Source of the DNA: Sedimenticola hydrogenitrophicus
Lineage (GTDB): Bacteria > Pseudomonadota > Gammaproteobacteria > Chromatiales > Chromatiaceae
DNA: 64,000 nt
Assembly: GCF_029017505.1 (NCBI RefSeq)
Contig: NZ_JAQGEI010000019.1
Coordinates: 1 to 64,000, forward strand
Reading direction: 5' to 3'
Shown here: piece by piece, positions 1-64,000 of the stretch
Layout of the letters: each line of letters opens with the position of its first letter
Numbering within the stretch: position 1 is the first letter of the stretch
The notes under the pieces: generated by a model
What the model saw: the letters and a program-made list of their open reading frames with translations, nothing else
Database searches by the model: none
Told to the model about the DNA's origin: nothing
Made by a program: the position numbers and the translations under genes

Positions 1-21
1 CTTAATGGTGGCGGTATTCCT

Positions 22-51
22 GGATTCCGGTCTGCGCCGGAATGACGAAAA
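22..51. repeat. Short hairpin repeat (copy at 57829-57858)
   Basis: A 30-base stretch with the palindromic core ATTCCGG...CCGGAAT. It is nearly identical (one mismatch by eye) to the core of the 142-bp MITE-like element near 57.8 kb. Its outer arms differ, so this is either a relic or a different family sharing the core. Confidence 0.6.
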
Positions 52-80
52 TCCTGTAATTCGCCTTAAGTAAGTTTCGC

Positions 81-148
81 AGGGTGGATAAGCCGGTAGG
101 CGCATCCACCATCGCCGCGGTGGATGCGCTGTCGCTTATCCACCCTAC
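81..148. repeat. Long imperfect hairpin, GGTGGATAAGC type
   Basis: The arms start AGGGTGGATAAGC and end GCTTATCCACCCT. Bases 81-111 recur exactly, inverted, at 61778-61808, so this is an interspersed repeat. It lies about 65 bases before the first gene, where the RNA would fold into a strong stem. No transposase is nearby. Confidence 0.75.
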
Positions 149-213
149 AAAAGTACTTCATCAAATTAAAGTAGTACCAGGCGAAACCCGAAGGCAATGA
201 CAGAGGAGCAGTC

Positions 214-552
214 ATGAACAAGAGATGGGTAGCACTTCCCCTGCTGGCATTGACGACCGGCGCGGTGATGGCCGCCGGCGGCGTCAGCGTGATCAGTGTC
301 AATGGCGTCAATGGCGCCTGGATCGGCTACAGCGACGGCAGCGTGCGCTTCTGTACCGGGGGGGGCGGCACTGCCATTCCATACTGGCACAACTGCACCA
401 CCGTGGTCGAGGCGAACGGCTCTGCCGTGACCGACATCGGCAACAGCGACCAGCGTGCCTGGATCGGTCATGCCGATGGCCGTCTGCACTACTGCAAGGA
501 GAGCGGTAGTGACCAGAATCCACTGACCGAGTGTGTCGATGTGAAACCCTGA
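214..552 (+). CDS. Small secreted protein with two AWIG-DG-Cys repeats
   Basis: The product has 112 aa. Residues 1-20 read as a Sec signal peptide ending near AVMA, so the mature protein should be periplasmic or secreted. It contains two similar repeats. Each has AWIG, two residues, DG, four residues and Cys (Cys47 and Cys94), followed by a second Cys 13-14 residues later (Cys61 and Cys107), suggesting two disulfide-closed beta units. GAGGAG at 203-208 supports the ATG. A GC hairpin follows the stop (553-569) but has no U-tract. I do not recognise the family. The gene stands alone and faces rssA tail to tail. Confidence 0.7.
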   Translation: MNKRWVALPLLALTTGAVMAAGGVSVISVNGVNGAWIGYSDGSVRFCTGGGGTAIPYWHNCTTVVEANGSAVTDIGNSDQRAWIGHADGRLHYCKESGSDQNPLTECVDVKP

Positions 553-667
553 CCCGCGCCCGTCGCGGGAGCGTTCAGGCTCGATTCGAGCCGGCTTGTG
601 GCGTTACCGGCGGTAACCGGGACGTGGACCGGGGTCCCGGCTCCGGTTCCGACTTTGGCCTCGGCAA

Positions 668-1588
668 TTACCGGGCCAGGGCATGCCGGAGGGCTGTATC
701 CATGCGTTGCACACTCTCATAGCCTTCGGCAATCGCCTCGCCGGCACGGTCAAACTCCAGCAGGCCGAGCTGGCCCAGCCGTGGCGACAGCAGGACATCG
801 GGCGGGTCGCCCGCCATACGGCTTTTGGTGATGCGGTCCTGCATGATGTTTATCGAGCTGGCCATGACCTCGAAAAGTCCCGGTGCCGTCTCCCCGCTTC
901 TTTTCTCGCGGGTCCATTTGGCCAATTTCGATTCGAGAATGCCGGAGTTGAGTTTCTTCAGCAGCTGATTGAACAGGTCCCGCTCTTGACCGCCGAAGAG
1001 CTGTTTCTGTTCCGCCCGGGTTTTCAGGTGGCGCCCGATAAGGTCGCTGTTGAGATTGGCCGCGATGATCACATCGGCACCCATCGCCCGACAGAGCGAG
1101 ATCGGTACCGGATTGGTCAGGCCGCCGTCCACCAGCCAGCGGTTGTTCAGGTGAATGGGGGAGAAGAGGCCGGGCAACGCGATCGAGGCACGCACCGCGG
1201 AGGGTAGCGGGCCCTCCTGCAGCCATACCTCACGTCCGCTGGCCAGATCGGTGGCCACGGCGGCGAAGGGCAGGGGCAGTTCCTCGATATTGACATCCCT
1301 GAGCTTGTCCTCAAACGATGCCATCAGGCTGTCGCCTTCAATCAGTCCGCCGGTCATCTTTACATCCAGCAGTCGCACCACGTCCCAGAAGCTCAGTCCC
1401 TTGACCCACTGCTCCAGGGCGTCGAGATGGCCGCCGCAGTAGGCGGCGCCCACCAGTGCGCCAATTGAGCAACCGGCGACGATATCGGGCTTGATTCCCT
1501 GCTCCTCCAACGCTCGAATCACGCCGATGTGTGCCCAGCCACGGGCCGAACCACTGCCCAGGGCCAGGCCGATCTTTATGCTTTTCAT
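668..1588 (-). CDS. rssA: Patatin-like phospholipase, RssA family
   Basis: The product has 306 aa, close to the roughly 300 aa of enterobacterial RssA. It has the patatin glycine-rich oxyanion loop (GSGSARG, residues 11-17), the nucleophile motif GCSIG with Ser41, and the catalytic Asp in VDGG (Asp154), so the Ser-Asp dyad is intact. The C-terminal RMAGDPPD stretch is typical of RssA. Family members are cytosolic serine hydrolases acting on lipids, with unclear physiological substrates. The gene is monocistronic and convergent with the small secreted protein gene; no rssB neighbour is present. Confidence 0.9.
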   Translation of the reverse strand: MKSIKIGLALGSGSARGWAHIGVIRALEEQGIKPDIVAGCSIGALVGAAYCGGHLDALEQWVKGLSFWDVVRLLDVKMTGGLIEGDSLMASFEDKLRDVNIEELPLPFAAVATDLASGREVWLQEGPLPSAVRASIALPGLFSPIHLNNRWLVDGGLTNPVPISLCRAMGADVIIAANLNSDLIGRHLKTRAEQKQLFGGQERDLFNQLLKKLNSGILESKLAKWTREKRSGETAPGLFEVMASSINIMQDRITKSRMAGDPPDVLLSPRLGQLGLLEFDRAGEAIAEGYESVQRMDTALRHALAR

Positions 1589-2107
1589 GGCCTCTCTTCC
1601 CGATCACCGAACTCCCATACAGGCAAGATTACACGGAGGGTGTGGAATTGGGTACTGCCGTTGGCCGGCATCCGCTCGCTACTATTGGTCAGGCCCGCCG
1701 GGAGCATTACACGTTCGTCTGGAGGGGCTGGTGCCTTCTGCCGAGGGCGTCTGCCGCCAGGGATGGCGGCAGCGAGCCCCCCATGAGGAGTGGTACAGGG
1801 ATGTACCGTTTACGGAGCCGAGGATGCAATGGATTAACGGCGTCCCTCGACAGAAGGTGCCAGCCCCGCCACCGCGAATTCAGAACAATTGTGTAATACT
1901 CCCAACCCCCCAGACTCCCGGTCCTCATTCCATCCGCATGCCGCCTTCTTAGACTTTTGTTGTATTGAGCAGCGCCTTGCAGCGGGCTTAATGTTCACCG
2001 GTCACGATATAACCATACAAAATATATGTTATTGGTCGTCGGAATCGGAGTGTTCTGGCCGTCGGCTGGCGGCGTTGATTGCGGCGAATTAATTTAACGG
2101 AGGAAGT
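1589..2107. other. Intergenic region with a repeat element
   Basis: I see no convincing gene in these 519 bases. They hold the inverted repeat element at 1721-1870 and, nearer the receptor gene, an AT-rich stretch around 2010-2035 that could carry its promoter. I found no clear Fur box. Confidence 0.5.
1721..1870. repeat. MITE-like inverted-repeat element, about 150 bp
   Basis: The ends are roughly 30-base imperfect inverted repeats: GGAGGGGCTGGTGCCTTCTG at the left pairs with CAGAAGGTGCCAGCCCCGCC at the right. Inside are a small palindrome (GCCGCCAGGGATGGCGGC) and a 44-base segment, 1783-1826, that recurs inverted at 61726-61769 with few changes. I see no clear target duplication. Confidence 0.65.
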
Positions 2108-4225
2108 GTGTTGCGAAAAATAACGCTGAATGTGAGCGGGTTACTGCCGGTACCCCTGGCCTTATTGCTGGCAGGCGCCGCTGTATCGGCAGAAGCGCAG
2201 GATGCTGATCTCCTGGGCGATATCACGGTCCAGGCGACGCGCGTGGACAAGTCACTCTACAAGGTGCCTGCTGCCGTCGGCTACGTGGACAAGGATGATA
2301 TCCAGTTTGGCAGGCAGCAACTGGGACTAGACGAATCCCTGGTCAAGGTCCCGGGATTGTTCATGCAGAACCGCTATAACTTTGCGCAGGACCTGCGTAT
2401 CTCCATTCGCGGTTTCGGTTCCAGATCGTCGTTCGGTATCCGCGGCATCAAACTCTACGTGGACGGGATTCCGGCCACCCTGCCCGATGGTCAGGGCGGG
2501 GTCGACAGTATCGACATCGGTTCCCTGGATCGTATCGAGGTGGTGCGCGGTCCCGCTTCCTCGCTCTACGGTACCGCTTCCGGCGGTGTTATCAACATGT
2601 ATACCGAAGATGGTCCCGAGGATCAGCCGTTTATTGAGGCGCGCACCAGTTTTGGCTCGTACAATTTTCGCAAGCATCAGCTCAAGGCGGGAGGGCAGGC
2701 GGATCGGCTCAACTACCTGGTGAACCTCTCCAGGCTGGAACTGGATGGTTACCGGGATCACAGCGAGACCGAAAACGTGCTGCTGAACACCAAGTTTCGC
2801 TACGATATCGATCAGAGTTCCGATGTAACCCTTACCTTTAATGCGGTCGACTCGCCGGAGGCGGATGATCCCGGCGGGCTGCGCCGGACCGGCAATGCCT
2901 TCAATGTGGATCTCTCCACCCCCAGTGCGGCGCAGCGCAACAATCTGCGCTTCGATGCCGGGGAGTCGGTCAAGCAACAGCAACTGGGTCTGCTCTACAA
3001 CAAGTCGATCGGTGCCCAGCACCAGTTCACGCTTCGCAACTACTACGTGTTTCGTGATTTCGATGCCAAGCTTCCGTTCGGCTATTTTGGCGGACCACTG
3101 GTGCCTTCGGGGGGTATTGTTGACCTGCAACGCTTTTTCGTCGGTGGCGGCGGTCAGTACAGCTATACGGGCGCGCTCTCCGGGATGAAAAACCGCTTTA
3201 GCGTGGGGCTGGATATCGATAACCAGATGGATGAGCGGGTTAACTACACCAATATTATCGACAGCAATGTGATCGGGCCCAAGTCGCTGGACCAGGACGA
3301 GGATGTCTTTAGTTGGGGGCTCTACATGCAGAATGAACTGGCCCTCAGTGACTCGTTGGAACTGACCCTGGGGGCTCGCTATGACGAGGTGGAGTTTGAC
3401 TTCAGCGACCGCTATTTTGTGGATGGTAGCGATGATTCGGGAAACATCACATTCAGTGAAATAAGCCCGCGAGTCGGCCTGTTGTGGAGTCTCAACAACG
3501 CGCTCAATGTCTATGGCAATCTGGGTACCTCGTTCGAGACGCCCAGCAGCCGTGAATTTGCCAATCCCACCGCCGCAGGTGGATTCAATCCGGCTCTGAA
3601 GGCACAGACCGCAGTCAACTACGAGCTTGGTATCAAGGGTGCGCTCACTCCCAGAAGTGACTACGAACTGGCGCTGTTTCGCATCGAGACCGACAACGAA
3701 TTGATCCTGGCGGGGCAGAATCCGGCCGGATCGGATTACTATACCAACGCCGGTGAGACTCTGCGCCATGGCCTGGAGGCCAGTGTCAACCTGCAGCCAA
3801 TGCCGGGGGTGAATTTGTCACTCGCCTATACCTACTCAGACTTTGAATTCAGCCGTTTCACGGACGGTAGCGGTACCTCTTTCAAGGGCAACAGGATTCC
3901 GGGTATCCCCGAGCACACCGCCTTTGCCGAGCTGGCCTATTATGCCCCTTCCGGTTTTTATGCCATCTGGGATACCCAGTATGTGGACAAGGTGTTTGTG
4001 GATAACGCCAATTCCGACAGCGCCAGCAGCTACGGCGTCTCGAATCTGCGCCTTGGGTATAGCCGGTATTACGGCGAAACCGAGGTCACCACATTCCTGG
4101 GGATCAACAACATTTTTGACAAGCAGTATATCGGCAGTGTACGGGTGAACGAGGCAAATAGCCGTTACTTTGAGCCGGCACCCGAGCGGAATCTGTTTGC
4201 GGGTATCGCTGTGCGGTTTAATTAG
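2108..4225 (+). CDS. TonB-dependent outer-membrane receptor
   Basis: The product has 705 aa and starts at GTG after GGAGG (2100-2104). Residues 1-30 read as a signal peptide. A TonB-box-like DITVQATR is followed by a plug domain (about residues 45-165) with conserved IRGFGSRSSFGIRGI, YVDGIP and RIEVVRGPASSLYGTASGGVIN. A 22-strand-type barrel follows, ending in the aromatic/Asn terminus IAVRFN that outer-membrane insertion needs. The substrate could be a ferric siderophore, heme or another large ligand; the sequence does not decide. tonB lies directly downstream on the same strand, so the two probably form one energised uptake unit. No exbBD or permease is adjacent. Confidence 0.9.
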   Translation: MLRKITLNVSGLLPVPLALLLAGAAVSAEAQDADLLGDITVQATRVDKSLYKVPAAVGYVDKDDIQFGRQQLGLDESLVKVPGLFMQNRYNFAQDLRISIRGFGSRSSFGIRGIKLYVDGIPATLPDGQGGVDSIDIGSLDRIEVVRGPASSLYGTASGGVINMYTEDGPEDQPFIEARTSFGSYNFRKHQLKAGGQADRLNYLVNLSRLELDGYRDHSETENVLLNTKFRYDIDQSSDVTLTFNAVDSPEADDPGGLRRTGNAFNVDLSTPSAAQRNNLRFDAGESVKQQQLGLLYNKSIGAQHQFTLRNYYVFRDFDAKLPFGYFGGPLVPSGGIVDLQRFFVGGGGQYSYTGALSGMKNRFSVGLDIDNQMDERVNYTNIIDSNVIGPKSLDQDEDVFSWGLYMQNELALSDSLELTLGARYDEVEFDFSDRYFVDGSDDSGNITFSEISPRVGLLWSLNNALNVYGNLGTSFETPSSREFANPTAAGGFNPALKAQTAVNYELGIKGALTPRSDYELALFRIETDNELILAGQNPAGSDYYTNAGETLRHGLEASVNLQPMPGVNLSLAYTYSDFEFSRFTDGSGTSFKGNRIPGIPEHTAFAELAYYAPSGFYAIWDTQYVDKVFVDNANSDSASSYGVSNLRLGYSRYYGETEVTTFLGINNIFDKQYIGSVRVNEANSRYFEPAPERNLFAGIAVRFN

Positions 4226-4426
4226 GGTCCTTAGCACATGATCTTCGGCTCCCGAGCCACCACGGCAGGCGCGGGAGCAACATCATGTATCGCCTGTCGG
4301 GCCTGCGCGGAGATCTGAAGCCCGCCCGCCCGGTTGTTGCCTCTGTATGATAGCGGTCCCGCTGAACCACCGATCATTGCTGCTGGTATCGATATCCCGC
4401 GCGTGGTCAGGAGTCGAAGGGAGACG

Positions 4427-5347
4427 ATGTTAGCGATATCCAACAGCCTGTTTGCGGCATCGGTACTGCATCTCCTGCTGTTGCTATCGACCCTCGATCT
4501 AAACCTGTTCGAGCAACAAGGCACAGGCAGCGTGGCACACCCTGTGCGGGTCACGCTGGTTCCGCAGCGGCAGCAGAGTGCGGCATCCGGCATACCGCCA
4601 GCCGTGAACCCGGAAGCGGCAACGACCTTGCGCAGGATAAGGACCGAAACAGCGTCTCCGGTAGAGCCGGAACCGAAACTGGAACCAAAACCGGAGCCAA
4701 AACCGGAGCCAAAACCGGAGCCAAAACCGGAGCCAAAACCGGAGCCGAAACCGGAGCCGAAACCGGAGCCGAAACCGGAGCCGAAACCGGAGCCGAAACC
4801 GGAGCCGAAACCGGAGCCGAAACCGGAGCCAAAACCGGAGCCCGAACCCGAACCCGAACCCGAACCCAAACCGGACAGGGTGGCGAAGCCTGCATCCGGT
4901 TCGGCGCCTTCCACACCCGGAACGTACAGGCCAGAGAAGCGGCAACGGGTTCAGCCAGCGCAGCCGGATGCCAGGATTGAGACCGGACAGCGTGGTTCTG
5001 AACCCAGTCCACCTGCGGTGCAGAAGCCGCGCGGCGTCTCGGCAGACCGGTTGGCCAACATTACCGAGACGTACAAGCGTGCGCTGCTACTGGCGCTCGA
5101 GGCCAACAAACGGTATCCGCGTGGCGCACAAAGACGCGGTGTTGAAGGCCAGGTGGAGGTGGCTTTTGTTGTGCTTCAGGACGGTACTCTGCAACAACTT
5201 GCCATTCTGCGCGGTTCAGGGAGTCGACATCTGGACCGGGCGGCCTTGCAGACACTCAAACGATTGCACCGTTTCAGGCCTATTCCGGATGAACTTTCCA
5301 GGCGTGAATGGCCGATGCGGGTGATCCTGCGCTTCGCTCTTCAGTAA
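4427..5347 (+). CDS. tonB: Energy-transducing TonB with a long Glu-Pro-Lys-Pro spacer
   Basis: I chose the ATG at 4427 (306 aa) because GAAGGGAG precedes it and the protein then opens with the expected N-terminal membrane anchor (residues 9-25). An in-frame ATG at 4334 would place a hydrophilic extension before the anchor. Residues about 82-145 are EPKP repeats forming the stiff periplasm-spanning rod. The C-terminal domain (about 215-306) has the YP..A...G.EG.V.V.F....G motif that contacts TonB boxes. It follows the receptor gene, so the pair probably works together. The rod is encoded by a perfect-looking 12-bp tandem repeat, which could vary in length without breaking the frame. Confidence 0.88.
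4673..4872. repeat. 12-bp in-frame tandem repeat inside tonB
   Basis: The unit GAGCCGAAACCG, with a variant GAGCCAAAACCG, repeats about 13 times. It is followed by a 6-bp GAACCC run. It encodes EPKP and EP units. Repeat purity suggests recent expansion or slippage in multiples of four residues. Confidence 0.9.
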
Positions 5348-5380
5348 TCGATGGGTGTTTGCGGGTGGGATCAGTCAAGT

Positions 5381-5418
5381 AGGGCACGCTTTTTGTGCCC
5401 ACGCGGATGAAACGGCAC
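5381..5418. repeat. Short hairpin repeat (copy at 14584-14624)
   Basis: The stretch GGGCACGCTTTTTGTGCCC is a hairpin. It is followed by ACGCGG and a GGCAC tail, and recurs after rubrerythrin at 14.6 kb with the same order. It sits between the convergent tonB and DUF6976-like genes and could also act as a weak terminator. Confidence 0.6.
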
Positions 5419-5449
5419 AGAATTCACCCCCGTCGCCTGGATGGCGTCG

Positions 5450-6460
5450 TTACCTCTGATCTTCCACTGACAGATAAACCAGTGTCTGATTCAACAGTTG
5501 GTAGGCAATTTCACCAAATGTGAAGGGGCCGGTGATGTTGGCGGTTCGTTTCCCCTCCAGGTCCATATAAAGATAGTTGAGTATGCAGTTGCAGGAGAAC
5601 ACCCAACTGCCGCCCGCGTTGGGTGTGACCGCCGTGAATTCGTCAATATAGTCAACCACTGGTGCGGCCAGCTTGTAATCCACGCCACTGAACACCGGGG
5701 CGTAAAAATCCACCGTGCCCCGCTCGCTGTCCGAACCCTTGATGCTCACATTGACCATGGCGCCGCTGTAATCCGCGACCAGCGGCAGGCGCGTATCGAT
5801 CTCTTGTTGCCGCAGGAAATCGGCGAAGTTGCCCGGTGCGCCATCAATCAGACAGTCCCCCGCGGTGAAACCGGAATCAGCAAAGCGGAAGGTGTGTCCC
5901 TCACCCTGTTGAAAGAGGTTGACGATATCCAGTTGGGCCATTTTTGTTTCCGGGAGGCCGACGTGCATCGCCACCGCCCGGTTGTCCCAGGGCTCACCAT
6001 CCAGGCCGTTGATCACCTTTGGGGTGGCTGATCCAGCGTCATCCAGGTGATGCCCGGATACCCAGCCGATAATCGGTTTTAAGAATATATCCTCATAGTC
6101 CGGCGCATTTTTTGCGTAGCACGAAAGTATGTCACTGCCGCCGGGAAGGATAATGAGTGAGAAGCCGTTATCCGGTGCCTCGTTCACCAGTGCCGGCAAA
6201 TTGTGTGTGCTGTAACTTCTGATATCGATCCTGCTCCCGATGCCGGAGAGATCATTGATATACAGCTTGTCGCGGCTCACCGTCCCGCCGCGCTGATCCA
6301 TAAAGTAGGGTATGGTTCCACCAATCCAGTTACCCCGGGGCAACTGTTTCAGCAGGGACTCATCTCCGGCGATGGCAAGTGCATGATCCTGGTCGATTAA
6401 TTCGACCGCCTGTTGCAGTGAGACGAGTCCCTGAAATCCTGTTGCGGAGTGCATCATCAA
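5450..6460 (-). CDS. FIST-C-like conserved protein (DUF6976-like)
   Basis: The product has 336 aa, with no signal peptide or membrane segment. N-terminal landmarks include AIAGDESLLKQLPRGNWIGGTIPYFM. The C-terminus (about 290-333) has FSCNCILN, then FTFGEIAYQ and LLNQTLVYL. Its order and spacing resemble the C-terminal part of FIST sensory domains (Ser-Cys patch, YGEIA, HNQT). I believe it belongs to the family called DUF6976, from memory. The function is unknown; a small-ligand sensor is an inference from the FIST resemblance. It lies 29 bases downstream of the ISL3-derived gene on the same strand, probably as one transcript. Confidence 0.7.
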   Translation of the reverse strand: MMMHSATGFQGLVSLQQAVELIDQDHALAIAGDESLLKQLPRGNWIGGTIPYFMDQRGGTVSRDKLYINDLSGIGSRIDIRSYSTHNLPALVNEAPDNGFSLIILPGGSDILSCYAKNAPDYEDIFLKPIIGWVSGHHLDDAGSATPKVINGLDGEPWDNRAVAMHVGLPETKMAQLDIVNLFQQGEGHTFRFADSGFTAGDCLIDGAPGNFADFLRQQEIDTRLPLVADYSGAMVNVSIKGSDSERGTVDFYAPVFSGVDYKLAAPVVDYIDEFTAVTPNAGGSWVFSCNCILNYLYMDLEGKRTANITGPFTFGEIAYQLLNQTLVYLSVEDQR

Positions 6461-6489
6461 TTATTTCCCGATGGACTGTATTTAGTTGT

Positions 6490-7215
6490 TTATAACGGTA
6501 GTATCTGTCGCAGCTCATGCTGCAGCGACCGTTCATGCCGGATAAAGTACTTGCGCAGTTCGCTCTTGCGCAGGGTTCTGAGTTCATCCGAATCAGCGTT
6601 GATGTATTGATTGCGCACCCGGCTGATCAGCAGTTTCAAGCCTAACTGGCGTATGTCGACTTCCGTCTCATTGCTGATGACTTTGTGCCATATGGGGTCT
6701 TCGGCGGGGGGGATGTCGGTCGATGGTTCGGCCGAGGGTTTGGCTGATATGTCGCTACCTTTCGTTACCTGAAGGCCAGCGACCGGCGCGTCCGCGCGGG
6801 GAGTGCCGATGTCCAGGGAGTGTTTTAACCGCCAGACATCCTGTAAGTCGACGTTAAGCAGGCTGCACACCACGCTATAGCTCATCCGTTCGCCGAGCAT
6901 TTCCAGGACCCGCTTGGTGAGCGCGTGGGTAAAAGGCATGCCTTTCTGGCCCATCCAGGGGTAGGCGGCGTCCGGGATGCGGTTTTCCCCGATCGCGGCA
7001 TGGATGTAGGTCCTGAATCGCCCCAGCCCCAGGTGCTGCCACACCTCTTCACTGCCGGAGGTTTTGGGGATCAGGGGCTGTTTAAACCAGCTTCCCTTTT
7101 CCCGCTGCGCAATCCAGATATCCACGCGCTGCTGATTAATATACTGCTTGGTCTTGGTGATATGCCACGGCGACGCTATTCCCAATATGCGTTCATAGAA
7201 CTCCATATCAAGCAT
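6490..7215 (-). CDS. Protein resembling the N-terminal half of an ISL3 transposase, no catalytic domain
   Basis: The product has 241 aa. The order of landmarks matches ISL3-family transposases: a start like FYERILGI..PW, a beta region QQRVDIWIA, then EEVWQHLGLGRFRTYIHA, PW...G.PFTHALTKRVLEML, and a helix-turn-helix around VVCSLLNVDLQDVWRLKHSLD. The CxxC zinc knuckle expected after the first beta region is replaced by SWFKQPLIPK, and the DDE catalytic half is absent. A linker and a new charged C-terminus (about 190-241) follow. The frame is clean and the gene lies 29 bases before the FIST-like gene, so I infer a domesticated DNA-binding protein rather than decay. No terminal repeats of an IS are visible. 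Confidence 0.6.
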   Translation of the reverse strand: MLDMEFYERILGIASPWHITKTKQYINQQRVDIWIAQREKGSWFKQPLIPKTSGSEEVWQHLGLGRFRTYIHAAIGENRIPDAAYPWMGQKGMPFTHALTKRVLEMLGERMSYSVVCSLLNVDLQDVWRLKHSLDIGTPRADAPVAGLQVTKGSDISAKPSAEPSTDIPPAEDPIWHKVISNETEVDIRQLGLKLLISRVRNQYINADSDELRTLRKSELRKYFIRHERSLQHELRQILPL

Positions 7216-7402
7216 GATTCCTCCATGTATTTATGATTGTCATCTCATGTTCCGGGAATGCATAAATGCCAATCCCGGCTCCATCGACCGGGAGGGCTGC
7301 TCTCGCCCCGATACCCGAATAAACCACCTAATTTCGATCATGGTAACGCCAGGGCAGCGTGCGGCCATTCAACTTTAGATGGAGACCCTATCCGGATCCC
7401 GC

Positions 7403-8293
7403 TCAGTACGGCTTTGTTTGCCCCAGCACCCAGTCCCTGAACAGCACCACCTTGGGATCGTCGCAGCGGCTGTCGGGGTAGACCAGGAAGTAACCGTTGC
7501 TGCCGGTGGCACTGATATCCAGGGGGATCACGATGCGACCGCTGGCCAGCTCCTGCTGGATCAGGTGGCGGCTGACGATGCCGTAGCCCAGCCCCGCCTC
7601 AACCGCATCCAGCATCAGCGGCGAGCTCTGGAAACCGATCCCCTTGGCCAGATCAAAGGGTTCGATACCGGCGGCGGCAAACCACTCCTGCCAGTCGGTC
7701 TCCTTGGGCCTGACATGCAGCAGCGGCAACCGCTTGAGATCCGCCGCCGATTGCGGTCCCCGGTCGCCCTCCAGCAGTTTCGGGCTGCACACCAGCACCA
7801 GCTCCTCCCGGAGCAGCAGGTGGCTCTTCAGGCCCGGCCACTGCCCCTTGCCGTAACGCACCGCCAGATCCACGTCGGAGCGGGTGAAATCCACCAGTCG
7901 CATGGAGGTGGTGATCTCGATCTCCACCCCGGCGTGGCTGCTGTAGAAGTCATACAGGCGGGGGATCAGCCAGCCGCCGGCAATGGCCGGGGCGACGTTG
8001 ATGCGGATCACCTCATCCTGCCGGCTCATCAGGCGGCGGGTCGCCTCGCTGATCTGCTCCAGGCTCATGCGGATGGCCGGCAGGTAGGACACGGCCTCCG
8101 GTGTCAGCTCCACCTGGCGGGTCTTGCGCAGGAACAGCCGGGTGCCCAGGTACTCCTCCAGGCTCTTGATCTGGTGGCTGACCGCCGAGGCGGTGACGTG
8201 CAGTTCGGCCGCCGCCTGGCTGAAGCTGAGGTGGCGGGCAGCGCATTCGAAGGTGCGGATGGCGTTCAGTGGTGGCATCAACATGGTATTCAT
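7403..8293 (-). CDS. LysR-type transcriptional regulator, GcvA-like
   Basis: The product has 296 aa. The winged HTH (about residues 8-65) reads PPLNAIRTFECAARHLSFSQ, then VTASAVSHQIKSLE and GTRLFLR. The substrate-binding domain spans about 95-290 and has the DVDLAVRYGKG and LLLREELVLVCSP features of the GcvA branch. The start could also be the ATG at 8278. It is divergent from the 76-aa protein and the cysteine hydrolase, its probable targets by the usual LysR logic. The inducer is unknown. Confidence 0.88.
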   Translation of the reverse strand: MNTMLMPPLNAIRTFECAARHLSFSQAAAELHVTASAVSHQIKSLEEYLGTRLFLRKTRQVELTPEAVSYLPAIRMSLEQISEATRRLMSRQDEVIRINVAPAIAGGWLIPRLYDFYSSHAGVEIEITTSMRLVDFTRSDVDLAVRYGKGQWPGLKSHLLLREELVLVCSPKLLEGDRGPQSAADLKRLPLLHVRPKETDWQEWFAAAGIEPFDLAKGIGFQSSPLMLDAVEAGLGYGIVSRHLIQQELASGRIVIPLDISATGSNGYFLVYPDSRCDDPKVVLFRDWVLGQTKPY

Positions 8294-8435
8294 ATAGATT
8301 AGAAAAATTCATCAATAAATGAAAATTGATCGTTTGTCCAGTGCTTTACGCCTGAATATAGTTCAATTCAAGCAGGATTCGCAGGCGCTGCCTCGAATCG
8401 GTGTTGAACTGTTTTTTATCATTCAGGAGGTTGTC

Positions 8436-8666
8436 ATGGACCAGCGTCAGCAACAGCGCAGGACGGTGAACCACGAGGCGGAGGGCACCCGCATCCGCCG
8501 GGCTCTGGACGGCAGTATCGATATGTGTTTCTACCGGCGGCGTGCCCACTGCCTGCGCTCCAGGGCCGCCTGGGATATCATCAGCCACATGAGCCGGGTG
8601 CTGCCGTTTTTCCGCCATGATGACGCGTCGCCGCGCCCCGGCCGGACAGACTGCACTATGCTTTAA
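8436..8666 (+). CDS. Small basic protein of unknown function
   Basis: The product has 76 aa. I chose the ATG at 8436 because a consensus AGGAGG lies at 8425-8430; an upstream ATG at 8319 in the same frame has no such site. The core DGSIDMCFYRRRAHCLRSRA resembles short proteobacterial proteins with a Y...A..LR pattern, but I cannot name the family. It has no signal peptide. It precedes the hydrolase gene by 53 bases and is divergent from lysR, so it may belong to the same regulated unit. Confidence 0.55.
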   Translation: MDQRQQQRRTVNHEAEGTRIRRALDGSIDMCFYRRRAHCLRSRAAWDIISHMSRVLPFFRHDDASPRPGRTDCTML

Positions 8667-8719
8667 TTCTGCACAGGGATTCTGCAGGGGATTTCGCACA
8701 GGCACCAAGCGGGGGGAGT

Positions 8720-9391
8720 ATGGGCTGGAAAACCGATTATCGTTCGTTCTATTACCAGGGCGCGCCGGAACCCGAGGATCTGTGCCTCCCCCCCGGGGAG
8801 ACGGCGCTGCTCACGATCGATATCCAGAATATCTACCTGCAGCTGGCGGACGACCCCGCCGAGCGGGCGCGCTGGGCGCCGTTCCAGCAGCGCATGCGGG
8901 AGATCGTCATCCCCACCGTACAGGGGTTGCAGGCCCGGTTCCGTGCCCGCGGCATGGATGTGCTGCATGCCCGTATCGCCTGCCTGCTGGAGGATGGCCG
9001 CGACCGCTCCCTGAGCCAGAAGAAACCGGGCTGGAACTACCTGCTGCTGCCCCGGGACCAGCCGAGTTCCCAGTTTGTCCCGGAACTGACCCCGCCGCCA
9101 GGCGAAGTGGTGGTCACCAAGACCACCGACAGCGCCCTGACCGGCACCAACTTGCGCCTGGTGCTGCACAATATGGGGATCAGGAACGTGGTGATGACCG
9201 GCATCTTCACCGATCAGTGCGTCTCCTCCACGGTGCGTAGCCTGGCCGACGAGAGCTTCAATGTGATCGTGGTTGAGGATGGCTGTGCCGCCGGCACCGA
9301 GGAACTGCACCGGCGCGAGCTGGAGATCATCAACATGATCTATTGTCAGGTGCTCTCCAGCCGTGAGCTGGTGGCGATCATGGAGCTTTGA
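8720..9391 (+). CDS. Isochorismatase-like cysteine hydrolase
   Basis: The product has 223 aa, with GGGGGGAG before the ATG. The triad of this superfamily is visible: Asp in LLTIDIQN, Lys in VVTKTTDSAL, and the nucleophilic Cys in TDQCVSSTVRSL. A nonproline cis-peptide segment (GIFTDQC) is also present. Relatives hydrolyse amide or ureido bonds (ureidoacrylate, N-carbamoylsarcosine, biuret, nicotinamide), and the sequence does not identify the substrate. Divergent LysR control is likely. A 159-bp repeat element and a DUF169 gene follow. Confidence 0.85.
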   Translation: MGWKTDYRSFYYQGAPEPEDLCLPPGETALLTIDIQNIYLQLADDPAERARWAPFQQRMREIVIPTVQGLQARFRARGMDVLHARIACLLEDGRDRSLSQKKPGWNYLLLPRDQPSSQFVPELTPPPGEVVVTKTTDSALTGTNLRLVLHNMGIRNVVMTGIFTDQCVSSTVRSLADESFNVIVVEDGCAAGTEELHRRELEIINMIYCQVLSSRELVAIMEL

Positions 9392-9478
9392 ACCCTACCG
9401 CATCAGCCAATGGGAAACCGCCCCCGGTGCTCTCCCTATGAGGACGGCGAGTCTCTCCTATACTTCTACAGGCACTAA

Positions 9479-9637
9479 GGGCCCGCGCAAGAATAAGTTC
9501 CTGTATTCGGTCGTCCCTGAACCCCGCTGGCGGCGTTACGCTTTTTGCCAAGGGAACGGCCATTGCCTGCAAAGCGTGCCTTGCCAGCGGGGCCCAGGAA
9601 CGCCCTCGGTACTACGGAATTATTCTTGCGCGGGCCC
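9479..9637. mobile_element. 159-bp MITE-like element, copy 1, with TAA duplication
   Basis: The ends are 18-base perfect inverted repeats beginning GGGCCCGCGCAAG. TAA flanks both sides (9476-9478 and 9638-9640), as a 3-bp target duplication would. It has no coding capacity for a transposase. It is exactly as long as the copy at 56915-57073 and, by eye count, about 90 percent identical to it. Confidence 0.8.
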
Positions 9638-9698
9638 TAAGGTGTGGCTATAGGTGGATCAGCACCGCCTCGTCCGACGAACTATCAGGGAGAGAAGC

Positions 9699-10424
9699 AT
9701 GCCGCAACAGACAAATCAACAACTGGCGGAGGAGCTGATCAGCGCATTGGCGCTGCAGCATCAACCGCTGGCAATCAGTTTTACCCAGGAGCCGGTACCC
9801 GGCGTCGAACAGTTCGCCGAGGCCATGCCGGCACCCACCGAAGATGGCCGCAGCGGACGTGTCCCGGCCGGTTGCGTGTTCTGGATGAAGGCCGCCGAGC
9901 GCACCTTCAGCACGGTGGCGGAAGACCATGGCAACTGCAGCGTCGGCAGTGTCACCCACGGGTTCAAGACGCTCGAAGAGGTCGGTAACCTGTCCGATGT
10001 GGGTGCGCTGGTAGGGTCCGGCTGGGTGGCGCCGGAGATGTTCCCACAGATTCCGGTGGTGACCGAGCGTTTTCGTTATGTCACCTACGGGCCGTTAAAG
10101 GATTCACCGAGGCTGCCGGACGTGGTGTTCCTGCGCATCAATGCCAAGCAGGCCATGACCCTGTCGGATGCCATCCCGGGCCTGCGTTTCGAGGGCAAGC
10201 CGCAGTGTCATATCGTCGCCATTGCCAAGGAGCAGGAGATGGTGGCGGTAAGCGTCGGCTGCATGCTCAGCCGCGTCCGGACCGGTCTGCCGAACAGCGA
10301 AATGACCTGCGCCATACCGGGCAGCCGGCTGGCCGAGGTGACGCAGATGATCAAAACGACCGCAGTCATCGATGGCGCCGTGGCGAACTATGCCAGTGAG
10401 GATTCCAGGCGTTTTCGCGTGTGA
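9699..10424 (+). CDS. DUF169 family protein
   Basis: The product has 241 aa. I chose the ATG at 9699, preceded by AGGGAGAG (9687-9694). Family features include PLAISFT near the start, GCVFWMKAAERTFST, GNCSVGSVTHG, and the C-terminal CHIVAIAKE and VSVGCMLSR with EMTCAIP. The clustered Cys residues suggest metal or cofactor binding, but the family has no established function that I know of. It is soluble, with no signal peptide. It lies just after the MITE and 96 bases before fadE on the same strand. Confidence 0.8.
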   Translation: MPQQTNQQLAEELISALALQHQPLAISFTQEPVPGVEQFAEAMPAPTEDGRSGRVPAGCVFWMKAAERTFSTVAEDHGNCSVGSVTHGFKTLEEVGNLSDVGALVGSGWVAPEMFPQIPVVTERFRYVTYGPLKDSPRLPDVVFLRINAKQAMTLSDAIPGLRFEGKPQCHIVAIAKEQEMVAVSVGCMLSRVRTGLPNSEMTCAIPGSRLAEVTQMIKTTAVIDGAVANYASEDSRRFRV

Positions 10425-10520
10425 TGGTGTTCGATTGATGCGTTATTCATTTACCTCCCATTGGATCTGGCCTACCCTAGGCGTCTGTCGGAGTTAACGC
10501 TGATCTTCAGGGGGAAGGGG

Positions 10521-13103
10521 ATGTTGGCAACGCTTTTCTGGTTTCTGCTGTTTCCGGTGGTGGCGGTTACACTGGCCTACCGGCGGGAAAGTCTCAAACG
10601 CTCCACGCTGGTCATGGGCGGCCTGCTGCTCGCCTATACCCTGCTCGGTAACGCGGGGGGCTTCTGGCTGTCGCTGCTCTGGCTGCTCTTCCTCGGTCTG
10701 CTACTGCTCAACTTCGAGGATTTTCGGCGCACTACGATCTCGCGTCGGCTGCTTGCCTTCTATCGGCAGATCCTGCCGCCCATGTCCGATACCGAGCGCG
10801 AGGCGCTGGAAGCGGGCACGGTCTGGTGGGAGGGGGACCTCTTCTCCGGCGCGCCGGATTGGGAGAAGCTGTATCAGATGCCGGCACCCCGCCTGACTCG
10901 TGAAGAGCAGGCGTTTCTCGACGGCCCCACCGAAACGCTCTGCCGGATGTTGGATGACTGGCAGATCACCCATGAATTGGCGGACATGCCGCCAGAGGTG
11001 TGGGCCTATATCAGGCAGGAGAAGTTCTTCGCCATGATCATACCGAAACGGTATGGCGGGTTGGAGTTCTCCGCCCTGGCCCAGTCCTGCGTACTGCGCA
11101 AGCTTGCCAGCCGCAGCCTGGTGGTCGCCTCCACGGTGGGGGTGCCCAACTCCCTGGGGCCTGGGGAGCTGCTGCTGCATTACGGCACCGAGGAACAGAA
11201 GGATCATTATCTGCCGCGCCTGGCGGCCGGTGACGAGATCCCCTGTTTCGCCCTCACCTCGCCTCGGGTCGGCTCGGACGCAACCGCCATCACCGATACC
11301 GGGGTGGTCTGCCGGGGCGAGTATGAGGGGCGGGAGATCATCGGTATCCGGCTCAACTGGGACAAGCGCTACATCACCCTGGCGCCGATCGCCACGGTGC
11401 TGGGGCTCGCCTTCAAGCTTTATGATCCGGACCACCTGATGGGGGACCGCGACGCCTACGGCATCACCGCCGGTCTGGTGCCGACCCGCCTGCCCGGCGT
11501 CACCATTGGCCGCCGCCACTTCCCGCTGAATATCCCGTTTCAGAACGGTCCCACCCAGGGCCGGGACGTGTTCGTGCCGCTGGACGCCATTATCGGTGGA
11601 CCGGAACGGGCCGGGGAGGGCTGGAAGATGCTGGTGCAGCAGCTCTCGGTCGGCCGCGGCATCACCCTGCCTTCCAATGCCGTCGGCTGCGGCAAGGCGG
11701 CGGTCTACGCCTCCGGCGCCTATGCCAGGATTCGCCGCCAGTTCGGCCTGCCGGTGGGCAAGTTTCACGGGGTCGGTGAGGTGCTGGCACGCATGGCCGG
11801 GCGCACCTATATCATGACCGCCGCGGCCGATGTCACCATCGGTGCCATCGATGCCGGGGAGAAGCCCGCGGTCCCCGCGGCCATTCTCAAATACCACAAC
11901 ACCGAAATGGGGCGTGCCATCGCCAACGATGCCATGGACGTACAGGGCGGCAAGGGGATCATGCTCGGTCCGAAGAACTACCTGGGGCGCAATTACCAGG
12001 GCATGCCCATCGCCATCACGGTGGAGGGGGCCAACATCCTCACCCGCGGCCTGATCATCTTCGGTCAGGGGGCGATCCGCTGCCATCCCTATGTGCTGAA
12101 GGAGATGGAGGCGGCCGGGGCCGAAGGCGAAGCGGGGCTGCGGGCGTTCGACCGGGCGCTATTCGGGCATCTCGGCTATGCCGTCGGCAATGCCGCCCGT
12201 TCCCTGGTGATGGCCCTGACCCAGGCGCGCTATGTGATGGCGCCAACGCGGGATGGGACACGCCGCTATTACCAGCACATCTCCCGGTACAGCGCCTCCT
12301 TCGCCCTGGCGGCGGATGTGGCGATGCTCACCCTGGGGGGAGCGCTGAAACGCAAGGAGCTGCTCTCGGCCCGGCTGGGGGATGTGCTGAGTGCCATCTA
12401 TCTCGCCTCGATGGTGCTGAAGCATCATGTCAATCAGGGCAGCCCGGAGGAGGATTTACCGATTGTCGAGTGGGCCTGCCGCTCGCTGCTCTATGACGCC
12501 CAGGAACAGCTGCACGGGCTATTGCGCAATCTGCCCAACCGCTGGGCGAGCGCGCTGTTGCGCCTGTTCGTCTTTCCCCGGGGCCGTAGCTACTCCGCAC
12601 CGTCGGACGAGCTGGGACTGCAGATTGCCGAGCTGATCATGAGGCCCTGCGACAGCCGCGAGCGGCTCTGCGAGGGTATCTATCAGGCCGTCGAGCCCAA
12701 TAATCCGTTGGGCCTGCTGCAGGAGGCGCTGGAACTGACCGAGTCGGTCAAGCCTCTGGAGCGCAAGGTGTTTAATGCCCGCCGGGACGGACTTTTTGAG
12801 TCCGAGGACACCCCCTCGCAGATCAATGAGGCGGAGCGCAAGGGTATCCTAACCGCTGACGAAGCCGCGCAACTGAGAAGTTTCGATGCCAAGGTGATGG
12901 CGCTGATCGATGTGGATGATTTCGCCGCTGCCGAGCTGGCTGTCCGCAAAACCGCTGCAACGCCCGGGGCCGCCCGGGCCCCGGTGAAAAAACCGCAGGC
13001 GAAAAAGAAGGCCGGCAAGAAAAAAGCCAGCAAGAAGAGAGTGGTGAAAAAGCCGGTTGTCGCAAAGCGTGCCACCGAACCGGTGGAAAAACAGGGCGAC
13101 TGA
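10521..13103 (+). CDS. fadE: Acyl-CoA dehydrogenase FadE, with Lys-rich C-terminal tail
   Basis: The product catalyses the first step of fatty acid beta-oxidation. The ATG at 10521 follows GGGGAAGGGG; a TTG at 10461 is in frame. It has 860 aa, against about 814 for the E. coli protein. Two N-terminal membrane segments precede the catalytic part, which matches FadE closely (TWWEGDLF-like VWWEGDLF, EEQAFLDGP, ITHELADMPPE, TVGVPNSLGPGELL, YGGLEFSA, NWDKRYITLAPIATVLGLA, GGKGIMLG, AITVEGANILTR). The last 45 residues are an unusual Lys/Ala/Pro tail (AKKKAGKKKASKKR) resembling histone H1-like domains. The tail is absent from E. coli FadE. Confidence 0.93.
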   Translation: MLATLFWFLLFPVVAVTLAYRRESLKRSTLVMGGLLLAYTLLGNAGGFWLSLLWLLFLGLLLLNFEDFRRTTISRRLLAFYRQILPPMSDTEREALEAGTVWWEGDLFSGAPDWEKLYQMPAPRLTREEQAFLDGPTETLCRMLDDWQITHELADMPPEVWAYIRQEKFFAMIIPKRYGGLEFSALAQSCVLRKLASRSLVVASTVGVPNSLGPGELLLHYGTEEQKDHYLPRLAAGDEIPCFALTSPRVGSDATAITDTGVVCRGEYEGREIIGIRLNWDKRYITLAPIATVLGLAFKLYDPDHLMGDRDAYGITAGLVPTRLPGVTIGRRHFPLNIPFQNGPTQGRDVFVPLDAIIGGPERAGEGWKMLVQQLSVGRGITLPSNAVGCGKAAVYASGAYARIRRQFGLPVGKFHGVGEVLARMAGRTYIMTAAADVTIGAIDAGEKPAVPAAILKYHNTEMGRAIANDAMDVQGGKGIMLGPKNYLGRNYQGMPIAITVEGANILTRGLIIFGQGAIRCHPYVLKEMEAAGAEGEAGLRAFDRALFGHLGYAVGNAARSLVMALTQARYVMAPTRDGTRRYYQHISRYSASFALAADVAMLTLGGALKRKELLSARLGDVLSAIYLASMVLKHHVNQGSPEEDLPIVEWACRSLLYDAQEQLHGLLRNLPNRWASALLRLFVFPRGRSYSAPSDELGLQIAELIMRPCDSRERLCEGIYQAVEPNNPLGLLQEALELTESVKPLERKVFNARRDGLFESEDTPSQINEAERKGILTADEAAQLRSFDAKVMALIDVDDFAAAELAVRKTAATPGAARAPVKKPQAKKKAGKKKASKKRVVKKPVVAKRATEPVEKQGD

Positions 13104-13237
13104 GGACCCGCGGGGCGGCATCGTCGGAGGCAATGCGCCCGGTGTCCCGCTGAAAAAGCGCTAAACTGTACATTCATCAAACCCATATTCATGCCGCCCC
13201 ACGGTTACTGTTTGGTGGAGAAGGGAAGCAGCAATCG

Positions 13238-13777
13238 ATGACTAACCTGAAGCGATTGTCGGTAATTATTCTGCTGGGACTGGTGTCGGCGGGATGTTCT
13301 TCTCCCAGGGACTGGCGGACCGCCAGCCGGGAACCGGCAGGCATCGCCCCCGCACCCGCGGTGACCCCTGAAGCCGTCCTGCAGGTCTACGGCGCCGATG
13401 CCTGGGGCTGGCGCGGCTGGTTTGCCATTCATACCTGGATCGCCGCCAAACGGACGGGCGCTGACACCTATACGGTGTACGACGTGGTCGGTTGGCGGGG
13501 CCGCAGCGGTCAGCCGGTGATGCGGATCGCCCGGGATGTCCCGGACCGCTACTGGTATGGAGAGCGTCCCCGCATCATCAAGGAGCACCGGGGGAAGGAC
13601 GTCGACCGGCTGATCGATGCGGTGGAAAAGGCGGCCCGTGACTACCCCTGGAAAACCACCTACCAGGCCTTTCCGGGACCCAACAGCAACACCTTCACCG
13701 CCTGGATCGCCAAGCGGGTGCCGGAGCTTGGCCTGAACCTCCCGTTGTCCGCGATCGGCAAAAGTTACGTCGACTAG
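13238..13777 (+). CDS. DUF3750 lipoprotein
   Basis: The product has 179 aa. A lipoprotein signal with the lipobox VSAG-Cys ends at Cys21, so it is probably membrane-anchored in the periplasm. The body has WGWRGWFAIHTWIA, VYDVVGWRG and FPGPNSNTFTAWI, the last being the hallmark I associate with DUF3750. GGAGAAGGGA precedes the ATG. Function unknown. It follows fadE by 134 bases on the same strand. Confidence 0.8.
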   Translation: MTNLKRLSVIILLGLVSAGCSSPRDWRTASREPAGIAPAPAVTPEAVLQVYGADAWGWRGWFAIHTWIAAKRTGADTYTVYDVVGWRGRSGQPVMRIARDVPDRYWYGERPRIIKEHRGKDVDRLIDAVEKAARDYPWKTTYQAFPGPNSNTFTAWIAKRVPELGLNLPLSAIGKSYVD

Positions 13778-13982
13778 GCGCAGTTTGCCTGCCTGTCCTC
13801 CAAGTGCTGCATGAGCAAGGCGAAGCGGTCCCCGCTGTTTATCAACGATAGCGATTATAAATAGAAAAAAACGATAAATAAATAATAAAAAATCAATTAG
13901 ATAAACTAAATTTCATCATCTATCCTTTCTACACGTACTGAGGTAAGTGTGCGAATAACAGAACTTAGACGAGGAGAGAGTT
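13778..13982. promoter_or_regulatory. AT-rich promoter region of the rubrerythrin gene
   Basis: Bases about 13850-13920 are strikingly AT-rich (runs such as GATAAATAAATAATAAAAAA) within GC-rich DNA. This suggests a strong promoter with an UP-like element or a binding site for a nucleoid protein. A convincing -35/-10 pair cannot be fixed by eye. GAGGAGAG follows just before the start codon. Confidence 0.45.
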
Positions 13983-14399
13983 ATGGAACTGAAAGGTAGT
14001 AAGACCGAGCAAAATCTGAAGGATGCATTTGCCGGTGAGTCGCAGGCCAATCGTCGCTACCTCTACTTCGCCTCCAAGGCGGATGTTGAAGGATACAACG
14101 ATATCTCCGCACTTTTCCGCTCTACCGCCGAAGGTGAAACCGGACACGCCCACGGTCATCTGGAGTATCTGGAGAGCTGTGGCGATCCCGCTACCGGCAT
14201 GCCGATTGGCGGCACCGCGGACAACCTGAAGAGTGCGGTCGTCGGTGAAACCCATGAGTACACGGATATGTACCCGGGCATGGCCAAAACCGCGCGTGAT
14301 GAGGGCTTTGATGAGGTTGCTGACTGGTTCGAGACCCTGGCCAAGGCGGAACGCTCGCATGCCAACCGTTACCAGCGTGCGCTGGATGAGATGGACTGA
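13983..14399 (+). CDS. Rubrerythrin, diiron domain only
   Basis: The product has 138 aa. It is a four-helix ferritin-like protein with the diiron ligands expected of rubrerythrins: Glu in [11 protein letters not shown], the E..H pair in [11 protein letters not shown], Glu in VVGETHEY and E..H in [11 protein letters not shown]. It lacks the C-terminal rubredoxin domain, as in sulerythrin-type proteins, so it needs an external electron donor. The role by family is peroxide reduction in the cytosol. It is followed by a strong terminator and then by the Fe-S/EncFtn/DUF3501 genes on the same strand, a grouping that suggests a common iron or peroxide function. Confidence 0.92.
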
Positions 14400-14414
14400 T
14401 CTCTCATTCGGAAC

Positions 14415-14443
14415 AGGACCGGGATGGGTCCAGTCCCGGTCCT
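14415..14443 (+). terminator. Terminator-like hairpin after rubrerythrin
   Basis: A 10-bp stem (AGGACCGGGA / TCCCGGTCCT) with a 9-base loop starts 15 bases after the stop codon. A long U-tract is lacking, so its strength is uncertain. Confidence 0.6.
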
Positions 14444-14473
14444 CCTGCACCACCCCAGTTTTGATCTCAGCCC

Positions 14474-14561
14474 GTAGGTTGGGGTGAGCGGAGCGAACCC
14501 CAACGGACGATGGTTGCGTTCAACACCACATGTTGGGGTTCGCAGGCTCACCCCAACCTAC
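14474..14561. repeat. Hairpin repeat GTTGGGGTTCG type (related copy at 42083-42157)
   Basis: The inverted arms are GTAGGTTGGGGTGAGC and GCTCACCCCAACCTAC-like sequences about 55 bases apart. The right arm (GTTGGGGTTCGCAGGCTCAC) recurs with one change near 42.1 kb, again directly after a gene. This suggests an interspersed repeat that settles downstream of stop codons. Confidence 0.7.
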
Positions 14562-14583
14562 GGCTTGGCCATCAAGCTTGGTA

Positions 14584-14624
14584 GGGTGGGCACGCTTTTT
14601 GTGCCCACGCGGAAGGTACGGCAC
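14584..14624. repeat. Short hairpin repeat (copy at 5381-5418)
   Basis: The stem GGGCACGC/GTGCCC and the following ACGCGGA...ACGGCAC tail match the copy after tonB. It lies about 145 bases before the Fe-S protein gene. Confidence 0.6.
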
Positions 14625-14770
14625 GGGGCAAAAAGGTGGGCACAGACTACGTGCCGACCCGACGCGATTGCCTGATAAATGTTTTTATGGACTGGATGCA
14701 GATTGGACTTGCATTGGAACAGAGTATCTACGGGCTAACACCGTTATCAGGATTCCAGGAGGCGGACAAC

Positions 14771-16102
14771 ATGGCAGTAAAAGAGGGTAATCTGGAGGCA
14801 CCGACACGCCACCCGATCGATTGGAAGAATCCCGATTTTTATAATGAATCCTCGCTCATGGCCGAGTTGGAACGGGTTTATGAAATCTGCCATGGCTGCC
14901 GTCGTTGTGTCAGCCTCTGTAACGCCTTCCCCACGCTGTTTGACCTGGTCGACGAGTCCCCGACCTACGAAGTGGACGGGGTGAAAAAGGAGGATTACTG
15001 GGGTGTGGTGGATCACTGTTACCTGTGTGATCTCTGCTTCATGACCAAGTGTCCCTACACGCCACCCCACGAGTGGAACGTGGACTTCCCGCACCTGATG
15101 CTGCGCGCCAAGGCGGTGAAGTACAAAAAGGGCGAGATGAAGCTGCGGGACAGGATCCTCACCAGCACCGACGCGGTCGGCTCGATCGCCGGCATCCCGG
15201 TGGTGGTGGATGTGGTTAACGCGGCCAACAAGGCGAAACCGACCCGCAAGCTGCTGGAGTCGGTGCTCGGGGTGCATGCGGATGCCCGCCTGCCGGAGTT
15301 CCACTCCCGGACCATGCGCAAGCGCCTGAGCCGGAACGTGGGCGCTTCCGCCGACGCCGGGCCGGCCGGCCCCACCCAGGGCAAGGTCGCGCTGTTCGCC
15401 ACCTGTTACGGCAATCGCAACGAACCGATTATCGGTGAGGATCTGGTGGCGGTCTTCGAGCACAACGGGATCCCGGTGACGCTGGCGCGAAAGGAGCAGT
15501 GCTGCGGTATGCCGAAGCTTGAGCTGGGTCATCTGGAGGCGGTGGAGAAGGCGATGCAGGCCAATATTCCGGTACTGGCCAAGCTGGTGGATGAGGGCTG
15601 GGATATTGTCGCCCCGGTTCCCTCCTGCACCCTGATGTTCAAACAGGAGCTGCCGTTGCTGTTTCCCGACAATCCCGCTGTGAAGAAGGTCAGTCAGGCG
15701 ATCTTTGACCCGTTCGAATACCTGTTCCTGCGCCACAAGCACGGCAAGCTGAAGACCGATTTCAGCCGGCCGCTGGGCAAGGTGGCTTATCACGCAGCCT
15801 GCCATCAGCGGGTGCAGAACATCGGTGCGAAAACCCGGGATGTGCTGGCGCTTGTTCCCGATACCACGGTCGAGGTGATCGAGCGCTGCTCCGGTCATGA
15901 CGGCACTTATGCGGTGAAGAAGGAGTGCCACGAGATCTCGATGAAGATCGTGCGTCCGGTGGTCAACCGGGTAAAACAGGCCAGCGCCGATCATTATGGC
16001 AGTGACTGCCCGATGGCGGGCCGGCACATCGAGCACGGCATGGGTGACGGCAGCCGCACCGAGCACCCCATGAGTCTGTTGAGAAAAGCCTACGGCATAT
16101 AA
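14771..16102 (+). CDS. Fe-S protein with two CCG domains, GlpC/HdrD-like
   Basis: The product has 443 aa. I chose the ATG at 14771 because AGGAGG lies at 14757-14762; a longer frame begins at 14636 without support. The N-terminus has two CxxCxxCxxxC cluster motifs (CHGCRRCVSLC and CYLCDLCFMTKC). Two cysteine-rich CCG domains follow (around EQCCGMPKLE and CHQRVQN...CSGHDG), as in GlpC, GlcF and HdrD. Such proteins pass electrons between flavoproteins, quinones or thiols. Given its neighbours, it is a plausible electron donor to the rubrerythrin or the diiron ferritin; this is inference. The genes for EncFtn and DUF3501 follow closely. Confidence 0.85.
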   Translation: MAVKEGNLEAPTRHPIDWKNPDFYNESSLMAELERVYEICHGCRRCVSLCNAFPTLFDLVDESPTYEVDGVKKEDYWGVVDHCYLCDLCFMTKCPYTPPHEWNVDFPHLMLRAKAVKYKKGEMKLRDRILTSTDAVGSIAGIPVVVDVVNAANKAKPTRKLLESVLGVHADARLPEFHSRTMRKRLSRNVGASADAGPAGPTQGKVALFATCYGNRNEPIIGEDLVAVFEHNGIPVTLARKEQCCGMPKLELGHLEAVEKAMQANIPVLAKLVDEGWDIVAPVPSCTLMFKQELPLLFPDNPAVKKVSQAIFDPFEYLFLRHKHGKLKTDFSRPLGKVAYHAACHQRVQNIGAKTRDVLALVPDTTVEVIERCSGHDGTYAVKKECHEISMKIVRPVVNRVKQASADHYGSDCPMAGRHIEHGMGDGSRTEHPMSLLRKAYGI

Positions 16103-16119
16103 CTCCAAGGAGAGAAATC

Positions 16120-16407
16120 ATGGCAAATGAAGGCTACCACGAACCGATAGCGGAACTCTCGGCGGAGACCCGGGACATGCACCGCGCCATCATATCGCTG
16201 ATGGAGGAACTGGAGGCGATCGACTGGTACAACCAGCGGGTCGATGCCTGCCGCGATCCGCAACTGAAGGCGATCCTGGCGCATAACCGGGACGAGGAGA
16301 AGGAGCACGCCTCGATGGTGCTGGAGTGGATCCGCCGCAACGATCCGCGATTCGAACATGAGCTGAAGGATTACCTGTTCAGCGACAAACCCATTACCCA
16401 CGAGTAG
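16120..16407 (+). CDS. Encapsulated-ferritin (EncFtn) homologue without encapsulin-targeting tail
   Basis: The product has 95 aa. It matches the EncFtn family (for example Rhodospirillum rubrum Rru_A0973) along its length, including MEELEAIDWYNQR and AHNRDEEKEHA...LEW.RRND. By alignment the ferroxidase residues are kept: Glu30, Trp36, Tyr37, Glu60 and His63. The protein stops at KPITHE, exactly where encapsulated members continue into a linker and targeting peptide. No encapsulin shell gene is in the window. AAGGAGAG precedes the ATG. It probably forms ring-shaped ferroxidase decamers in the open cytosol, or serves another shell encoded elsewhere. The gene lies between the Fe-S and DUF3501 genes. 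Confidence 0.88.
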   Translation: MANEGYHEPIAELSAETRDMHRAIISLMEELEAIDWYNQRVDACRDPQLKAILAHNRDEEKEHASMVLEWIRRNDPRFEHELKDYLFSDKPITHE

Positions 16408-16424
16408 TGGTGCAAAAGGATGGA

Positions 16425-17033
16425 ATGAACATTAGCGAGGAGATGTCAGAGATGGGCAAACTGTCACACGAAAATCTTTACAGCCTGGAAGAGTATGCCC
16501 GTATCCGTCCCGAGTTCCGGGCCCAGGTGATGGCGCATAAAAAGGACCGGCGGGTCGCCATCGGTGAACACGCCGCGCTCTATTTTGAGGATGCCCTCAC
16601 CATGCAGTACCAGGTGCAGGAGATGCTCAGGATCGAGCGGATCTTTGAAGCCAGGGGGATTCAGGATGAACTGGATGTGTACAATCCACTGATCCCGGAT
16701 GGGCAGAACTGGAAGGCCACCTTCATGATGGAGTACGCCGATGTGGAACAGCGGCGGCGTGAACTGGCCCGTCTGATAGGCGTGGATGAGGCGCTCTGGG
16801 TTCAGGTGGAGGGTTTCGACAAGGTTCACCCGGTGGCCAATGAAGACCTGGAACGCACCACCGAGGATAAAACCGCATCGGTCCATTTCGTGCGCTTCGA
16901 GCTCACCCCGGAGATGGCGGCGGCGGCCAAGGGCGGCGCCGCCATCCGCGCGGGCATCAGCCACCCGGCCTATAGCGCGGAGACCGTGCTGGATGAAAAT
17001 GTGCGCAACTCGCTGGTGGGAGACCTGCAATAG
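16425..17033 (+). CDS. DUF3501 family protein
   Basis: The product has 202 aa from the ATG at 16425 (AAAGGA upstream). GTG 16407, ATG 16443 and ATG 16452 are in-frame alternatives, and 16443 has GCGAGG nearby. Family features are YARIRPEFRAQVMAHKKDRRVAIGEH, the EDALTMQYQVQEMLRIERI helix and the C-terminal VHFVRFELT. It is soluble. DUF3501 genes are, to my knowledge, often found with rubrerythrin and Fe-S/CCG genes, but no function is established. It is last in this unit, before a bidirectional terminator. Confidence 0.82.
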   Translation: MNISEEMSEMGKLSHENLYSLEEYARIRPEFRAQVMAHKKDRRVAIGEHAALYFEDALTMQYQVQEMLRIERIFEARGIQDELDVYNPLIPDGQNWKATFMMEYADVEQRRRELARLIGVDEALWVQVEGFDKVHPVANEDLERTTEDKTASVHFVRFELTPEMAAAAKGGAAIRAGISHPAYSAETVLDENVRNSLVGDLQ

Positions 17034-17055
17034 GGCGATGCTTTAACCCATAAAA

Positions 17056-17087
17056 AAACCGCCACCCGAGCCTTCGAGTGGCGGTTT
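17056..17087. terminator. Bidirectional terminator between DUF3501 and phasin genes
   Basis: The stem AAACCGCCAC / GTGGCGGTTT has an A-run on the left and TTT on the right, so it can terminate both converging transcripts. Confidence 0.85.
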
Positions 17088-17109
17088 CTGTTCGATCAGA
17101 AAGAGCTGA

Positions 17110-17505
17110 TTAAGCGGCTTTCTTTGCAGCGGCAGGGGCCTTCTTGGCCGCCGGTGCCACGGCAGCGGTTGCCACCTCAATACTCTTCTCGGCGATTTTC
17201 TGCGCCTCGGTTGAGAACTGGCTACCGATACTGGCCACGGCCTGTGAATCGGCAATAACTTTTTCGCCGATCAGCTTGAAGGTCTCGCCCTGCTTGGTGA
17301 AGAAAGCTTCCAGTGCGTTCTGGTCGGTGATCTCGGAAGCGGAACGCAACTGCTCAAGGCAGATATCGGTATATTCGCGTACGCTGCCCAGCTGGATCTC
17401 GGCCAGCTTCTCGATGTTGTAGATATACAGCTTGTTCAGCTCCTGGACCGGAGAGAGAACAGTCTGAACCTGTGCGGTAAACTTTTCAAAAATTTCATTT
17501 GTCAT
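17110..17505 (-). CDS. Phasin family protein
   Basis: The product has 131 aa. It is all-helical and amphipathic, with the phasin pattern F..Q......PVQELNKLY..N.EKLAEIQ. It ends in an Ala/Lys/Pro tail (VAPAAKKAPAAAKKAA) resembling the DNA-binding tails of PhaF-type phasins. The role by family is coating polyhydroxyalkanoate granules. AGGAAGG precedes the start. It faces DUF3501 across a shared terminator. The thiolase at 57.9 kb could supply the same pathway. Confidence 0.85.
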   Translation of the reverse strand: MTNEIFEKFTAQVQTVLSPVQELNKLYIYNIEKLAEIQLGSVREYTDICLEQLRSASEITDQNALEAFFTKQGETFKLIGEKVIADSQAVASIGSQFSTEAQKIAEKSIEVATAAVAPAAKKAPAAAKKAA

Positions 17506-17622
17506 GACAATGGCCTTCCTTAGTAGAGGGGATTACCCAGATGGTGCGATGCAGCATAGCACTGGAATTGTTGCAGTGCAATAACTAGTGGGTGAATTTT
17601 TTGTGAACTATTTATTTGTTTA

Positions 17623-17733
17623 AAAGTAACTACTCACTGGGTGACGGGCCTGACTTGCCGGCCTCACGTGATGGCGCCATCAAGATCGACTAACAAGGTA
17701 GGCCAATCACTTACCGACCGGGTGAGTAGTTAC
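17623..17733. repeat. Inverted repeat GTAACTACTCAC / GTGAGTAGTTAC
   Basis: Arms of at least 12 perfect bases lie about 85 bases apart and enclose a smaller palindrome, GATGGCGCCATC. It fills most of the space between the divergent phasin and HhH genes. I see no target duplication. It may be a MITE or a regulatory hairpin. Confidence 0.6.
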
Positions 17734-17861
17734 GTTTTAAAAATTCACGGAAGACCACCCCGTTTTCGGTCATTTAGGAATCAGGAGCGATTGCTCTTCC
17801 CATTGCGGAGACAGGGAAACTCTAATATCGTGCTCCGCAATTGACCATTCAGGAGTAACCC

Positions 17862-18500
17862 ATGTCCGCTAAGCCGCAGATCCCCCTCACTGATGTCAGA
17901 GGCGTCGGCCCCAGCGCGGCGGTCAGGATGAGGCAATATGGCATCCAGACGGCCAATCAGCTGGCCGGGATGTCCATCGCCGAGTTCAAACAGCGCTGTC
18001 CCACGCTGGAGAAACGGGGAGAGGCCTTCGTAAAAGGGGCACGCAGACTGCTCAAGCGGATCGGCGAGGCTGCCGTTGCCGGTGACCCGGTACCGACCGG
18101 TCAGCCGGTCGATCCGGCGCAAAATGCCGCTGCCGACCGTCCGTTCAACGAAACCGGGGCAGCCCTGCCGGCGGAAGAGCGGAAAACGCACAAGACGGAA
18201 AAGAGCCCCCCTCAAGCGACAACGACCGATACAACGACACCCGTGGATGAGAAGCCCAAACCGGAAAAGAAGGAAAAGAAGGATAAACTGAAACAGAAAA
18301 GCAAGCCTGACGCGCAGGAGAAGAAGGAGAAGAAGGAGAAGAAGGAGAAGAAGCAGAAAAAGGGCGATAAGAAGGAGAAAACCGAAAAGCAGCAGTCGGA
18401 CAAGCAAAAGAAGTCGCCCAAGAAAGACAAGCAGGACAAAAAGGACAAATCATCCGACAAAAAGAAAAAGAGAGAGAAGAAACGTGATAAAAAGGGTTAG
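17862..18500 (+). CDS. Helix-hairpin-helix protein with long Lys/Glu-rich tail
   Basis: The product has 212 aa; AGGAG precedes the ATG. Residues about 8-70 form a helix-hairpin-helix unit (VRGVGPSAAVRMRQYGIQTA, then a second helix pair), usually a non-specific DNA-binding module. From about residue 105 to the end it is almost only Lys, Glu, Asp, Gln and Ser in KKEKKE-like repeats, so it should be disordered and strongly charged. It has no signal peptide. It could be a nucleoid- or RNA-associated protein; I do not recognise a named family. Confidence 0.7.
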   Translation: MSAKPQIPLTDVRGVGPSAAVRMRQYGIQTANQLAGMSIAEFKQRCPTLEKRGEAFVKGARRLLKRIGEAAVAGDPVPTGQPVDPAQNAAADRPFNETGAALPAEERKTHKTEKSPPQATTTDTTTPVDEKPKPEKKEKKDKLKQKSKPDAQEKKEKKEKKEKKQKKGDKKEKTEKQQSDKQKKSPKKDKQDKKDKSSDKKKKREKKRDKKG

Positions 18501-18777
18501 CGGCTTGGGCTCTGAGCGGAACCGGTGAGGCAACGTTTGCCCTGTCAGACGGCGTTTTCGCTCCCTGGATTACCGGGGTGGCGGGGCGATCGGGAATATC
18601 TGACCGAAATGTAAAAATACTCCTGGCTAATCTTATAGACATGGCCTATAGTGTCCCCAGCTACAGATTTTGTTATCGGCAGTTTTGGTCGTTCCATTCT
18701 TGTTACCCCCTCAATTCCTCGTTTCATTACCTGTAAGCAACAAGCACATTGTTTAATTTATTTCAGGTAAAAGTTTT
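18501..18777. promoter_or_regulatory. Long leader upstream of the cold-shock gene
   Basis: These 277 bases lack a gene and become AT-rich toward cspA. Cold-shock genes usually carry a long 5' leader that senses temperature. The immediate upstream TTTCAGGTAAAAGTTTT offers only a weak ribosome site. I cannot place the promoter with confidence. Confidence 0.4.
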
Positions 18778-18978
18778 ATGGCTACAGGTACTGTAAAGTG
18801 GTTTAACGAGTCCAAAGGTTTTGGGTTTATTTCTCAGGATGATGGCGGCCCCGATGTATTCGTACATTTCAATGCGATCCAGGGTTCGGGTTTCAAGACC
18901 CTAGCCGAAGGCCAGCCGGTCACCTTTGATGTTGAGAAGGGTCCCAAGGGCCTGCAGGCGAGCAAGGTTAGCGCCTAA
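18778..18978 (+). CDS. CspA-family cold-shock protein
   Basis: The product has 66 aa, the normal length. The nucleic-acid-binding motifs are RNP1 (KGFGFISQ) and RNP2 (VFVHF). It is a single-domain RNA chaperone that melts secondary structure. It has its own terminator and lies directly before an RRM protein gene on the same strand. Confidence 0.95.
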
Positions 18979-19008
18979 GCCTCACCTCATCGGCTAAACC
19001 GATATGCA

Positions 19009-19030
19009 GAACCCCGCTTCGGCGGGGTTC
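19009..19030 (+). terminator. Terminator of the cold-shock gene
   Basis: The stem GAACCCCGC / GCGGGGTTC has a TTCG tetraloop and is followed by TTTATT, a textbook intrinsic terminator. Confidence 0.92.
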
Positions 19031-19076
19031 TTTATTACCGCAGTAACAGTTTGCATGATGCAAAGGGGGAACCTCA

Positions 19077-19340
19077 TTGAAAAAGATATTTATCGGGAAT
19101 CTGCCATCCGACACCAGCGAACAAGATATCCAGACCCTGTTTTCCGAATTCGGTACGGTGCGCGCATCCAAGCTGGTCATGGATGTCTTTTCCGGCCAGT
19201 GCAAGGGCTTCGGCTTTATCGAGATGGAAGGCCACGAGGCGCGTGCCGCCATCGCCGGACTGAATGGTAGAGAGTTCAACGGCAAGTCGCTGAAGGTCAA
19301 CTTCGAGACCCCCAAGCCAGGTGGCCGTCGCCGCCGCTAG
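19077..19340 (+). CDS. RNA-recognition-motif (RRM) protein
   Basis: The product has 87 aa: one RRM (residues 2-78) with RNP2 IFIGNL and RNP1 KGFGFIEM, then a short basic tail PGGRRRR. It starts at TTG with AAAGGGGGA 8 bases upstream. Bacterial single-RRM proteins bind RNA and are often cold-induced. Its position 98 bases after cspA suggests shared physiology, although a terminator separates them. Confidence 0.9.
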   Translation: MKKIFIGNLPSDTSEQDIQTLFSEFGTVRASKLVMDVFSGQCKGFGFIEMEGHEARAAIAGLNGREFNGKSLKVNFETPKPGGRRRR

Positions 19341-19794
19341 GGCGAGCGCCAGAGACCCGGGGATCAGCATCGATCCCGCTGTTTCCTCCCGTCCGTCGAC
19401 CACCTGGTCCGACGGGTTGTCTGATGCGCCGATCACCTTTCCATTTTCCGTTCCAGCGCCGTGAGAACAGGCTTCTTCCAGGATACGCCGGGCGCCGCGA
19501 TGCGCAGCAAGTTTGATCGATGCGCTTCTCGTTGCTGATAGCGCTCAGCAGCAAGGGAACTTTTCCATACTAAGAGATAAAATACCTTTGTCATTGTGAT
19601 ACGGCCAAAACAATCCCGCCGTTCGCAAGCCTCGGGAGGCACTCGCTGAGTGAAAATCGCTCTGGGTAGATGGCTCTGTTTAACTATACTCAAGCTGTTG
19701 GAGAGGCTGGTTGGTTCCGTTCATACAGGACGGGGTGCGACGGCCCGACAGGGCCGCTGCTTCAATCATCGCAGCCGTTTTGGAGGTGTTGATC
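19341..19794. other. Intergenic region without a recognised gene
   Basis: I found no coding sequence here. Small GC hairpins are present (for example GGCCCGACAGGGCC at 19743-19756), and GGAGG at 19782 serves the next gene. Confidence 0.5.
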
Positions 19795-19992
19795 ATGGCC
19801 AGGTACTACATCGATTGCCGCGACTACCCGAGTGAGGCCAATTGCACGGTGGCCCTTTCCGCCGACAGCAAGGAAGAACTGCTGGAGGCGGCGGTGCAAC
19901 ACGCCAGCCAAGTGCACGGCCACCAGGATAGTCCGGAACTGCGGGACCAGATGCTGAAGATGTTCCAGGAGGGGGAGGCACCGGCAAGCTGA
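19795..19992 (+). CDS. DUF1059 family small protein
   Basis: The product has 65 aa from the ATG at 19795, which has GGAGG upstream; the longer frame from 19711 adds an unlikely leader. Landmarks are YYIDCRDYPSEANCTVALSADSKEELLEAAVQHA and the C-terminal helix ELRDQMLKMF. Function unknown; soluble. It precedes the CadC-like regulator on the same strand. Confidence 0.8.
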   Translation: MARYYIDCRDYPSEANCTVALSADSKEELLEAAVQHASQVHGHQDSPELRDQMLKMFQEGEAPAS

Positions 19993-20094
19993 CGCCGGTA
20001 TCCCCGAGATAGGCCAGGGATGATCCGTGTCGTAGCGTTCTGTTGTGGATGACCATCAGGTAACCGGATAGCGAACACGATACAGGACAGCTGA

Positions 20095-21780
20095 TTGAGT
20101 CAATCCGTACCAGAAGCGTTCAACATGGGTGCCTGGCGGGTAATGCCGGCAGACAATGAGCTGTGCCGTGACGGCAAGCGGGTCCCGCTCGAACCGAAAG
20201 CGATGGGTCTGCTGCTGTACCTGGCGGAACATGCCGGGAATACGGTAAGCCGTGAGCAGCTGTTTGAGGCCCTGTGGCCGGGCGTTGTCGTCAGTGACGA
20301 CACCCTGACCCAGGCGGTGCTCAAGCTGCGCAAGGCGTTGGGCGATAATGCGAAAACTCCCCGCTATATCCAGACGGTAGCCAAGCGCGGTTATCGTCTT
20401 TGTGTTGCGGTTGACCGTTCCCCGCCAGCGGCATTGGCCGGGCCGTTGAATCGCCAGCGCTCAGGTTGGGCGTTGCTGGTGGTGACGGCGGTCATTCTGA
20501 TTGGTGTGCTGGGTTATCGCACACTCTACGTGCCGCAACCGATGAGCGGGCTGCCCGATGTCTCCACGCTTAAGCCGGTGCCCGCCGAGGGGTTGCCGAC
20601 GCTGACGGTGCAGCCTTTTCAATTACTCGGGGAGGATGCCTCACAAGCCTACCTGGCCCAGGGTCTGACATTCGACCTGATAACCGATCTGTCGCGTCTC
20701 TCCAGTCTCTGGGTGATCGGGTCCCGCTCCATTCTCGGTCAGAAGGATGACGGGAAGGACGCGCTGCCGGTGCGCTATCGGGTCACCGGTGAGGTACAGC
20801 GTGCCGCGGACGAACTGCGCGTGCAGGTCCATCTGCAGGATGTGACGAGCGGTCGTCAGCTCTGGTCGGAACGCTACCACCAACCGATCGACAACCTGTT
20901 CCAGATCCAGGAACAGATCAGCCGGCAAATCGCCGCGACCCTGTCGCTCAAGGTGAGTGAAGCGGAGCAGCGGCACCTGGCACACCGCTATACCCACAGC
21001 GTTCCCGCCTATGAGTATTTTCTGCAGGCTCAGTCATTACTCCTGGTCCGTTTGAAAGACGAGAATGAAAAGGCTCGGACGTTCTATCGCCAGGCTATTG
21101 CTCTGGACCCTTCGTTCGCCCGCGCCTATGCCGGTCTGGCCCTGAGTCATGCGGCGGATTACCGCAATCAGTGGATGCCCGTGGGGGGTAACGCGCTGGA
21201 AAAAGCGCGCGGTATGGCCAGGACAGCACTGCAGATCGACCCGGACATTCCCGAAGTCTATTGGGTGCTGGCCTATGTGAGTGCCCAGCAACGGCAGCAC
21301 GAGAAGGCGATCGGGTTGCTGAAAAAGGCGATCTCCCTGGACCAGTCATTCGCCGATGCTTATGCCCTGATGGGAGGGATCAACACCTATATGGGGCAAT
21401 CTGCCAAGACACCTGCACTGATCCGCACCGCCATTCGCCTCAATCCGGATGCCGGTTATCTCTATTTCCTGCTGCTCGGTCGCGCATATTTCTATCTGGG
21501 GGATTGGGAGCAGGCGCTGATCAATCTCAACGAGGCGCTGATGCGCAATCCCGCCAATCTGGAAGGGCATATCTATCTGGCGGCGGTATTGGCATCGTCC
21601 GGAGACCGGACAGGGGCGCTTTGGGAGGCGGAAGAGATACGCACCCTGCAGACTGACTTCAACGCCGACAACTGGTTGCAGACCTACCCGATGACCGACC
21701 AGCGGCAGGGCCGGCAATTGCGAACCGCACTGGCGTCATTGGGTCTGGTGGAAACGGCCGTGAGTGTGCAAAAGCCGTAA
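20095..21780 (+). CDS. CadC-like membrane-anchored winged-helix regulator with TPR domain
   Basis: The product has 561 aa. An OmpR/PhoB-type winged helix fills residues about 10-108 (LCRDGKRVPLEPKAMGLLLY, then GYRLCV). One membrane segment is at about 126-146, so the rest is periplasmic. An adenylate-cyclase-associated-like segment follows (TLTVQPFQLL...YLAQGLTFDLITDLSRL). TPR-like helices then run to the end (for example AIALDPSFARAYAGLALSH). Such one-component regulators pass an external signal to DNA without phosphorylation. The start is uncertain: TTG 20095 with AGGA upstream, or ATG 20125. The target and signal are unknown. Confidence 0.82.
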   Translation: MSQSVPEAFNMGAWRVMPADNELCRDGKRVPLEPKAMGLLLYLAEHAGNTVSREQLFEALWPGVVVSDDTLTQAVLKLRKALGDNAKTPRYIQTVAKRGYRLCVAVDRSPPAALAGPLNRQRSGWALLVVTAVILIGVLGYRTLYVPQPMSGLPDVSTLKPVPAEGLPTLTVQPFQLLGEDASQAYLAQGLTFDLITDLSRLSSLWVIGSRSILGQKDDGKDALPVRYRVTGEVQRAADELRVQVHLQDVTSGRQLWSERYHQPIDNLFQIQEQISRQIAATLSLKVSEAEQRHLAHRYTHSVPAYEYFLQAQSLLLVRLKDENEKARTFYRQAIALDPSFARAYAGLALSHAADYRNQWMPVGGNALEKARGMARTALQIDPDIPEVYWVLAYVSAQQRQHEKAIGLLKKAISLDQSFADAYALMGGINTYMGQSAKTPALIRTAIRLNPDAGYLYFLLLGRAYFYLGDWEQALINLNEALMRNPANLEGHIYLAAVLASSGDRTGALWEAEEIRTLQTDFNADNWLQTYPMTDQRQGRQLRTALASLGLVETAVSVQKP

Positions 21781-21980
21781 TCGGTCTCTGCAACGACGAC
21801 AAGCCGCAGTTCGTTTTCTTCTTTACTCCTCGTGAAACCTATTGAAAAACAAATTAAAACTGTTTCTTCGTAATTTCTTAGGGAATCATTCGGAACTTCC
21901 CAGGCCTCTCCACCTATACCTCCGTTCAGGCAGCACGGGCTATCCCACGCTGTCCGCAATCAACTCACAGGAGAGCGGGC

Positions 21981-22916
21981 ATGAGTAAGTTGGCGATAGT
22001 GCAGATGCCACCGGTATTTCTGGACCGGGCGAAGACCCTGGAGCGGGCCGTCGGCCAGATCGAGGAGGCGGCCGCCCAGGGGGCGGAACTGGTGGTTTTT
22101 CCCGAGGCCTTTATCCCCGGTTATCCCGCCTGGGCCTGGCGTCTCAGGCCGGGCGCCGACTGGGGAGCGTGCGAGGCGTTGCACGGTCGCCTGCTGGATC
22201 AGGCGGTGGACCTGAAACGGGGCGATCTGGAACCCCTCTGCGCGGCGGCGCGGCAGCATCAGGTAACCGTGCTGTGCGGGATCAATGAGCGGGACAGTGA
22301 TTTCAGCCGCGCCACCCTGTTCAATAGCTACCTGGTGGTCGGGCCGGAGGGGACGGTGCTGAACCGTCATCGCAAGGTCATGCCCACCAATCCGGAACGG
22401 ATGGTATGGGGCTTCGGCGACGCCGCTGGGCTGAACGTGGTGGATACCCCCTGTGGCCGGGTGGGTGCGCTGCTCTGTTGGGAGAACTATATGCCGCTGG
22501 CGCGTTATGCCCTCTATGCCCAGGGCATGGAGCTCTATGTGGCTCCGACCTATGACAGCGACGACGACTGGATCGGCAGCCTGCGCCACATCGCCCGCGA
22601 GGCAGGTTGCTGGGTGGTGGGTAGCGGGACGCTGTTGCGGGGAGAGGATCTGCGGGTGGATGTGGCCGATCTGGCTGCCCTCTATCCGGATCCCGAAGAG
22701 TGGGTGAATCCGGGGGATTCGGTGGTCATCGCCCCTGGTGGCGAGGTGGTGGCCGGGCCGCTGCGGCGCGAGGCAGGCATCCTCTACGCCGAGGTGGATG
22801 CGGCCAAAGTTGGGCTGGCCCGTCGTACCCTGGACGTGGCCGGTCACTACGCGCGGCCGGATCTCTTTCAGCTCAAGGTCAACCGGCAGCCACAGTGCCC
22901 GGTGGATTTCTCCTGA
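21981..22916 (+). CDS. Nitrilase (EC 3.5.5.1 type)
   Basis: The product has 311 aa. The Glu-Lys-Cys triad is present: Glu in VVFPEAFIPGYP, Lys in HRKVMPT, Cys in LLCWENYMPLARY. The CWENYMP sequence and the FIPGYP loop point to true nitrilases, which turn a nitrile into a carboxylic acid and ammonia, rather than amidases. AGGAGAG precedes the ATG. It is cytosolic, with no signal peptide. It is followed after 9 bases by a second nitrilase-superfamily gene, so the two are probably co-transcribed. Confidence 0.9.
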   Translation: MSKLAIVQMPPVFLDRAKTLERAVGQIEEAAAQGAELVVFPEAFIPGYPAWAWRLRPGADWGACEALHGRLLDQAVDLKRGDLEPLCAAARQHQVTVLCGINERDSDFSRATLFNSYLVVGPEGTVLNRHRKVMPTNPERMVWGFGDAAGLNVVDTPCGRVGALLCWENYMPLARYALYAQGMELYVAPTYDSDDDWIGSLRHIAREAGCWVVGSGTLLRGEDLRVDVADLAALYPDPEEWVNPGDSVVIAPGGEVVAGPLRREAGILYAEVDAAKVGLARRTLDVAGHYARPDLFQLKVNRQPQCPVDFS

Positions 22917-22925
22917 GTCCGGGCC

Positions 22926-23987
22926 GTGATAAACCGGCGCCATTTCAACGGCTGGCTGGCCGCCGCCCTCTGCGCTGGATGGAGCGGTGCGGTGCGACCG
23001 CAGGCCACCGCCGGCACCCCGCTGCGCGTGGCCGCCCTGCAGATGACACCCAGGCTGGCCGACCTGCAGGCCAATCTGGCCCAGGCGGAACAGTTGATTC
23101 GCCAGGCCCGGAAGCAGGGGGCACAATGGATTGTATTACCGGAACTGTTCACCACGGCAGCCGCCTTCCACCCGGATATGTTGGCCGCCATCCAACCGCA
23201 CGACGGTACACCGGCCGCGCTGCTCCGGCGTCTTGCCCGTGACACTGGTTGCACCATCGGCGGCTCCTTTCTCGCCAGCCGCCAGGGAGAGGTCTACAAC
23301 AGTTTTCTGCTCTGTCATCCCGATGGCCAGGTGCAACAGCATGACAAGGATCTGCCCACCTACTGGGAGCGCTGCTTTTACCGCGGCGGAATGGACGATG
23401 GGGTGCTGGACACCCCGCTCGGCGGGGTCGGTGCGGCACTCTGCTGGGAGATGATCCGCTCCGATACCCTGCGCCGCCTGCACGGTCGGGTGCGGCTGCT
23501 GCTGTGCGGCTCCTGCTGGTGGACCCTGAGTGACGATGTGGAGGCGGATAACCCCCTGCGCGCCATCAACCTGGAAATGCTGCGCCAGGCGCCGGTGAAC
23601 TGTGCCCGTATCCTGGGCGTGCCGGTGGTGCACGCCTCCCACGCCGGTCGGTTCAACGGCTTCTTCAGCCCCGACCTGCCGGATGTGCCCTATGACTCCA
23701 GCTACCTGGGGGAGAGCATGATCGTGGATGCCCAGGGGCGGGTGCTGGCGCGAAGGGATGCGACCCAGGGTGCCGGGGTTGTGCTGGCCGATATCGTCTT
23801 GCCGGCACATGCCCAGCCGCTGCAACCACTGCCCGACACTTTTTGGTTGCCGGCGCGGATGCCGCAACCCTGGCGCTCCTCCTGGGAACGCTGGTTGACG
23901 AGCGGAGCGCGCTATTACGAATCGGTCACCCGGCCTTATCTGCAGAGCGTTGAAATCAACGAATATATACCGGAGTACATGCTGTAA
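22926..23987 (+). CDS. Carbon-nitrogen hydrolase (nitrilase superfamily) with Tat-type signal
   Basis: The product has 353 aa. The catalytic Glu is in IVLPELFTT, the Lys in HDKDLPTYWE and the Cys in ALCWEMIRSD. The N-terminus NRRHFNGWLAAALCAG is a twin-arginine pattern followed by a hydrophobic stretch ending near QATA, so this enzyme probably acts in the periplasm, which is rare for the superfamily. It starts at GTG with only a weak ribosome site, perhaps relying on coupling to the upstream nitrilase gene. A C-terminal extension (about 300-353) is not part of the core fold. The substrate is unknown; amide or nitrile. Confidence 0.8.
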   Translation: MINRRHFNGWLAAALCAGWSGAVRPQATAGTPLRVAALQMTPRLADLQANLAQAEQLIRQARKQGAQWIVLPELFTTAAAFHPDMLAAIQPHDGTPAALLRRLARDTGCTIGGSFLASRQGEVYNSFLLCHPDGQVQQHDKDLPTYWERCFYRGGMDDGVLDTPLGGVGAALCWEMIRSDTLRRLHGRVRLLLCGSCWWTLSDDVEADNPLRAINLEMLRQAPVNCARILGVPVVHASHAGRFNGFFSPDLPDVPYDSSYLGESMIVDAQGRVLARRDATQGAGVVLADIVLPAHAQPLQPLPDTFWLPARMPQPWRSSWERWLTSGARYYESVTRPYLQSVEINEYIPEYML

Positions 23988-24069
23988 CCGGTATCTGTAC
24001 AGGGGCGGTGATCGATGCTGGCGATAGTGCCGGTGTCAATTCAGATCCTCTGGGTATGAGGAGAACATC

Positions 24070-24525
24070 ATGAATGCGACAACGATCTATCATGCAAGCT
24101 GCTTTTGTGGCGGGGTAGCGATGACCCTGACCGGTGAGCCGGAAGTGATGGCCTACTGCCACTGTGACTCCTGCCGCCGCTGGTCCGCCGGTCGGGTCAG
24201 TGCCTTTACCTTGTGGAAACCGGAGAGCCTGGCGATTACCCGGGGTGCGGAACAGATAGCCAGTTATGAGCAAAACCCCCGTTCTGATCATCAGCAGGTG
24301 GTCAGCAAACGCAAGTGGTGCAAAGTATGCGGCGGGCATCTCTATACCGATCACCCCACCATGGGATTGATTGATGTCCCGTCAGCGGTAATTGATCATT
24401 TTCATTTTGAACCGGCATTTCATGTGCACTATCAGGAGTCCGTACAACCCATTCGGGATGGGTTGCCCAAGTTCAAGGATTTACCCAAGGAGGCCGGCGG
24501 CAGCGGGGATCGGCTGTCTAAGTGA
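24070..24525 (+). CDS. GFA/CENP-V family zinc protein
   Basis: The product has 151 aa. Zinc-binding cysteines occur as CFCG, CHCDSC and CKVCGG, the pattern of the glutathione-dependent formaldehyde-activating enzyme family. Many members have unknown activity, so GFA activity is not assured. GAGGAGA precedes the ATG. The last 135 bases of this locus (24406-24540) recur as a direct repeat at 34170-34304, marking the left edge of the glycolate cassette. Confidence 0.88.
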   Translation: MNATTIYHASCFCGGVAMTLTGEPEVMAYCHCDSCRRWSAGRVSAFTLWKPESLAITRGAEQIASYEQNPRSDHQQVVSKRKWCKVCGGHLYTDHPTMGLIDVPSAVIDHFHFEPAFHVHYQESVQPIRDGLPKFKDLPKEAGGSGDRLSK

Positions 24526-24540
24526 GGTGCGGTTTCACCC
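24406..24540 (+). repeat. Left copy of the 135-bp direct repeat (GFA 3' end)
   Basis: It spans the last 40 codons of the GFA gene, its stop codon and 15 bases beyond. It matches 34170-34304 over exactly 135 bases without gaps, with nine mismatches by eye (about 93 percent). Same orientation. Confidence 0.9.
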
Positions 24541-24828
24541 TGGGAGCCTGTCGGGTTTGACCAACCGTAGTTTCGTCGGGTGAGGAGTGGTACATAGAAA
24601 TTGTTTTCAATTAAGCATTTGTTATGGCTGGGCGGACGGCGGGGCAGTGCCGGGGACGAGGAGCAGGGTTCACCCGGCAGGAAGCAGAGGGCAGGGCTAT
24701 GGATCGGTTATCAGGTTTCTATTGCGCATTGCGAATTGCGCAGGGTGCCAGAGGTCGGGCGTAGCGACACAGCGGCCTGATCGCAAACGTCAGGCACCCT
24801 TGATGATGGGAAGGTTTTGCGCGGTGGA
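24541..24828. other. Intergenic region between GFA gene and glcC
   Basis: No gene is seen. It contains GTGAGGAGTGGTACAT (24580-24595), a fragment of the repeat found at 1783 and 61769. There is also an inverted pair AGGGTGCC / GGCACCCT (24742-24749 and 24793-24800) that could form a weak terminator for glcC. Confidence 0.45.
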
Positions 24829-25569
24829 TCAGGCGTCGCTGTCCGTGAGGGCCGAGCGAAGGATGTTCTTTTCCTGTTGTTCGATCTGGCGCAGGGCGTC
24901 ACTGACATGGCGCACATGGGCCATGGCGGCCTTTTGTGCCCACCGGGCCTGGCGGCTGATCACGGCGTGGTAGATCTGTCGATGGTGCTTGTCGATCTGC
25001 TGCTTGAAGGCGGTACGGTGGCTGAGATTCAGTACCGAGGCCTGCACCGAGTACAGCATCAGGTTCTTGAGGCTGCTAAGAATGTGCACCAGCACCGGGT
25101 TGTGGGCGGCGCCGGCGATGGCGCGGTGGAAGGCGTGGTCAAGATTGGCGTTGGTCAGCGGGTCAGCCGCCTCCATAGCCTCGAAGGCCTGGGTAATGCG
25201 GTACTGATCCTTGCCGGTGGCACGCTGCGCGGCGAGATAGGCCGCCTGGCCTTCGAGCTGCTCGCGCACTTCGAACAGGTCGTAGAGTGTGCGGGCATGC
25301 CCAAAATACAGGTTCACCAACGGGCCCGTATCGTCAGGCTCTGTGACAATACTGGAAACGAAGGACCCCTGGCCATGGCGGGTTTCAATGATGCCGCGCC
25401 CATGCAATTCGTGCAGGGCCTCGCGAATGATGGCACGGGAAACGCCCAGCTTTGCCGCAAGCGCACGTTCGGACGGTATTTTCTGTTCCGGTGCCAGGGT
25501 GCCATCAAGAATCAGTTCTTCCAGGTGGCGCGCGATCGACTGGGCGATGGGCGGGGCTTTGTTTTTCAT
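24829..25569 (-). CDS. glcC: GntR/FCD-family regulator, GlcC-like
   Basis: The product has 246 aa. The GntR winged helix spans residues about 5-75 (IARHLEELILDGTLAPEQKI, PSERALAAKLGVSR, LHGRGIIETRHGQGSFV). An FCD ligand domain spans about 90-225 with FEVREQLEGQAAYLAA and metal-site His residues (DHAFHRAIA, DKHHRQI). The FadR/GlcC/LldR/PdhR branch recognises TGGTnnnACCA. Two such sites lie in the adjacent divergent promoter region, and the neighbouring genes are glycolate oxidation and TRAP uptake genes. GlcC is the simplest assignment; an LldR-like lactate regulator is the alternative. Confidence 0.82.
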   Translation of the reverse strand: MKNKAPPIAQSIARHLEELILDGTLAPEQKIPSERALAAKLGVSRAIIREALHELHGRGIIETRHGQGSFVSSIVTEPDDTGPLVNLYFGHARTLYDLFEVREQLEGQAAYLAAQRATGKDQYRITQAFEAMEAADPLTNANLDHAFHRAIAGAAHNPVLVHILSSLKNLMLYSVQASVLNLSHRTAFKQQIDKHHRQIYHAVISRQARWAQKAAMAHVRHVSDALRQIEQQEKNILRSALTDSDA

Positions 25570-25577
25570 CTTTGTGT

Positions 25578-25592
25578 ACTGGTTAGACCAGT
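25578..25592. promoter_or_regulatory. Candidate GlcC operator 1
   Basis: The palindrome ACTGGTTAGACCAGT fits the FCD-GntR consensus TGGTnnnACCA. It begins 9 bases upstream of the glcC start codon, so binding should repress or autoregulate glcC. Confidence 0.8.
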
Positions 25593-25684
25593 TCTCCGTG
25601 GGATCTCTGTGGGCGGCGGTGGTATGGCCTCATGCCGCTTACTATCGGCTATCGTCCCTGGAGCGTCCACACAGGCACAGAACA

Positions 25685-25701
25685 AACTGGTCAGACCAGT
25701 T
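25685..25701. promoter_or_regulatory. Candidate GlcC operator 2
   Basis: The perfect palindrome AACTGGTCAGACCAGTT is the second TGGTnnnACCA site, centred 108 bases from the first and about 180 bases before dctP. The roughly ten-turn spacing would allow looping between two dimers. Confidence 0.82.
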
Positions 25702-25874
25702 ATGAATTCGATGGACGCCGCACCGTAAACTGGCGAATCTCGGTGTCAGCAAGGCGTGCTGCGCGGCGTTTGGATGAAGATGAACAGGGTACCACAGACC
25801 CTGGATCCAGCCCCGCGGTTTACGTCCATGCAGAGCTAGCCCATACAAATAACGAGGCCAAAGGAGAACATCCC

Positions 25875-26996
25875 ATGATCAACCCGTACACCAAGACCGA
25901 TACCCCCGCACCGCATCGACGCGGATTTCTGAAATCTGCCGTCTTGGCATCCGCCGCCCTGCTGGGCGCCACCATGCTGGCACCGGCCCAGGCCTCCGCC
26001 GCCCAGACCTGGAAGGTTCAATCCGTATGGGACGCGGGTACCGTGGGTTACGACCTGTTTGAGCAATGGGCCAACGAGATGGAGGAAAAAACCGCTGGCG
26101 AGCTGAAAATCAAGCCGTTTCCGGCTAAATCAGTTGCAGCGGATAACAATGCATTGTTCGATGCGGTGCGCAACAACGTGCTGCAGGGCATGAACCCCTT
26201 CACCATCTATTGGTCCGGCAAGATCCCTGCGTCCGTGTTTCTGACCTCTTACCCGGCAGGCCCCGATCAGCCCGCTCAGTGGGACACCATGTTCTACAGC
26301 ATGGGCATGCTGGAAAAAACCCGTGAGATCTACAAAAAATTCGGCCTGTTCTATGTCGGCCCCATTCAGCATGACGCCAACATCATCCATGCCAAGAAGG
26401 CGGTCAAATCCCTGGAAGACCTCCACGGCATGAAGATGCGTCTGCCAGGCGGCATGGTGGCGGAAGTGTTTGGCAAGTTTGGCGTATCCAGCGTCAGCCT
26501 GCCGGGGTCGGATATCTTTCCGGCGCTAGAGAAAGGCACCATAGATGCAGCGGACTATGTCGGTCCTGCGGTGAACTACGAACTGGGCTTTTCACAGGTG
26601 ACCGATACCATCCTGATGGGGCCTCCGGGCGTCATGTCGATCTACCAGCCGGTGGATCTGATGGATCTCACCGTTAACCTGCGTTCCTGGAACAAGCTGT
26701 CACCCAAGGTGCAGAAAATTGTTGAAGACGAGGTACGCAGCTATTCGCAACGTCATTATCTGACTATCCAGAAGCGCAACATCCTGGCCATGGAGAAATT
26801 CAAGGCCGACGGTACCGCGGTATCACGTCTGTCCCAGGCGGACGTAGAGGCGTTTCGTCGCGCTGCCATTCCCATCTGGTTCAACTGGGCCAACAAGGAT
26901 GCAGATGCCCGGGCGATATTTGACATGCAGCTCGAATACATGATGAACGAGACCGTCGGCTACATCAGCCCCGATGACATCAAGGGTATGGAGTAA
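25875..26996 (+). CDS. dctP: TRAP transporter substrate-binding protein, Tat-type signal
   Basis: The product has 373 aa. I chose the ATG at 25875, with AAAGGAGAAC upstream. The N-terminus has a twin-arginine motif (HRRGFLKSA) and cleavage near AQASA, so it is a soluble periplasmic receptor. Family features are AQTWKVQSVWDAG at the mature start, ALEKGTIDAADYVGPAVNYELGF and the conserved ligand-binding Arg in LHGMKMRLPG. The overall pattern is closer to the monocarboxylate/2-oxo-acid (TakP-like) branch than to C4-dicarboxylate DctP. With glcDEF next to it, glycolate, glyoxylate or lactate are plausible ligands; this is inference. Confidence 0.88.
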   Translation: MINPYTKTDTPAPHRRGFLKSAVLASAALLGATMLAPAQASAAQTWKVQSVWDAGTVGYDLFEQWANEMEEKTAGELKIKPFPAKSVAADNNALFDAVRNNVLQGMNPFTIYWSGKIPASVFLTSYPAGPDQPAQWDTMFYSMGMLEKTREIYKKFGLFYVGPIQHDANIIHAKKAVKSLEDLHGMKMRLPGGMVAEVFGKFGVSSVSLPGSDIFPALEKGTIDAADYVGPAVNYELGFSQVTDTILMGPPGVMSIYQPVDLMDLTVNLRSWNKLSPKVQKIVEDEVRSYSQRHYLTIQKRNILAMEKFKADGTAVSRLSQADVEAFRRAAIPIWFNWANKDADARAIFDMQLEYMMNETVGYISPDDIKGME

Positions 26997-27061
26997 CCCG
27001 GCAGGCCGAATTCGGGGGAGGGCTGCGAGCCCTCCCTGTTCATTATGCGAGGTGGTACGTC

Positions 27062-27763
27062 ATGTCTGATTTAGAAGGCTTTGGTTTCGTCATGCCGCAC
27101 TGGTTTTACTGGGGCTGGCTGGCGGTTATGCCGCTGATCATGATTGCGCTGGATCGGCGGGAAATAAAAAAAAGGGGGTCGCTTGAATCTTCGACGATAC
27201 TGGAATGCGAACTCAAGGCCGATGACGATCCGGTTATCAAATACCCTTCCAGTGGTAACCGTCTGACCCGGATTATCGATTGGGCGAGCGAGAAATCCGG
27301 TGTTTTCGTGTCTTTCTGGACGGTAAACGCGGTCTGCTTTTACTTTTTCGAAGTCATCATGCGCTATGTGTTCAACATGCCGACGGTCTGGGTGCATGAG
27401 GCCAGCTTTCTGTTGCTGGGCATGCAGTACCTGCTGGCGGGCGGCTTCGCGCTGCTGCACGGATCACACGTGCGGGTGGATGTCATGTACAACTTCCTGC
27501 CGGAGCGTGGACGTGTCGGCATGGATATATTTACGTCAATGTTCTTTTTCATCTTCGCGCTGGCCCTGGTCTGGACCTCCTGGACCTTTTTTGCCGATGC
27601 CTACTCCATGGGCGAAACCACGGTGGAAACCTGGGGTATCCAGTATTGGCCGGTCAAGGCGGTCATGCTGCTCGGTGCCGTACTGATTCTGCTGGCCGGA
27701 ATCTCGAAACTGATCAAGGACATTGCGTTGTTCGTCCTTATGGGGCGGGAGACAAACACGTGA
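27062..27763 (+). CDS. dctQ: TRAP transporter small permease subunit
   Basis: The product has 233 aa, longer than typical DctQ (about 170). An extra N-terminal membrane segment (about 13-30) and a charged loop precede the usual four helices. The family signature HGSHVRVDVMYNFLPERGR is clear. It forms the integral membrane complex with DctM. Its stop overlaps the GTG start of dctM (GTGA), implying translational coupling. Confidence 0.88.
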   Translation: MSDLEGFGFVMPHWFYWGWLAVMPLIMIALDRREIKKRGSLESSTILECELKADDDPVIKYPSSGNRLTRIIDWASEKSGVFVSFWTVNAVCFYFFEVIMRYVFNMPTVWVHEASFLLLGMQYLLAGGFALLHGSHVRVDVMYNFLPERGRVGMDIFTSMFFFIFALALVWTSWTFFADAYSMGETTVETWGIQYWPVKAVMLLGAVLILLAGISKLIKDIALFVLMGRETNT

Positions 27764-29313
27764 ATACCAAAGTGATGCAAGTGAACCTGGCCGGCGCCCG
27801 CACGGGCGGCTCAGTCGGAGGTACCCTGGGTACCTGGCTGATGATTCTGGCGACCCTGTCGATGGCGGTGATTATCGGTGTCGAGATGATCAATACGCTG
27901 TTCTACGACCCTTATGAAGACGATTACTTTCTGTTTCGTCTGGCTGGCAGCATGGAAGATGTGGCCATCGGACCCCTGACCTACCTGATGTTTGGTTCTC
28001 TGCTGGTGGCGCTGATGATGGGGCTACCACTGACCTTCGTGACCGGCGGTCTGGGGGTGATGTTCATCTATCTGGTGGGTGATGCCACCATGCTGAACAT
28101 CATTCCGGGGCGTATTTTCCCCATGATGACCAACTCGGATCTGGCCGCCATACCGCTGTTCATCTTCATGGCGTCGATGCTGGAACGCGCCGGTCTTATC
28201 GAGGAAATGTTCAACGTCGTCTACAAGTGGATGGGGGGCCTGAGCGGCGGTCTTGCGACCGCTACGATTCTGGCATCGACCATTCTGGCTGCCATGGTGG
28301 GTGTTATCGGCGCGGCCGTTGTGACCATGGGCATTATTGCCCTGCCTGCCATGCTCAAACGCGGATATGACCATCAGATTGCGCTGGGTTCCATCATGGC
28401 CGGTGGCACCCTGGGTATTCTGATTCCGCCGTCGATCCTGGCTATCCTCTATGCTGTGGTGGCACAGCAGTCGGTGGGCGAACTCTACCTTGGGTCCATC
28501 ATTCCGGGGCTGATGTTGTCAGGCATGTATATTGCCTATGTGCTGATCCGCACCAAGCTTAACCCCAAACTGGGGCCACCGGTGCCGCCGCAAGAGCGCA
28601 TCTCCTTCGGGCAGAAATTGCTGCTGCTCAAGGACCTGGTTGCGCCCCTGGTGTTGGTGATGCTGGTGCTTGGCCTGCTGTTCGGGGGTATCGCCACGCC
28701 GGTAGAAGCGGCCGGGATCGGTTCCTTCGGCGCCATGCTGGTGGCGATGAAACACGGTGCTTTCTCGGTGGAAGCGCTAAAGGATGCCTCCGTGACCACC
28801 GCCAAGGCATCCGCCATGGTGCTGTGGATCATGTTTGGTGCCTCGGTGTTCGTCGGCTTTTACATTCTGCAGGGCGGCCAGGAGTTTATTACCCAGTCAA
28901 TTTTGTCCACGGGCATGTCGGCCTATGGCATCCTGTTTCTGCTGATGATCCTGCTGGTAATTCTGGGCATGTTCCTTGACTGGGTTGGCATTCTGCTGCT
29001 GGCGGTGCCTATCTTCATTCCCATCGTCCAGGCGCTGCAATTCGAGGGTCTGTTTGGCCTGCCGGGTGTCGCCGGAGATGATGTGGTGCTCTGGTTCGGC
29101 GTTCTTTATCTCGTGAACATGCAGATGTCCTTCCTCAGCCCGCCTTTTGGCTATGCGCTGTTCTATATCCGCGGCGTTTGTCCGCCGGAAATTACCATGG
29201 CCACCATCTTCAAGTCGTCGCTGGTCTTCCTCGCGCTCCAGGCGGTGGGATTGATGCTCTGCGTGCTCATGCCGGGCGTGGTGACCTGGTTGCCCAATCT
29301 GGTGTATGGCTAG
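27760..29313 (+). CDS. dctM: TRAP transporter large permease subunit
   Basis: The product has 517 aa from the overlapping GTG at 27760; ATG 27775 is an alternative. It is a multi-spanning ion-coupled permease with DctM hallmarks: GLPLTFVTGGLGVMFIYLVG, IPLFIFMASMLERAG, GVIGAAVVTMG, GTLGILIPPSI and GMFLDWVGILLLAVPIF. It is longer than the usual 430 aa because of an N-terminal extension with one or two extra helices. A GC hairpin follows (29325-29347). It uses an ion gradient to import the ligand delivered by DctP. Confidence 0.9.
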   Translation: MNTKVMQVNLAGARTGGSVGGTLGTWLMILATLSMAVIIGVEMINTLFYDPYEDDYFLFRLAGSMEDVAIGPLTYLMFGSLLVALMMGLPLTFVTGGLGVMFIYLVGDATMLNIIPGRIFPMMTNSDLAAIPLFIFMASMLERAGLIEEMFNVVYKWMGGLSGGLATATILASTILAAMVGVIGAAVVTMGIIALPAMLKRGYDHQIALGSIMAGGTLGILIPPSILAILYAVVAQQSVGELYLGSIIPGLMLSGMYIAYVLIRTKLNPKLGPPVPPQERISFGQKLLLLKDLVAPLVLVMLVLGLLFGGIATPVEAAGIGSFGAMLVAMKHGAFSVEALKDASVTTAKASAMVLWIMFGASVFVGFYILQGGQEFITQSILSTGMSAYGILFLLMILLVILGMFLDWVGILLLAVPIFIPIVQALQFEGLFGLPGVAGDDVVLWFGVLYLVNMQMSFLSPPFGYALFYIRGVCPPEITMATIFKSSLVFLALQAVGLMLCVLMPGVVTWLPNLVYG

Positions 29314-29324
29314 ACGCATCTACC

Positions 29325-29347
29325 CGGGCCGTCCGGTGGGCGGCCCG
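29325..29347 (+). terminator. Hairpin after the TRAP genes
   Basis: The stem CGGGCCG / CGGCCCG has a 9-base loop and is followed by TTC only. It is a possible weak terminator separating the TRAP genes from the glc genes. Confidence 0.5.
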
Positions 29348-29361
29348 TTCAACGACTGAGC

Positions 29362-29574
29362 CCGCTGCGCATGGCTGTGGTGGTGGATACTCAGAATGCG
29401 GCTGATCCCGCTTACCGGCGCATGCTGCCGGACCTGGAGCGCAGTGTGGCATTCCAGGCAGCCTGTGACCTGATTTTCAAGGGCTGTGAACAGCCCAGTG
29501 GTTATACCGAGCCATTGTTGCACCAGCGTCGTGGTCAACAAAAGGCGTTGCAATTCGCGCGTCAGGCCGGTTGA
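29362..29574 (+). pseudogene. glcB: C-terminal remnant of malate synthase G
   Basis: About 67 codons match the extreme C-terminus of malate synthase [17 protein letters not shown], then [14 protein letters not shown] and [14 protein letters not shown], with a normal stop. The remaining roughly 650 codons, including the catalytic TIM barrel, are missing. The similarity begins just after the TRAP terminator, so the gene was cut at its 5' side. The tail lies 95 bases before glcG. The protein would have condensed glyoxylate with acetyl-CoA. Confidence 0.82.
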
Positions 29575-29669
29575 TTAAAGCGTTTTCTTCCCATAACGGG
29601 GCAGCCTGCCGGCGCCCCCGGGCGAGGGTTCAAGCGCGCTCGCCATGCTCATTTTTCAAGGAGCCACAG

Positions 29670-30104
29670 ATGTTGACCATTAACCGACTCGACCAGGCCG
29701 ATGCGCGCCTCCTTATCGCGGGTGCCGCGGCGCGGGCAACAGAAATCGGCATACCCATGTGTATCGCCATCACCGATGAGTGCGGCAACCTGCTGGCCTT
29801 CGAACGCATGGACGGGGGCAAGGTCATCAGTATTACCATCGCCCAGGACAAGTCCTTTACCGCGAGTGCCGCGCGCAAGGCTACCCACGAATATAATGCA
29901 GCCTGTGTGCCGGGCAATCTGATGTTCGGCATACACACGGCCCTGGGCGGACGCCTCTGTGTGGTGGGCGGGGGCTTGCCGGTCATTGTGGACGGCGAAG
30001 TCGTTGGCGGCATCGGCCTGAGTTCCGGTACGCCGGCCCAGGACATGGACTGTGCCCAGGCCGGTATCGATCATTTTTTGCAAAGCCGGCACCAGGGTGC
30101 CTGA
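29670..30104 (+). CDS. glcG: GlcG / HbpS-like protein
   Basis: The product has 144 aa from the ATG at 29670, with AAGGAGCC upstream. Conserved segments are AITDECGNLLAFERMDGG, SFTASAARKATHEY and GGLPVIVDGEVVGGIGLSSGTPAQDMDCAQAGI, as in GlcG of glycolate operons and the heme/cobalamin-binding HbpS/PduO-C family. The biochemical role of GlcG is not settled. It begins the glcG-D-E-F run; the next gene starts 31 bases later. Confidence 0.9.
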   Translation: MLTINRLDQADARLLIAGAAARATEIGIPMCIAITDECGNLLAFERMDGGKVISITIAQDKSFTASAARKATHEYNAACVPGNLMFGIHTALGGRLCVVGGGLPVIVDGEVVGGIGLSSGTPAQDMDCAQAGIDHFLQSRHQGA

Positions 30105-30135
30105 GTAAAACGCCAAGCCCATGTGGAGCGCTGTG

Positions 30136-31608
30136 ATGACCGAAGTATCGAAACCTGACAAGGCCCGGCTGGTTGAACTCTTGCGCCGCTTTATCGATCC
30201 CGAGTCTGTGATTGACGATGCCGAGACCCAGCGCCCCTACGAGTGCGATGGCCTGTCGATGTATTGCGAAATGCCGCTGGTCGTGGTGCTGCCGGATACG
30301 GTCGAGCAGGTGCAGCAGGTGCTGCGCATCTGCCACCAGCATTCGATTCCCGTGGTGGCCCGGGGGGCCGGAACCGGACTCTGTGCCGGTGCCATGCCCC
30401 ACGCCGAGGGCGTGGTGCTGTCCCTGGCCAAATTCAACCGCATCCTGTCGATCGACCCGCTGGCGCGCAGCGCCCGGGTACAGCCGGGCGTGCGCAACCT
30501 GGCCATTACTGAAGCCGCTGCCGAACAGGGTCTGTACTACGGGCCTGATCCGTCCTCCCAGATTGCCTGCACCATCGGCGGCAATGTGGCCGAAAACTCC
30601 GGCGGTGTACATTGCCTGAAATACGGTCTTACCGTACACAATATTCTCAGCGTCGAAATGCTCAGCGTCGAGGGCGAGAAGCTCAGCATCGGCAGCCAGG
30701 GGCTGGACAGCTGCGGCATGGATCTGCTGGCGCTGATCACCGGGTCCGAGGGCCTGCTGGGCATTATTACCGAGGTTACCGTCAAGCTGCTGCCCCAGCC
30801 CGAGAAGGCCCAGGTGGTGCTGGCGGCCTTCGACAGCGTGCAGCAGGCCGCTGATGCCGTGGGTGGCATCATTTCGCGGGGCATTATTCCCGCCGGCCTG
30901 GAAATGATGGATACCCACGCCATCCGTGCGGCGGAAGACTTCGCCAGGGCCGGTTACCCCGGGAATGCCCAGGCGCTGCTATTGTGCGAAGTGGATGGCA
31001 CCATCGAGGAGGTACAGGAACATATCGCCCAGGTGGAGGGCCTGTTTGCCTCCTTCGGCGCCACCTCGGTACGCACCTCCCAAAGTGAAACCGAGCGCGC
31101 ACTGCTGTGGAAGGGTCGCAAGTCGGCATTTCCGGCGGTCGGCCGCATTTCGCCGGACTATTACTGTATGGACGGGACCATTCCGCGCAGTCAGCTGGCC
31201 CACGTACTGACCGAGATGCAGCGTCTGTCCGGCGAATACCAGCTGCGCGTCGCCAACGTCTTTCATGCCGGCGATGGCAACCTGCATCCGCTGATTCTGT
31301 TTGATGCCAATGTGCCGGGCGAATTCGAGAAAACCGAAGAGTTTGGCGCTCGCATACTGGAACTCTGTGTCCAGGTCGGGGGCTGCATCACCGGCGAACA
31401 TGGTGTGGGCATTGAAAAAATCCGCCAGATGCCGATCCAGTTCAACGAGCAGGAGCTGTTGCAGTTCAATGCCATCAAGGATGCCTTTGATCCTGCCGGT
31501 ACCCTGAATCCCGGCAAGGGCGTACCGACGCTGCGCCACTGTCAGGAATACCGCTCACTGGAGACCAAAACCATGCCCCCATCCACCTCAGTCAAGGGAG
31601 CAGCCTGA
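30136..31608 (+). CDS. glcD: Glycolate oxidase FAD-binding subunit GlcD
   Basis: The product has 490 aa. I chose the ATG at 30136 because GGAG lies 8 bases upstream, inside the first codons of an alternative start at 30121. The FAD-binding (PCMH) domain has VVARGAGTGLCAGAMPH, YGPDPSSQIACTIGGNVAENSGG and HCLKYGLT. The C-terminal oxidase part has VFHAGDGNLHPLI and GCITGEHGVGIEKI. It oxidises glycolate (possibly D-lactate) to the 2-oxo acid with GlcE and GlcF and passes electrons to the membrane quinone pool. One base separates it from glcE. Confidence 0.94.
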   Translation: MTEVSKPDKARLVELLRRFIDPESVIDDAETQRPYECDGLSMYCEMPLVVVLPDTVEQVQQVLRICHQHSIPVVARGAGTGLCAGAMPHAEGVVLSLAKFNRILSIDPLARSARVQPGVRNLAITEAAAEQGLYYGPDPSSQIACTIGGNVAENSGGVHCLKYGLTVHNILSVEMLSVEGEKLSIGSQGLDSCGMDLLALITGSEGLLGIITEVTVKLLPQPEKAQVVLAAFDSVQQAADAVGGIISRGIIPAGLEMMDTHAIRAAEDFARAGYPGNAQALLLCEVDGTIEEVQEHIAQVEGLFASFGATSVRTSQSETERALLWKGRKSAFPAVGRISPDYYCMDGTIPRSQLAHVLTEMQRLSGEYQLRVANVFHAGDGNLHPLILFDANVPGEFEKTEEFGARILELCVQVGGCITGEHGVGIEKIRQMPIQFNEQELLQFNAIKDAFDPAGTLNPGKGVPTLRHCQEYRSLETKTMPPSTSVKGAA

Positions 31609-31609
31609 T

Positions 31610-32674
31610 ATGGCGGATATCGTTCCACTGCTGCAGCAGCAGATTCTGTCGGCCAGGGATCAGGGTACCAAACTCAATATCATCGGTGGCACCAGCAAGG
31701 CCTTTATGGGCCGTGTCGCCAGCGGTGACCCCCTGAATGTGGGTGGTCACCGCGGCATTGTCAGCTATCAGCCGGTCGAGCTGGTGCTCACGGCTCGGGC
31801 GGGGACGCCGCTGATCGAACTGGTGGCAGCCCTGGACGAACACGACCAGATGCTGTCCTTTGAGCCGCCGCGCTTCAGTGCGGCATCGACCCTGGGCGGC
31901 ACCCTGGCGTGCAACCAGTCCGGGCCCGGCCGGCCCTGGTGGAGCTCGGTGCGCGATCAGGTGCTGGGGGTCCGGCTGCTCAATGGCCGCGGCGAGCACC
32001 TGCGCTTTGGCGGCCAGGTGATGAAAAATGTGGCCGGTTATGATGTTTCGCGTTTGCAGGCCGGTGCCATGGGCAGCCTCGGTCTGATTACTGAAGTCAG
32101 TCTCAAGGTCTTGCCCCGGCCTGCCGTCAGCTGCACCCTGGCGTTCGATCTGGGGCTGGAAGACGCCCTGGGGCTGATGAACCGGCGCGCTGCCGAGCCC
32201 AAGCCGCTGTCGGCGGCCTGCTGGCTGGACAACCGCCTTTACCTGCGTCTCAGCGGTGCCCCGGCGGCAGTGGATGCCACTGTCCGGCAATGGCTGGGGC
32301 AGGGGGAACGACTGGACGATGGCGATGCATTCTGGGTGGCACTGCGCGACCAGAAACTGGCGTTTTTCGCAGGGAAGGCGCCGCTGTGGCGCTTTTCGGT
32401 GAACCCGACCGCCGCCAATCCCGCACTCGAGGGTGACTGGCTGATCGACTGGGGCGGCGCCCAGCGCTGGTACCGCGGGGATGCGTCCATGGCGCAGATG
32501 CAGGCAATGGCAGAGGCGGCGGGCGGCCAAGTCAGCCTGTTTCGTGGCGGCGATCGCCAGGCCGAGGTCATGCATCATCAACCCCAGGCCCTTCAGACTC
32601 TTCAACAGCGACTCAAGCAGTCTTTCGACCCGGATGGCGTGTTCAATCCCGGGCGTCTGTATGGCTGGATGTAA
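31610..32674 (+). CDS. glcE: Glycolate oxidase FAD-binding subunit GlcE
   Basis: The product has 354 aa, the typical length. It is a second PCMH-type FAD domain with KLNIIGGTSKAFMG, FEPPRFSAASTLGGTLACNQSGP and VMKNVAGYDVSRLQAGAMGSLGLI. It forms the oxidase with GlcD and GlcF, and is translationally linked to glcD. Confidence 0.94.
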   Translation: MADIVPLLQQQILSARDQGTKLNIIGGTSKAFMGRVASGDPLNVGGHRGIVSYQPVELVLTARAGTPLIELVAALDEHDQMLSFEPPRFSAASTLGGTLACNQSGPGRPWWSSVRDQVLGVRLLNGRGEHLRFGGQVMKNVAGYDVSRLQAGAMGSLGLITEVSLKVLPRPAVSCTLAFDLGLEDALGLMNRRAAEPKPLSAACWLDNRLYLRLSGAPAAVDATVRQWLGQGERLDDGDAFWVALRDQKLAFFAGKAPLWRFSVNPTAANPALEGDWLIDWGGAQRWYRGDASMAQMQAMAEAAGGQVSLFRGGDRQAEVMHHQPQALQTLQQRLKQSFDPDGVFNPGRLYGWM

Positions 32675-32688
32675 CAGGCAGGTTTGCA

Positions 32689-33897
32689 ATGAAAACGAAC
32701 ATATTGGCGCAGTTCAAAGACAGTGCCCGGGGACAGGAAGCCGAGTCGATCCTGCGCAGCTGCGTACACTGCGGCTTCTGCACGGCAACCTGCCCGACCT
32801 ACCAGGAACTGAATGACGAGCGGGATGGCCCGCGCGGGCGTATTTACCTGATCAAGCAGTTGCTGGAGGAGGGCACGGTCACCGAGAAAACCCGCACCCA
32901 TCTGGACCGCTGCCTGACCTGTCGCAGCTGTGAAACCACCTGCCCGTCGGGGGTGCAGTACGGCCGGCTGGTGGATATCGGCCGCGGCATCGTCGAGGAA
33001 AAACTTCAGCGTCCGCCCGCGCAGCGGCTGCTGCGCTGGGGGCTACGCCGGGTGCTGCCATATCCGGCGCGTTTTGGGGCTCTGCTGCGCCTGGGGCAAA
33101 GCGTCAAGCCGCTGTTGCCGGCGGTGCTCAAGGCCAAGCTGCCACCGAGGCGGGAGCCGAGCCCCTGGCCGGCCGGCAGTCATCCGCGGGTGATGCTGGC
33201 GCTGGCCGGCTGTGCCCAGCCAGCCACGGCACCGAACACCAATGCAGCGACGGCGCGGGTACTGGACCGCCTGGGCATCAGCCTGGTGGAGGCGCCCCGG
33301 GCCGGCTGTTGTGGCGCGGTGAGCTATCACCTGTCGGCCCATGATGAAGGGCTGGATTTCATGCGGCGCAATATCGATGCCTGGTGGCCGGCCATTGAGG
33401 CCGGCGCCGAGGCCATCGTCATGACCGCATCCGGTTGTGGCGCCATGGTGCAGGAATACGGGCACCTGTTGCGTGATGATCCGGCCTATGCCGACAAGGC
33501 ATACCGGGTCAGCGAACTGACGCGGGATCTGGGGGACATCCTGCTGCAGGAGGACCTGTCGGTACTCAGCCATGACAAGGGGGCGGGCAAGGTGGCGTTC
33601 CACTGCCCCTGCACGCTGCAGCACGCCATGAAGCAGAGCGGTGTGGTGGAGCAGGTGCTGGAAAGGGCCGGTATCGAATTGGCCAAAACCCGCGACAGGC
33701 ACCTGTGCTGCGGCTCGGCCGGCACCTATTCGATCCTGCAACCGGACATGAGCCAGAAGCTGCTGCAGAACAAGCTCGAGGCACTGACAATCGATAATCC
33801 GCAACGTATCGTCACGGCAAACATCGGTTGTCAGCTGCACCTGGAATCCAGGGCTGACCGACCGGTCCAGCATTGGATCGAGCTGCTCGATGCCTGA
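32689..33897 (+). CDS. glcF: Glycolate oxidase iron-sulfur subunit GlcF
   Basis: The product has 402 aa. Two 4Fe-4S motifs are CVHCGFCTATCPT and CLTCRSCETTCPS. Two CCG domains follow (APRAGCCGAVSYH, then HCPCTLQHAMKQ...LCCGSAGTYS). It transfers electrons from GlcD/E toward the membrane. It is the last intact gene of the cassette; a truncated regulator start and the GFA repeat follow. Confidence 0.94.
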   Translation: MKTNILAQFKDSARGQEAESILRSCVHCGFCTATCPTYQELNDERDGPRGRIYLIKQLLEEGTVTEKTRTHLDRCLTCRSCETTCPSGVQYGRLVDIGRGIVEEKLQRPPAQRLLRWGLRRVLPYPARFGALLRLGQSVKPLLPAVLKAKLPPRREPSPWPAGSHPRVMLALAGCAQPATAPNTNAATARVLDRLGISLVEAPRAGCCGAVSYHLSAHDEGLDFMRRNIDAWWPAIEAGAEAIVMTASGCGAMVQEYGHLLRDDPAYADKAYRVSELTRDLGDILLQEDLSVLSHDKGAGKVAFHCPCTLQHAMKQSGVVEQVLERAGIELAKTRDRHLCCGSAGTYSILQPDMSQKLLQNKLEALTIDNPQRIVTANIGCQLHLESRADRPVQHWIELLDA

Positions 33898-34081
33898 GCC
33901 GAAGATGAGGCATGTCTGAGGCCGGGATGCAGGCAGGCGGCCATTTGGGTGATAAACTAGCGCCCATTGAGTCTGCCTCGTCCCGGTGTAGTCGTACAGT
34001 TTCGTGTTTCAGGTGCGGGTAATGCACGCGGGGGCTGGGCAGTTGGTGTGGCGCAGGCCTTGTGCAAGGATTACAGAAAAC

Positions 34082-34174
34082 ATGAACGACAGCCTGAATG
34101 GCGGGCCCAAAGCCGGCAAGAAAACCTCTTCATCCGGTGCGGTGCAGGTACAGTCCCTGCCCCGTGCCCTTTGA
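34082..34174 (+). pseudogene. Truncated N-terminus of a probable IclR-type regulator
   Basis: A 30-codon frame begins at ATG with AAGGA upstream and ends in GAVQVQSLPRAL, then a stop created at the repeat junction (34170). IclR regulators often open with a low-complexity leader followed by VQSLxRALxLLE, so the sequence breaks exactly where the winged helix should start. The stub is short, so the family call is an inference. Confidence 0.5.
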
Positions 34175-34304
34175 GCCGGCATTCCATGTGCACTATCAGG
34201 AGTCCGTACTACCCATTCGGGACGGGTTGCCCAAGTTCAAGGATTTACCCAAGGAGGTCGGCGGCACCGGGGATCGGCTGGCTGAGTGAGGTGTGGTTTC
34301 ACCC
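34170..34304 (+). pseudogene. GFA-family 3' fragment, right copy of the 135-bp direct repeat
   Basis: It encodes FEPAFHVHYQESV, then LPIRDGLPKFKDLPKEVGG and a stop, corresponding to the last 40 residues of the protein at 24070-24525. The zinc-binding part is absent. Its changes from the left copy are mostly silent or conservative, so it may derive from a related allele rather than a very recent duplication. Confidence 0.88.
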
Positions 34305-34344
34305 CAGCGTTTTTTTCCGTGTGGGCGCGGTCGACTGACGCCGT

Positions 34345-36450
34345 TCAGCGGGTCAATCGCCGGTAGATGTCGGAGACCTTCAGCGGCAGCGCGCGCACAT
34401 CGTCCACCACGCTGTAGGCGGCCGGGCCATAGAGGTGGGGCAGGTAGTCCCGCGCCTGCTCGTCGATGGTGATGCAGTAGGGGTGGATGCCGCCGCGCCG
34501 CGCCTCGATCAGGGCGCGGCGGGTATCCTCGATACCGTATTGACCCCGGTAGCCGTCGTAGTCATCCGGCTTGCCATCGGAGAGGGTGATGAGCAGGCGG
34601 GTCTTGGCCTCGGTCTGCTGCAACACCCGGGACAGGTGGCGGATGGCAAAGCCCATGCGGGTATAGTCCTGGGGTTCGATGGCGCTGATCCGCCCCCTGA
34701 TCAGTTCGCTATAGGGCTCTTCGAAGTGCTTGATGTGGAACAGCTCGCAGCGCTTGCGGGTCATGCCGGAGAAGCCGTAGATGGCGTAGCGGTCGCCCAG
34801 GCTCTGCAGCGCCTCGCACAGCAGCAGCAGGGATTCGCGCTCGGCGTCGTTGATCCAGCCCTTGGTGGAGCCGCTCATGTCCACCATGAAGACCACCGCG
34901 ATGTTACGTTCGTTGCGCTGCATCCTGGTGAGCAGGCGTTCGGTCATCTCGAAACCGAGGTGGGCATCCGCCAGCGCCTCCACCAGGGCATCGATATCCA
35001 CCCCATCACCTTCCGGCTGGCGTTTCAGCAGCCGGTTCTCGTGGCGCATCGCCTCGAAGGTCTTGCGCAGGTGCTTGACCAGGCCGTGGTGTTTGGCCAG
35101 GGTGCGGGCCGCGAAATCGTCATACAGCGGGGTGATCTCGCGCTCCCGCACGGCGCACCAGTTTTTCCGGTAATGGCGGCGCTGGAAGTCCCACTCGTCA
35201 TAGAGGTGGGCCCCCTCCTCGTGATAGCTGCCGCGCCAGACATCGTCAGCATCACGCGTCGGATCGCGCAGCAGGGCCGAATCATAGTCGCCCGGCCCGG
35301 CGGGTTGCAGGTAGTCGTCCGGGATCTCCCCCAGGTCGAGCAGGATGGAGCGTTGCAGCGCCTGCACCTCATCGGGCAGCGGCGCCGGCATATCGTCCAG
35401 CAGGATCTCGACGCGGAAACCCTCCGGCACGGACGGGTCCTCCTCGCGCTGTTTGGTAAAGCGGGATGGCCGCTTCTCCCGGACATTGCCCGGCAGCTCC
35501 TCCAGCAGGCTGTTCAGCGCCACCTTGAAACGGGCTCGCTCCTTTTCGATCCGCACCTGCATGCAGGTCCGCACCGCCTCCAGGTCCAGGATGATCGGCT
35601 GTCCGGTGGACGGGTAGGGTGTGAGTCGGCCGAGTTGCTGCCGGGCCAGCACCAGCACATCGGTAGCCTGGGTTTCCGGTGTCTCAAGCCGCGCCAGAAG
35701 CCCTGTCCACTCGGCCGGCAGGGCCGCCTCACCGAGCGCCTGGCAGATCTGTTCGAGCTGCCGATGGAGCCCCGGCAGGGCGCGTCGCAGACACGCCTTC
35801 AGGCGCAGCAGCTCCATGGCGTGATAGAGCGCCAGGAGCCCGGGATCGGGAGCGTTGAGGGACAGCAGCGGGCGGAAGGAGCCAAAGCGAATCTGCGCCC
35901 AGAGCAGGGCGCAGGTGACCTTGTAGAGCTGGAAGTTTTGCCCCGGGGTCGGCAACCCCGCCAAAAGTGGCGGCAGGAACAGGGTCTCGCTATCGGTATG
36001 GATGGTGTCCGCCGCGCTGAGCTTGAGCGGCCGCCCGGAGAGCCCCCGGAGAAAATGGCTCAGCACCCCCTCGTGCTCCTGCAGCAACGCGCCGCGTGAC
36101 CGAGCCTGCTGCTGCCCGGCAAATTGCCGGTACTGTTCGATCACCCGCAGGGCCGGGCGCAGTCCCTCGGCATCGTAGCGATCCATGCTGTGGAAGATCC
36201 AGGCCTCGAAGTCGTCCGGCGCCATCAGCGCCTGCGCCGCCACGCCGCGACAGGCGACCTGGTAGCCCAGCTCCACGTGGGTACTGGCAATGCGCCGGAT
36301 CCAGCTGATCAGCCGGGCCTGGCGCTCTGCCGGCAGGGCGGCGATAGCGGCGGCCGGTTGCGCCGTGTCGCGGAACGAGTACTCCACCTCCAGCAGTTCG
36401 TCCAGCTGTTGCCGGACCGCGGGCAGGGAGAGCGGGACCCCGGGTTTCAT
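34345..36450 (-). CDS. vWA-domain protein of the CbbO/NorD family
   Basis: The product has 701 aa. A long helical N-terminal part (about 1-450) is followed by a C-terminal von Willebrand A domain with an intact MIDAS motif, DMSGSTKG (DxSxS), and later TLSDGKPDDYDGYRG. It pairs with the upstream AAA+ gene, one base away. In this family the vWA protein links a MoxR-type AAA+ ring to a client: Rubisco (CbbQO) or nitric oxide reductase (NorQD). Neither rbcLS nor norCB is in the window, so the client is open. The length lies between typical NorD and CbbO. Confidence 0.85.
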   Translation of the reverse strand: MKPGVPLSLPAVRQQLDELLEVEYSFRDTAQPAAAIAALPAERQARLISWIRRIASTHVELGYQVACRGVAAQALMAPDDFEAWIFHSMDRYDAEGLRPALRVIEQYRQFAGQQQARSRGALLQEHEGVLSHFLRGLSGRPLKLSAADTIHTDSETLFLPPLLAGLPTPGQNFQLYKVTCALLWAQIRFGSFRPLLSLNAPDPGLLALYHAMELLRLKACLRRALPGLHRQLEQICQALGEAALPAEWTGLLARLETPETQATDVLVLARQQLGRLTPYPSTGQPIILDLEAVRTCMQVRIEKERARFKVALNSLLEELPGNVREKRPSRFTKQREEDPSVPEGFRVEILLDDMPAPLPDEVQALQRSILLDLGEIPDDYLQPAGPGDYDSALLRDPTRDADDVWRGSYHEEGAHLYDEWDFQRRHYRKNWCAVREREITPLYDDFAARTLAKHHGLVKHLRKTFEAMRHENRLLKRQPEGDGVDIDALVEALADAHLGFEMTERLLTRMQRNERNIAVVFMVDMSGSTKGWINDAERESLLLLCEALQSLGDRYAIYGFSGMTRKRCELFHIKHFEEPYSELIRGRISAIEPQDYTRMGFAIRHLSRVLQQTEAKTRLLITLSDGKPDDYDGYRGQYGIEDTRRALIEARRGGIHPYCITIDEQARDYLPHLYGPAAYSVVDDVRALPLKVSDIYRRLTR

Positions 36451-36451
36451 C

Positions 36452-37258
36452 TCAGAACAGGGAGGAGGAGAGTTCGTTCACCGAGGCGAGCATCTCCGGG
36501 TCGTCGGTGAGGGCCTGGGCGATCGCCCCCTGACAGGCGGAGACCGGGTTGACCCCGGCCACCATCAGTTTGGCGGCGTGTACCAGCAGGCGGGTGCTGG
36601 CCCCCTCTTCCAGCCCGCTGCCCTTGAGGTTGCGGGTCATGCCGGCGAACTTCACCAGCCGTCCGGCCAGCTCCCGGTCCAGTCCCGATTCGCGCATCAC
36701 GATCTCGCCCTCCAGCGCCGCCCCGGGGTAGTTGAACTCCAGCGCCACGAAGCGCTGCCGGGTGCTCTGTTTCAGGTCCTTGAGCACGCTCTGGTAGCCG
36801 GGGTTGTAGGATATGGCGATGGCGAACTCCGGATCGGCCTCGATCAGGGTGCCGAGCTTCTCTATCGGCAGCACCCGGCGGTCATCGGCCAGGGGGTGGA
36901 TCACCACCATGGTGTCCTTGCGCGCCTCGACGATCTCATCCAGGTAACAGATGCCGCCCGCCTTGACCGCCTGGGTCAGGGGGCCGTCGATCCAACTGGT
37001 CTCGCCGCCCTTGATCAGGTAGCGTCCCACCAGGTCGGAGGCGGTCAGGTCGTCATGGCAGGAGACGGTGATCAGCGGCCGCTTGAGCCACCACGCCATG
37101 TACTCCATGAAGCGGGTCTTGCCGCAGCCGGTCGGCCCCTTCAGCAGCAGCGGCAGCTGGTTGCGGTAGGCCGCCTCGAACAGTTCGATCTCGTCGCCGG
37201 TGGGCTGGTAATAGGGCTCATCCTCGATCCGGTACTCATCCAGTCTGAAGGTGCGCAT
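36452..37258 (-). CDS. MoxR-family AAA+ ATPase, CbbQ/NorQ type
   Basis: The product has 268 aa, the normal length. The P-loop is GPTGCGKT (residues 41-48), Walker B is [10 protein letters not shown], sensor 1 is AISYNPGYQ, and the Arg-finger region is STRQRF. The N-terminus [15 protein letters not shown] and the C-terminal [22 protein letters not shown] are typical of CbbQ/NirQ/NorQ. It forms hexamers that remodel the client through the vWA partner. It is first in a two-gene operon. Confidence 0.92.
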
Positions 37259-37479
37259 CCGTGGATACTCCTGGGTTACTGCCTGGGCGCTCTAGCATGC
37301 TGGGGATCGGGGGCGAGATCAACAAGCGGAAAGTAAGGATTTTTTTATGGCGCTATAGTGGCAGGCAGGAAGGGAAGGCGCATCGCTCGACCTTCGGGTG
37401 CATTTCTCTGGTTGAAAAACGGAAGCATATTCAATAACTTTCAAAAAGCTTAACCATTCCGGCTGACAGGAGCAGTTTC

Positions 37480-38949
37480 ATGCGGGACAGAGTGAGCAGC
37501 AGCATGACAGTGGAGGATATCCTGGACCGCCATGTGCGCAGCCAGGCGTTTGCGGAGATCGGCACCTGGGACTGGAATATCCGGACCGGGGAACTCTACT
37601 GGAGTGAACGTATCGGTCCGTTGTTCGGTTACCCGCCGGGCGAACTGGAGACCACCTATGAAAACTTCCTGTCGGCGGTCCATCCGCAAGACCGGCAGGC
37701 GGTGGTCGGGGCGGTCGATGGTTGTGTCGCGCGCGGCGAGCCCTACGAGATCGAACACCGCGTGGTCTGGCCCGACGGCAGCGTCCGCTGGGTGTTGGAA
37801 CGGGGCGATGTACAGCGCGACCGGGACGGCGTACGGCTACGCATGCTCGGCGTAGTGCAGGATGTCACGCGCCGCATCCAGGCCGAGGCGGCGCTGCAGG
37901 AGCAGATCCTGCGCAACCGGCTGATCCTGGAGAACAGCCATGACGGGTTGATCATCCTGAACCTCGACGGCTCCCTGCGCGAGGTGAACGACGCCTATTG
38001 CCGGATGGTGGGGTATGAGCGGCCGAGCCTGCTGAAGATGCGGCTCGCCGATCTGGAGGCGAGCGAAACCGCCCGGGAGGCGGCACAACACATCAACAAG
38101 ATCGAGGCCCAGGGGCATGACCATTTCGAATCGAGTCACCGGTGCCGTGACGGGCGCCTGATCGATCTGGATATCAGCGCCACCCTGGCCACGGTGGGAG
38201 CGGATCGGTTTATCTTCTCCTTCGTCAGGGATGTCACGGAACGCCGGATGAAGGAGCAGCAGCGGCTGCAGGCGGTACAGCGCCAGCGCGACACCCTGGT
38301 CCGGGAGGTCCACCATCGCATCAAGAATCACCTGCAGGGGATTATCAGTCTGCTGCGCAACCACACCCGGGACAAACCGGAGCTCTCCGCGGCGATGGAG
38401 TCGGCCATCGGCCAGGTGGAGTCGATCGCCTTGGTGCACGGTCTGCAGAGCCGCCTGAACCAGGGCAGGATCGAGCTCAAGGCGCTGTTGCAGATGATCT
38501 GCGCGGCGGTGAATAAACTGAGCTCCACGGAGATTCGACTGGAGATCGGCTGCCGCTCGACGGATATTGTGGTCCGGCCGAGCGACGGTGTGCCACTGGC
38601 ACTGATCATCAATGAGCTGCTGCAGAATGCCGTGAAGCACAGCCCGCCGGCGGGTATCCGCTCGTCCGGGCTAACGGCAACGCTGCTGAGGGAGGGTGAG
38701 AGGGTGATCCTGCAGTTGAGCAATCCAGGCACGTTGCCGTTGCCGGCGGATTTCGATCTGCAAAAGGGGCTTGGGCTGGGTACCGGCCTGACCCTGGCGC
38801 GGGATCTGCTGCCGCACCGTGGGGCCGGGCTCTCCCTGACCTCGGTGGCCGACCGGGTGATTGCGCAACTGACCCTGGAGGCGCCCGTCGTCAGCCTGAA
38901 GGCGTGCCCGGTTGCTCAGGATGGATCGGAACCGAAGCGGTTGATGTAG
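37480..38949 (+). CDS. PAS-PAS sensor histidine kinase, HisKA_2 type
   Basis: The product has 489 aa, with AGGAG 8 bases before the ATG and no membrane segment, so it is cytosolic. The first PAS (about 20-135) has GTWDWNIRTGELYWS and WPDGSVRWVLERG; the second (about 145-255) has NSHDGLIILNLDGSLREVN. The phospho-acceptor box is REVHHRIKNHLQGIISLL, the HisKA_2 pattern, followed by a divergent ATPase domain (LALIINELLQNAVKHS, GLGTGLTLARDLL). Its 3' end overlaps the convergent ANTAR regulator gene by 34 bases. HisKA_2 kinases commonly drive ANTAR regulators. Confidence 0.9.
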   Translation: MRDRVSSSMTVEDILDRHVRSQAFAEIGTWDWNIRTGELYWSERIGPLFGYPPGELETTYENFLSAVHPQDRQAVVGAVDGCVARGEPYEIEHRVVWPDGSVRWVLERGDVQRDRDGVRLRMLGVVQDVTRRIQAEAALQEQILRNRLILENSHDGLIILNLDGSLREVNDAYCRMVGYERPSLLKMRLADLEASETAREAAQHINKIEAQGHDHFESSHRCRDGRLIDLDISATLATVGADRFIFSFVRDVTERRMKEQQRLQAVQRQRDTLVREVHHRIKNHLQGIISLLRNHTRDKPELSAAMESAIGQVESIALVHGLQSRLNQGRIELKALLQMICAAVNKLSSTEIRLEIGCRSTDIVVRPSDGVPLALIINELLQNAVKHSPPAGIRSSGLTATLLREGERVILQLSNPGTLPLPADFDLQKGLGLGTGLTLARDLLPHRGAGLSLTSVADRVIAQLTLEAPVVSLKACPVAQDGSEPKRLM

Positions 38950-39509
38950 TCCGTGGCATCGAGTATCTCGCGGGCGATCTCCTTCACCTTGCGGCGTTCC
39001 GAACGGGCCTGATCGCGCATCAACTCGAACGCCCTGTGCCGGTCGATACGGTGGCGCTCGGAGAGGATGCCGACGGCAAAATTGACGGTATTCGCCGTAT
39101 CCAATGCCTGGCTCAGCCGCGTTTCGCTCGCCTGCAGTCGTTGCAACTCCCGGGCGCGCTGGAGCGCGGCCTCCAGGGTGGGTATCGCCTTGGCCACGTC
39201 GATGGGTTTGACCAGATAGCCCAGAGCACCCTCGGCCAGGGCACTTTGCAGCGTCTCGCTATCGTTATAGGCGGAGAGGTGGACCACCGGAATGGCCAGC
39301 CCATGGAGCTGTTTCGATACCTCGATACCGGAGAGCCCCGGCATGCGGATGTCCAGGATGGCAAGGTCGGGTCTCTCTCTGGCAACCAGCTCCAGCGTCT
39401 CCTCCCCGGTGGCGGCCACCAGAATGGTGTAGCCGGCATCCCGCAGTCCGCGGCCGAAGGTGGCCAGCACCAGCGCGTCATCATCAACCAGAAGGAGCTT
39501 CTTGGTCAT
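38916..39509 (-). CDS. Response regulator with ANTAR RNA-binding domain
   Basis: The product has 197 aa. I chose the ATG at 39509, with GGGAG upstream. The receiver domain (about 3-115) has LLVDDDALV, phospho-acceptor Asp in LAILDIRMPG, and the Lys in GYLVKPID. The ANTAR domain (about 135-192) has TVNFAVGILSERHRIDRHRAFELM. ANTAR proteins bind two-hairpin leader RNAs and prevent termination, often in nitrogen metabolism genes. The likely partner is the adjacent HisKA_2 kinase. I could not locate an RNA target in the window. Confidence 0.9.
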   Translation of the reverse strand: MTKKLLLVDDDALVLATFGRGLRDAGYTILVAATGEETLELVARERPDLAILDIRMPGLSGIEVSKQLHGLAIPVVHLSAYNDSETLQSALAEGALGYLVKPIDVAKAIPTLEAALQRARELQRLQASETRLSQALDTANTVNFAVGILSERHRIDRHRAFELMRDQARSERRKVKEIAREILDATDYINRFGSDPS

Positions 39510-40049
39510 CGGATATTCTCCCAACCCGTTTATTGTTATCTGAACCCCGTGGCAGGTTCAGGGTATCAGTCCGTGGAGAAACGAGACCTTGCTTTATATC
39601 AATTTTTTCCCTAAATGGTATCCTTCCCGTTTTCGGCTACGCCCGTGAGCCGGATTGCGTCAGTCGGGATAAATCCTTAAAGGAATGTGCCGATCTGCCG
39701 TTACATAGGGCCACCGGCAGAATTCCGCCCGGAGCACTGCTCCGGGTATTGCCGTTGCCGGCATCACCCTTCCCGTCGTGATGCCGTCACCGGTCCCGAC
39801 GGCTACCGCCGGGACCGGAAAGTCCCGGATAATTCCACTCAAGGCCCTTCCCCCGCCTAGTGATAGCACTGCCGCACGCGCGGCAGCTAACGCTCCTGTT
39901 TCTATACGGAAAGCGGCGACTCGCGGACAGGTTCCGGATCTCCCGCATCTCCTCAAGAAACAGTTTGACCGACGGCCGCCAGAACCTGCGGGCATCGGTT
40001 GCAGAGAGCCAATAACAAGATGTTCAAAGAGACCAAAAGGGGGGATTGC
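39510..40049. other. 540-base intergenic region with hairpins
   Basis: No gene is recognised. Perfect hairpins lie at 39730-39748 (CGGAGCACTGCTCCG core) and 39789-39817 (CCGGTCCC / GGGACCGG). The loops do not fit the six-base ANTAR consensus, and I see no clear sigma-28 or sigma-54 promoter for the chemoreceptor gene. Confidence 0.45.
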
Positions 40050-42077
40050 ATGATGAGACGTATTCTATTTCCGGCCGTGTACCTGATGGAGCAGCTACGC
40101 TATCCGCTCAAATTCGGGCTGATATTCCTGGTCATCCTGGCACCGCTGGTGCTGCTCTCCATCACCCTGATCCGGCATATCGATGAAGGGATTGTGCTCA
40201 CCGGACATGAGCGCCAGGGCCTGGCCTATATCAGGGCCATTCGGCAACCGATAGAAGATATACAACAGCATCGCGGCATGACCAGCGCCTTGCTGAACGG
40301 CGCGGACAATTTTCGCGAGCGCCTCATGAGCAAGCGTGGCGAGGTGGACCGGAAGCTGGCCGCGCTGCTGGCGGTGGACCAGCAGTTGGGTGGTGCACTG
40401 GATACCGCCGGCAAATTGGACCCGTTGATGCGGCAGTGGGAGACCATCAAGGCCACCTCCCTGGATCAGGAGCCGGCGGTGGCGATCCGGGCCCATTCGG
40501 ATCTGCTGGCCGCCTTGATAGGGCTGATGAGTTACGTGGCCGATGTCTCGGCGATTACCCTGGATCCCACGCTGGATACTTCCTATTTGGGGGATGCTGT
40601 GGTGCATAACCTGATCAATCTGACCGAGAACATGGGCCAGGCCCGGGCGCTTGGCTCGGGGGCGGCGGCACGGGGCGTACATGACCGCAACTCCTTCGTC
40701 CGGCTGTCGGTGCTGGCGAACAATATCCGTGCCTATGCGCAACGCTCCGACACCGGGCTGCAGGCGGCCATCAAGGCCAACAGTGTGGTGGGTGTGAAGT
40801 TGAGCGAGGCGGTCGCCGCCAACAGCCGGGCAATCGCCGGGATGCGGGCGCTGCTGGATCAGATCCTGGCCGATCCGGAACAGATCAGTGTCGATGACAA
40901 AACCGTGTTTGATATGGCCACCGTGGCGATCTCCGGCTCCTACCAGCTGTATGATGCGATTGCCGATGAACTGGACAGCCTGTTAAGCGCACGCATCGCC
41001 GCTGAAAGCGCCATCAAGAATAGGACGCTGGCGGTGGTGATGGCGGTGTTGATACTGCTGATCTACCTGTTTGCCGGGCTCTATAACTCCGTGGTGGGCA
41101 GCATCAGCCTTATCGGCGATGCCACTCGCCGGTTGGCCGAGGGCGACCTGAATACCCGGCTGAACCTGAATACGCGCGACGAGCTGCAGCGGATTGGTAC
41201 CGATTTCAACAACATGGGCGAGGCGTTCAGGGCAGTGGTGATGCAGATCACCGATGCCACCGGCCGCCTCGCGACCATGGCGGAACAGACCTCGGTGATC
41301 ACCGAACAGACCCATCAGGCACTGCAGACCCAGCTCGGTGAAACCACCCAGGTGGCCACGGCAATGAACGAGATGAGCGCCACCGTGCAGGAGGTGGCCT
41401 CCAGCACCGGCCGGACATCTCAGGCGGCCAACGAGGTGAATAGCCAGGCGGCGGCGGGACAACAGGCGATGCATGACACCATCGTCAAGATCCAGCAGCT
41501 CTCCGATACCGTGGAAGGCGCCGGATCGGTCATCCAGCAGCTGGAACAGCAAAGCGTCGAGATCGGCACCATTCTGGACGTGATCAAGGGTATCGCCGAG
41601 CAGACCAATCTGCTGGCCTTGAACGCCGCCATCGAGGCGGCCCGTGCCGGCGAGCAGGGGCGGGGGTTTGCCGTTGTGGCGGACGAGGTGCGCAATCTGG
41701 CGAGTAAGACTCAGCTCTCGACGGAAGAGATAAACCAGATGATCGGCAAGCTGCAGTCCGGCTCCGCCGAGGCGGTGGCGGCGGTGAACGGCAGTCAGGT
41801 ACTGGCCCGCGCGGCCGTGGAGCAGGCTGCCCGGACTGGCGAGGCGCTGACCAGCATCAGTGGTGCCATCCAACGGGTGAATGACATGAGCACCCAGATC
41901 GCGAGTGCCGCCGAGGAGCAGAGCGCGGTAACTGAAGAGATCAACCGGAATATCGTACAGATCAACGAGATGACGGAGCAGACGGCGGTGGGTGCCCAGC
42001 AGACCTCGGCCGCCAATAGTGATCAGACGCTGCTGGCCGCGGAGCTGCAGGGCCTGGTGGGTCGCTTCAGGGTGTAG
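40050..42077 (+). CDS. Methyl-accepting chemotaxis protein
   Basis: The product has 675 aa. I chose the ATG at 40050, with AAGGGGGG upstream. It has membrane segments near 19-40 and 330-350 and a large helical periplasmic sensor domain between them containing [13 protein letters not shown], a pattern seen in some nitrate/small-ligand sensing domains. HAMP follows TM2, then the signalling domain with the hairpin tip [34 protein letters not shown]. No C-terminal CheR-binding pentapeptide is evident. It signals to CheA/CheW encoded elsewhere; the ligand is unknown. Confidence 0.92.
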
Positions 42078-42082
42078 GCGAA

Positions 42083-42157
42083 ACTGGGGTGAGGAACGAA
42101 CCCCCACAGCATGGCGCACCCGCGTGAAGCCGTTGGGGTTCGTAGGCTCACCCCAAC
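42083..42157. repeat. Hairpin repeat GTTGGGGTTCG type (related copy at 14474-14561)
   Basis: It sits between the convergent chemoreceptor and hspQ genes, six bases after the chemoreceptor stop. The arm GTTGGGGTTCGTAGGCTCAC matches the 14.5-kb copy with one change; the left arm is degenerate. It might serve as a terminator. Confidence 0.65.
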
Positions 42158-42178
42158 GGGATGGGAGCATAATCGGGG

Positions 42179-42487
42179 CTAGTTTGGTTGTCCGGACAGG
42201 TAACGGTCACCGGTAAAGGCGGTAAAAACTCTTTTGATATCCGGGTGTTGGATCGGTTCCTGGCGGCCGTCCGGCTCCAGGTTGCACTGGGCGACGTAGG
42301 TCTCGAAGTCGGAACCATCCACCAGTACCCGATACCAGGGCTCGTCCTTGGGTGGGCGGCTTTTGGCCATCTGTTCATACCACGCGTCGGTCAGCATGAA
42401 TTCGGCATCCACATCGTAGATTACCCCACGGTAACCAAACAGTTTGTGGTGAACCAGTTGTCCGACGTTCAATTTTGCATATTTCAT
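42179..42487 (-). CDS. hspQ: Heat-shock protein HspQ
   Basis: The product has 102 aa from the ATG at 42487, with GGGGAG upstream; an in-frame extension to 42529 is less likely. Landmarks are FNVGQLVHHKLFGYRGVIYDVD-like residues near the start, PWYRVLVDGS and TYVAQCNLEPD. HspQ modulates Lon protease specificity and was described as binding hemimethylated DNA. It is found mainly in gammaproteobacteria and supports the taxonomic call. Confidence 0.92.
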   Translation of the reverse strand: MKYAKLNVGQLVHHKLFGYRGVIYDVDAEFMLTDAWYEQMAKSRPPKDEPWYRVLVDGSDFETYVAQCNLEPDGRQEPIQHPDIKRVFTAFTGDRYLSGQPN

Positions 42488-42573
42488 CTCATTCTCCCCG
42501 GCATGGGTCGCATGCGGATGATGCTTCATTATCTCTAAGACCCCGCTGCCGGGCGTTCCGTTTCATCGCCTTG

Positions 42574-43977
42574 TCATTTCTTTTTCTCTGGCTCCCCGTG
42601 GATGCCGCCACGGGTGAGCAGCACCGGGTCGAGGAGTTTTTCCAGTTCGCCGCGACTGAGGGCGGTCTGCTCCTCGGCCACATCCAGTACCGCGCGTCCT
42701 TCCCGATAGGCCTGCTTACAGATGGCGGCCGCCTTTTCATAACCGACAAGCGGATTGAGCGCGGTCACCAGAATCGGGTTCAGGGCGAGGCGCTGTTTCA
42801 GTTTCTCCTCCTGGACCTTGAAGCCGGCAACCGCCTTTTCCGCCAGCAGTTTCGCGGCATTGGCGAGCAGTTCAATGCTCTGCAGCAGGTTGTAGGCGAT
42901 CAGCGGCAGCATGGTATTGAGTTGAAAATTGCCGGACTGGCCCGCCATGGCGATGCTGGCGTCATTGCCGATCACCTGGGCCGAGACCATCATCACCGCC
43001 TCGGGTATCACCGGGTTGACCTTGCCCGGCATGATACTGGAGCCCGGTTGCAGGGCGGTCAGTTCGATCTCGCCCAGTCCGGCAAGGGGACCGCTGTTCA
43101 TCCAGCGCAGGTCGTTGGCGATCTTGTGCAGGCTGATGGCAGTGACCCGTAACTGTCCCGACAGCTCCACGGCGCTGTCCTGACTGCTGAGTCCCTCCAT
43201 CAGCGAGGGCTTGGCGGTCAGCGCCAGGCCGGTGTCCTGACTCAGCCGCTGCAGGATGCGCCGGGAAAACTCCGGATGGGCGTTGATCCCGGTGCCGACC
43301 GCGGTACCCCCCAGGGGCAGTTGCCACACCCGCCGCCGGCACTCCCGGATACGTTCGATGTCCTGGTCCACCTGGCTGGCCCAGGCGTTCAGTTCCTGAT
43401 CCATCCTGATCGGCATGGCGTCCATCAGATGGGTACGTCCGGTCTTGCAGACGCCGTCCAGGGCTTCGGCACGCTGTTTTATCCGGTCCGAGAGTTGCTT
43501 CAGGGATGGCAGCAGCTGCTGCTCCAGGGCGAGAGCGGCACTCAGGTGGATGGCGCCGGGGATCACATCATTACTGCTCTGGCACATATTCACGTGATCG
43601 TTCGGGTGCACCGGCGTGCCGCTGCGGCTGGCCAGCGCGGCAATCACCTCGTTGAGGTTCATGTTGCTGCTGGTTCCGGAACCGGTCTGGAATACGTCGA
43701 CCGGAAACTGCTCCATAGGGATGGCGTCGAGCAATTGGCTGCTGGCCTCGATGATGGCGTCCGCGATAGCCGGATCGAGCAGGCCCAGTTCCCGGTTGGT
43801 CGCGGCGGCGGCTCGTTTGATCAGCACCCCCGCCTGGATAAAACGTTGCGGCAGGCGGATGCCGCTGACCGGGAAATTGTCCACGGCACGCTGGGTCTGG
43901 GCGCCGTAGAGGGCATCGCTCGGTACCCGCAGTTCGCCCATGCTGTCTCTTTCGATGCGATAGTCTGATTGCGTCAT
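42574..43977 (-). CDS. fumC: Class II fumarate hydratase
   Basis: The product has 467 aa. The superfamily signature GSSIMPGKVNP is present, with TGSGTSSNMNLNEV, NMCQSSNDVIPGAIH and KTGRTHLMDAMPI contributing the active site at subunit interfaces. It interconverts fumarate and malate in the TCA cycle, is iron-free and oxygen-stable. GGAG lies upstream. It is monocistronic and divergent from the DUF4863 gene. Confidence 0.95.
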   Translation of the reverse strand: MTQSDYRIERDSMGELRVPSDALYGAQTQRAVDNFPVSGIRLPQRFIQAGVLIKRAAAATNRELGLLDPAIADAIIEASSQLLDAIPMEQFPVDVFQTGSGTSSNMNLNEVIAALASRSGTPVHPNDHVNMCQSSNDVIPGAIHLSAALALEQQLLPSLKQLSDRIKQRAEALDGVCKTGRTHLMDAMPIRMDQELNAWASQVDQDIERIRECRRRVWQLPLGGTAVGTGINAHPEFSRRILQRLSQDTGLALTAKPSLMEGLSSQDSAVELSGQLRVTAISLHKIANDLRWMNSGPLAGLGEIELTALQPGSSIMPGKVNPVIPEAVMMVSAQVIGNDASIAMAGQSGNFQLNTMLPLIAYNLLQSIELLANAAKLLAEKAVAGFKVQEEKLKQRLALNPILVTALNPLVGYEKAAAICKQAYREGRAVLDVAEEQTALSRGELEKLLDPVLLTRGGIHGEPEKKK

Positions 43978-44151
43978 CCTGCGGCTCCTCGCTGAAATGG
44001 TGCGTGTCTACCACTAGTATGAACCCGATTTCTGAGAATGCCGGGGCGAACCGGCCGCACCATGCCCATGGCAATCAGCGACCGGCTTTATCATTCAACC
44101 CAAACCGGCTATCCTCAGGACGATTCGACCTCGGTAAAACAGGATGGCCAG

Positions 44152-44619
44152 ATGAATGTAGAACAGTTTCAACAGTTGTTAAAACCGATCACCGACCTGG
44201 TTGACGGGATGCCGGTTGATCAGGGGCTCGAAGCCGCCCTGGAGGCCAAGTTCCCCGCCGGCAGTGAATTGTTCAATGCCATCGACCGGGCCTGTCATGA
44301 GGCGATTGCCGCCGGCTGGATGTGCGCGCAGGGCGGTGAGGGGAGGCGCTTCGGCCGGGTGATCGAGCCGTCCGACGAGACCGCGCGCCTGAGTGTCGAT
44401 GTGGTGGATCTGGTTGATATCGCCGGGCCCCATCACCGCCACCCGTTGGGCGAAATCTGTATGGTACTGCCGGTGACCGAGGGTGCGCTGTTCGACGGCA
44501 AACCGCGCGGCTGGTGTGTTTATGAGCCGAATTCCCAGCATCGGCCCACCGTGACCCAGGGCCGGTCGCTGGTGCTCTATCTGCTGCCCGAGGGGCAGAT
44601 CGAGTTCACCCGCGGTTGA
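44152..44619 (+). CDS. DUF4863 family protein, 4-hydroxylaminobenzoate lyase-like
   Basis: The product has 155 aa. I chose the ATG at 44152 (AGGA upstream) because the family starts near EQFQQLLKPITDLV. Conserved parts are SVDVVDLVDIAGPHHRHPLGE, WCVYEPNSQHRPTV and a terminal LYLLPEGQIEFTR. The His-rich segment GPHHRHP suggests a cupin-like metal site. PnbB (4-hydroxylaminobenzoate lyase) of nitrobenzoate degraders is, from memory, in this family, but no degradation genes are nearby, so the substrate is open. Confidence 0.75.
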   Translation: MNVEQFQQLLKPITDLVDGMPVDQGLEAALEAKFPAGSELFNAIDRACHEAIAAGWMCAQGGEGRRFGRVIEPSDETARLSVDVVDLVDIAGPHHRHPLGEICMVLPVTEGALFDGKPRGWCVYEPNSQHRPTVTQGRSLVLYLLPEGQIEFTRG

Positions 44620-44638
44620 ACCTCGTAAACGATGATGG

Positions 44639-45145
44639 TCAGGCGGTTTCGCGGGGAATATCGTAAAGCGGGTACAGCGCCTCCTCCTCGGTCTGGATAC
44701 GGGCGACCAGGGCGCTGCCGATCTGCTCCAGTTCGCCGATGAATTGTGCCTCCATCTCGGCATTCCAGGGCCAGACATCGTAGCGCTCGATGAACTGGTT
44801 CACCGCCTTGCCGATATGGCGCATTTCCCGGCGCATCCCGCTGACCAGCCGGCACTGTTCGCTATCCGCGGGCAGGCTGCGGGACAGGTAGACGTAGAGC
44901 TTCACGTTCTCCAGAAGGATATGTTGGTGGAACAGGTTCTTGAACTGGTTGAGTTCCGCGCGCACTTCTTTGAAGTGTTGCGCCCGCGCACTCTTTTCCA
45001 CCCGCTGGTAGTGTTCCAGCAGGATCTGGTGATCCTCGATCAGGGTTTCGATCAGATCGGCATCATAAGTGATGGTGGTGTTGGGTGCGGTAACTGTCGA
45101 GGACGCGGCTTGCGGACTCCTCTTCTTTTTGAAAAAGCTGAACAT
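44639..45145 (-). CDS. Hemerythrin-domain protein
   Basis: The product has 168 aa. It is a four-helix bundle with candidate diiron ligands: His in LIEDHQILLEHY, His and Glu in FHQHILLENVKLY, His in MRHIGKAVN and Glu in IQTEEEALYP. The N-terminus is short and basic, without a signal peptide. Such proteins bind oxygen, iron or NO. It lies 100 bases downstream of nsrR on the same strand, which favours an NO-related role. Confidence 0.85.
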   Translation of the reverse strand: MFSFFKKKRSPQAASSTVTAPNTTITYDADLIETLIEDHQILLEHYQRVEKSARAQHFKEVRAELNQFKNLFHQHILLENVKLYVYLSRSLPADSEQCRLVSGMRREMRHIGKAVNQFIERYDVWPWNAEMEAQFIGELEQIGSALVARIQTEEEALYPLYDIPRETA

Positions 45146-45245
45146 GTTTCCACCCGACTATACGCGCTGATGTCATCGGAGTTTATACCATGGGATGCTG
45201 CTCCGGGGTGATGAACGGGGCAAAACGGCATTTGTGTGATCGGGT

Positions 45246-45707
45246 TCAGGTTGTTGGCCCCCGGCCGGCAAGGGTCGGCGCCGGCAGCAGCCGTTCGAGT
45301 TGTCGCTTGTTCCTGATCAGGTCGGCCAAGGTATATTGATCGAGGACGGCATAAAAGGCGTTGAGCGCCTCGTTCAGCATTGCCTTCATCCGGCACGCCG
45401 GACTGATGCGGCAGTCACAGTCGCTATCCGTGAAGCATTCGACCAGCGTGGTGTGCTGTTCGGTATCGCGTATCAGGACGCCGATATTGATCTTCTCGGG
45501 GGTCCGCGCCAGCAGAAAACCACCCCCCTTGCCACGCAGGGTCTCGATATAGCCGGTCTGTCCCAGATGGTGTACCACCTTCATCAGGTGGTTGCGCGAG
45601 ATATGGTAGACATCGGCCAGTTCAGCAATGGTCGCCCGTTGTCCCGGCCGTAGGCCGATGTAGATGAGTACCCGAAGTGTATAATCGGTGAACGTGGTTA
45701 GCCGCAT
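45246..45707 (-). CDS. nsrR: Rrf2-family regulator, NsrR-like
   Basis: The product has 153 aa. The winged helix is at residues 1-70 (MRLTTFTDYTLRVLIYIGL, ISRNHLMKVVHHLG, RGKGGGFLLA). Cluster-ligand cysteines are Cys91, Cys97/Cys99 and Cys105, and Asp8 (the fourth ligand known in some NsrR proteins) is present. NsrR holds an Fe-S cluster, represses NO-stress genes and releases DNA on nitrosylation. It is divergent from the ferredoxin reductase gene, whose promoter contains NsrR-like half-sites. Confidence 0.88.
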   Translation of the reverse strand: MRLTTFTDYTLRVLIYIGLRPGQRATIAELADVYHISRNHLMKVVHHLGQTGYIETLRGKGGGFLLARTPEKINIGVLIRDTEQHTTLVECFTDSDCDCRISPACRMKAMLNEALNAFYAVLDQYTLADLIRNKRQLERLLPAPTLAGRGPTT

Positions 45708-45724
45708 ATCTGGATTGGGTCCAT

Positions 45725-45743
45725 AAGAAGTATTTAATATATT
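45725..45743. promoter_or_regulatory. Candidate NsrR half-site near nsrR
   Basis: AAGAAGTATTTAATATATT resembles the NsrR box AAGATGYATTT with one or two mismatches. It lies just upstream of the nsrR start, fitting autoregulation. Confidence 0.5.
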
Positions 45744-45771
45744 GATTATCGATCAATGGCGTGATATATAA

Positions 45772-45793
45772 AAGATGTATTTGATATATTTTT
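45772..45793. promoter_or_regulatory. Candidate NsrR half-site upstream of the ferredoxin reductase gene
   Basis: AAGATGTATTT is a perfect match to the 11-base NsrR half-site AAGATGYATTT. It is followed by GATATATTTTTT, a weak second arm. It sits 63 bases before the start codon in AT-rich DNA, where it could cover the promoter. Confidence 0.7.
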
Positions 45794-45855
45794 TAGGAGC
45801 GATTGTCGGCACCTGATTGTTGTAGGCAACGGGTGGCGGCTGGAGGAGTCTTGTC

Positions 45856-46605
45856 ATGGTCAGTCCCCGCTACCCGGTGATTCTGAAAGAGAAGAGCGTG
45901 CTGGCGCCCAATACGCTCGAGCTGACCTATATACGCGAGGACGAGGCGGCCATCAGCTATCTCCCCGGGCAGTTTTTCTCTATCGATTTCTTCCATCAGG
46001 GTGAAGAGAAGACCCGCAGCTACAGCGCCGCGGGTCGGGTGGCCGATCTGAAGAACAACCGGGAGTTCCGCTTCGCCATCTCGGCCGTGCCGAACGGTGC
46101 CGCTTCTCACTATTTCTTTAATGCCAGCCCCGGTGAAAGGGCGAAAATGAGCGGCCCGTTCGGCGCCCTGGTGCTGCCGCGTAGCGACCCCGCCCGCTAC
46201 CTCCTGATCGGCACCGGCACCGGTGTGGCACCCTATCGGGCGATGCTGCCGGAACTGGAACTGCGCATGGCGCAGAATCCGGAGCTGAGAGTGGAGCTGG
46301 TGATGGGGGTGCGCCGTCCGCAGGAACTGATCTATGGCGAGGAGTTCGAGGCGGTGGCGGAACGCTATCCCGGGTTCCGTTTTCACGCCTGCTACAGCCG
46401 GCACATGCCGGAGACACCCAGGCACCATGAACGGGCCGGCCGGGTGCAGGTGCTGTTTGAACCGCTGGCTCCCGAACCGCAGCGGGACCTGGTCTATATC
46501 TGCGGCAATCCCGACATGGTCGACGAGGCTGGCTCCTGGTTCCTGGCGCGCGATTTTTCACCGCGCAGCGTGAAGCGTGAGAAGTACAAGTTTTCCACCT
46601 TCTAA
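45856..46605 (+). CDS. fpr: Ferredoxin-NADP reductase
   Basis: The product has 249 aa, with GGAGGAG upstream. The FAD-binding domain has KTRSYSAAG, the NAD(P) domain LLIGTGTGVAPYRAM, and later VYICGNPDMVDEAG; the C-terminus ends aromatic (YKFSTF), as in bacterial Fpr. It moves electrons between NADPH and ferredoxin or flavodoxin. Divergent NsrR with a candidate operator suggests induction by nitric oxide, perhaps supplying electrons to the diiron protein; this is inference. Confidence 0.85.
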   Translation: MVSPRYPVILKEKSVLAPNTLELTYIREDEAAISYLPGQFFSIDFFHQGEEKTRSYSAAGRVADLKNNREFRFAISAVPNGAASHYFFNASPGERAKMSGPFGALVLPRSDPARYLLIGTGTGVAPYRAMLPELELRMAQNPELRVELVMGVRRPQELIYGEEFEAVAERYPGFRFHACYSRHMPETPRHHERAGRVQVLFEPLAPEPQRDLVYICGNPDMVDEAGSWFLARDFSPRSVKREKYKFSTF

Positions 46606-46704
46606 GAGATACCTTCCTCAGGAATCGATGCTGGTGAGCTTGCGAACCGCATCGTTTGCGGAAAGACTCGATGCGGTTCGTGTTACTCACCGCATCCTAC
46701 CGTG

Positions 46705-47346
46705 CTACCAACCTCCGCTGTTCTGCTCCTCCTTTTCACGCAGCCGCTTGATCTGGAACAGCACGTTGCGCTCCTCCTCCTCCAGTACCGATTCGATATA
46801 ACGGATGGTCTCCCGGTAACGCGGGATGATGTTGTACTTCAGGGCATTGACCCGTTTCTGGGCCTTGCGCTGTTCCGCCATCAGGCGGCTCAGGGCCATC
46901 TCCGATTCCCCCAGGCGGGTCAGCAGCAGGGCGGTCTCCGTCAGCTCCTTGCGGGTCTCGTCAAAGCTGGTGTCGGTGCCGAGCAGCCCGACCGGTTCCA
47001 TGGGCAGACGCTCGCTGGAGATGGCGGGGTACTCCACCCCCATGCTGCGTTTGGGGATGATGTTGATCCGCAGCGTCGGGGCGATTCCCAGCCCCGCCTG
47101 TTGCAGGGCGCGGCTGCCCATGCGCAGATGGGCCATGCCCAGCCAGTGGTAGGCGGATTTGATGGCGGCATGGGTCTCCCGGCGCAGCTGCTGGTACTCA
47201 TCCACCCGCTCATAGACCAGCCGGGTCAGCAGCTCCCGTTTCCGTTCCAGCAGGGCGTGACCGTCCTCCAGGAAGCGCACCTGCTTTTTCAGCTCCAGCA
47301 GGGTGTTCTTGGTCGGCGGGACCTTAATCAGCTGGTGTCGGCTCAT
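46705..47346 (-). CDS. ntpD: V/A-type ATPase subunit D (central shaft)
   Basis: The product has 213 aa, mostly coiled coil at both ends. It has the D-subunit start PPTKNTLLELKKQ and the C-terminal helix LKYNIIPRYRETIRYIESVLEEEER. It forms the rotor shaft with subunit F. It is the last gene of the nine-gene operon. Confidence 0.92.
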   Translation of the reverse strand: MSRHQLIKVPPTKNTLLELKKQVRFLEDGHALLERKRELLTRLVYERVDEYQQLRRETHAAIKSAYHWLGMAHLRMGSRALQQAGLGIAPTLRINIIPKRSMGVEYPAISSERLPMEPVGLLGTDTSFDETRKELTETALLLTRLGESEMALSRLMAEQRKAQKRVNALKYNIIPRYRETIRYIESVLEEEERNVLFQIKRLREKEEQNSGGW

Positions 47347-47363
47347 GTGCTTCGCTGCTCTCC

Positions 47364-48743
47364 CTACTTGTCGGAGCGGTGGTACCTGGCCAGGTCGGTC
47401 TCGCTGACCCGGGTCAGCATGTCCTTGGGGAACATGCTCAGTAGCTCCCAGGCAAGGTTGAGGGTCTCGATGATCGAGCGGTCCTCATCTTCGCCCTGGC
47501 CGATGAACTGGCTGTCGAACGCCTCGGCAAAGTGCAGGTAGCGGCGATCCCGTTCCGACAGCTCCTCGGCGCCGATGATGGCCGCCAGGTTGCGTGTCTC
47601 CAGCGCCTTGGCATACAGGGCGTAGAGCTGGTTGGCCACCCGGGGATGGTCCTCCCGGGTATCCTCCTTGCCGATGCCGTCCTTCATTAGGCGTGACAGG
47701 GAAGGGGAGATGAAGACCGGCGGATAGATGCCCTGGTTGTGCAGTTCCCGGCTCAACACGATCTGCCCCTCGGTGATGTAGCCGGTCAGATCGGGGATCG
47801 GGTGGGTGATGTCGTCCGAGGGCATGGTGACCACCGGTACCAGGGTGACGGAGCCGTGGCGGTCCTTGATCCGGCCGGAGCGCTCGTAGAGCTCCGCCAG
47901 GTCGGAGTAGAGGTAGCCAGGGTAGCCCTTGCGCGACGGCACATCACCCTTGGCGGTGGCCACCTCGCGCAGCGCCTCGGCATAGTTGGTCATGTCGGTC
48001 AGCACCACCAGCACGTGCCGGTCGAGGTCAAAGGCTAGATACTCGGCGGCGGTCAGCGCCACCCGCGGCAGGGCCAGGCGTTCCACCGGCGGGTCGTCGG
48101 CCAGGTTGATGTACATCACCACGTTCCCCAGGACCCCGGAGTCGGCAAACTCCTCCTGAAAGAAGCGGGCATCCGCGTAGGAGACTCCCATGGCGGCAAA
48201 CACCACCGAGAAACTGCTCTCCTCATCCACCAGTCTGGCCTGGCGCACGATCTGCGCGGCGAGCCGGTTGTGCGGCAGTCCGGAGGCGGAGAAGATCGGC
48301 AGCTTCTGGCCCCGCACCAGGGAGTTGAGGCCGTCGATGGAGGAGATGCCGGTCTGGATGAATTCCCGGGGATAGGTGCGCGCCGCCGGGTTGATGGCGG
48401 AACCGTTCACGTTGCGCCGGACATTGGAGAGGATCGGCGGCCGGCTATCCTTCGGTTTACCCAGGCCGTTGAAAATGCGGCCGAGGATCTCCGGCGCCAG
48501 GTTGATCTCCAGCGGCTGGTCGAGAAACCGTACCCAGGTGTTCTCCAGGTCCAGGTCCCCGGTGCCTTCGAACACCTGGATCAACGCCTCCGCCTCGCTG
48601 CAGCGGATCACCTGGCCGTGGCGCAACTGGTTGCGGTGATCGCGGATCAGCACTTGGTCGCCGAAGGCGACGGCGGGCGCCTGGCGCACCACCAGCAGAC
48701 TGCCCTGGGCGGATGAAACGGTACGGTACTCCCGGGCGCTCAT
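47364..48743 (-). CDS. ntpB: V/A-type ATPase subunit B (regulatory)
   Basis: The product has 459 aa. The ATG at 48743 overlaps the stop of subunit A as ATGA and has AGGAG upstream. It has B-subunit features such as QTGISSIDGLNSLVRGQKLPIFSASGLPHN, the degenerate P-loop region, and VVLTDMTNYAEALREVA. It alternates with subunit A in the hexameric head and contributes an Arg finger rather than hydrolysing ATP. Confidence 0.94.
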   Translation of the reverse strand: MSAREYRTVSSAQGSLLVVRQAPAVAFGDQVLIRDHRNQLRHGQVIRCSEAEALIQVFEGTGDLDLENTWVRFLDQPLEINLAPEILGRIFNGLGKPKDSRPPILSNVRRNVNGSAINPAARTYPREFIQTGISSIDGLNSLVRGQKLPIFSASGLPHNRLAAQIVRQARLVDEESSFSVVFAAMGVSYADARFFQEEFADSGVLGNVVMYINLADDPPVERLALPRVALTAAEYLAFDLDRHVLVVLTDMTNYAEALREVATAKGDVPSRKGYPGYLYSDLAELYERSGRIKDRHGSVTLVPVVTMPSDDITHPIPDLTGYITEGQIVLSRELHNQGIYPPVFISPSLSRLMKDGIGKEDTREDHPRVANQLYALYAKALETRNLAAIIGAEELSERDRRYLHFAEAFDSQFIGQGEDEDRSIIETLNLAWELLSMFPKDMLTRVSETDLARYHRSDK

Positions 48744-50539
48744 TGGGTGTGCTCCTTGAACTTGGCGTATTCTAGGCGGATCTTGGCGAAGGCCTGTCGG
48801 AACTCCTCCATCAGGGCGCGGATCTTGTCGCACTGCTCACTGCTGTAGGTCTGCTTGGCGCGCCGTGCCCGGGCCATCAGCGGCAGGTCGGTCAGCTCCT
48901 GCACCGAGATGCCCAGTTCGATCAGCTCTGCTCCCCGGTCATAGATCGTCAGCATCATCTCCAGCAGCAGGAACTGCTTCTCCGGCGAGGCGAAGGTGTC
49001 CACCGGGTCCAGGGCGCTCTGCTGCAGCACGCCCTCCTTGATCAGGGCCGCCCCCTCCAGCTCCCAGCGCTGGGCGGAGGAGAGCGCCTCCGGTCCCACC
49101 AGGTTGACGATGCGTGCCAGCTCAGCGTCCCGCGCCAGCAGTCCCAATGCCTGTCCGCGTCGCCGCTGCCAGTCCGGGCTGATCTCCTTATGCCACCACT
49201 GGGCGGCCGTGGCGACATGCTCTGAGAAGCTGCCGACCCAGTCGATGGCCGGATAGTGACGGGCATCCGCCAGCTCCTTGGAGAGTGCCCAGAAGGTCTG
49301 GATGATCTCTTTGGTATGGGCGGTGACCGGTTCGGAAAAATCGCCGCCGGGCGGTGATACCGCGCCGATCAGGGTGACCGAACCCTTGCCGCATCCCTGG
49401 GTCTCGACCCGGCCGGCGCGTTCATAGAAGGCGGCCAGGCGGGAGGCAAGGTAGGCCGGATAGCCATCCTCCACCGGCATCTGGCCGAGCCGGCCGGAGA
49501 CCTCGCGCAGCGCCTCGGCCCAACGGCTGGTGGAGTCGGCCAGCAGCACCACATCGTAGCCCTGGTCGCGGTAGTACTCGGCCATGGTGATGCCGACGTA
49601 GATCGAGGCCTCGCGGGCCACTACCGGCATGTTGGAGGTGTTGGCCACCAGCAGGGTGCGCTCCATCAGACGGTGGCCGGAGTAGGGGTCCTGCAGTTGC
49701 GGGAAGGTCTCCAGCACGTCCACCAGTTCATTGCCGCGTTCGCCGCAGCCGACATAGATGACGATATCGGCGTTGGACCAGCGGGCAATCTGCTGCTGAA
49801 CCACCGTCTTGCCGGCGCCGAAGGGGCCGGGTACGGCGCTCTTGCCACCCTTGAGCAGCGGAAAGAAGGTGTCGAGAATGCGCTGGCCGGTAATCAGCGG
49901 CGAGAGGCCGTGGTCGCGTCGCCGGTAGGGCCGGGGGGCGCGTACCGGCCACTCGTGATAGAGCTTCAGTTTGCGGCTTCTGCCGTCGCTCAGTTTCAGT
50001 TGGCCGATCGGATCATCCAGGCGATACTCCCCCTCGGGGGCCAGTTCCAGCAGCTCGCCCGACAGGTCGGGCGGCACCAGGATCCGGTGCTGGATAATGG
50101 CACTCTCCTGGACCCGGCCGATCAGTTGCCCCGGGGAGAGGGTGCTGCCGATTTCACTGGCCGGTTCCGGAACAAAGTGCCAGAGCCGTTCCCGGTCCAG
50201 CGCGGGCAGATGGATACCGCGGCCGATATGGTCGCCCGACGCCAGCAACACCTTGTCCAGCGGCCGCTGCACCCCGTCGAAAATGCTGCCCAGCAGTCCC
50301 GGGCCCAGCTCGACCGAGAGCGGCCGGCCCAGGCCGATCACCGGTTCACCCGGCCGCACCCCCTCGGTCGATTCGTAGGACTGCACCAGGGCGGTCTCGC
50401 CCTGGAGCGCGATCACCTCGCCGAACAGCCCCAGTTGGCCGATCTTCACCTGCTCGCCGTTGCGGATGCCGGGTAGCCGGATGGTGAGGATCGGGCCGTT
50501 GATTTCGCGGATTATGCCCTGTTTTTCGCTCTTGCTCAT
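48740..50539 (-). CDS. ntpA: V/A-type ATPase catalytic subunit A
   Basis: The product has 599 aa. It has an N-terminal beta barrel (KQGIIREINGPILTIRL), the non-homologous bulge region around LYHEWPVRAPRPYRRR, Walker A GPFGAGKT, GCGERGNELVDVLETFPQL and Walker B VVLLADSTSRWAEALRE. It hydrolyses or makes ATP coupled to ion flow. It overlaps the stop of subunit E by four bases. Confidence 0.95.
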   Translation of the reverse strand: MSKSEKQGIIREINGPILTIRLPGIRNGEQVKIGQLGLFGEVIALQGETALVQSYESTEGVRPGEPVIGLGRPLSVELGPGLLGSIFDGVQRPLDKVLLASGDHIGRGIHLPALDRERLWHFVPEPASEIGSTLSPGQLIGRVQESAIIQHRILVPPDLSGELLELAPEGEYRLDDPIGQLKLSDGRSRKLKLYHEWPVRAPRPYRRRDHGLSPLITGQRILDTFFPLLKGGKSAVPGPFGAGKTVVQQQIARWSNADIVIYVGCGERGNELVDVLETFPQLQDPYSGHRLMERTLLVANTSNMPVVAREASIYVGITMAEYYRDQGYDVVLLADSTSRWAEALREVSGRLGQMPVEDGYPAYLASRLAAFYERAGRVETQGCGKGSVTLIGAVSPPGGDFSEPVTAHTKEIIQTFWALSKELADARHYPAIDWVGSFSEHVATAAQWWHKEISPDWQRRRGQALGLLARDAELARIVNLVGPEALSSAQRWELEGAALIKEGVLQQSALDPVDTFASPEKQFLLLEMMLTIYDRGAELIELGISVQELTDLPLMARARRAKQTYSSEQCDKIRALMEEFRQAFAKIRLEYAKFKEHTQ

Positions 50540-51180
50540 CGCCTGCTTCCCAGGTTGTCATGCAGGGTGCCGGCGGGAAAGAGACGCTCCAGGATGAGCT
50601 GGTGCATACGGTCGGCCAGCCGCTCCTCCCGTCCCTCGAAACTGTTGTCGAAGCGGATCAACCCATCCTCGCTGCTGACGATTACGCCGCCGATGCAGTT
50701 GATGGGGGTGGTATCGAGGGAGAGCTGTTTATCGGCGGCGGCAGCCCCGGCAAACTGTTCCCAGACCGGCCGCAGCCGGCCCAGGTCACGGGCATTGACA
50801 CTGGCCACCAGCTGTCGCCGCTCGAAGGCGCCGGCGGCACGGGCCAGGAGTGCCTGCAGCAGCGGCAGATATCGCGCCTCGTCTTCCACCAGGGCGAGTA
50901 TCCGGTCGCGCAGCTGGTTTTGTACTGCCACCACCAGGTTCCAGCGCAGATGGTCCATCTCCTTCTGCAGTCTCAACTCGTTCGCCTGCACCTGGCGTCG
51001 GAAGGTGCGCTCGGCCCGCGATTTGGCCAGCAGCACTTCGCGTTCTTCCCGCAGATGCAGGCGCTTGTGCGCCTCCTGCAGGATATTGTCGCGACTGCGC
51101 CCGGCCCGTTCGCGGTACTCCACGGCGAGCCGGTTGGCACGTTCGAATATGGCCGATTCAAGTTCCTTTACCTGTTCCAT
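50536..51180 (-). CDS. ntpE: V/A-type ATPase subunit E (peripheral stalk)
   Basis: The product has 214 aa. A long charged N-terminal helix (about 1-110) is followed by a globular C-terminal part with GGVIVSSEDGLIRFDNSFEGRE...D.MHQLILERLF, the E-subunit signature. It pairs with the G-like subunit to form the stator. AGGAG precedes the ATG. Confidence 0.9.
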   Translation of the reverse strand: MEQVKELESAIFERANRLAVEYRERAGRSRDNILQEAHKRLHLREEREVLLAKSRAERTFRRQVQANELRLQKEMDHLRWNLVVAVQNQLRDRILALVEDEARYLPLLQALLARAAGAFERRQLVASVNARDLGRLRPVWEQFAGAAAADKQLSLDTTPINCIGGVIVSSEDGLIRFDNSFEGREERLADRMHQLILERLFPAGTLHDNLGSRR

Positions 51181-51182
51181 GA

Positions 51183-51533
51183 CTACTCCTGAGAGAACTG
51201 CGCCGCGCCGCCGAGCAGCAACTGCAGCCGGTCGTCTATCTCACACTGGAAGTTATCCGCGGAGGCCAGCGAGGGGATCTGGGTGACGACGATGTGTCCC
51301 CCCTCCGCGCGGACCCGTTTCAACAGCGGGCTGTCGCATCCGGCCAGGGCAGGGCCGAGGATGATGAACGCCTTCTGGCGGTTGTCGAGCAGTGTCTCCA
51401 GCAACTCGTCGAGTATCCGCTGGGTCGGGTCGGCCCAGGTCTCGAATCCGATCAGCCGGAAGCCCTCGGTCACTGCCGCCTCCCCCATGAACAGCATGCG
51501 GGTGGGTGTCGATTCGTCGCCATGCGGATCCAT
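51183..51533 (-). CDS. V/A-type ATPase subunit F
   Basis: The product has 116 aa. The Rossmann-like F-subunit pattern is visible: MLFMGEAAVTEGFRLIGFE, then AFIILGPALAGCDSPLLKRV and VTQIPSL. It binds subunit D in the rotor. AGAGG lies before the ATG. It lies between the genes for K and E, with gaps of 2 and 9 bases. Confidence 0.85.
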   Translation of the reverse strand: MDPHGDESTPTRMLFMGEAAVTEGFRLIGFETWADPTQRILDELLETLLDNRQKAFIILGPALAGCDSPLLKRVRAEGGHIVVTQIPSLASADNFQCEIDDRLQLLLGGAAQFSQE

Positions 51534-51542
51534 TGTGCGCCT

Positions 51543-51986
51543 CTACAGCTTGTCCAGCAGCAGGATACTCACCACCAGACCGTAGATGGCGATACCCTCG
51601 GCCAGACCGAGATAGATCAGGGTGCGGCCGAAAATCTCCGGTTTCTCGGCCAGTACCGCCAGCGAGGCGGCGCCGATCGGCCCCACCGCAATACCCGCCG
51701 CGATGGTGCTGAAGGCGGTGGGTATGCCGACCCCGATAATGCCAAGGCCCATGCCAAGGGAGATCTCGCCCGCTGCATCGGCCAGCGCCGGGGCGGCCGC
51801 CACCTCCTGGATGCCGAAGAACACCAGCAGTGCCTGGGCGCCGACGAACAGCAGCAGGTTGCCGCCGATGGCCGGTTTGAACCAGCGCCGGGCGCCGAGC
51901 GCCTTGTCCGGGTGCAGCTCGATGACTACCCCGGTGATGATGAGACCGAGGATGCCCAGGGTCATCAGTGTAATCAGCCAATACAT
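51543..51986 (-). CDS. ntpK: V/A-type ATPase proteolipid subunit K, four-helix form
   Basis: The product has 147 aa. Helices 1 and 2 (about 2-24 and 38-60) do not look like a rotor hairpin. Helices 3 and 4 do, with GLGIIGVGIPTAFSTIAAGIAVG and the ion-binding Glu in LIYLGLAEGIAIYGLVV. Thus only one carboxylate is present for four helices. It forms the rotor ring in the membrane. The motif alone does not tell H+ from Na+ use. AAGGAG precedes the ATG. Confidence 0.88.
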   Translation of the reverse strand: MYWLITLMTLGILGLIITGVVIELHPDKALGARRWFKPAIGGNLLLFVGAQALLVFFGIQEVAAAPALADAAGEISLGMGLGIIGVGIPTAFSTIAAGIAVGPIGAASLAVLAEKPEIFGRTLIYLGLAEGIAIYGLVVSILLLDKL

Positions 51987-52089
51987 CTTCTACTCCTTGT
52001 CGGTAACATTCGATCGGTTGGTGTTGGGTGGCGGGTTTGCTGGGCACGCCACGCTCTGCTCATGCCACGGGTTCTATCCAGTGGTTGGT

Positions 52090-53985
52090 TCATTTCACCC
52101 CCTGCAGGGAGAGCGTCAGCGGCTTGAACTCCTGCCCGTCTCCGGAGAAGAAGCGGGAGAACCCCTCGTAATACTCCAGTCGCAATGCCTGGATGGTGAC
52201 GATGGCCCCCTCCAGGATCAGGATGAACAGGTTGCCGCCGATCACCATCAGCCAGTGTCCCGTCCCCTCCATCATGTCGGCGAGGGTGAAGACGGCGATG
52301 GCCAGTGCCACATGGTTCAGGCTGAAGGCCGCCACACGCAGGAACGACAGGGTGTTGGAGATATACCCGGTGAGGGTCTCGAAGGTCTCGATGCCGGCCA
52401 CCAGCATGCGTTCGCCCGGCGGGGCCTGGGTCTCGATCAGTTTGAAGGCCAGCAGCGCCAGCAGTGCCGCCAGGCTGAGGCCGGCCGGCAGCAGACCGAA
52501 TTGCCCGGTGTTGACGAAACGGTAGATACCCGTCAGTACGCTGAGATACAAGGTGACGCTGACCACCCCGTTGGTCGCGAACAGGGCGTGACTGATCTCG
52601 CCGGAGACCAACTGGTTATGGATATACAGCAGGCTCATGATCACCATGAAGCCGATACCCCAGAACAGGGCCATGCGCAGCATATACAGCGGGTCGGACA
52701 GGGGCGGGATCCAGACCGCCTGAAACAGGTGTTCGTAGCCGAACAGGCTGCCGTAGAGCAGACCGAACAGGCTGGTCGAGAGGCCGGCGCAGATGGCAAA
52801 CGGGGTGAAGCTCTTGAGTCTCTTTCGGCCCAGCCAGGCCGCCAGGATGATCACCCCGCCGTGCCCCGCGTCACCGAACATCATGCCGAACATGGCGATG
52901 AACGAGACGGCGAAGATCGGCGTGGGGTTGATCTCGCCATAGCGCGGCACGCCATACTGTTTGACCAGGGTGGAGAAGGCGCGGGTGAGCCAGTTGACCG
53001 GCAGGTAGGTGGGGACGTCCCGGTGACGTGTCCGCGGCGGGGTGGTGGCGGTGATGCGGAACGGGCCGTCCAGCCGGCGGCGCAGGGCTGACTCGGTCCG
53101 TTTCAGTTCACGTTCGGGTATCCAGCCGGAGATGATGCCCAGCTGGCCCCGGTTGCGTGCGGCATCCTCCATCGCCACGAAAGGTTCGGCCATGATCAGC
53201 CGATCGCGAGACTGCTCCAGTTGTGTGCGCAGCTCGTCGCCGCAGGTCTGCATCGCCTGGCGGCGCGTCGCGCGTTCGTTGGCGAGCGCGTCTCGGCGCT
53301 GCCGCAGATCGCCCTGTATGCGCTGCGGTTCGTCATCCAGTTCCGGGGGGATCTCCAGGGCGTGGAAGCCGGCGGTATCCAGCACCGACCTGAGCTCCTG
53401 TTCCCGGGCGCCCTTGGGGCCCAGGATGATGACATGGGTGTGGTCGGTGTTCTCCATGTAATTGAACAGCAGGTAGTCGGCCAGGGCGATGGCCTCGCGC
53501 AGTTTCGGCACGTTGACGCTGGGCAGCATGCCGATGTGGAGATCGAGAAACAGGCGCTCGCCGCGCAGCCGCGAGAGGTCGAAATTCAGCGCGGCGAAGT
53601 TATCCAGGGTCTGTTCCAGCTGGCCGAGCATGTGCTCCTCGTCGGTGAGGCGCCGGAAATGCTCTTCAAACGAGGAGCAGCGCTCCCAGACCTCGCCGAG
53701 CCAGTCATTGGTGGTGGCCAGCTCCTGTTCACCGATGACACGGGTGTGGGCCAGCGGCCCCAGCGGTCTGAGGGTGATATGGGATTCGATCTTCTGCAGC
53801 CTGGTGCAGGCCTGGTGATAGAGTTCCCGGTAGCGTGTGCCGGGGACGTCGGGAAACTGCTCGCTGAAGTCGTCACCGCCGCCGGGACTGAACATACCCA
53901 GCTCCGCCAGGGTGAGCGCGGCCAGCGGCAGGTCATCCGCCAGCAGCTGGATCAGTACCTGTTTCATCGGCAGGGGTCTAAACAC
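52090..53985 (-). CDS. ntpI: V/A-type ATPase subunit I (a-type stator)
   Basis: The product has 631 aa from GTG 53985, overlapping the upstream stop; ATG 53967 is an alternative. The cytosolic half (about 1-330) is coiled-coil rich. The membrane half has about seven helices, including FAVSFIAMFGMMFGDAGHGG and a segment SNTLSFLRVAAFSLNHVALA with the essential channel Arg. It holds the ion half-channels next to subunit K and anchors the stators. Confidence 0.93.
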   Translation of the reverse strand: MFRPLPMKQVLIQLLADDLPLAALTLAELGMFSPGGGDDFSEQFPDVPGTRYRELYHQACTRLQKIESHITLRPLGPLAHTRVIGEQELATTNDWLGEVWERCSSFEEHFRRLTDEEHMLGQLEQTLDNFAALNFDLSRLRGERLFLDLHIGMLPSVNVPKLREAIALADYLLFNYMENTDHTHVIILGPKGAREQELRSVLDTAGFHALEIPPELDDEPQRIQGDLRQRRDALANERATRRQAMQTCGDELRTQLEQSRDRLIMAEPFVAMEDAARNRGQLGIISGWIPERELKRTESALRRRLDGPFRITATTPPRTRHRDVPTYLPVNWLTRAFSTLVKQYGVPRYGEINPTPIFAVSFIAMFGMMFGDAGHGGVIILAAWLGRKRLKSFTPFAICAGLSTSLFGLLYGSLFGYEHLFQAVWIPPLSDPLYMLRMALFWGIGFMVIMSLLYIHNQLVSGEISHALFATNGVVSVTLYLSVLTGIYRFVNTGQFGLLPAGLSLAALLALLAFKLIETQAPPGERMLVAGIETFETLTGYISNTLSFLRVAAFSLNHVALAIAVFTLADMMEGTGHWLMVIGGNLFILILEGAIVTIQALRLEYYEGFSRFFSGDGQEFKPLTLSLQGVK

Positions 53986-55021
53986 CGGGCACCCCGCGGC
54001 CGAGGTCGGCGGCCTGACGAATCAACTGCGGGTCCAGGGCCAGCACCCGCCCCTGGATGATGGCGAACACCCGTCGCAGGTCCATCTCCCGCAGCATCAT
54101 GTAGGCCAGGGATCGGGCGACGGCCGAGGGGCTGAGCTGGAGGCATTTTCGCGCCTGCCGGTTCAGGTCGTCGGTCAGTGACTGTTCCACCTCCATGATC
54201 TGCCTGAGGCCGGCGAGCCGACTGTTCAGTGGCTCGGGCAGTGCCTCCAGGATCCGCGCCATCTCCTGCATATTGACCAGTTGTTTCAGCAGGTCGGTGT
54301 GGAGATGGCGTCCCGAGGGGATCAGCAGATAATAGGTTTCGCTGGGGGAGAGCGCATAGTTGAGGCGGTAGCGCAGCAGCCACGGCAGGTTCTGCCGGTC
54401 GATCAGGGAGCCGATCAGTTTCAGCAGCGGGGCCTGATCCGCGGCGTCGCAGTGCCGCGCGTGCCTGAGCAGGCCGGTATAGTAACGGTGATCGATGGTG
54501 GCATCGAGGGAGAAGGACTCGTTTTTCTCTTCATAGACCCGGCGCGCCTGGCGGGCGATGGCTTCGTAGGGGGTCTGCTCCAGCTGGCGCAGCAGCTCCG
54601 GCACATTTTCCGTACGCAACAGGGTTTCATGGGGCAGGCTGATCAGCGGCGGCAGGCTGTGCAGGCTCTCGCGTATCTGATCATAGGGGAGATGGTTCAG
54701 CTTGCCCCGGATCAGTGCCTTCAGGTTAAGGAGTTCAAACTTGCGTGACCAGTAGACCAGGATATCCCGGGCGGTGCCGCCGAGCGGCCGCAGCAGGATC
54801 GACAGCTCCTGCATCAGGCTGTGGATCAGGCCCCGTTCAATATGGCGGTTGAGCTCCGCCTCACTCAATCCACGCTCGCTGATCCCGGTCAGACCGAATT
54901 CACCCTCCAGCCGCGGCAACGGCTCCTGCAGCATGGCCTCAAACGCCGCGTCATCAATCAGCCGTCCCGACATGACGCTGGTGCGGGTCTTCAGATAGGT
55001 CTGGCTGGCGATCGGGTTCAT
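53978..55021 (-). CDS. ntpC: V/A-type ATPase subunit C (d-type)
   Basis: The product has 347 aa, all-helical. Features such as YLKTRTSVMSGRLI at the start and LVYWSRKFELLNLKALIRGKLN match the C/d subunit, which links the rotor shaft to the K ring. AGGAAAACTC precedes the ATG. It overlaps the next gene by eight bases. Confidence 0.85.
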   Translation of the reverse strand: MNPIASQTYLKTRTSVMSGRLIDDAAFEAMLQEPLPRLEGEFGLTGISERGLSEAELNRHIERGLIHSLMQELSILLRPLGGTARDILVYWSRKFELLNLKALIRGKLNHLPYDQIRESLHSLPPLISLPHETLLRTENVPELLRQLEQTPYEAIARQARRVYEEKNESFSLDATIDHRYYTGLLRHARHCDAADQAPLLKLIGSLIDRQNLPWLLRYRLNYALSPSETYYLLIPSGRHLHTDLLKQLVNMQEMARILEALPEPLNSRLAGLRQIMEVEQSLTDDLNRQARKCLQLSPSAVARSLAYMMLREMDLRRVFAIIQGRVLALDPQLIRQAADLGRGVPGV

Positions 55022-55039
55022 GAGTTTTCCTGTCTTCTC

Positions 55040-55363
55040 CTAGCCGTCGGCCAGTGGATCGGTGAGCAGTTGAAAGGCGGCCTCCAGCGCCTCGGCCTCC
55101 CGCTCTTCCGCCAGGTTGCGCAGCTCGACATGGTGCTCGTCAAAGCGTTTCTTCAGTTCATTGTTGGTCTGATCGGCCCGCTGTTCCGCCTTGTCGATGA
55201 AGGACCGGTGCAGATCCGGAATGCGCGCCTCGAATCGCTCCTCTTCGGCATGCGCCTCCTGCAGCGCGCCCTGGATGATCCGGTCGCGCTCCTCATCCGC
55301 TTCGCGCACGATGGTCTCCGCCCTCCGTTCGGCGTCCAGCAGGCGTTGTAGTGTCTGGTCCAT
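55040..55363 (-). CDS. V/A-type ATPase G/H-like peripheral stalk subunit
   Basis: The product has 107 aa, nearly one continuous charged coiled coil (LLDAERRAETIVREADEER...). Its length, composition and first position in the operon fit the stalk partner of subunit E. Sequence identity in this family is low, so the assignment relies on context. Confidence 0.8.
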   Translation of the reverse strand: MDQTLQRLLDAERRAETIVREADEERDRIIQGALQEAHAEEERFEARIPDLHRSFIDKAEQRADQTNNELKKRFDEHHVELRNLAEEREAEALEAAFQLLTDPLADG

Positions 55364-55565
55364 GAGGTTCCCCGTTTTATTCTGATTAACAGTTTAGCAA
55401 CTACCGATGTAGTTGATATTGCGGCAGATCAGATGGCGGGCCGGTTTTCAACCCCGCAACGGACAGGGCGGGAAACTTACGATGGGATTAATGGTCATAT
55501 AATTGGTCGCTGTGGTAGCCGCACCGCCTTGACAGTCCGGATGAAAAAGGGGATTGTTCCGCGTC

Positions 55566-55946
55566 ATGAATCATCTGCTGAAAAAACGGTTTATCCTTGT
55601 GCTGGCACTGTTTGTCAGCCTGTTGCCGTTCAGATTCAGCTATGGGCTGACCGTCACTGTGCCCGATCTCCAGCAGAAGATGCATCAGCACATCATGCAG
55701 GTCGATTGCGCACAGCCTGGTGACAATGCCCATTGTCTCGATATGACACTCGTCTCAGCGGCCGGTGAGAATTGTTGCAGCGACCAGTGTGACAGCTTGT
55801 TCGGGGCGCAACCCGGCGTCGCCGTCGAATATGGCCTGCTGATCTCCTCGGACCGGCAGTTCCAGGCTGCCAGTGATGTCTGGACAACCGGCCCGATCCC
55901 GCCCACCCTGCTACGACCCCCTCCCGCACGCTCCTGGACTTGGTAA
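55566..55946 (+). CDS. Cys-rich secreted protein, possibly metal-binding
   Basis: The product has 126 aa from the ATG at 55566; a TTG at 55554 is closer to AAGGGG. Residues 1-27 are a signal peptide. The mature part has Cys/His clusters (VDCAQPGDNAHC, then NCCSDQC) and ends GPIPPTLLRPPPARSW, a proline-rich end I associate with DUF2946/CopL-type periplasmic proteins. Metal binding, perhaps copper, is inferred from this and from the cytochrome and HMA-like neighbours. Confidence 0.6.
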   Translation: MNHLLKKRFILVLALFVSLLPFRFSYGLTVTVPDLQQKMHQHIMQVDCAQPGDNAHCLDMTLVSAAGENCCSDQCDSLFGAQPGVAVEYGLLISSDRQFQAASDVWTTGPIPPTLLRPPPARSWTW

Positions 55947-56012
55947 CCCCTGGCACTGAATGCCGGGGTATCGTTTCATACGGCCCACGGGCCCTGCTCT
56001 GGAGAGCGTGTT

Positions 56013-56483
56013 TTGAAAATCCGAATTATTGTTGCGGGACTTCTGTCCCTGTTGCTGGTCGCCTGTTCCGAGGAACCCGCCGCCAATGCCGTAGGCGATC
56101 AGCAGGCTTCGGCGGCAGTGAGATCCTGGTACCGATTTGACCAGGTCAGTGCCGGCGCCCGGGTGTACCAGGAGAACTGCGCGGCCTGTCACGGCAAACT
56201 GGCCGAAGGGGCTGATAACTGGCGCAAGGCCGGCCCGGACGGCAAGTATCCGGCACCGCCGCTGAACGGCAGCGGACATGCCTGGCATCATCCCCTGAAA
56301 ATCCTGTTCCACACGATCAAGAACGGCTCCCCCGGTGGTCAGGGCAATATGCCGGCCTGGGCGGGCAAACTGACCGATGACGAGATTATCGCCGCTATCG
56401 CCTGGTTCCAGTCCAAGTGGCCGCAGGAGATCTACCAGAGCTGGGTGCAGCGTGATGCGGCGGCACAGGCCAACCGGGGATAA
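56013..56483 (+). CDS. Lipoprotein cytochrome c with HAWHH motif
   Basis: The product has 156 aa, starting at TTG with GGAGAG upstream. A lipoprotein signal ends at LLVA-Cys18. One heme site, CAACH, is at about residues 55-59, and NMPAW provides the distal Met. A GHAWHH motif lies between heme and Met. It is a monoheme class I cytochrome anchored in the periplasm. It is followed after 3 bases by the HMA-like gene. Confidence 0.85.
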   Translation: MKIRIIVAGLLSLLLVACSEEPAANAVGDQQASAAVRSWYRFDQVSAGARVYQENCAACHGKLAEGADNWRKAGPDGKYPAPPLNGSGHAWHHPLKILFHTIKNGSPGGQGNMPAWAGKLTDDEIIAAIAWFQSKWPQEIYQSWVQRDAAAQANRG

Positions 56484-56486
56484 GTC

Positions 56487-56867
56487 ATGAGCAGAGATCA
56501 ATTCATCAAAATGCGCGGTGCCTGGGATACCCGGCACTGGATCACCGTTCCCGGACTCTCCCACGAGGCCGATGGCCTGCAGCTCGAGCACTCCCTGGCG
56601 GAACTGGATGGCATGCAGCGGGTCCAGACGATACCGGGAAAACGGCGTATCCGGGTCACCTATGACCAGACTCGGGTCGATTTTCAGCAGATACTGGAGC
56701 GCATGGAGTCGATCGGCTTTCCGGCCTCGGACAGTTGGTGGTCGCTCAGAAAGGCGGAGTGGTTTCAGTACCTGGATCGCAATGCCCGGGAGAACGCCAA
56801 TGCCCCGGAGCCTCCCTGCTGCAGCAATCCAAAAGGAATCACCAAGGATCGCACGCAGAAAAAGTAG
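56487..56867 (+). CDS. HMA-fold-like protein lacking CxxC
   Basis: The product has 126 aa. Residues about 17-80 follow the beta-alpha-beta-beta-alpha-beta spacing of heavy-metal-associated domains (HWITVPGLSHEADGLQLEHS, RIRVTYDQTRVDFQQILERM, IGFPAS). The usual CxxC is absent, and a CC pair occurs in the tail (EPPCCSNP). It has no signal peptide. It could be a metal sensor, a degenerate chaperone, or bind metal through the tail. The family call is tentative. Confidence 0.55.
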   Translation: MSRDQFIKMRGAWDTRHWITVPGLSHEADGLQLEHSLAELDGMQRVQTIPGKRRIRVTYDQTRVDFQQILERMESIGFPASDSWWSLRKAEWFQYLDRNARENANAPEPPCCSNPKGITKDRTQKK

Positions 56868-56914
56868 GACGGGCCAATCGATCCAGCGTGCCGCGAATCC
56901 ACAGGTAGGCCTGA

Positions 56915-57073
56915 GGGCTCGCGCAAAAATTAGTTCCGGTATTCGGTCGTCCCTGGACCCCTCCGTCGGCGTTACGCTTTTTGGCAAGGGAGCGGCCATT
57001 GCCTGCAAAGCGTGCCTTGCCAGCGTGGCCCAGGAACACCCTCGGTACTACGAAATTATTCTTTCGCGAGCCC
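56915..57073. mobile_element. 159-bp MITE-like element, copy 2
   Basis: It has the same length as the copy at 9479-9637 and about 15 differences by eye. The ends begin GGGCTCGCG with less perfect inverted repeats. The flanks are TGA and TAA, compatible with a decayed TAA duplication. It separates the HMA-like gene from the second cytochrome gene. Confidence 0.78.
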
Positions 57074-57135
57074 TAAGGGCCCGCTTGTTTCTAACCGGGC
57101 CGCGATTTTTTCGGCCTATAACGAAGGTATTTGGT

Positions 57136-57549
57136 ATGTTCAAGAAGCTATGCATCGTTTCACTGCTGATGGTCAGCCAGTGGGTATTTGCGGAAACCGG
57201 TCAGCCGCCGTCACCGGACCAGGTGGCGGCGGGGAAGGCGCTCTATGGGCGATACTGCCTGGCGTGTCACGGGGAGAATGGGGTGGGTGAACCGCCCATA
57301 CCGAGCACTATCCGGGCGCCGGGCTATCTCACCGCCATGCCGCTCAATGAGGCTTCCCATGCCTGGCACCACAGCGATGAACAACTGGTGGAGACCATTC
57401 TGCAGGGACTGGAGCGCACCCAGAGGATGCCGGCTTGGAAGGGGGTCATTACAACGGATCAGGCTGCGCAGCTGGTCACTTATCTCAAAAGCTTCTGGAG
57501 TCCCCGCATTGTCGCCTGTCAGGGGCCGAAGCACATGAGCTGTATGTGA
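57136..57549 (+). CDS. Periplasmic cytochrome c with HAWHH motif
   Basis: The product has 137 aa from the ATG at 57136. A signal peptide ends near WVFA. One heme site, CLACH, is at about residues 41-45, and RMPAW provides the distal Met. The motif SHAWHH occupies the same place as in the lipoprotein cytochrome at 56 kb, so the two are paralogues. It ends with two further Cys residues (IVACQGPKHMSCM). It is probably a soluble electron carrier of the same cluster. Confidence 0.85.
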   Translation: MFKKLCIVSLLMVSQWVFAETGQPPSPDQVAAGKALYGRYCLACHGENGVGEPPIPSTIRAPGYLTAMPLNEASHAWHHSDEQLVETILQGLERTQRMPAWKGVITTDQAAQLVTYLKSFWSPRIVACQGPKHMSCM

Positions 57550-57747
57550 CGGCAGCGGCGACGCGGGGCGGGCTTGGCCAAGACGGTCGGAGGGATCGGG
57601 TTGCATCCGGCTCCGGTTTGTCATACCCGCTTGCATTGCCCGCTTCGGCTCCACTAAAGTTAGCTGGAGCGCTATGCCGCGCGGTTGTCCTTGTTGCGGC
57701 CGGCTGTTGCTGCCGGAAGGATGGTTGACGGATGTTATCCCTGAATG

Positions 57748-57889
57748 GAATGGCACTAAGTTAAGCCCAGAGCCCCCGTCATCCCGGCGCATGCCGGGAT
57801 CCAGAACCCGCATCCGCGGTGAATTTATGGATTCCGGCCTGCGCCGGAATGACGAAAAAATGGACTCCTGCCTTAACTTAGTGCCATTC
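57748..57889. mobile_element. 142-bp MITE with 18-bp TIRs and 11-bp target duplication
   Basis: Perfect inverted ends GAATGGCACTAAGTTAAG (57748-57765) and its complement (57872-57889). The 11-base direct repeat ATCCCTGAATG flanks it at 57737-57747 and 57890-57900. It has no coding capacity. The inner core matches 22-51. It sits 22 bases before the thiolase start codon. Confidence 0.92.
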
Positions 57890-57911
57890 ATCCCTGAATG
57901 TGGAAAGGACT

Positions 57912-59105
57912 ATGGATATGGGCACGATGAAAGAGATTGTGATACTGAGCGCGGTGCGCACCGCGGTGGGCAGTTACGGCGGCGGCCTGAAGGATGTGCC
58001 GGTGGTGGACCTGGCCGCCAGCGTGGTGCGTGCCGCGGTGGAGCGCTCCGGGGTGACCCCGGCCGATGTCGGGCATACCGTGTTGGGGCATGTGATCCAT
58101 ACCGAGCCGCGGGATATGTATATCTCGCGTTACGCCTCGGTTCGCGGCGGCCTGCCGGTGGAGACCCCCGCCTTCACCCTGAACCGGCTCTGCGGCAGCG
58201 GTCTGCAGGCGATTGTCTCGGCGGCGCAGCAGATTGAAACCGGTCATTGCGATGTGGCCGTGGCTGGCGGGGCGGAGAACATGAGCCGGGCCGGCTATAT
58301 GACGCCCAGCCTGCGTTGGGGGGCACGCATGAGCGATGCCCAGATCGTCGATATGATGGTGGGGGCGCTGACCGACCCATTTGAAGGGGTGCACATGGGC
58401 GTGACCGCGGAGAATATCGCCGAAAAATGGGGTATCAGCCGCGAGGAGCAGGATATGCTGGCGGTGGAGTCCCATCGCCGTGCCGCCCAGGCGTGGGAGA
58501 AGGGCTATTTCAACGACCAGATCGTTCCGATCGAGTTGAAGAGTCGCAAAGACACCACCCTGTTTGAGCGGGATGAGCATTTTCGTGCCGACGCCAGCCT
58601 GGACGGGATGGCGAAACTGCGCCCGGTATTCAAGAAGGATGGCAGCGTCACGGCGGGCAATTCCTCCGGCCTGAACGATGCGGCCTCGGCCGTGGTGCTG
58701 GCCAGTGCGGAGTATGCCGAGTCCAACGGGCTCAAGCCGCTGGCCCGGTTGGTGGGATACGCCCATGCTGGCTGTGAGCCGGCCTATATGGGCATTGGAC
58801 CGGTACCCGCGGTAAAGCGCCTGCTGGAGCGGACCGGTCTCAGCGTGGCGGACTTCGATGTACTGGAGGTGAACGAGGCGTTTGCCGCCCAGGCGATCGC
58901 CGTGTGTCGCGATCTCGGTCTGCCGATGGATCTGACCAACCCCAATGGTAGCGGCATCTCACTGGGTCATCCGATCGGCGCCACCGGCAGTATCGTGACC
59001 ACCAAGGCGGTCCATGAGCTGCAACGCAGCGGCGGCCGTTACGCCCTGGTGACCATGTGCATCGGTGGTGGACAGGGGATCGCCGCGGCCTTAGAGCGGA
59101 TCTGA
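57912..59105 (+). CDS. phaA: Acetyl-CoA acetyltransferase (thiolase)
   Basis: The product has 397 aa from the ATG at 57912, with GGAAAGG close upstream; GTG 57900 and ATG 57927 are alternatives. The acylated Cys is in LNRLCGSGLQA, His in GISLGHPIGATG, and the second Cys in MCIGGGQG. It is a biosynthetic-type thiolase that condenses acetyl-CoA to acetoacetyl-CoA; phasin elsewhere in the window supports PhaA, but AtoB-type function is also possible. A MITE lies in its leader. A strong terminator follows. Confidence 0.92.
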   Translation: MDMGTMKEIVILSAVRTAVGSYGGGLKDVPVVDLAASVVRAAVERSGVTPADVGHTVLGHVIHTEPRDMYISRYASVRGGLPVETPAFTLNRLCGSGLQAIVSAAQQIETGHCDVAVAGGAENMSRAGYMTPSLRWGARMSDAQIVDMMVGALTDPFEGVHMGVTAENIAEKWGISREEQDMLAVESHRRAAQAWEKGYFNDQIVPIELKSRKDTTLFERDEHFRADASLDGMAKLRPVFKKDGSVTAGNSSGLNDAASAVVLASAEYAESNGLKPLARLVGYAHAGCEPAYMGIGPVPAVKRLLERTGLSVADFDVLEVNEAFAAQAIAVCRDLGLPMDLTNPNGSGISLGHPIGATGSIVTTKAVHELQRSGGRYALVTMCIGGGQGIAAALERI

Positions 59106-59143
59106 GTCCTGTTTCGACCCGCCGCCTTTCGGGGCAATGCGCC

Positions 59144-59172
59144 GCACCACCCCGCTTCCCGCGGGGTGGTGC
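59144..59172 (+). terminator. Terminator after the thiolase gene
   Basis: A perfect 12-bp stem (GCACCACCCCGC / GCGGGGTGGTGC) with a 5-base loop, followed by GTTT. Confidence 0.85.
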
Positions 59173-59243
59173 GTTTCGCCGTGCCGGGGGCTGGCGCGCG
59201 ACCGGCTCCCGCCAGCTGTCATCGAGCGACGGACGCTGATTCC

Positions 59244-59876
59244 ATGACCGGACTGAACCTGGGCAGCATTATCAACTGGATCGGCCTGTTCGGAATCGCC
59301 GTGTTTGCCATCTCCGGCTCGTTGGAAGCGGCCAGAAAGGAGATGGATATACTCGGATTTCTGCTCATCGGCAGTGTCACCGGCCTGGGGGGCGGAACGC
59401 TGCGCGACCTGTTGTTGGGGGCGACCCCGGTGTACTGGGTGCAGCAGCCGGAGATGGTGATGATCTGTCTGGTCGCCTCGGTAGTCACCTACTTTATGGC
59501 GCCCTATCTGGCCTCCCGTTACCGGGCGCTGATCTGGATGGATGCGATCGGCCTGGCCACTTTCTGCATCACCGGGACCGCCATTGCGCTCAACCAGGGG
59601 GTGGCGCCCCTGATTGCTGTCTGCATGGGGGTGATGAGCGCTACCTTCGGCGGCATAATTCGCGATGTACTCTGTGCCGAGTCCCTGGTGCTCTCGTCGC
59701 GCGAACTCTATGTCACGGCGGCGGTTGCCGGCGCCTCGGCCTACCTGCTGCTGCGCTTGGCGTCGGTGGGGGAGACGGTCGCCACCCTCGGCGCCTTCGC
59801 GGTCGGCTTCGGCCTGCGCTCGGCGGCCATCCTGTTCGGGCTGAAGTTGCCCCGATACCGGTGTCCCGACACCTGA
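59244..59876 (+). CDS. TRIC-type channel (UPF0126) membrane protein
   Basis: The product has 210 aa from the ATG at 59244; the ribosome site is weak. It has seven membrane helices in an inverted repeat, each half with the signature GLGGGTLRDLLLG or FGGIIRDVL. Prokaryotic TRIC proteins are trimeric channels with one pore per subunit, permeable to monovalent cations. It stands alone between terminators and convergent genes. Confidence 0.88.
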   Translation: MTGLNLGSIINWIGLFGIAVFAISGSLEAARKEMDILGFLLIGSVTGLGGGTLRDLLLGATPVYWVQQPEMVMICLVASVVTYFMAPYLASRYRALIWMDAIGLATFCITGTAIALNQGVAPLIAVCMGVMSATFGGIIRDVLCAESLVLSSRELYVTAAVAGASAYLLLRLASVGETVATLGAFAVGFGLRSAAILFGLKLPRYRCPDT

Positions 59877-59891
59877 AGGCCGGATCGCCGG

Positions 59892-60245
59892 TCACCCCAG
59901 CCGTCGGGGTTCCTCGTCGCTCAGCTGATACAGTTTCGCGGCGATACCCATGCTGAAAATGGAGAAGTTTTCGATATCGCCCCACTCATCGGCCGAACCC
60001 ATCTCTTTTTCCTGTGCATCCAGCACCACGCGGATGCGGTAACGCCCCTGCCGGCGTTCGGTCGGCGGATTAACCTCGGCGGTGACGTAGAGACAGGGCT
60101 GCTGTTCGCCCTCGTCGATCAGTGCCATGATGTAGCGGTATTCCGTGGGATCGTCGGTTTTGATATCGCCCAGGATATTGACCAGAAAGGAACCGAGTTG
60201 GTAGCGTCGCTGGGGAATGGCGGTCAGGATGTGGGGTGTAGTCAT
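59892..60245 (-). CDS. Conserved hypothetical protein
   Basis: The product has 117 aa from the ATG at 60245; 60281 is an in-frame alternative. No signal peptide or membrane segment. It contains QRRYQLGSFLVNILGDIKTDD, ALIDEGEQQPCLYVTAEVNPP and a terminal FSIFSMGIAAKLYQLSDEEP, suggesting a small alpha/beta protein. I do not recognise the family. It is convergent with the TRIC gene. Confidence 0.6.
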   Translation of the reverse strand: MTTPHILTAIPQRRYQLGSFLVNILGDIKTDDPTEYRYIMALIDEGEQQPCLYVTAEVNPPTERRQGRYRIRVVLDAQEKEMGSADEWGDIENFSIFSMGIAAKLYQLSDEEPRRLG

Positions 60246-60460
60246 ACGGCGACTCGCTTGGCCGGTTGAAGAAACTGCCATCCATTATGGCGGATAAAAA
60301 TCGTTGTTGCTTGTGTGACTGGAAAGGCCCCCGGTATGATAATCAGCAATTGATGAAATAATAACCCTGATATTCCGGTCCTTATTAGACAGAAGCGGAA
60401 AAATAATGCAAATCACGGTTGCTGCCCACCCGGCACAGCCGCTCCAGCGGGCAATCGACT

Positions 60461-60898
60461 ATGCGAATATTGAAACGTTTCCTATGGATATGGCCGATAC
60501 TGCTGGTGCTGGTTCCGGCTACCGGATTGGCCGATCGTATCGAGGGACGTTTGAACGGACTGGCGTGCGCGTCAAGGGGTGAAGTGTGCCCGACAGACAA
60601 GGATGATCCCCACGTGCTGCTGGAACGGGACTTTGTGATCCAGACCGAGGATGGGAAAATTTTCTACATCACCAACATGGATTGGAACACCAAGCTCCGC
60701 TACGTGCTGCGCAAGGTGCGTGTCGTGGGGAAGTTCAGTGAGCGGTCGTCGGCCATTGCCGCGGATGAGTTCTGGGTGAAACATGCGGACGGGTACCGGC
60801 TGGAATGGAGCCTGGAGCGAGCGCGGGAAAAGCAGCGCAGGGCTCAACAACTCCGGCGACAGCAAGAACAGGGACTGGATCAGTGGCAGCGGCGGTAA
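60461..60898 (+). CDS. Exported hypothetical protein
   Basis: The product has 145 aa from the ATG at 60461 (in-frame ATG at 60419). A signal peptide of about 27 residues ends near GLADR. The mature part has CASRGEVCPTD, YITNMDWNTKLRYVLRKVRVVGKFS and a C-terminal Arg/Gln-rich coiled helix. The beta-rich core resembles small periplasmic OB-like proteins, but I cannot name the family. It precedes the TlpA-like gene by 6 bases, so it is probably co-transcribed with it. Confidence 0.6.
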   Translation: MRILKRFLWIWPILLVLVPATGLADRIEGRLNGLACASRGEVCPTDKDDPHVLLERDFVIQTEDGKIFYITNMDWNTKLRYVLRKVRVVGKFSERSSAIAADEFWVKHADGYRLEWSLERAREKQRRAQQLRRQQEQGLDQWQRR

Positions 60899-60904
60899 CC
60901 GACT

Positions 60905-61507
60905 ATGAAAATGCCAGCGGAACCCCATCGCGCTTGTACTCCCTTGACCCGGGAATCGACCCCGCGGCCGGGATTATTGGGGCTGGGTCTGTTGTTGCTG
61001 CTGCTGTTCCAGGGCGTGGCACCGCAGGCAGGTCATGCCTCCCGCGATCCGCTGCGATTTTTTCAGCTGACACCGGTAACCCCCGCCACACCGGCACCCC
61101 CATTGGAGCTGGCGGCGCTTGACGGGGTACCGCATCGATTGAGCGACTATCAGGGCCAGGTGGTTGTGGTTAATTTCTGGTCGAGCTGGTGCACCCCCTG
61201 CCGCCGGGAGATGCCGGCACTGGAACAGGCCTGGCAGCGGCTGCGGCCCTTTGGCGTGACGGTGCTGGGGGTAGCGATGCAGGACGATCCGGAGGTGGTC
61301 GGGCGGTTTCTGCAGGCAAGCGGGGTGACCTTTACTATCCTGATGGACCCGGATGGAAAGGCGTCGCAGCGGTGGCCGTTCTCCGGTATACCGGCAACCT
61401 TTGTGCTGGATCGGCAGGGGCGGATCGTCTACCGTGCCATGGGGTTGCGCGAGTGGGACAGCGACGAGATCATTGATCGGCTAATCGAGCTGGCGGAGAC
61501 GGAATAG
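60905..61507 (+). CDS. TlpA/ResA-like periplasmic thioredoxin
   Basis: The product has 200 aa. An N-terminal signal or anchor (about 22-40) is followed by a thioredoxin fold with the active site NFWSSWCTPCRREMP and the cis-Pro in FSGIPATFVLD. Relatives reduce apocytochrome or copper-protein thiols in the periplasm. The nearby cytochromes are possible clients; this is inference. Weak ribosome site. Confidence 0.88.
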   Translation: MKMPAEPHRACTPLTRESTPRPGLLGLGLLLLLLFQGVAPQAGHASRDPLRFFQLTPVTPATPAPPLELAALDGVPHRLSDYQGQVVVVNFWSSWCTPCRREMPALEQAWQRLRPFGVTVLGVAMQDDPEVVGRFLQASGVTFTILMDPDGKASQRWPFSGIPATFVLDRQGRIVYRAMGLREWDSDEIIDRLIELAETE

Positions 61508-61668
61508 TCAGTTAAACCTAAAAAAGCTGTTAAACCACGGAAAACACGGAAAACACGGAATATTTCAAACAGATAAGTTTGCCATGCTCTTCACCCATCG
61601 GGTGATTTGTATTCTACAGCCAACATTTTGATCTTTCGTGTCTTTTCGTGACTTTTGTGGTTGAAATG

Positions 61669-61879
61669 GGGTGCAATCGAAAGTGTTGGTCAGTCGTACT
61701 GTAGGGTGGATAAGCTTGCGCCTGCCATCCTCAGGTCCGTAAACGGTACATCCATGTACCACTCCTCACCGTAGCAATGGTGGATGCGCCTACCGGCTTA
61801 TCCACCCTACGGGCTGAATCCGTAAATAACCGTTTTTTTCGGTTACCAAATAAGCTGACCAACACTTTCGATTGCACCC
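61669..61879. mobile_element. 211-bp MITE with perfect 25-bp TIRs and 9-bp target duplication
   Basis: The left TIR, 61669-61693, begins GGGTGCAATCG; the right TIR, 61855-61879, is its exact complement. GTTGAAATG flanks both sides (61660-61668 and 61880-61888). Inside lie the GGTGGATAAGC hairpin arms (61701-61812) and the 44-base segment shared with 1783-1826, so it is a composite or nested element. It has no transposase. Confidence 0.93.
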
Positions 61880-61935
61880 GTTGAAATGAGAAATTTAGGT
61901 TAAACGGGTGCGGACAGCGGAGAGGCGCTCTCCCG

Positions 61936-62319
61936 TTATCGGGAGGCGGGGGCAGGCTGCAGATACTGCTGCTCCAGGTAACGTATGATCTCGGATGACT
62001 CATACAGCCAGCGGCTGCCGCCCTGTTCATCTTCGATGCGCAAGCAAGGAACCTTGATCTTTCCGCCACCCGTCAGCAGCGCCTCCCGGTGCTGTGCATC
62101 GCCCTTGGCGTCACGGGTCTCTATATTCAGTGTGTGTTTTCTCAGAAAACGGCGCACCTTGACGCAGAAGGGACAGGCCTTGAACTGGTAGAGGGCGAGT
62201 TGTGCGGTGTGTCGGTCGAGCGACTCCTGCAGTTCCGACGCGCGCTTGACGCCGCGTGGTGCCGTGAGGGCATCGATCAATAGGATCAGTCGTCCAAGGA
62301 TCCAGCGAATAATTGCCAT
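61936..62319 (-). CDS. Glutaredoxin/GST-N-like protein
   Basis: The product has 127 aa. An N-terminal hydrophobic helix (about 4-18) is followed by a thioredoxin-like domain with the active-site pair CPFC in YQFKACPFCVKVRRFL, the cis-Pro in KVPCLRIED and the glutathione-site ESSEIIRYLE. It is probably a membrane-associated dithiol glutaredoxin or GST-N protein in redox control. Confidence 0.85.
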   Translation of the reverse strand: MAIIRWILGRLILLIDALTAPRGVKRASELQESLDRHTAQLALYQFKACPFCVKVRRFLRKHTLNIETRDAKGDAQHREALLTGGGKIKVPCLRIEDEQGGSRWLYESSEIIRYLEQQYLQPAPASR

Positions 62320-62746
62320 TCATTTCTCCGGTCACTGTCAATCAGGCGCGGCATCCTATCATGGGGTGCCGCCGATTCAACCATGGAGTAATCAGGATTT
62401 TGCCCGCGCCGGGCACGCGGCGATGCCCGGGGGGAGAGGGAGCCGCGGCTGATAGTCGCAGAACTGGCTTTCCCTCGCCACGATCGGTCAAGCCAGACAG
62501 ACGCCTAGCTAATTGAAATGTCTGGAGAATCCCCTTATTTATGGCAGCGATCCTGCGGCGTTCATGATAGGCTCTTGCCAGTTGTTGATGGCGGGTTAAA
62601 GAGTAATCAAAAAAACACGGGGACAACCTGGATGAAATTCTAACCTGACTCCTATAACATCCGAATGAAAGTTTTCGCCAGGGAGGTGTGGAATAGCTAA
62701 CAGGTCTGTCGCCGAGTTTTTATAATGCTTTGTTTACTGCACCCCT
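62320..62746. other. Intergenic region without a recognised gene
   Basis: No convincing coding sequence or named riboswitch is visible. One GC hairpin (CCGGGCA...TGCCCGG near 62408-62430) lies upstream. The AT-rich part around 62715-62735 (TTTTTATAATGC) could hold a -10 box for the next gene. Confidence 0.45.
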
Positions 62747-64000
62747 ATGCGTTTTGAGAAAGTGACCGGTTTACCAGGGTCGGATTTGACCAGCCAGAAA
62801 TGGATGATTCTGATCGGCGGTGTGGTGGCGATATTCACTGTGCTGGTGGTCTCCATCTACCTGCATCATGCGCTGGAACGGGAGGCGGTGCAGCGCTGGC
62901 AGGAAAACAATCTGCCGTTGGCCAGGACCCTGGCCGGGCGGGTGGAGCAGAAAATAGAACAGGCCGCGTCGGTGCTGCGCCTGGTCGCCAATCTGCCGCA
63001 ATTCCAACAGCTAGCGAATCCCCTGGAGATCGAGCATGCCATCGGCGGCGTGGCCGACTCCTCCGAACAGGAGAAGCGGCAGATCCTGCAGCGGCTGTTG
63101 ATAGAGAATCCCGATTTTTCCGTCCTCTTCATGCTGGCGCCCAACGGGGATCACTACCTGGCCGAGCCGTTCGAGGTGCAGCGCGGCGTCACCAAGTACA
63201 ACATGCGAGACCGGGACTATTTCCAGGAAACGCAGCGTCGTGGCGAAACGGTGCTCTCCAGCAGCTTTATTGGTGCCGACGGCAAGCTTGCGGTGGCGAT
63301 CAACACCGCGATAAGGGATGCACTGGCCGGAATCACAGCCCACCTGGGAGGGGTGTTTCACTTGGATCATCTCTCCCGGTTGATCCGCAGTATCGATTCC
63401 GCGGCGTTTGATGAGCTGTTTCTGCTTGATCGTAACGGCAGTCTGGTGGCACACGGCAGCCAGCAGTGGCTGGAGCCCGACCAGCGGGAGGCGTTTCAGC
63501 GGCGGCCGGAAATACGCCGGTTGCTGAAGGACGCCCGGGCCGAGGGTCCCGGGGAGATAGGCTATCAGGAACTGAAGGACCCCAACCTGGGTAGCGTACT
63601 TCACGCCTTCACGGTACCGCTGGCCTCGGGTTGGCGCATGGTTGCCCTGCGTGACCGGGAATCTCTGTTGCGCGAGGTGCAACCCCGCTCCAATGTCATC
63701 ACCGCGACCACGGCGCTGATCCTGCTCGGTATTGCCGGTTTCGGGCTGGTGTTTGCCAATAGTGTCGGCAGGCGCTGGGAACTGGCCGAAACCGCGCTGA
63801 GGCTGGCCAAGCACGAGCTGGAAGACGAAGTGGCGGCACGCACCCATGAGCTGGTTGCCTCGCACGAGCATATCGAGCTGCTGCTGGCCTCCACCGGTGC
63901 CGGTATTTTCGGAATCGATCTGCAGGGGCGTTGTACCTTCTGCAACATGGCCTGTGTCGAGACGCTCAACTATAGGAGCGAACAGGATCTGCTGGGGAGA
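62747..64000 (+). CDS. Membrane sensor with Cache-like and PAS domains (3' end outside window)
   Basis: At least 418 aa are readable; the window ends inside the gene. It has a membrane segment at about 20-42 and a large periplasmic domain (about 43-315) with Cache-like features (YNMRDRDYFQETQRRGETVLS). A second segment lies at about 316-336, then a coiled coil (LAKHELEDEVAARTHELVAS) and the start of a PAS domain (ASTGAGIFGIDLQGRCTFCN). The output could be histidine kinase, GGDEF or EAL; it is not visible. The ribosome site is weak. Confidence 0.8.
   Translation, partial: MRFEKVTGLPGSDLTSQKWMILIGGVVAIFTVLVVSIYLHHALEREAVQRWQENNLPLARTLAGRVEQKIEQAASVLRLVANLPQFQQLANPLEIEHAIGGVADSSEQEKRQILQRLLIENPDFSVLFMLAPNGDHYLAEPFEVQRGVTKYNMRDRDYFQETQRRGETVLSSSFIGADGKLAVAINTAIRDALAGITAHLGGVFHLDHLSRLIRSIDSAAFDELFLLDRNGSLVAHGSQQWLEPDQREAFQRRPEIRRLLKDARAEGPGEIGYQELKDPNLGSVLHAFTVPLASGWRMVALRDRESLLREVQPRSNVITATTALILLGIAGFGLVFANSVGRRWELAETALRLAKHELEDEVAARTHELVASHEHIELLLASTGAGIFGIDLQGRCTFCNMACVETLNYRSEQDLLGR

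Follow-up and report, generated by a model that had tools for sequence, protein, structure and literature searches.

The window, i.e. the whole 64,000-nt stretch of DNA analysed, carries a glycolate cassette enclosed by two copies of the 3′ end of a GFA-family gene. Copies A and B lie on the same strand, are 135 nt each, show 93% identity and have a spacing of 9764. Listed position by position, the 135 bp differ by 9 substitutions and 0 gaps, in full agreement with the first-pass annotation, which had described a gapless, same-orientation match of 135 bases with about nine mismatches. The features are as follows (coordinates, strand, assignment, basis):

24070–24525, +: GFA-family gene, 151 aa, intact, whose 3′ end is copy A (PF04828, E 1.1e-19)
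24406–24540, +: direct repeat copy A, GFA codons ~113 to stop plus 15 nt
24540–24570, +: end segment (31 bp) of a dispersed, MITE-like repeat, truncated, starting precisely where copy A ends (dispersed matches)
24569–24594, +: second native dispersed repeat, truncated start (dispersed matches)
24595–24828, no strand: intergenic stretch (9 genomes of the genus: no DNA match at E <0.1 among the matches listed)
24829–25569, −: GlcC-type GntR/FCD regulator (PF07729, PF00392; best NCBIfam model PRK09990 GlcC, 261.5 bits, under its cut-off of 301)
25632–26996, +: DctP-type TRAP solute-binding protein, true start probably downstream (PF03480, E 1.5e-39)
27062–27763, +: DctQ-type TRAP small membrane subunit (PF04290)
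27646–29313, +: DctM-type TRAP large membrane subunit, start as in the listed ORF, true start probably downstream (PF06808, E 1.4e-71, residues 116–544)
29571–30104, +: GlcG/HbpS-like protein (PF03928)
30121–31608, +: GlcD, glycolate oxidase FAD subunit (PF02913/PF01565; PRK11230 GlcD, 751 bits, under its cut-off of 897; tree)
31610–32674, +: GlcE (PF01565; synteny)
32689–33897, +: GlcF, iron–sulfur subunit (PF02754, Fer4)
34082–34169, +: IclR-type regulator, first ~30 codons, cut at the junction with copy B (matches to locus L037)
34170–34304, +: direct repeat copy B, a GFA 3′ end separated from the rest of the gene, reading frame and stop retained
34345–37258, −: native right flank, comprising a VWA-domain protein and an AAA ATPase of the NorQ/CbbQ type (CbbQ_C PF08406; VWA_2 25.5 bits, under the cut-off of 27)

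Between A and B lie glcC (on the minus strand), dctP, dctQ, dctM, glcG, glcD, glcE, glcF and about 30 codons of an iclR-type gene, and the profile searches agree with the gene list given earlier (glcC, TRAP genes, glcG-D-E-F). The presence of glcD, glcE and glcF in order together with a GlcC-type regulator identifies a glycolate oxidase operon, a call for which Pfam cut-offs were passed while the NCBIfam GlcD and GlcC models scored below their own. Judging from the families, the TRAP transporter probably imports glycolate or a similar acid, which GlcDEF would oxidize to glyoxylate. Our literature search found no paper on glycolate and TRAP transporters.

BLAST of copy A against the whole genome returned only A itself and copy B (E 2.7e-53), and their likeness is therefore not due to chance. 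The 9 mismatches are scattered across the 135 bp and the longest identical run is 34 bp, although a short core could still fit. Since A and B never share an identical run longer than this and both flanks are collinear with one contig of the same-genus genome G001, a chimeric assembly was rejected, and an artefact is an unlikely source of the repeat.

In G001, whose GFA protein is 97% identical to its counterpart here, a single uninterrupted GFA 3′ end runs straight into the VWA/AAA genes, which adjoin GFA directly. Window positions 23986–24540 and 34170–37343 map to positions 13623–14177 and 14043–17216 of the G001 locus L005, with an overlap of exactly 135 bp. Because the G001 site is contiguous, the 9.76-kb segment is present in the genome under study and absent from G001, which is thus the relative with a contiguous GFA gene lacking the insert that had been proposed as a check. 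Such an empty, attB-like site is not specific to integrative elements. No GFA match was found in the other seven same-genus genomes at the thresholds used, so the older state of the locus cannot be read from them. The homology ends at the repeat edges: the 60 bases to the right of A are unlike those to the right of the G001 copy, and the 60 bases to the left of B are unlike those to the left of A.

The left edge of the insert is a mosaic of two truncated native repeats side by side. The MITE-like end, matched by the left boundary at 29 of 31 positions, recurs with two or fewer mismatches at 41 sites in this genome and 41 in G001 (0 in the reversed control), and 18 of 20 fetched stretches of the repeat carry a second, inverted end. 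Beyond the repeats, positions 24595–24828 gave scattered short rows only (best E 0.002) in a tblastx comparison with 80 glcD loci, and six-frame translation revealed nothing recognizable as the rest of iclR at the left end. On the right, positions 34082–34169 resemble the iclR-type gene that follows glcF in locus L037 (a 20-aa match at 80%, a 59-bp DNA match at 81%). Here iclR codon ~30 meets GFA codon ~113 without homology, with ~1 shared base by eye when L037 stands in for the donor. An inverted MITE-like end was not found at this boundary, where the best match (15 of 31) was under the mean of 200 shuffles (15.8). The native repeat fragments at the left end were missing from the first-pass annotation.

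Sequence comparison marks the cassette as foreign to the genus, within the genomes sampled. In the tree, its GlcD belongs to a clade of 28 rows (SH-aLRT 99) made up of Oceanospirillaceae, Marinobacter and other groups, with no same-genus row; the fork tying it to Oceanospirillaceae/Marinobacter proper has a support of just 80 and is drawn open. The native GlcD on contig C20 groups with the genus, and the genome retains its own genus-type glc operon. Because the cassette GlcD groups with Oceanospirillaceae/Marinobacter while the genus-type operon is kept, the cassette is a horizontal gain by a lineage already holding a native glc operon. All eight genes (glcC-dctPQM-glcGDEF) occur in the same order in eight of the 80 glcD loci, every one from Marinobacter, with protein identities to the cassette of 59–83%. 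Unlike these operons, the cassette has a truncated iclR behind it, GFA alongside and a Sedimenticola-like host genome. The closest GlcD relative is 84% identical, and no direct donor was found. Among the cassette matches listed for the 55 genomes searched, none of at least 500 bp outside the window exceeds 73% identity, while shorter ones reach 95%. DctP relatives in the genus (E ≤ 1e-30) are only 27–29% identical. A GlcD search of plasmids gave 80 of 72,556 records at E ≤ 1e-100, of which the best 15 of 80 are 62–64% identical and 61 are below 60%; identities this low point to no close plasmid source. The comparison of codon use and phylogeny with the flanks, suggested at the outset, thus favoured a foreign origin through the GlcD tree, whereas the GC3 contrast is weak (0.80 in 16 flank genes, 0.74 in the eight cassette ORFs, with single-gene cassette values inside the flank range of 0.62–0.91).

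Taking these data together, we consider it slightly better than an even chance that the glycolate operon entered beside GFA by recombination that was not site-specific, homologous on one side and illegitimate on the other, involving diverged GFA alleles. The donor would have been a related-strain fragment (GFA 3′ end, MITE end, cassette, broken iclR), which may have been circularized by end joining and then integrated through a single crossover within the 135 bp, or through a linear equivalent with the sister chromosome; the donor strain, the form of the molecule and the order of events are our reconstruction. Homologous recombination would have taken place inside the GFA 3′ end, and GFA homology of 135 bp does flank the insert on both sides. 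The illegitimate joining would have linked iclR to GFA, where the joint is free of homology and falls at an arbitrary place within iclR. The right edge of A would then mark where the native MITE-like element sits behind GFA, and the left edge of B the illegitimate joint. It follows from this model that A and B would be two diverged GFA alleles rather than att sites. Over the 135 sites, A and B differ at 9, A and G001 at 7, and B and G001 at 6, which suggests allele-level divergence and speaks for the model. The proposed donor allele (GFA, MITE, cassette and intact iclR) was not found in any genome. In crossover mapping of A, B and G001, the best single-crossover fit accounted for six of the nine sites and was equalled by 84 of 126 arrangements, with no significant point; using G001 together with the G018 gene as references for the 135-bp tract was likewise uninformative. 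Ku-dependent end joining was rejected, as the genome (estimated 100% complete) has no Ku match. ComEC is present, but says little about competence because E. coli gives a ComEC match in this search as well.

An E. coli lacZ study (PMC3240628) describes similar outcomes. A PCR product for partial duplication of the homologous gene was obtained in 56 of 60 clones, and 14 sequenced duplications of 109–950 bp (135 bp here) were attributed to one crossover with a circular molecule that had been trimmed. As at the present locus, foreign DNA was flanked by directly repeated copies of a chromosomal gene segment; that assay used an engineered plasmid delivered by conjugation, whereas here a natural 9.6-kb catabolic cassette lies between copies 7% apart. 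True homology-facilitated illegitimate events made up four of the 60 in that study and gave deletions rather than duplications, an outcome that counts against the proposed model. Such recombination shares with our case one homologous side, one illegitimate side and a gain of foreign DNA. It is described there as typically involving a recipient deletion of similar size, inserts of ~1 kb and microhomology of 3–10 bp, unlike the duplication and 9.6-kb gain seen here.

Template switching at a stalled fork within one lineage, running from the GFA 3′ end through 31 bp of the MITE and 26 bp of the second repeat to a foreign fragment and re-entering GFA 135 bp upstream, is unlikely in our view. The mosaic left edge fits such switching too, upstream re-entry would yield a direct repeat around the insert, and the missing Ku match favours it over end joining. 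However, the two copies would then have started out identical, whereas A and B show the divergence of separate lineages: a rough Poisson clock (9 sites, equal rates assumed) gave P ~0.006 for at least 9 differences if the duplication arose at half the age of the split between this genome (G000) and G001, and P 0.06, which is compatible, at three quarters of that age. A left edge at the MITE terminus is also more readily understood if a MITE had transposed behind GFA than if switching had been random. We regard as rather improbable an old insertion in the common ancestor of this genome and G001 that G001 later lost by recombination between A and B. The A–B divergence is not below that of either copy from G001, and direct repeats can in principle recombine. 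Nevertheless, G001 shows no clear hybrid of A on the left and B on the right (a test with little power), the other same-genus genomes leave the older state unreadable, and short repeats 7% diverged are poor substrates because their longest identical run is 34 bp. The loop-out of the module raised earlier is conceivable, but through a poor substrate.

The geometry had also been likened to an island inserted at a gene 3′ end. In such an element the GFA 3′ end would serve as attB, copies A and B would represent attL and attR, and the integrase would act in trans or have since been lost. Direct repeats, a gene left intact at its 3′ end and a clean empty site in G001 all resemble an att-flanked island. 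Of 11 tyrosine-integrase matches (PF00589) in the genome, all lie on other contigs, so an integrase elsewhere could conceivably have acted in trans; none is on the 99-kb contig C19, among the insert genes (glc/TRAP) or in the flanking ORFs scanned, and the earlier remark that no integrase is present holds for that contig. Since the contig lacks such a match, iclR is cut at the right end and the copies are diverged, the att-site reading is disfavoured; the left end is moreover a native repeat fragment, and we consider an integrative element highly improbable. The earlier suggestion of some recombination at GFA stands as the best account, while its site-specific form does not. Equally hard to credit is transposition of a composite unit with a MITE end on either side, driven in trans by a related transposase. 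A MITE end does lie exactly at the left boundary, but inverted ends are needed at both boundaries and the right one lacks its counterpart. A 135-bp target duplication is also far too long for a MITE-type element.

In summary, a lineage that already had a native glc operon gained a second, complete catabolic operon that brings its own transporter and regulator genes, seemingly with no dedicated mobile element involved, and with the empty site and both joints readable this glycolate cassette is a well-resolved case. The duplicated gene end flanking the cassette resembles a scar left by imprecise recombination rather than the signature of such an element, and direct repeats of this length at the 3′ end of a gene are not necessarily att sites. 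It is very doubtful that the GFA 3′ end is a recurrent landing pad through whose 135-bp tract the cassette, in circular form, continues to pass from strain to strain without a dedicated recombinase; if so, glycolate use would be a swappable trait in this clade.

The glycolate cassette lies between two copies of the 3′ end of a GFA gene, which extend over 135 nt on one strand with 93% identity and a start-to-start distance of 9764 nt. The direct repeat reported in the first-pass annotation was confirmed; the two copies differ by nine substitutions without any gap. The homology stops abruptly on either side, and a search of the whole genome with copy A returned only itself and copy B. The locus is arranged as follows.

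24406–24540: copy A, the 3′ end of the intact GFA gene
Between the copies: the insert, glcC-dctPQM-glcGDEF and a broken iclR start
34082–34169: start of an IclR-type regulator gene, ending at the edge of copy B
34170–34304: copy B, a detached GFA 3′ end
34345–37258 (−): VWA/AAA genes, the native right flank

A contiguous GFA gene without the insert, which had been proposed as a check in relatives, was found in G001, another genome of the genus. Window positions 23986–24540 correspond to 13623–14177 of the G001 contig L005, and 34170–37343 to 14043–17216. The fact that these alignments overlap by exactly the 135 bp indicates that in G001 a single GFA 3′ end runs straight into the VWA/AAA genes; at GFA the S. 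hydrogenitrophicus genome is longer by 9,764 bp. GFA was matched in two of 55 genomes by DNA search (S. hydrogenitrophicus and G001) and in three by protein search (E ≤ 1e-20), which added G018, a member of the same family (66%). GFA was absent at those thresholds from the other seven same-genus genomes, which thus do not discriminate gain from loss at the site. The VWA region gave long matches in G002, G003, G004, G006, and G008, and only short ones in the less complete genomes G005 and G007. Directly upstream of GFA, approximately 890 bp (23096–23985) of the second nitrilase-like gene (22926–23987), open in the window, is absent from G001, where the joint shows an overlap of 7 bp. The PAS-sensor kinase and chemotaxis receptor genes at 37521–42200 diverge from G001 by about 10–33% per 200-bp bin, while much other aligned sequence differs by a few percent only; this may be a recombination or fast-evolving tract.

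Pfam assigned the insert genes to a GntR/FCD regulator, DctP, DctQ, DctM, an HbpS-like protein (GlcG), two FAD subunits, and an iron-sulfur subunit; the top NCBIfam names were GlcC and GlcD, both under their own model cut-offs. Among the best 80 of 593 confirmed glcD loci, some of which end early at contig ends, the eight-gene order was kept in eight, all from Marinobacter, and seven of the eight genes occurred in one further Marinobacter locus (L045). In a quick GlcD tree (106 rows, SH-aLRT support only), the cassette GlcD fell in a 28-row clade (99) with Enterovibrio, Halieaceae, and Psychrobacter among its members. Inside that clade, it shared an open 13-row fork (80) with Oceanospirillaceae and Marinobacter. 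The second GlcD of the genome, from the native glc operon on another contig, grouped with same-genus sequences; the native relatives of the cassette GlcD, GlcE, and GlcF are 65, 49, and 63% identical. No TRAP match was found within 12 kb of the native locus, and cassette DctP relatives besides itself were only 27–29% identical, in six of nine genus genomes (E ≤ 1e-30), so that within the sampled genomes the uptake system is new to this lineage. These comparisons give good support to a foreign origin of the cassette.

From 24540, the left end of the insert comprises 31 bp of a MITE-like terminal end, a 26-bp stretch of a second dispersed repeat, and 234 bp of unassigned sequence. Eighteen of 20 retrieved stretches with the MITE-like end had a second, inverted end; the paired ends span 69–268 bp, and 162 bp in 10 cases. 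A 21-base end pattern (≤2 mismatches) occurred at 41 sites in each of S. hydrogenitrophicus and G001 and at none for the reversed control, and the left-end query gave nothing below E 0.29 among the matches listed for the seven other genus genomes. The MITE-like family (24540–24570, and genome-wide in both genomes) has similar inverted ends (TAGGAGCCTGTCGG...), often adjoined by CTAG. The second repeat (1784–1826, 24581–24594, 61726–61768) has a hairpin-like core (TGAGGAGTGGTACA...TGTACC...) and many places in both genomes. A 168-nt dispersed repeat (9475–9642, 56911–57078, L005 3267–3433; copies 90% identical) looks mobile, as G001 has an inverted copy between matches to window positions 13112 and 13100, a place where the window has none. 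An array of a 12-bp tandem unit (4619–4911) lies within the span of a 227-aa ORF (4231–4914, −) without a Pfam match.

At the right junction, the IclR-type start matches the gene after glcF in locus L037 (59 bp at 81%, 20 aa at 80%), the only convincing match among the best 80 of 593 loci. No inverted MITE end was recognized at the right edge (best 15/31, under the shuffle mean of 15.8). The repeat edges are of two different kinds: copy A ends on its right at a transposon-end position behind GFA, and the left edge of copy B is a joint of two unrelated genes.

This structure would arise exactly if a donor fragment, running from GFA codon 113 to its end, then the MITE end, the cassette, and iclR codon 30, had its free ends joined at a single illegitimate joint and crossed over once with a MITE-less GFA allele. 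The same geometry appears in an E. coli study, in which PCR gave a product for partial duplication of the homologous gene in 56 of 60 clones; 14 sequenced duplications measured 109–950 bp and were ascribed to a single crossover of a circular molecule missing part of the homology, and the remaining four clones to homology-facilitated illegitimate events with deletions (PMC3240628). Unequal crossing-over of sister chromatids in transformation is a route to duplications, as shown in PMC3784515. The genome has a ComEC-family match, as does E. coli, and Ku was not found in the S. hydrogenitrophicus genome; neither settles the route of entry.

Template switching could have produced the insert and the duplicated GFA end and explains the mosaic left edge; however, it predicts identical copies at birth, and A and B are about as diverged as separate lineages. 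Over the 135 positions, A and B differ at nine, A and G001 at seven, and B and G001 at six. Compared with the G018 outgroup gene, A is derived at four sites (15, 98, 112, and 115) and B at two (41 and 89). Sites 6 and 54 are third codon positions at which the outgroup instead shares the state of the odd copy, and site 125 is outside the gene. A rough Poisson clock, a small-sample argument, gives at least nine differences a P of 0.006 if the duplication had half the split age, 0.06 at three quarters, and 0.21 at equal age. The seven A–G001 differences compare with seven in the preceding 336 bp, a nonsignificant excess (Fisher P 0.13).

It is possible that the insertion is old and was later lost from G001. 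According to PMC2884548, 10–18% of small variable segments have direct repeats on either side, mostly <30 bp, and deletion between such repeats is one source of variation. With the nine sites labeled by the copy agreeing with G001, a single crossover fits six, which 84 of 126 arrangements also reach, so that the sites reveal neither a G001 loop-out nor the position of a crossover. An att-site reading of the island at the GFA 3′ end that the first-pass annotation considered is disfavored: the contig has no tyrosine-integrase match, the repeats are diverged, and the insert ends are truncated; 11 tyrosine-integrase matches on other contigs keep action in trans formally possible.

In summary, the event is a horizontal operon gain through imprecise recombination, of an ordinary kind, and the scars of that gain are unusually readable here.
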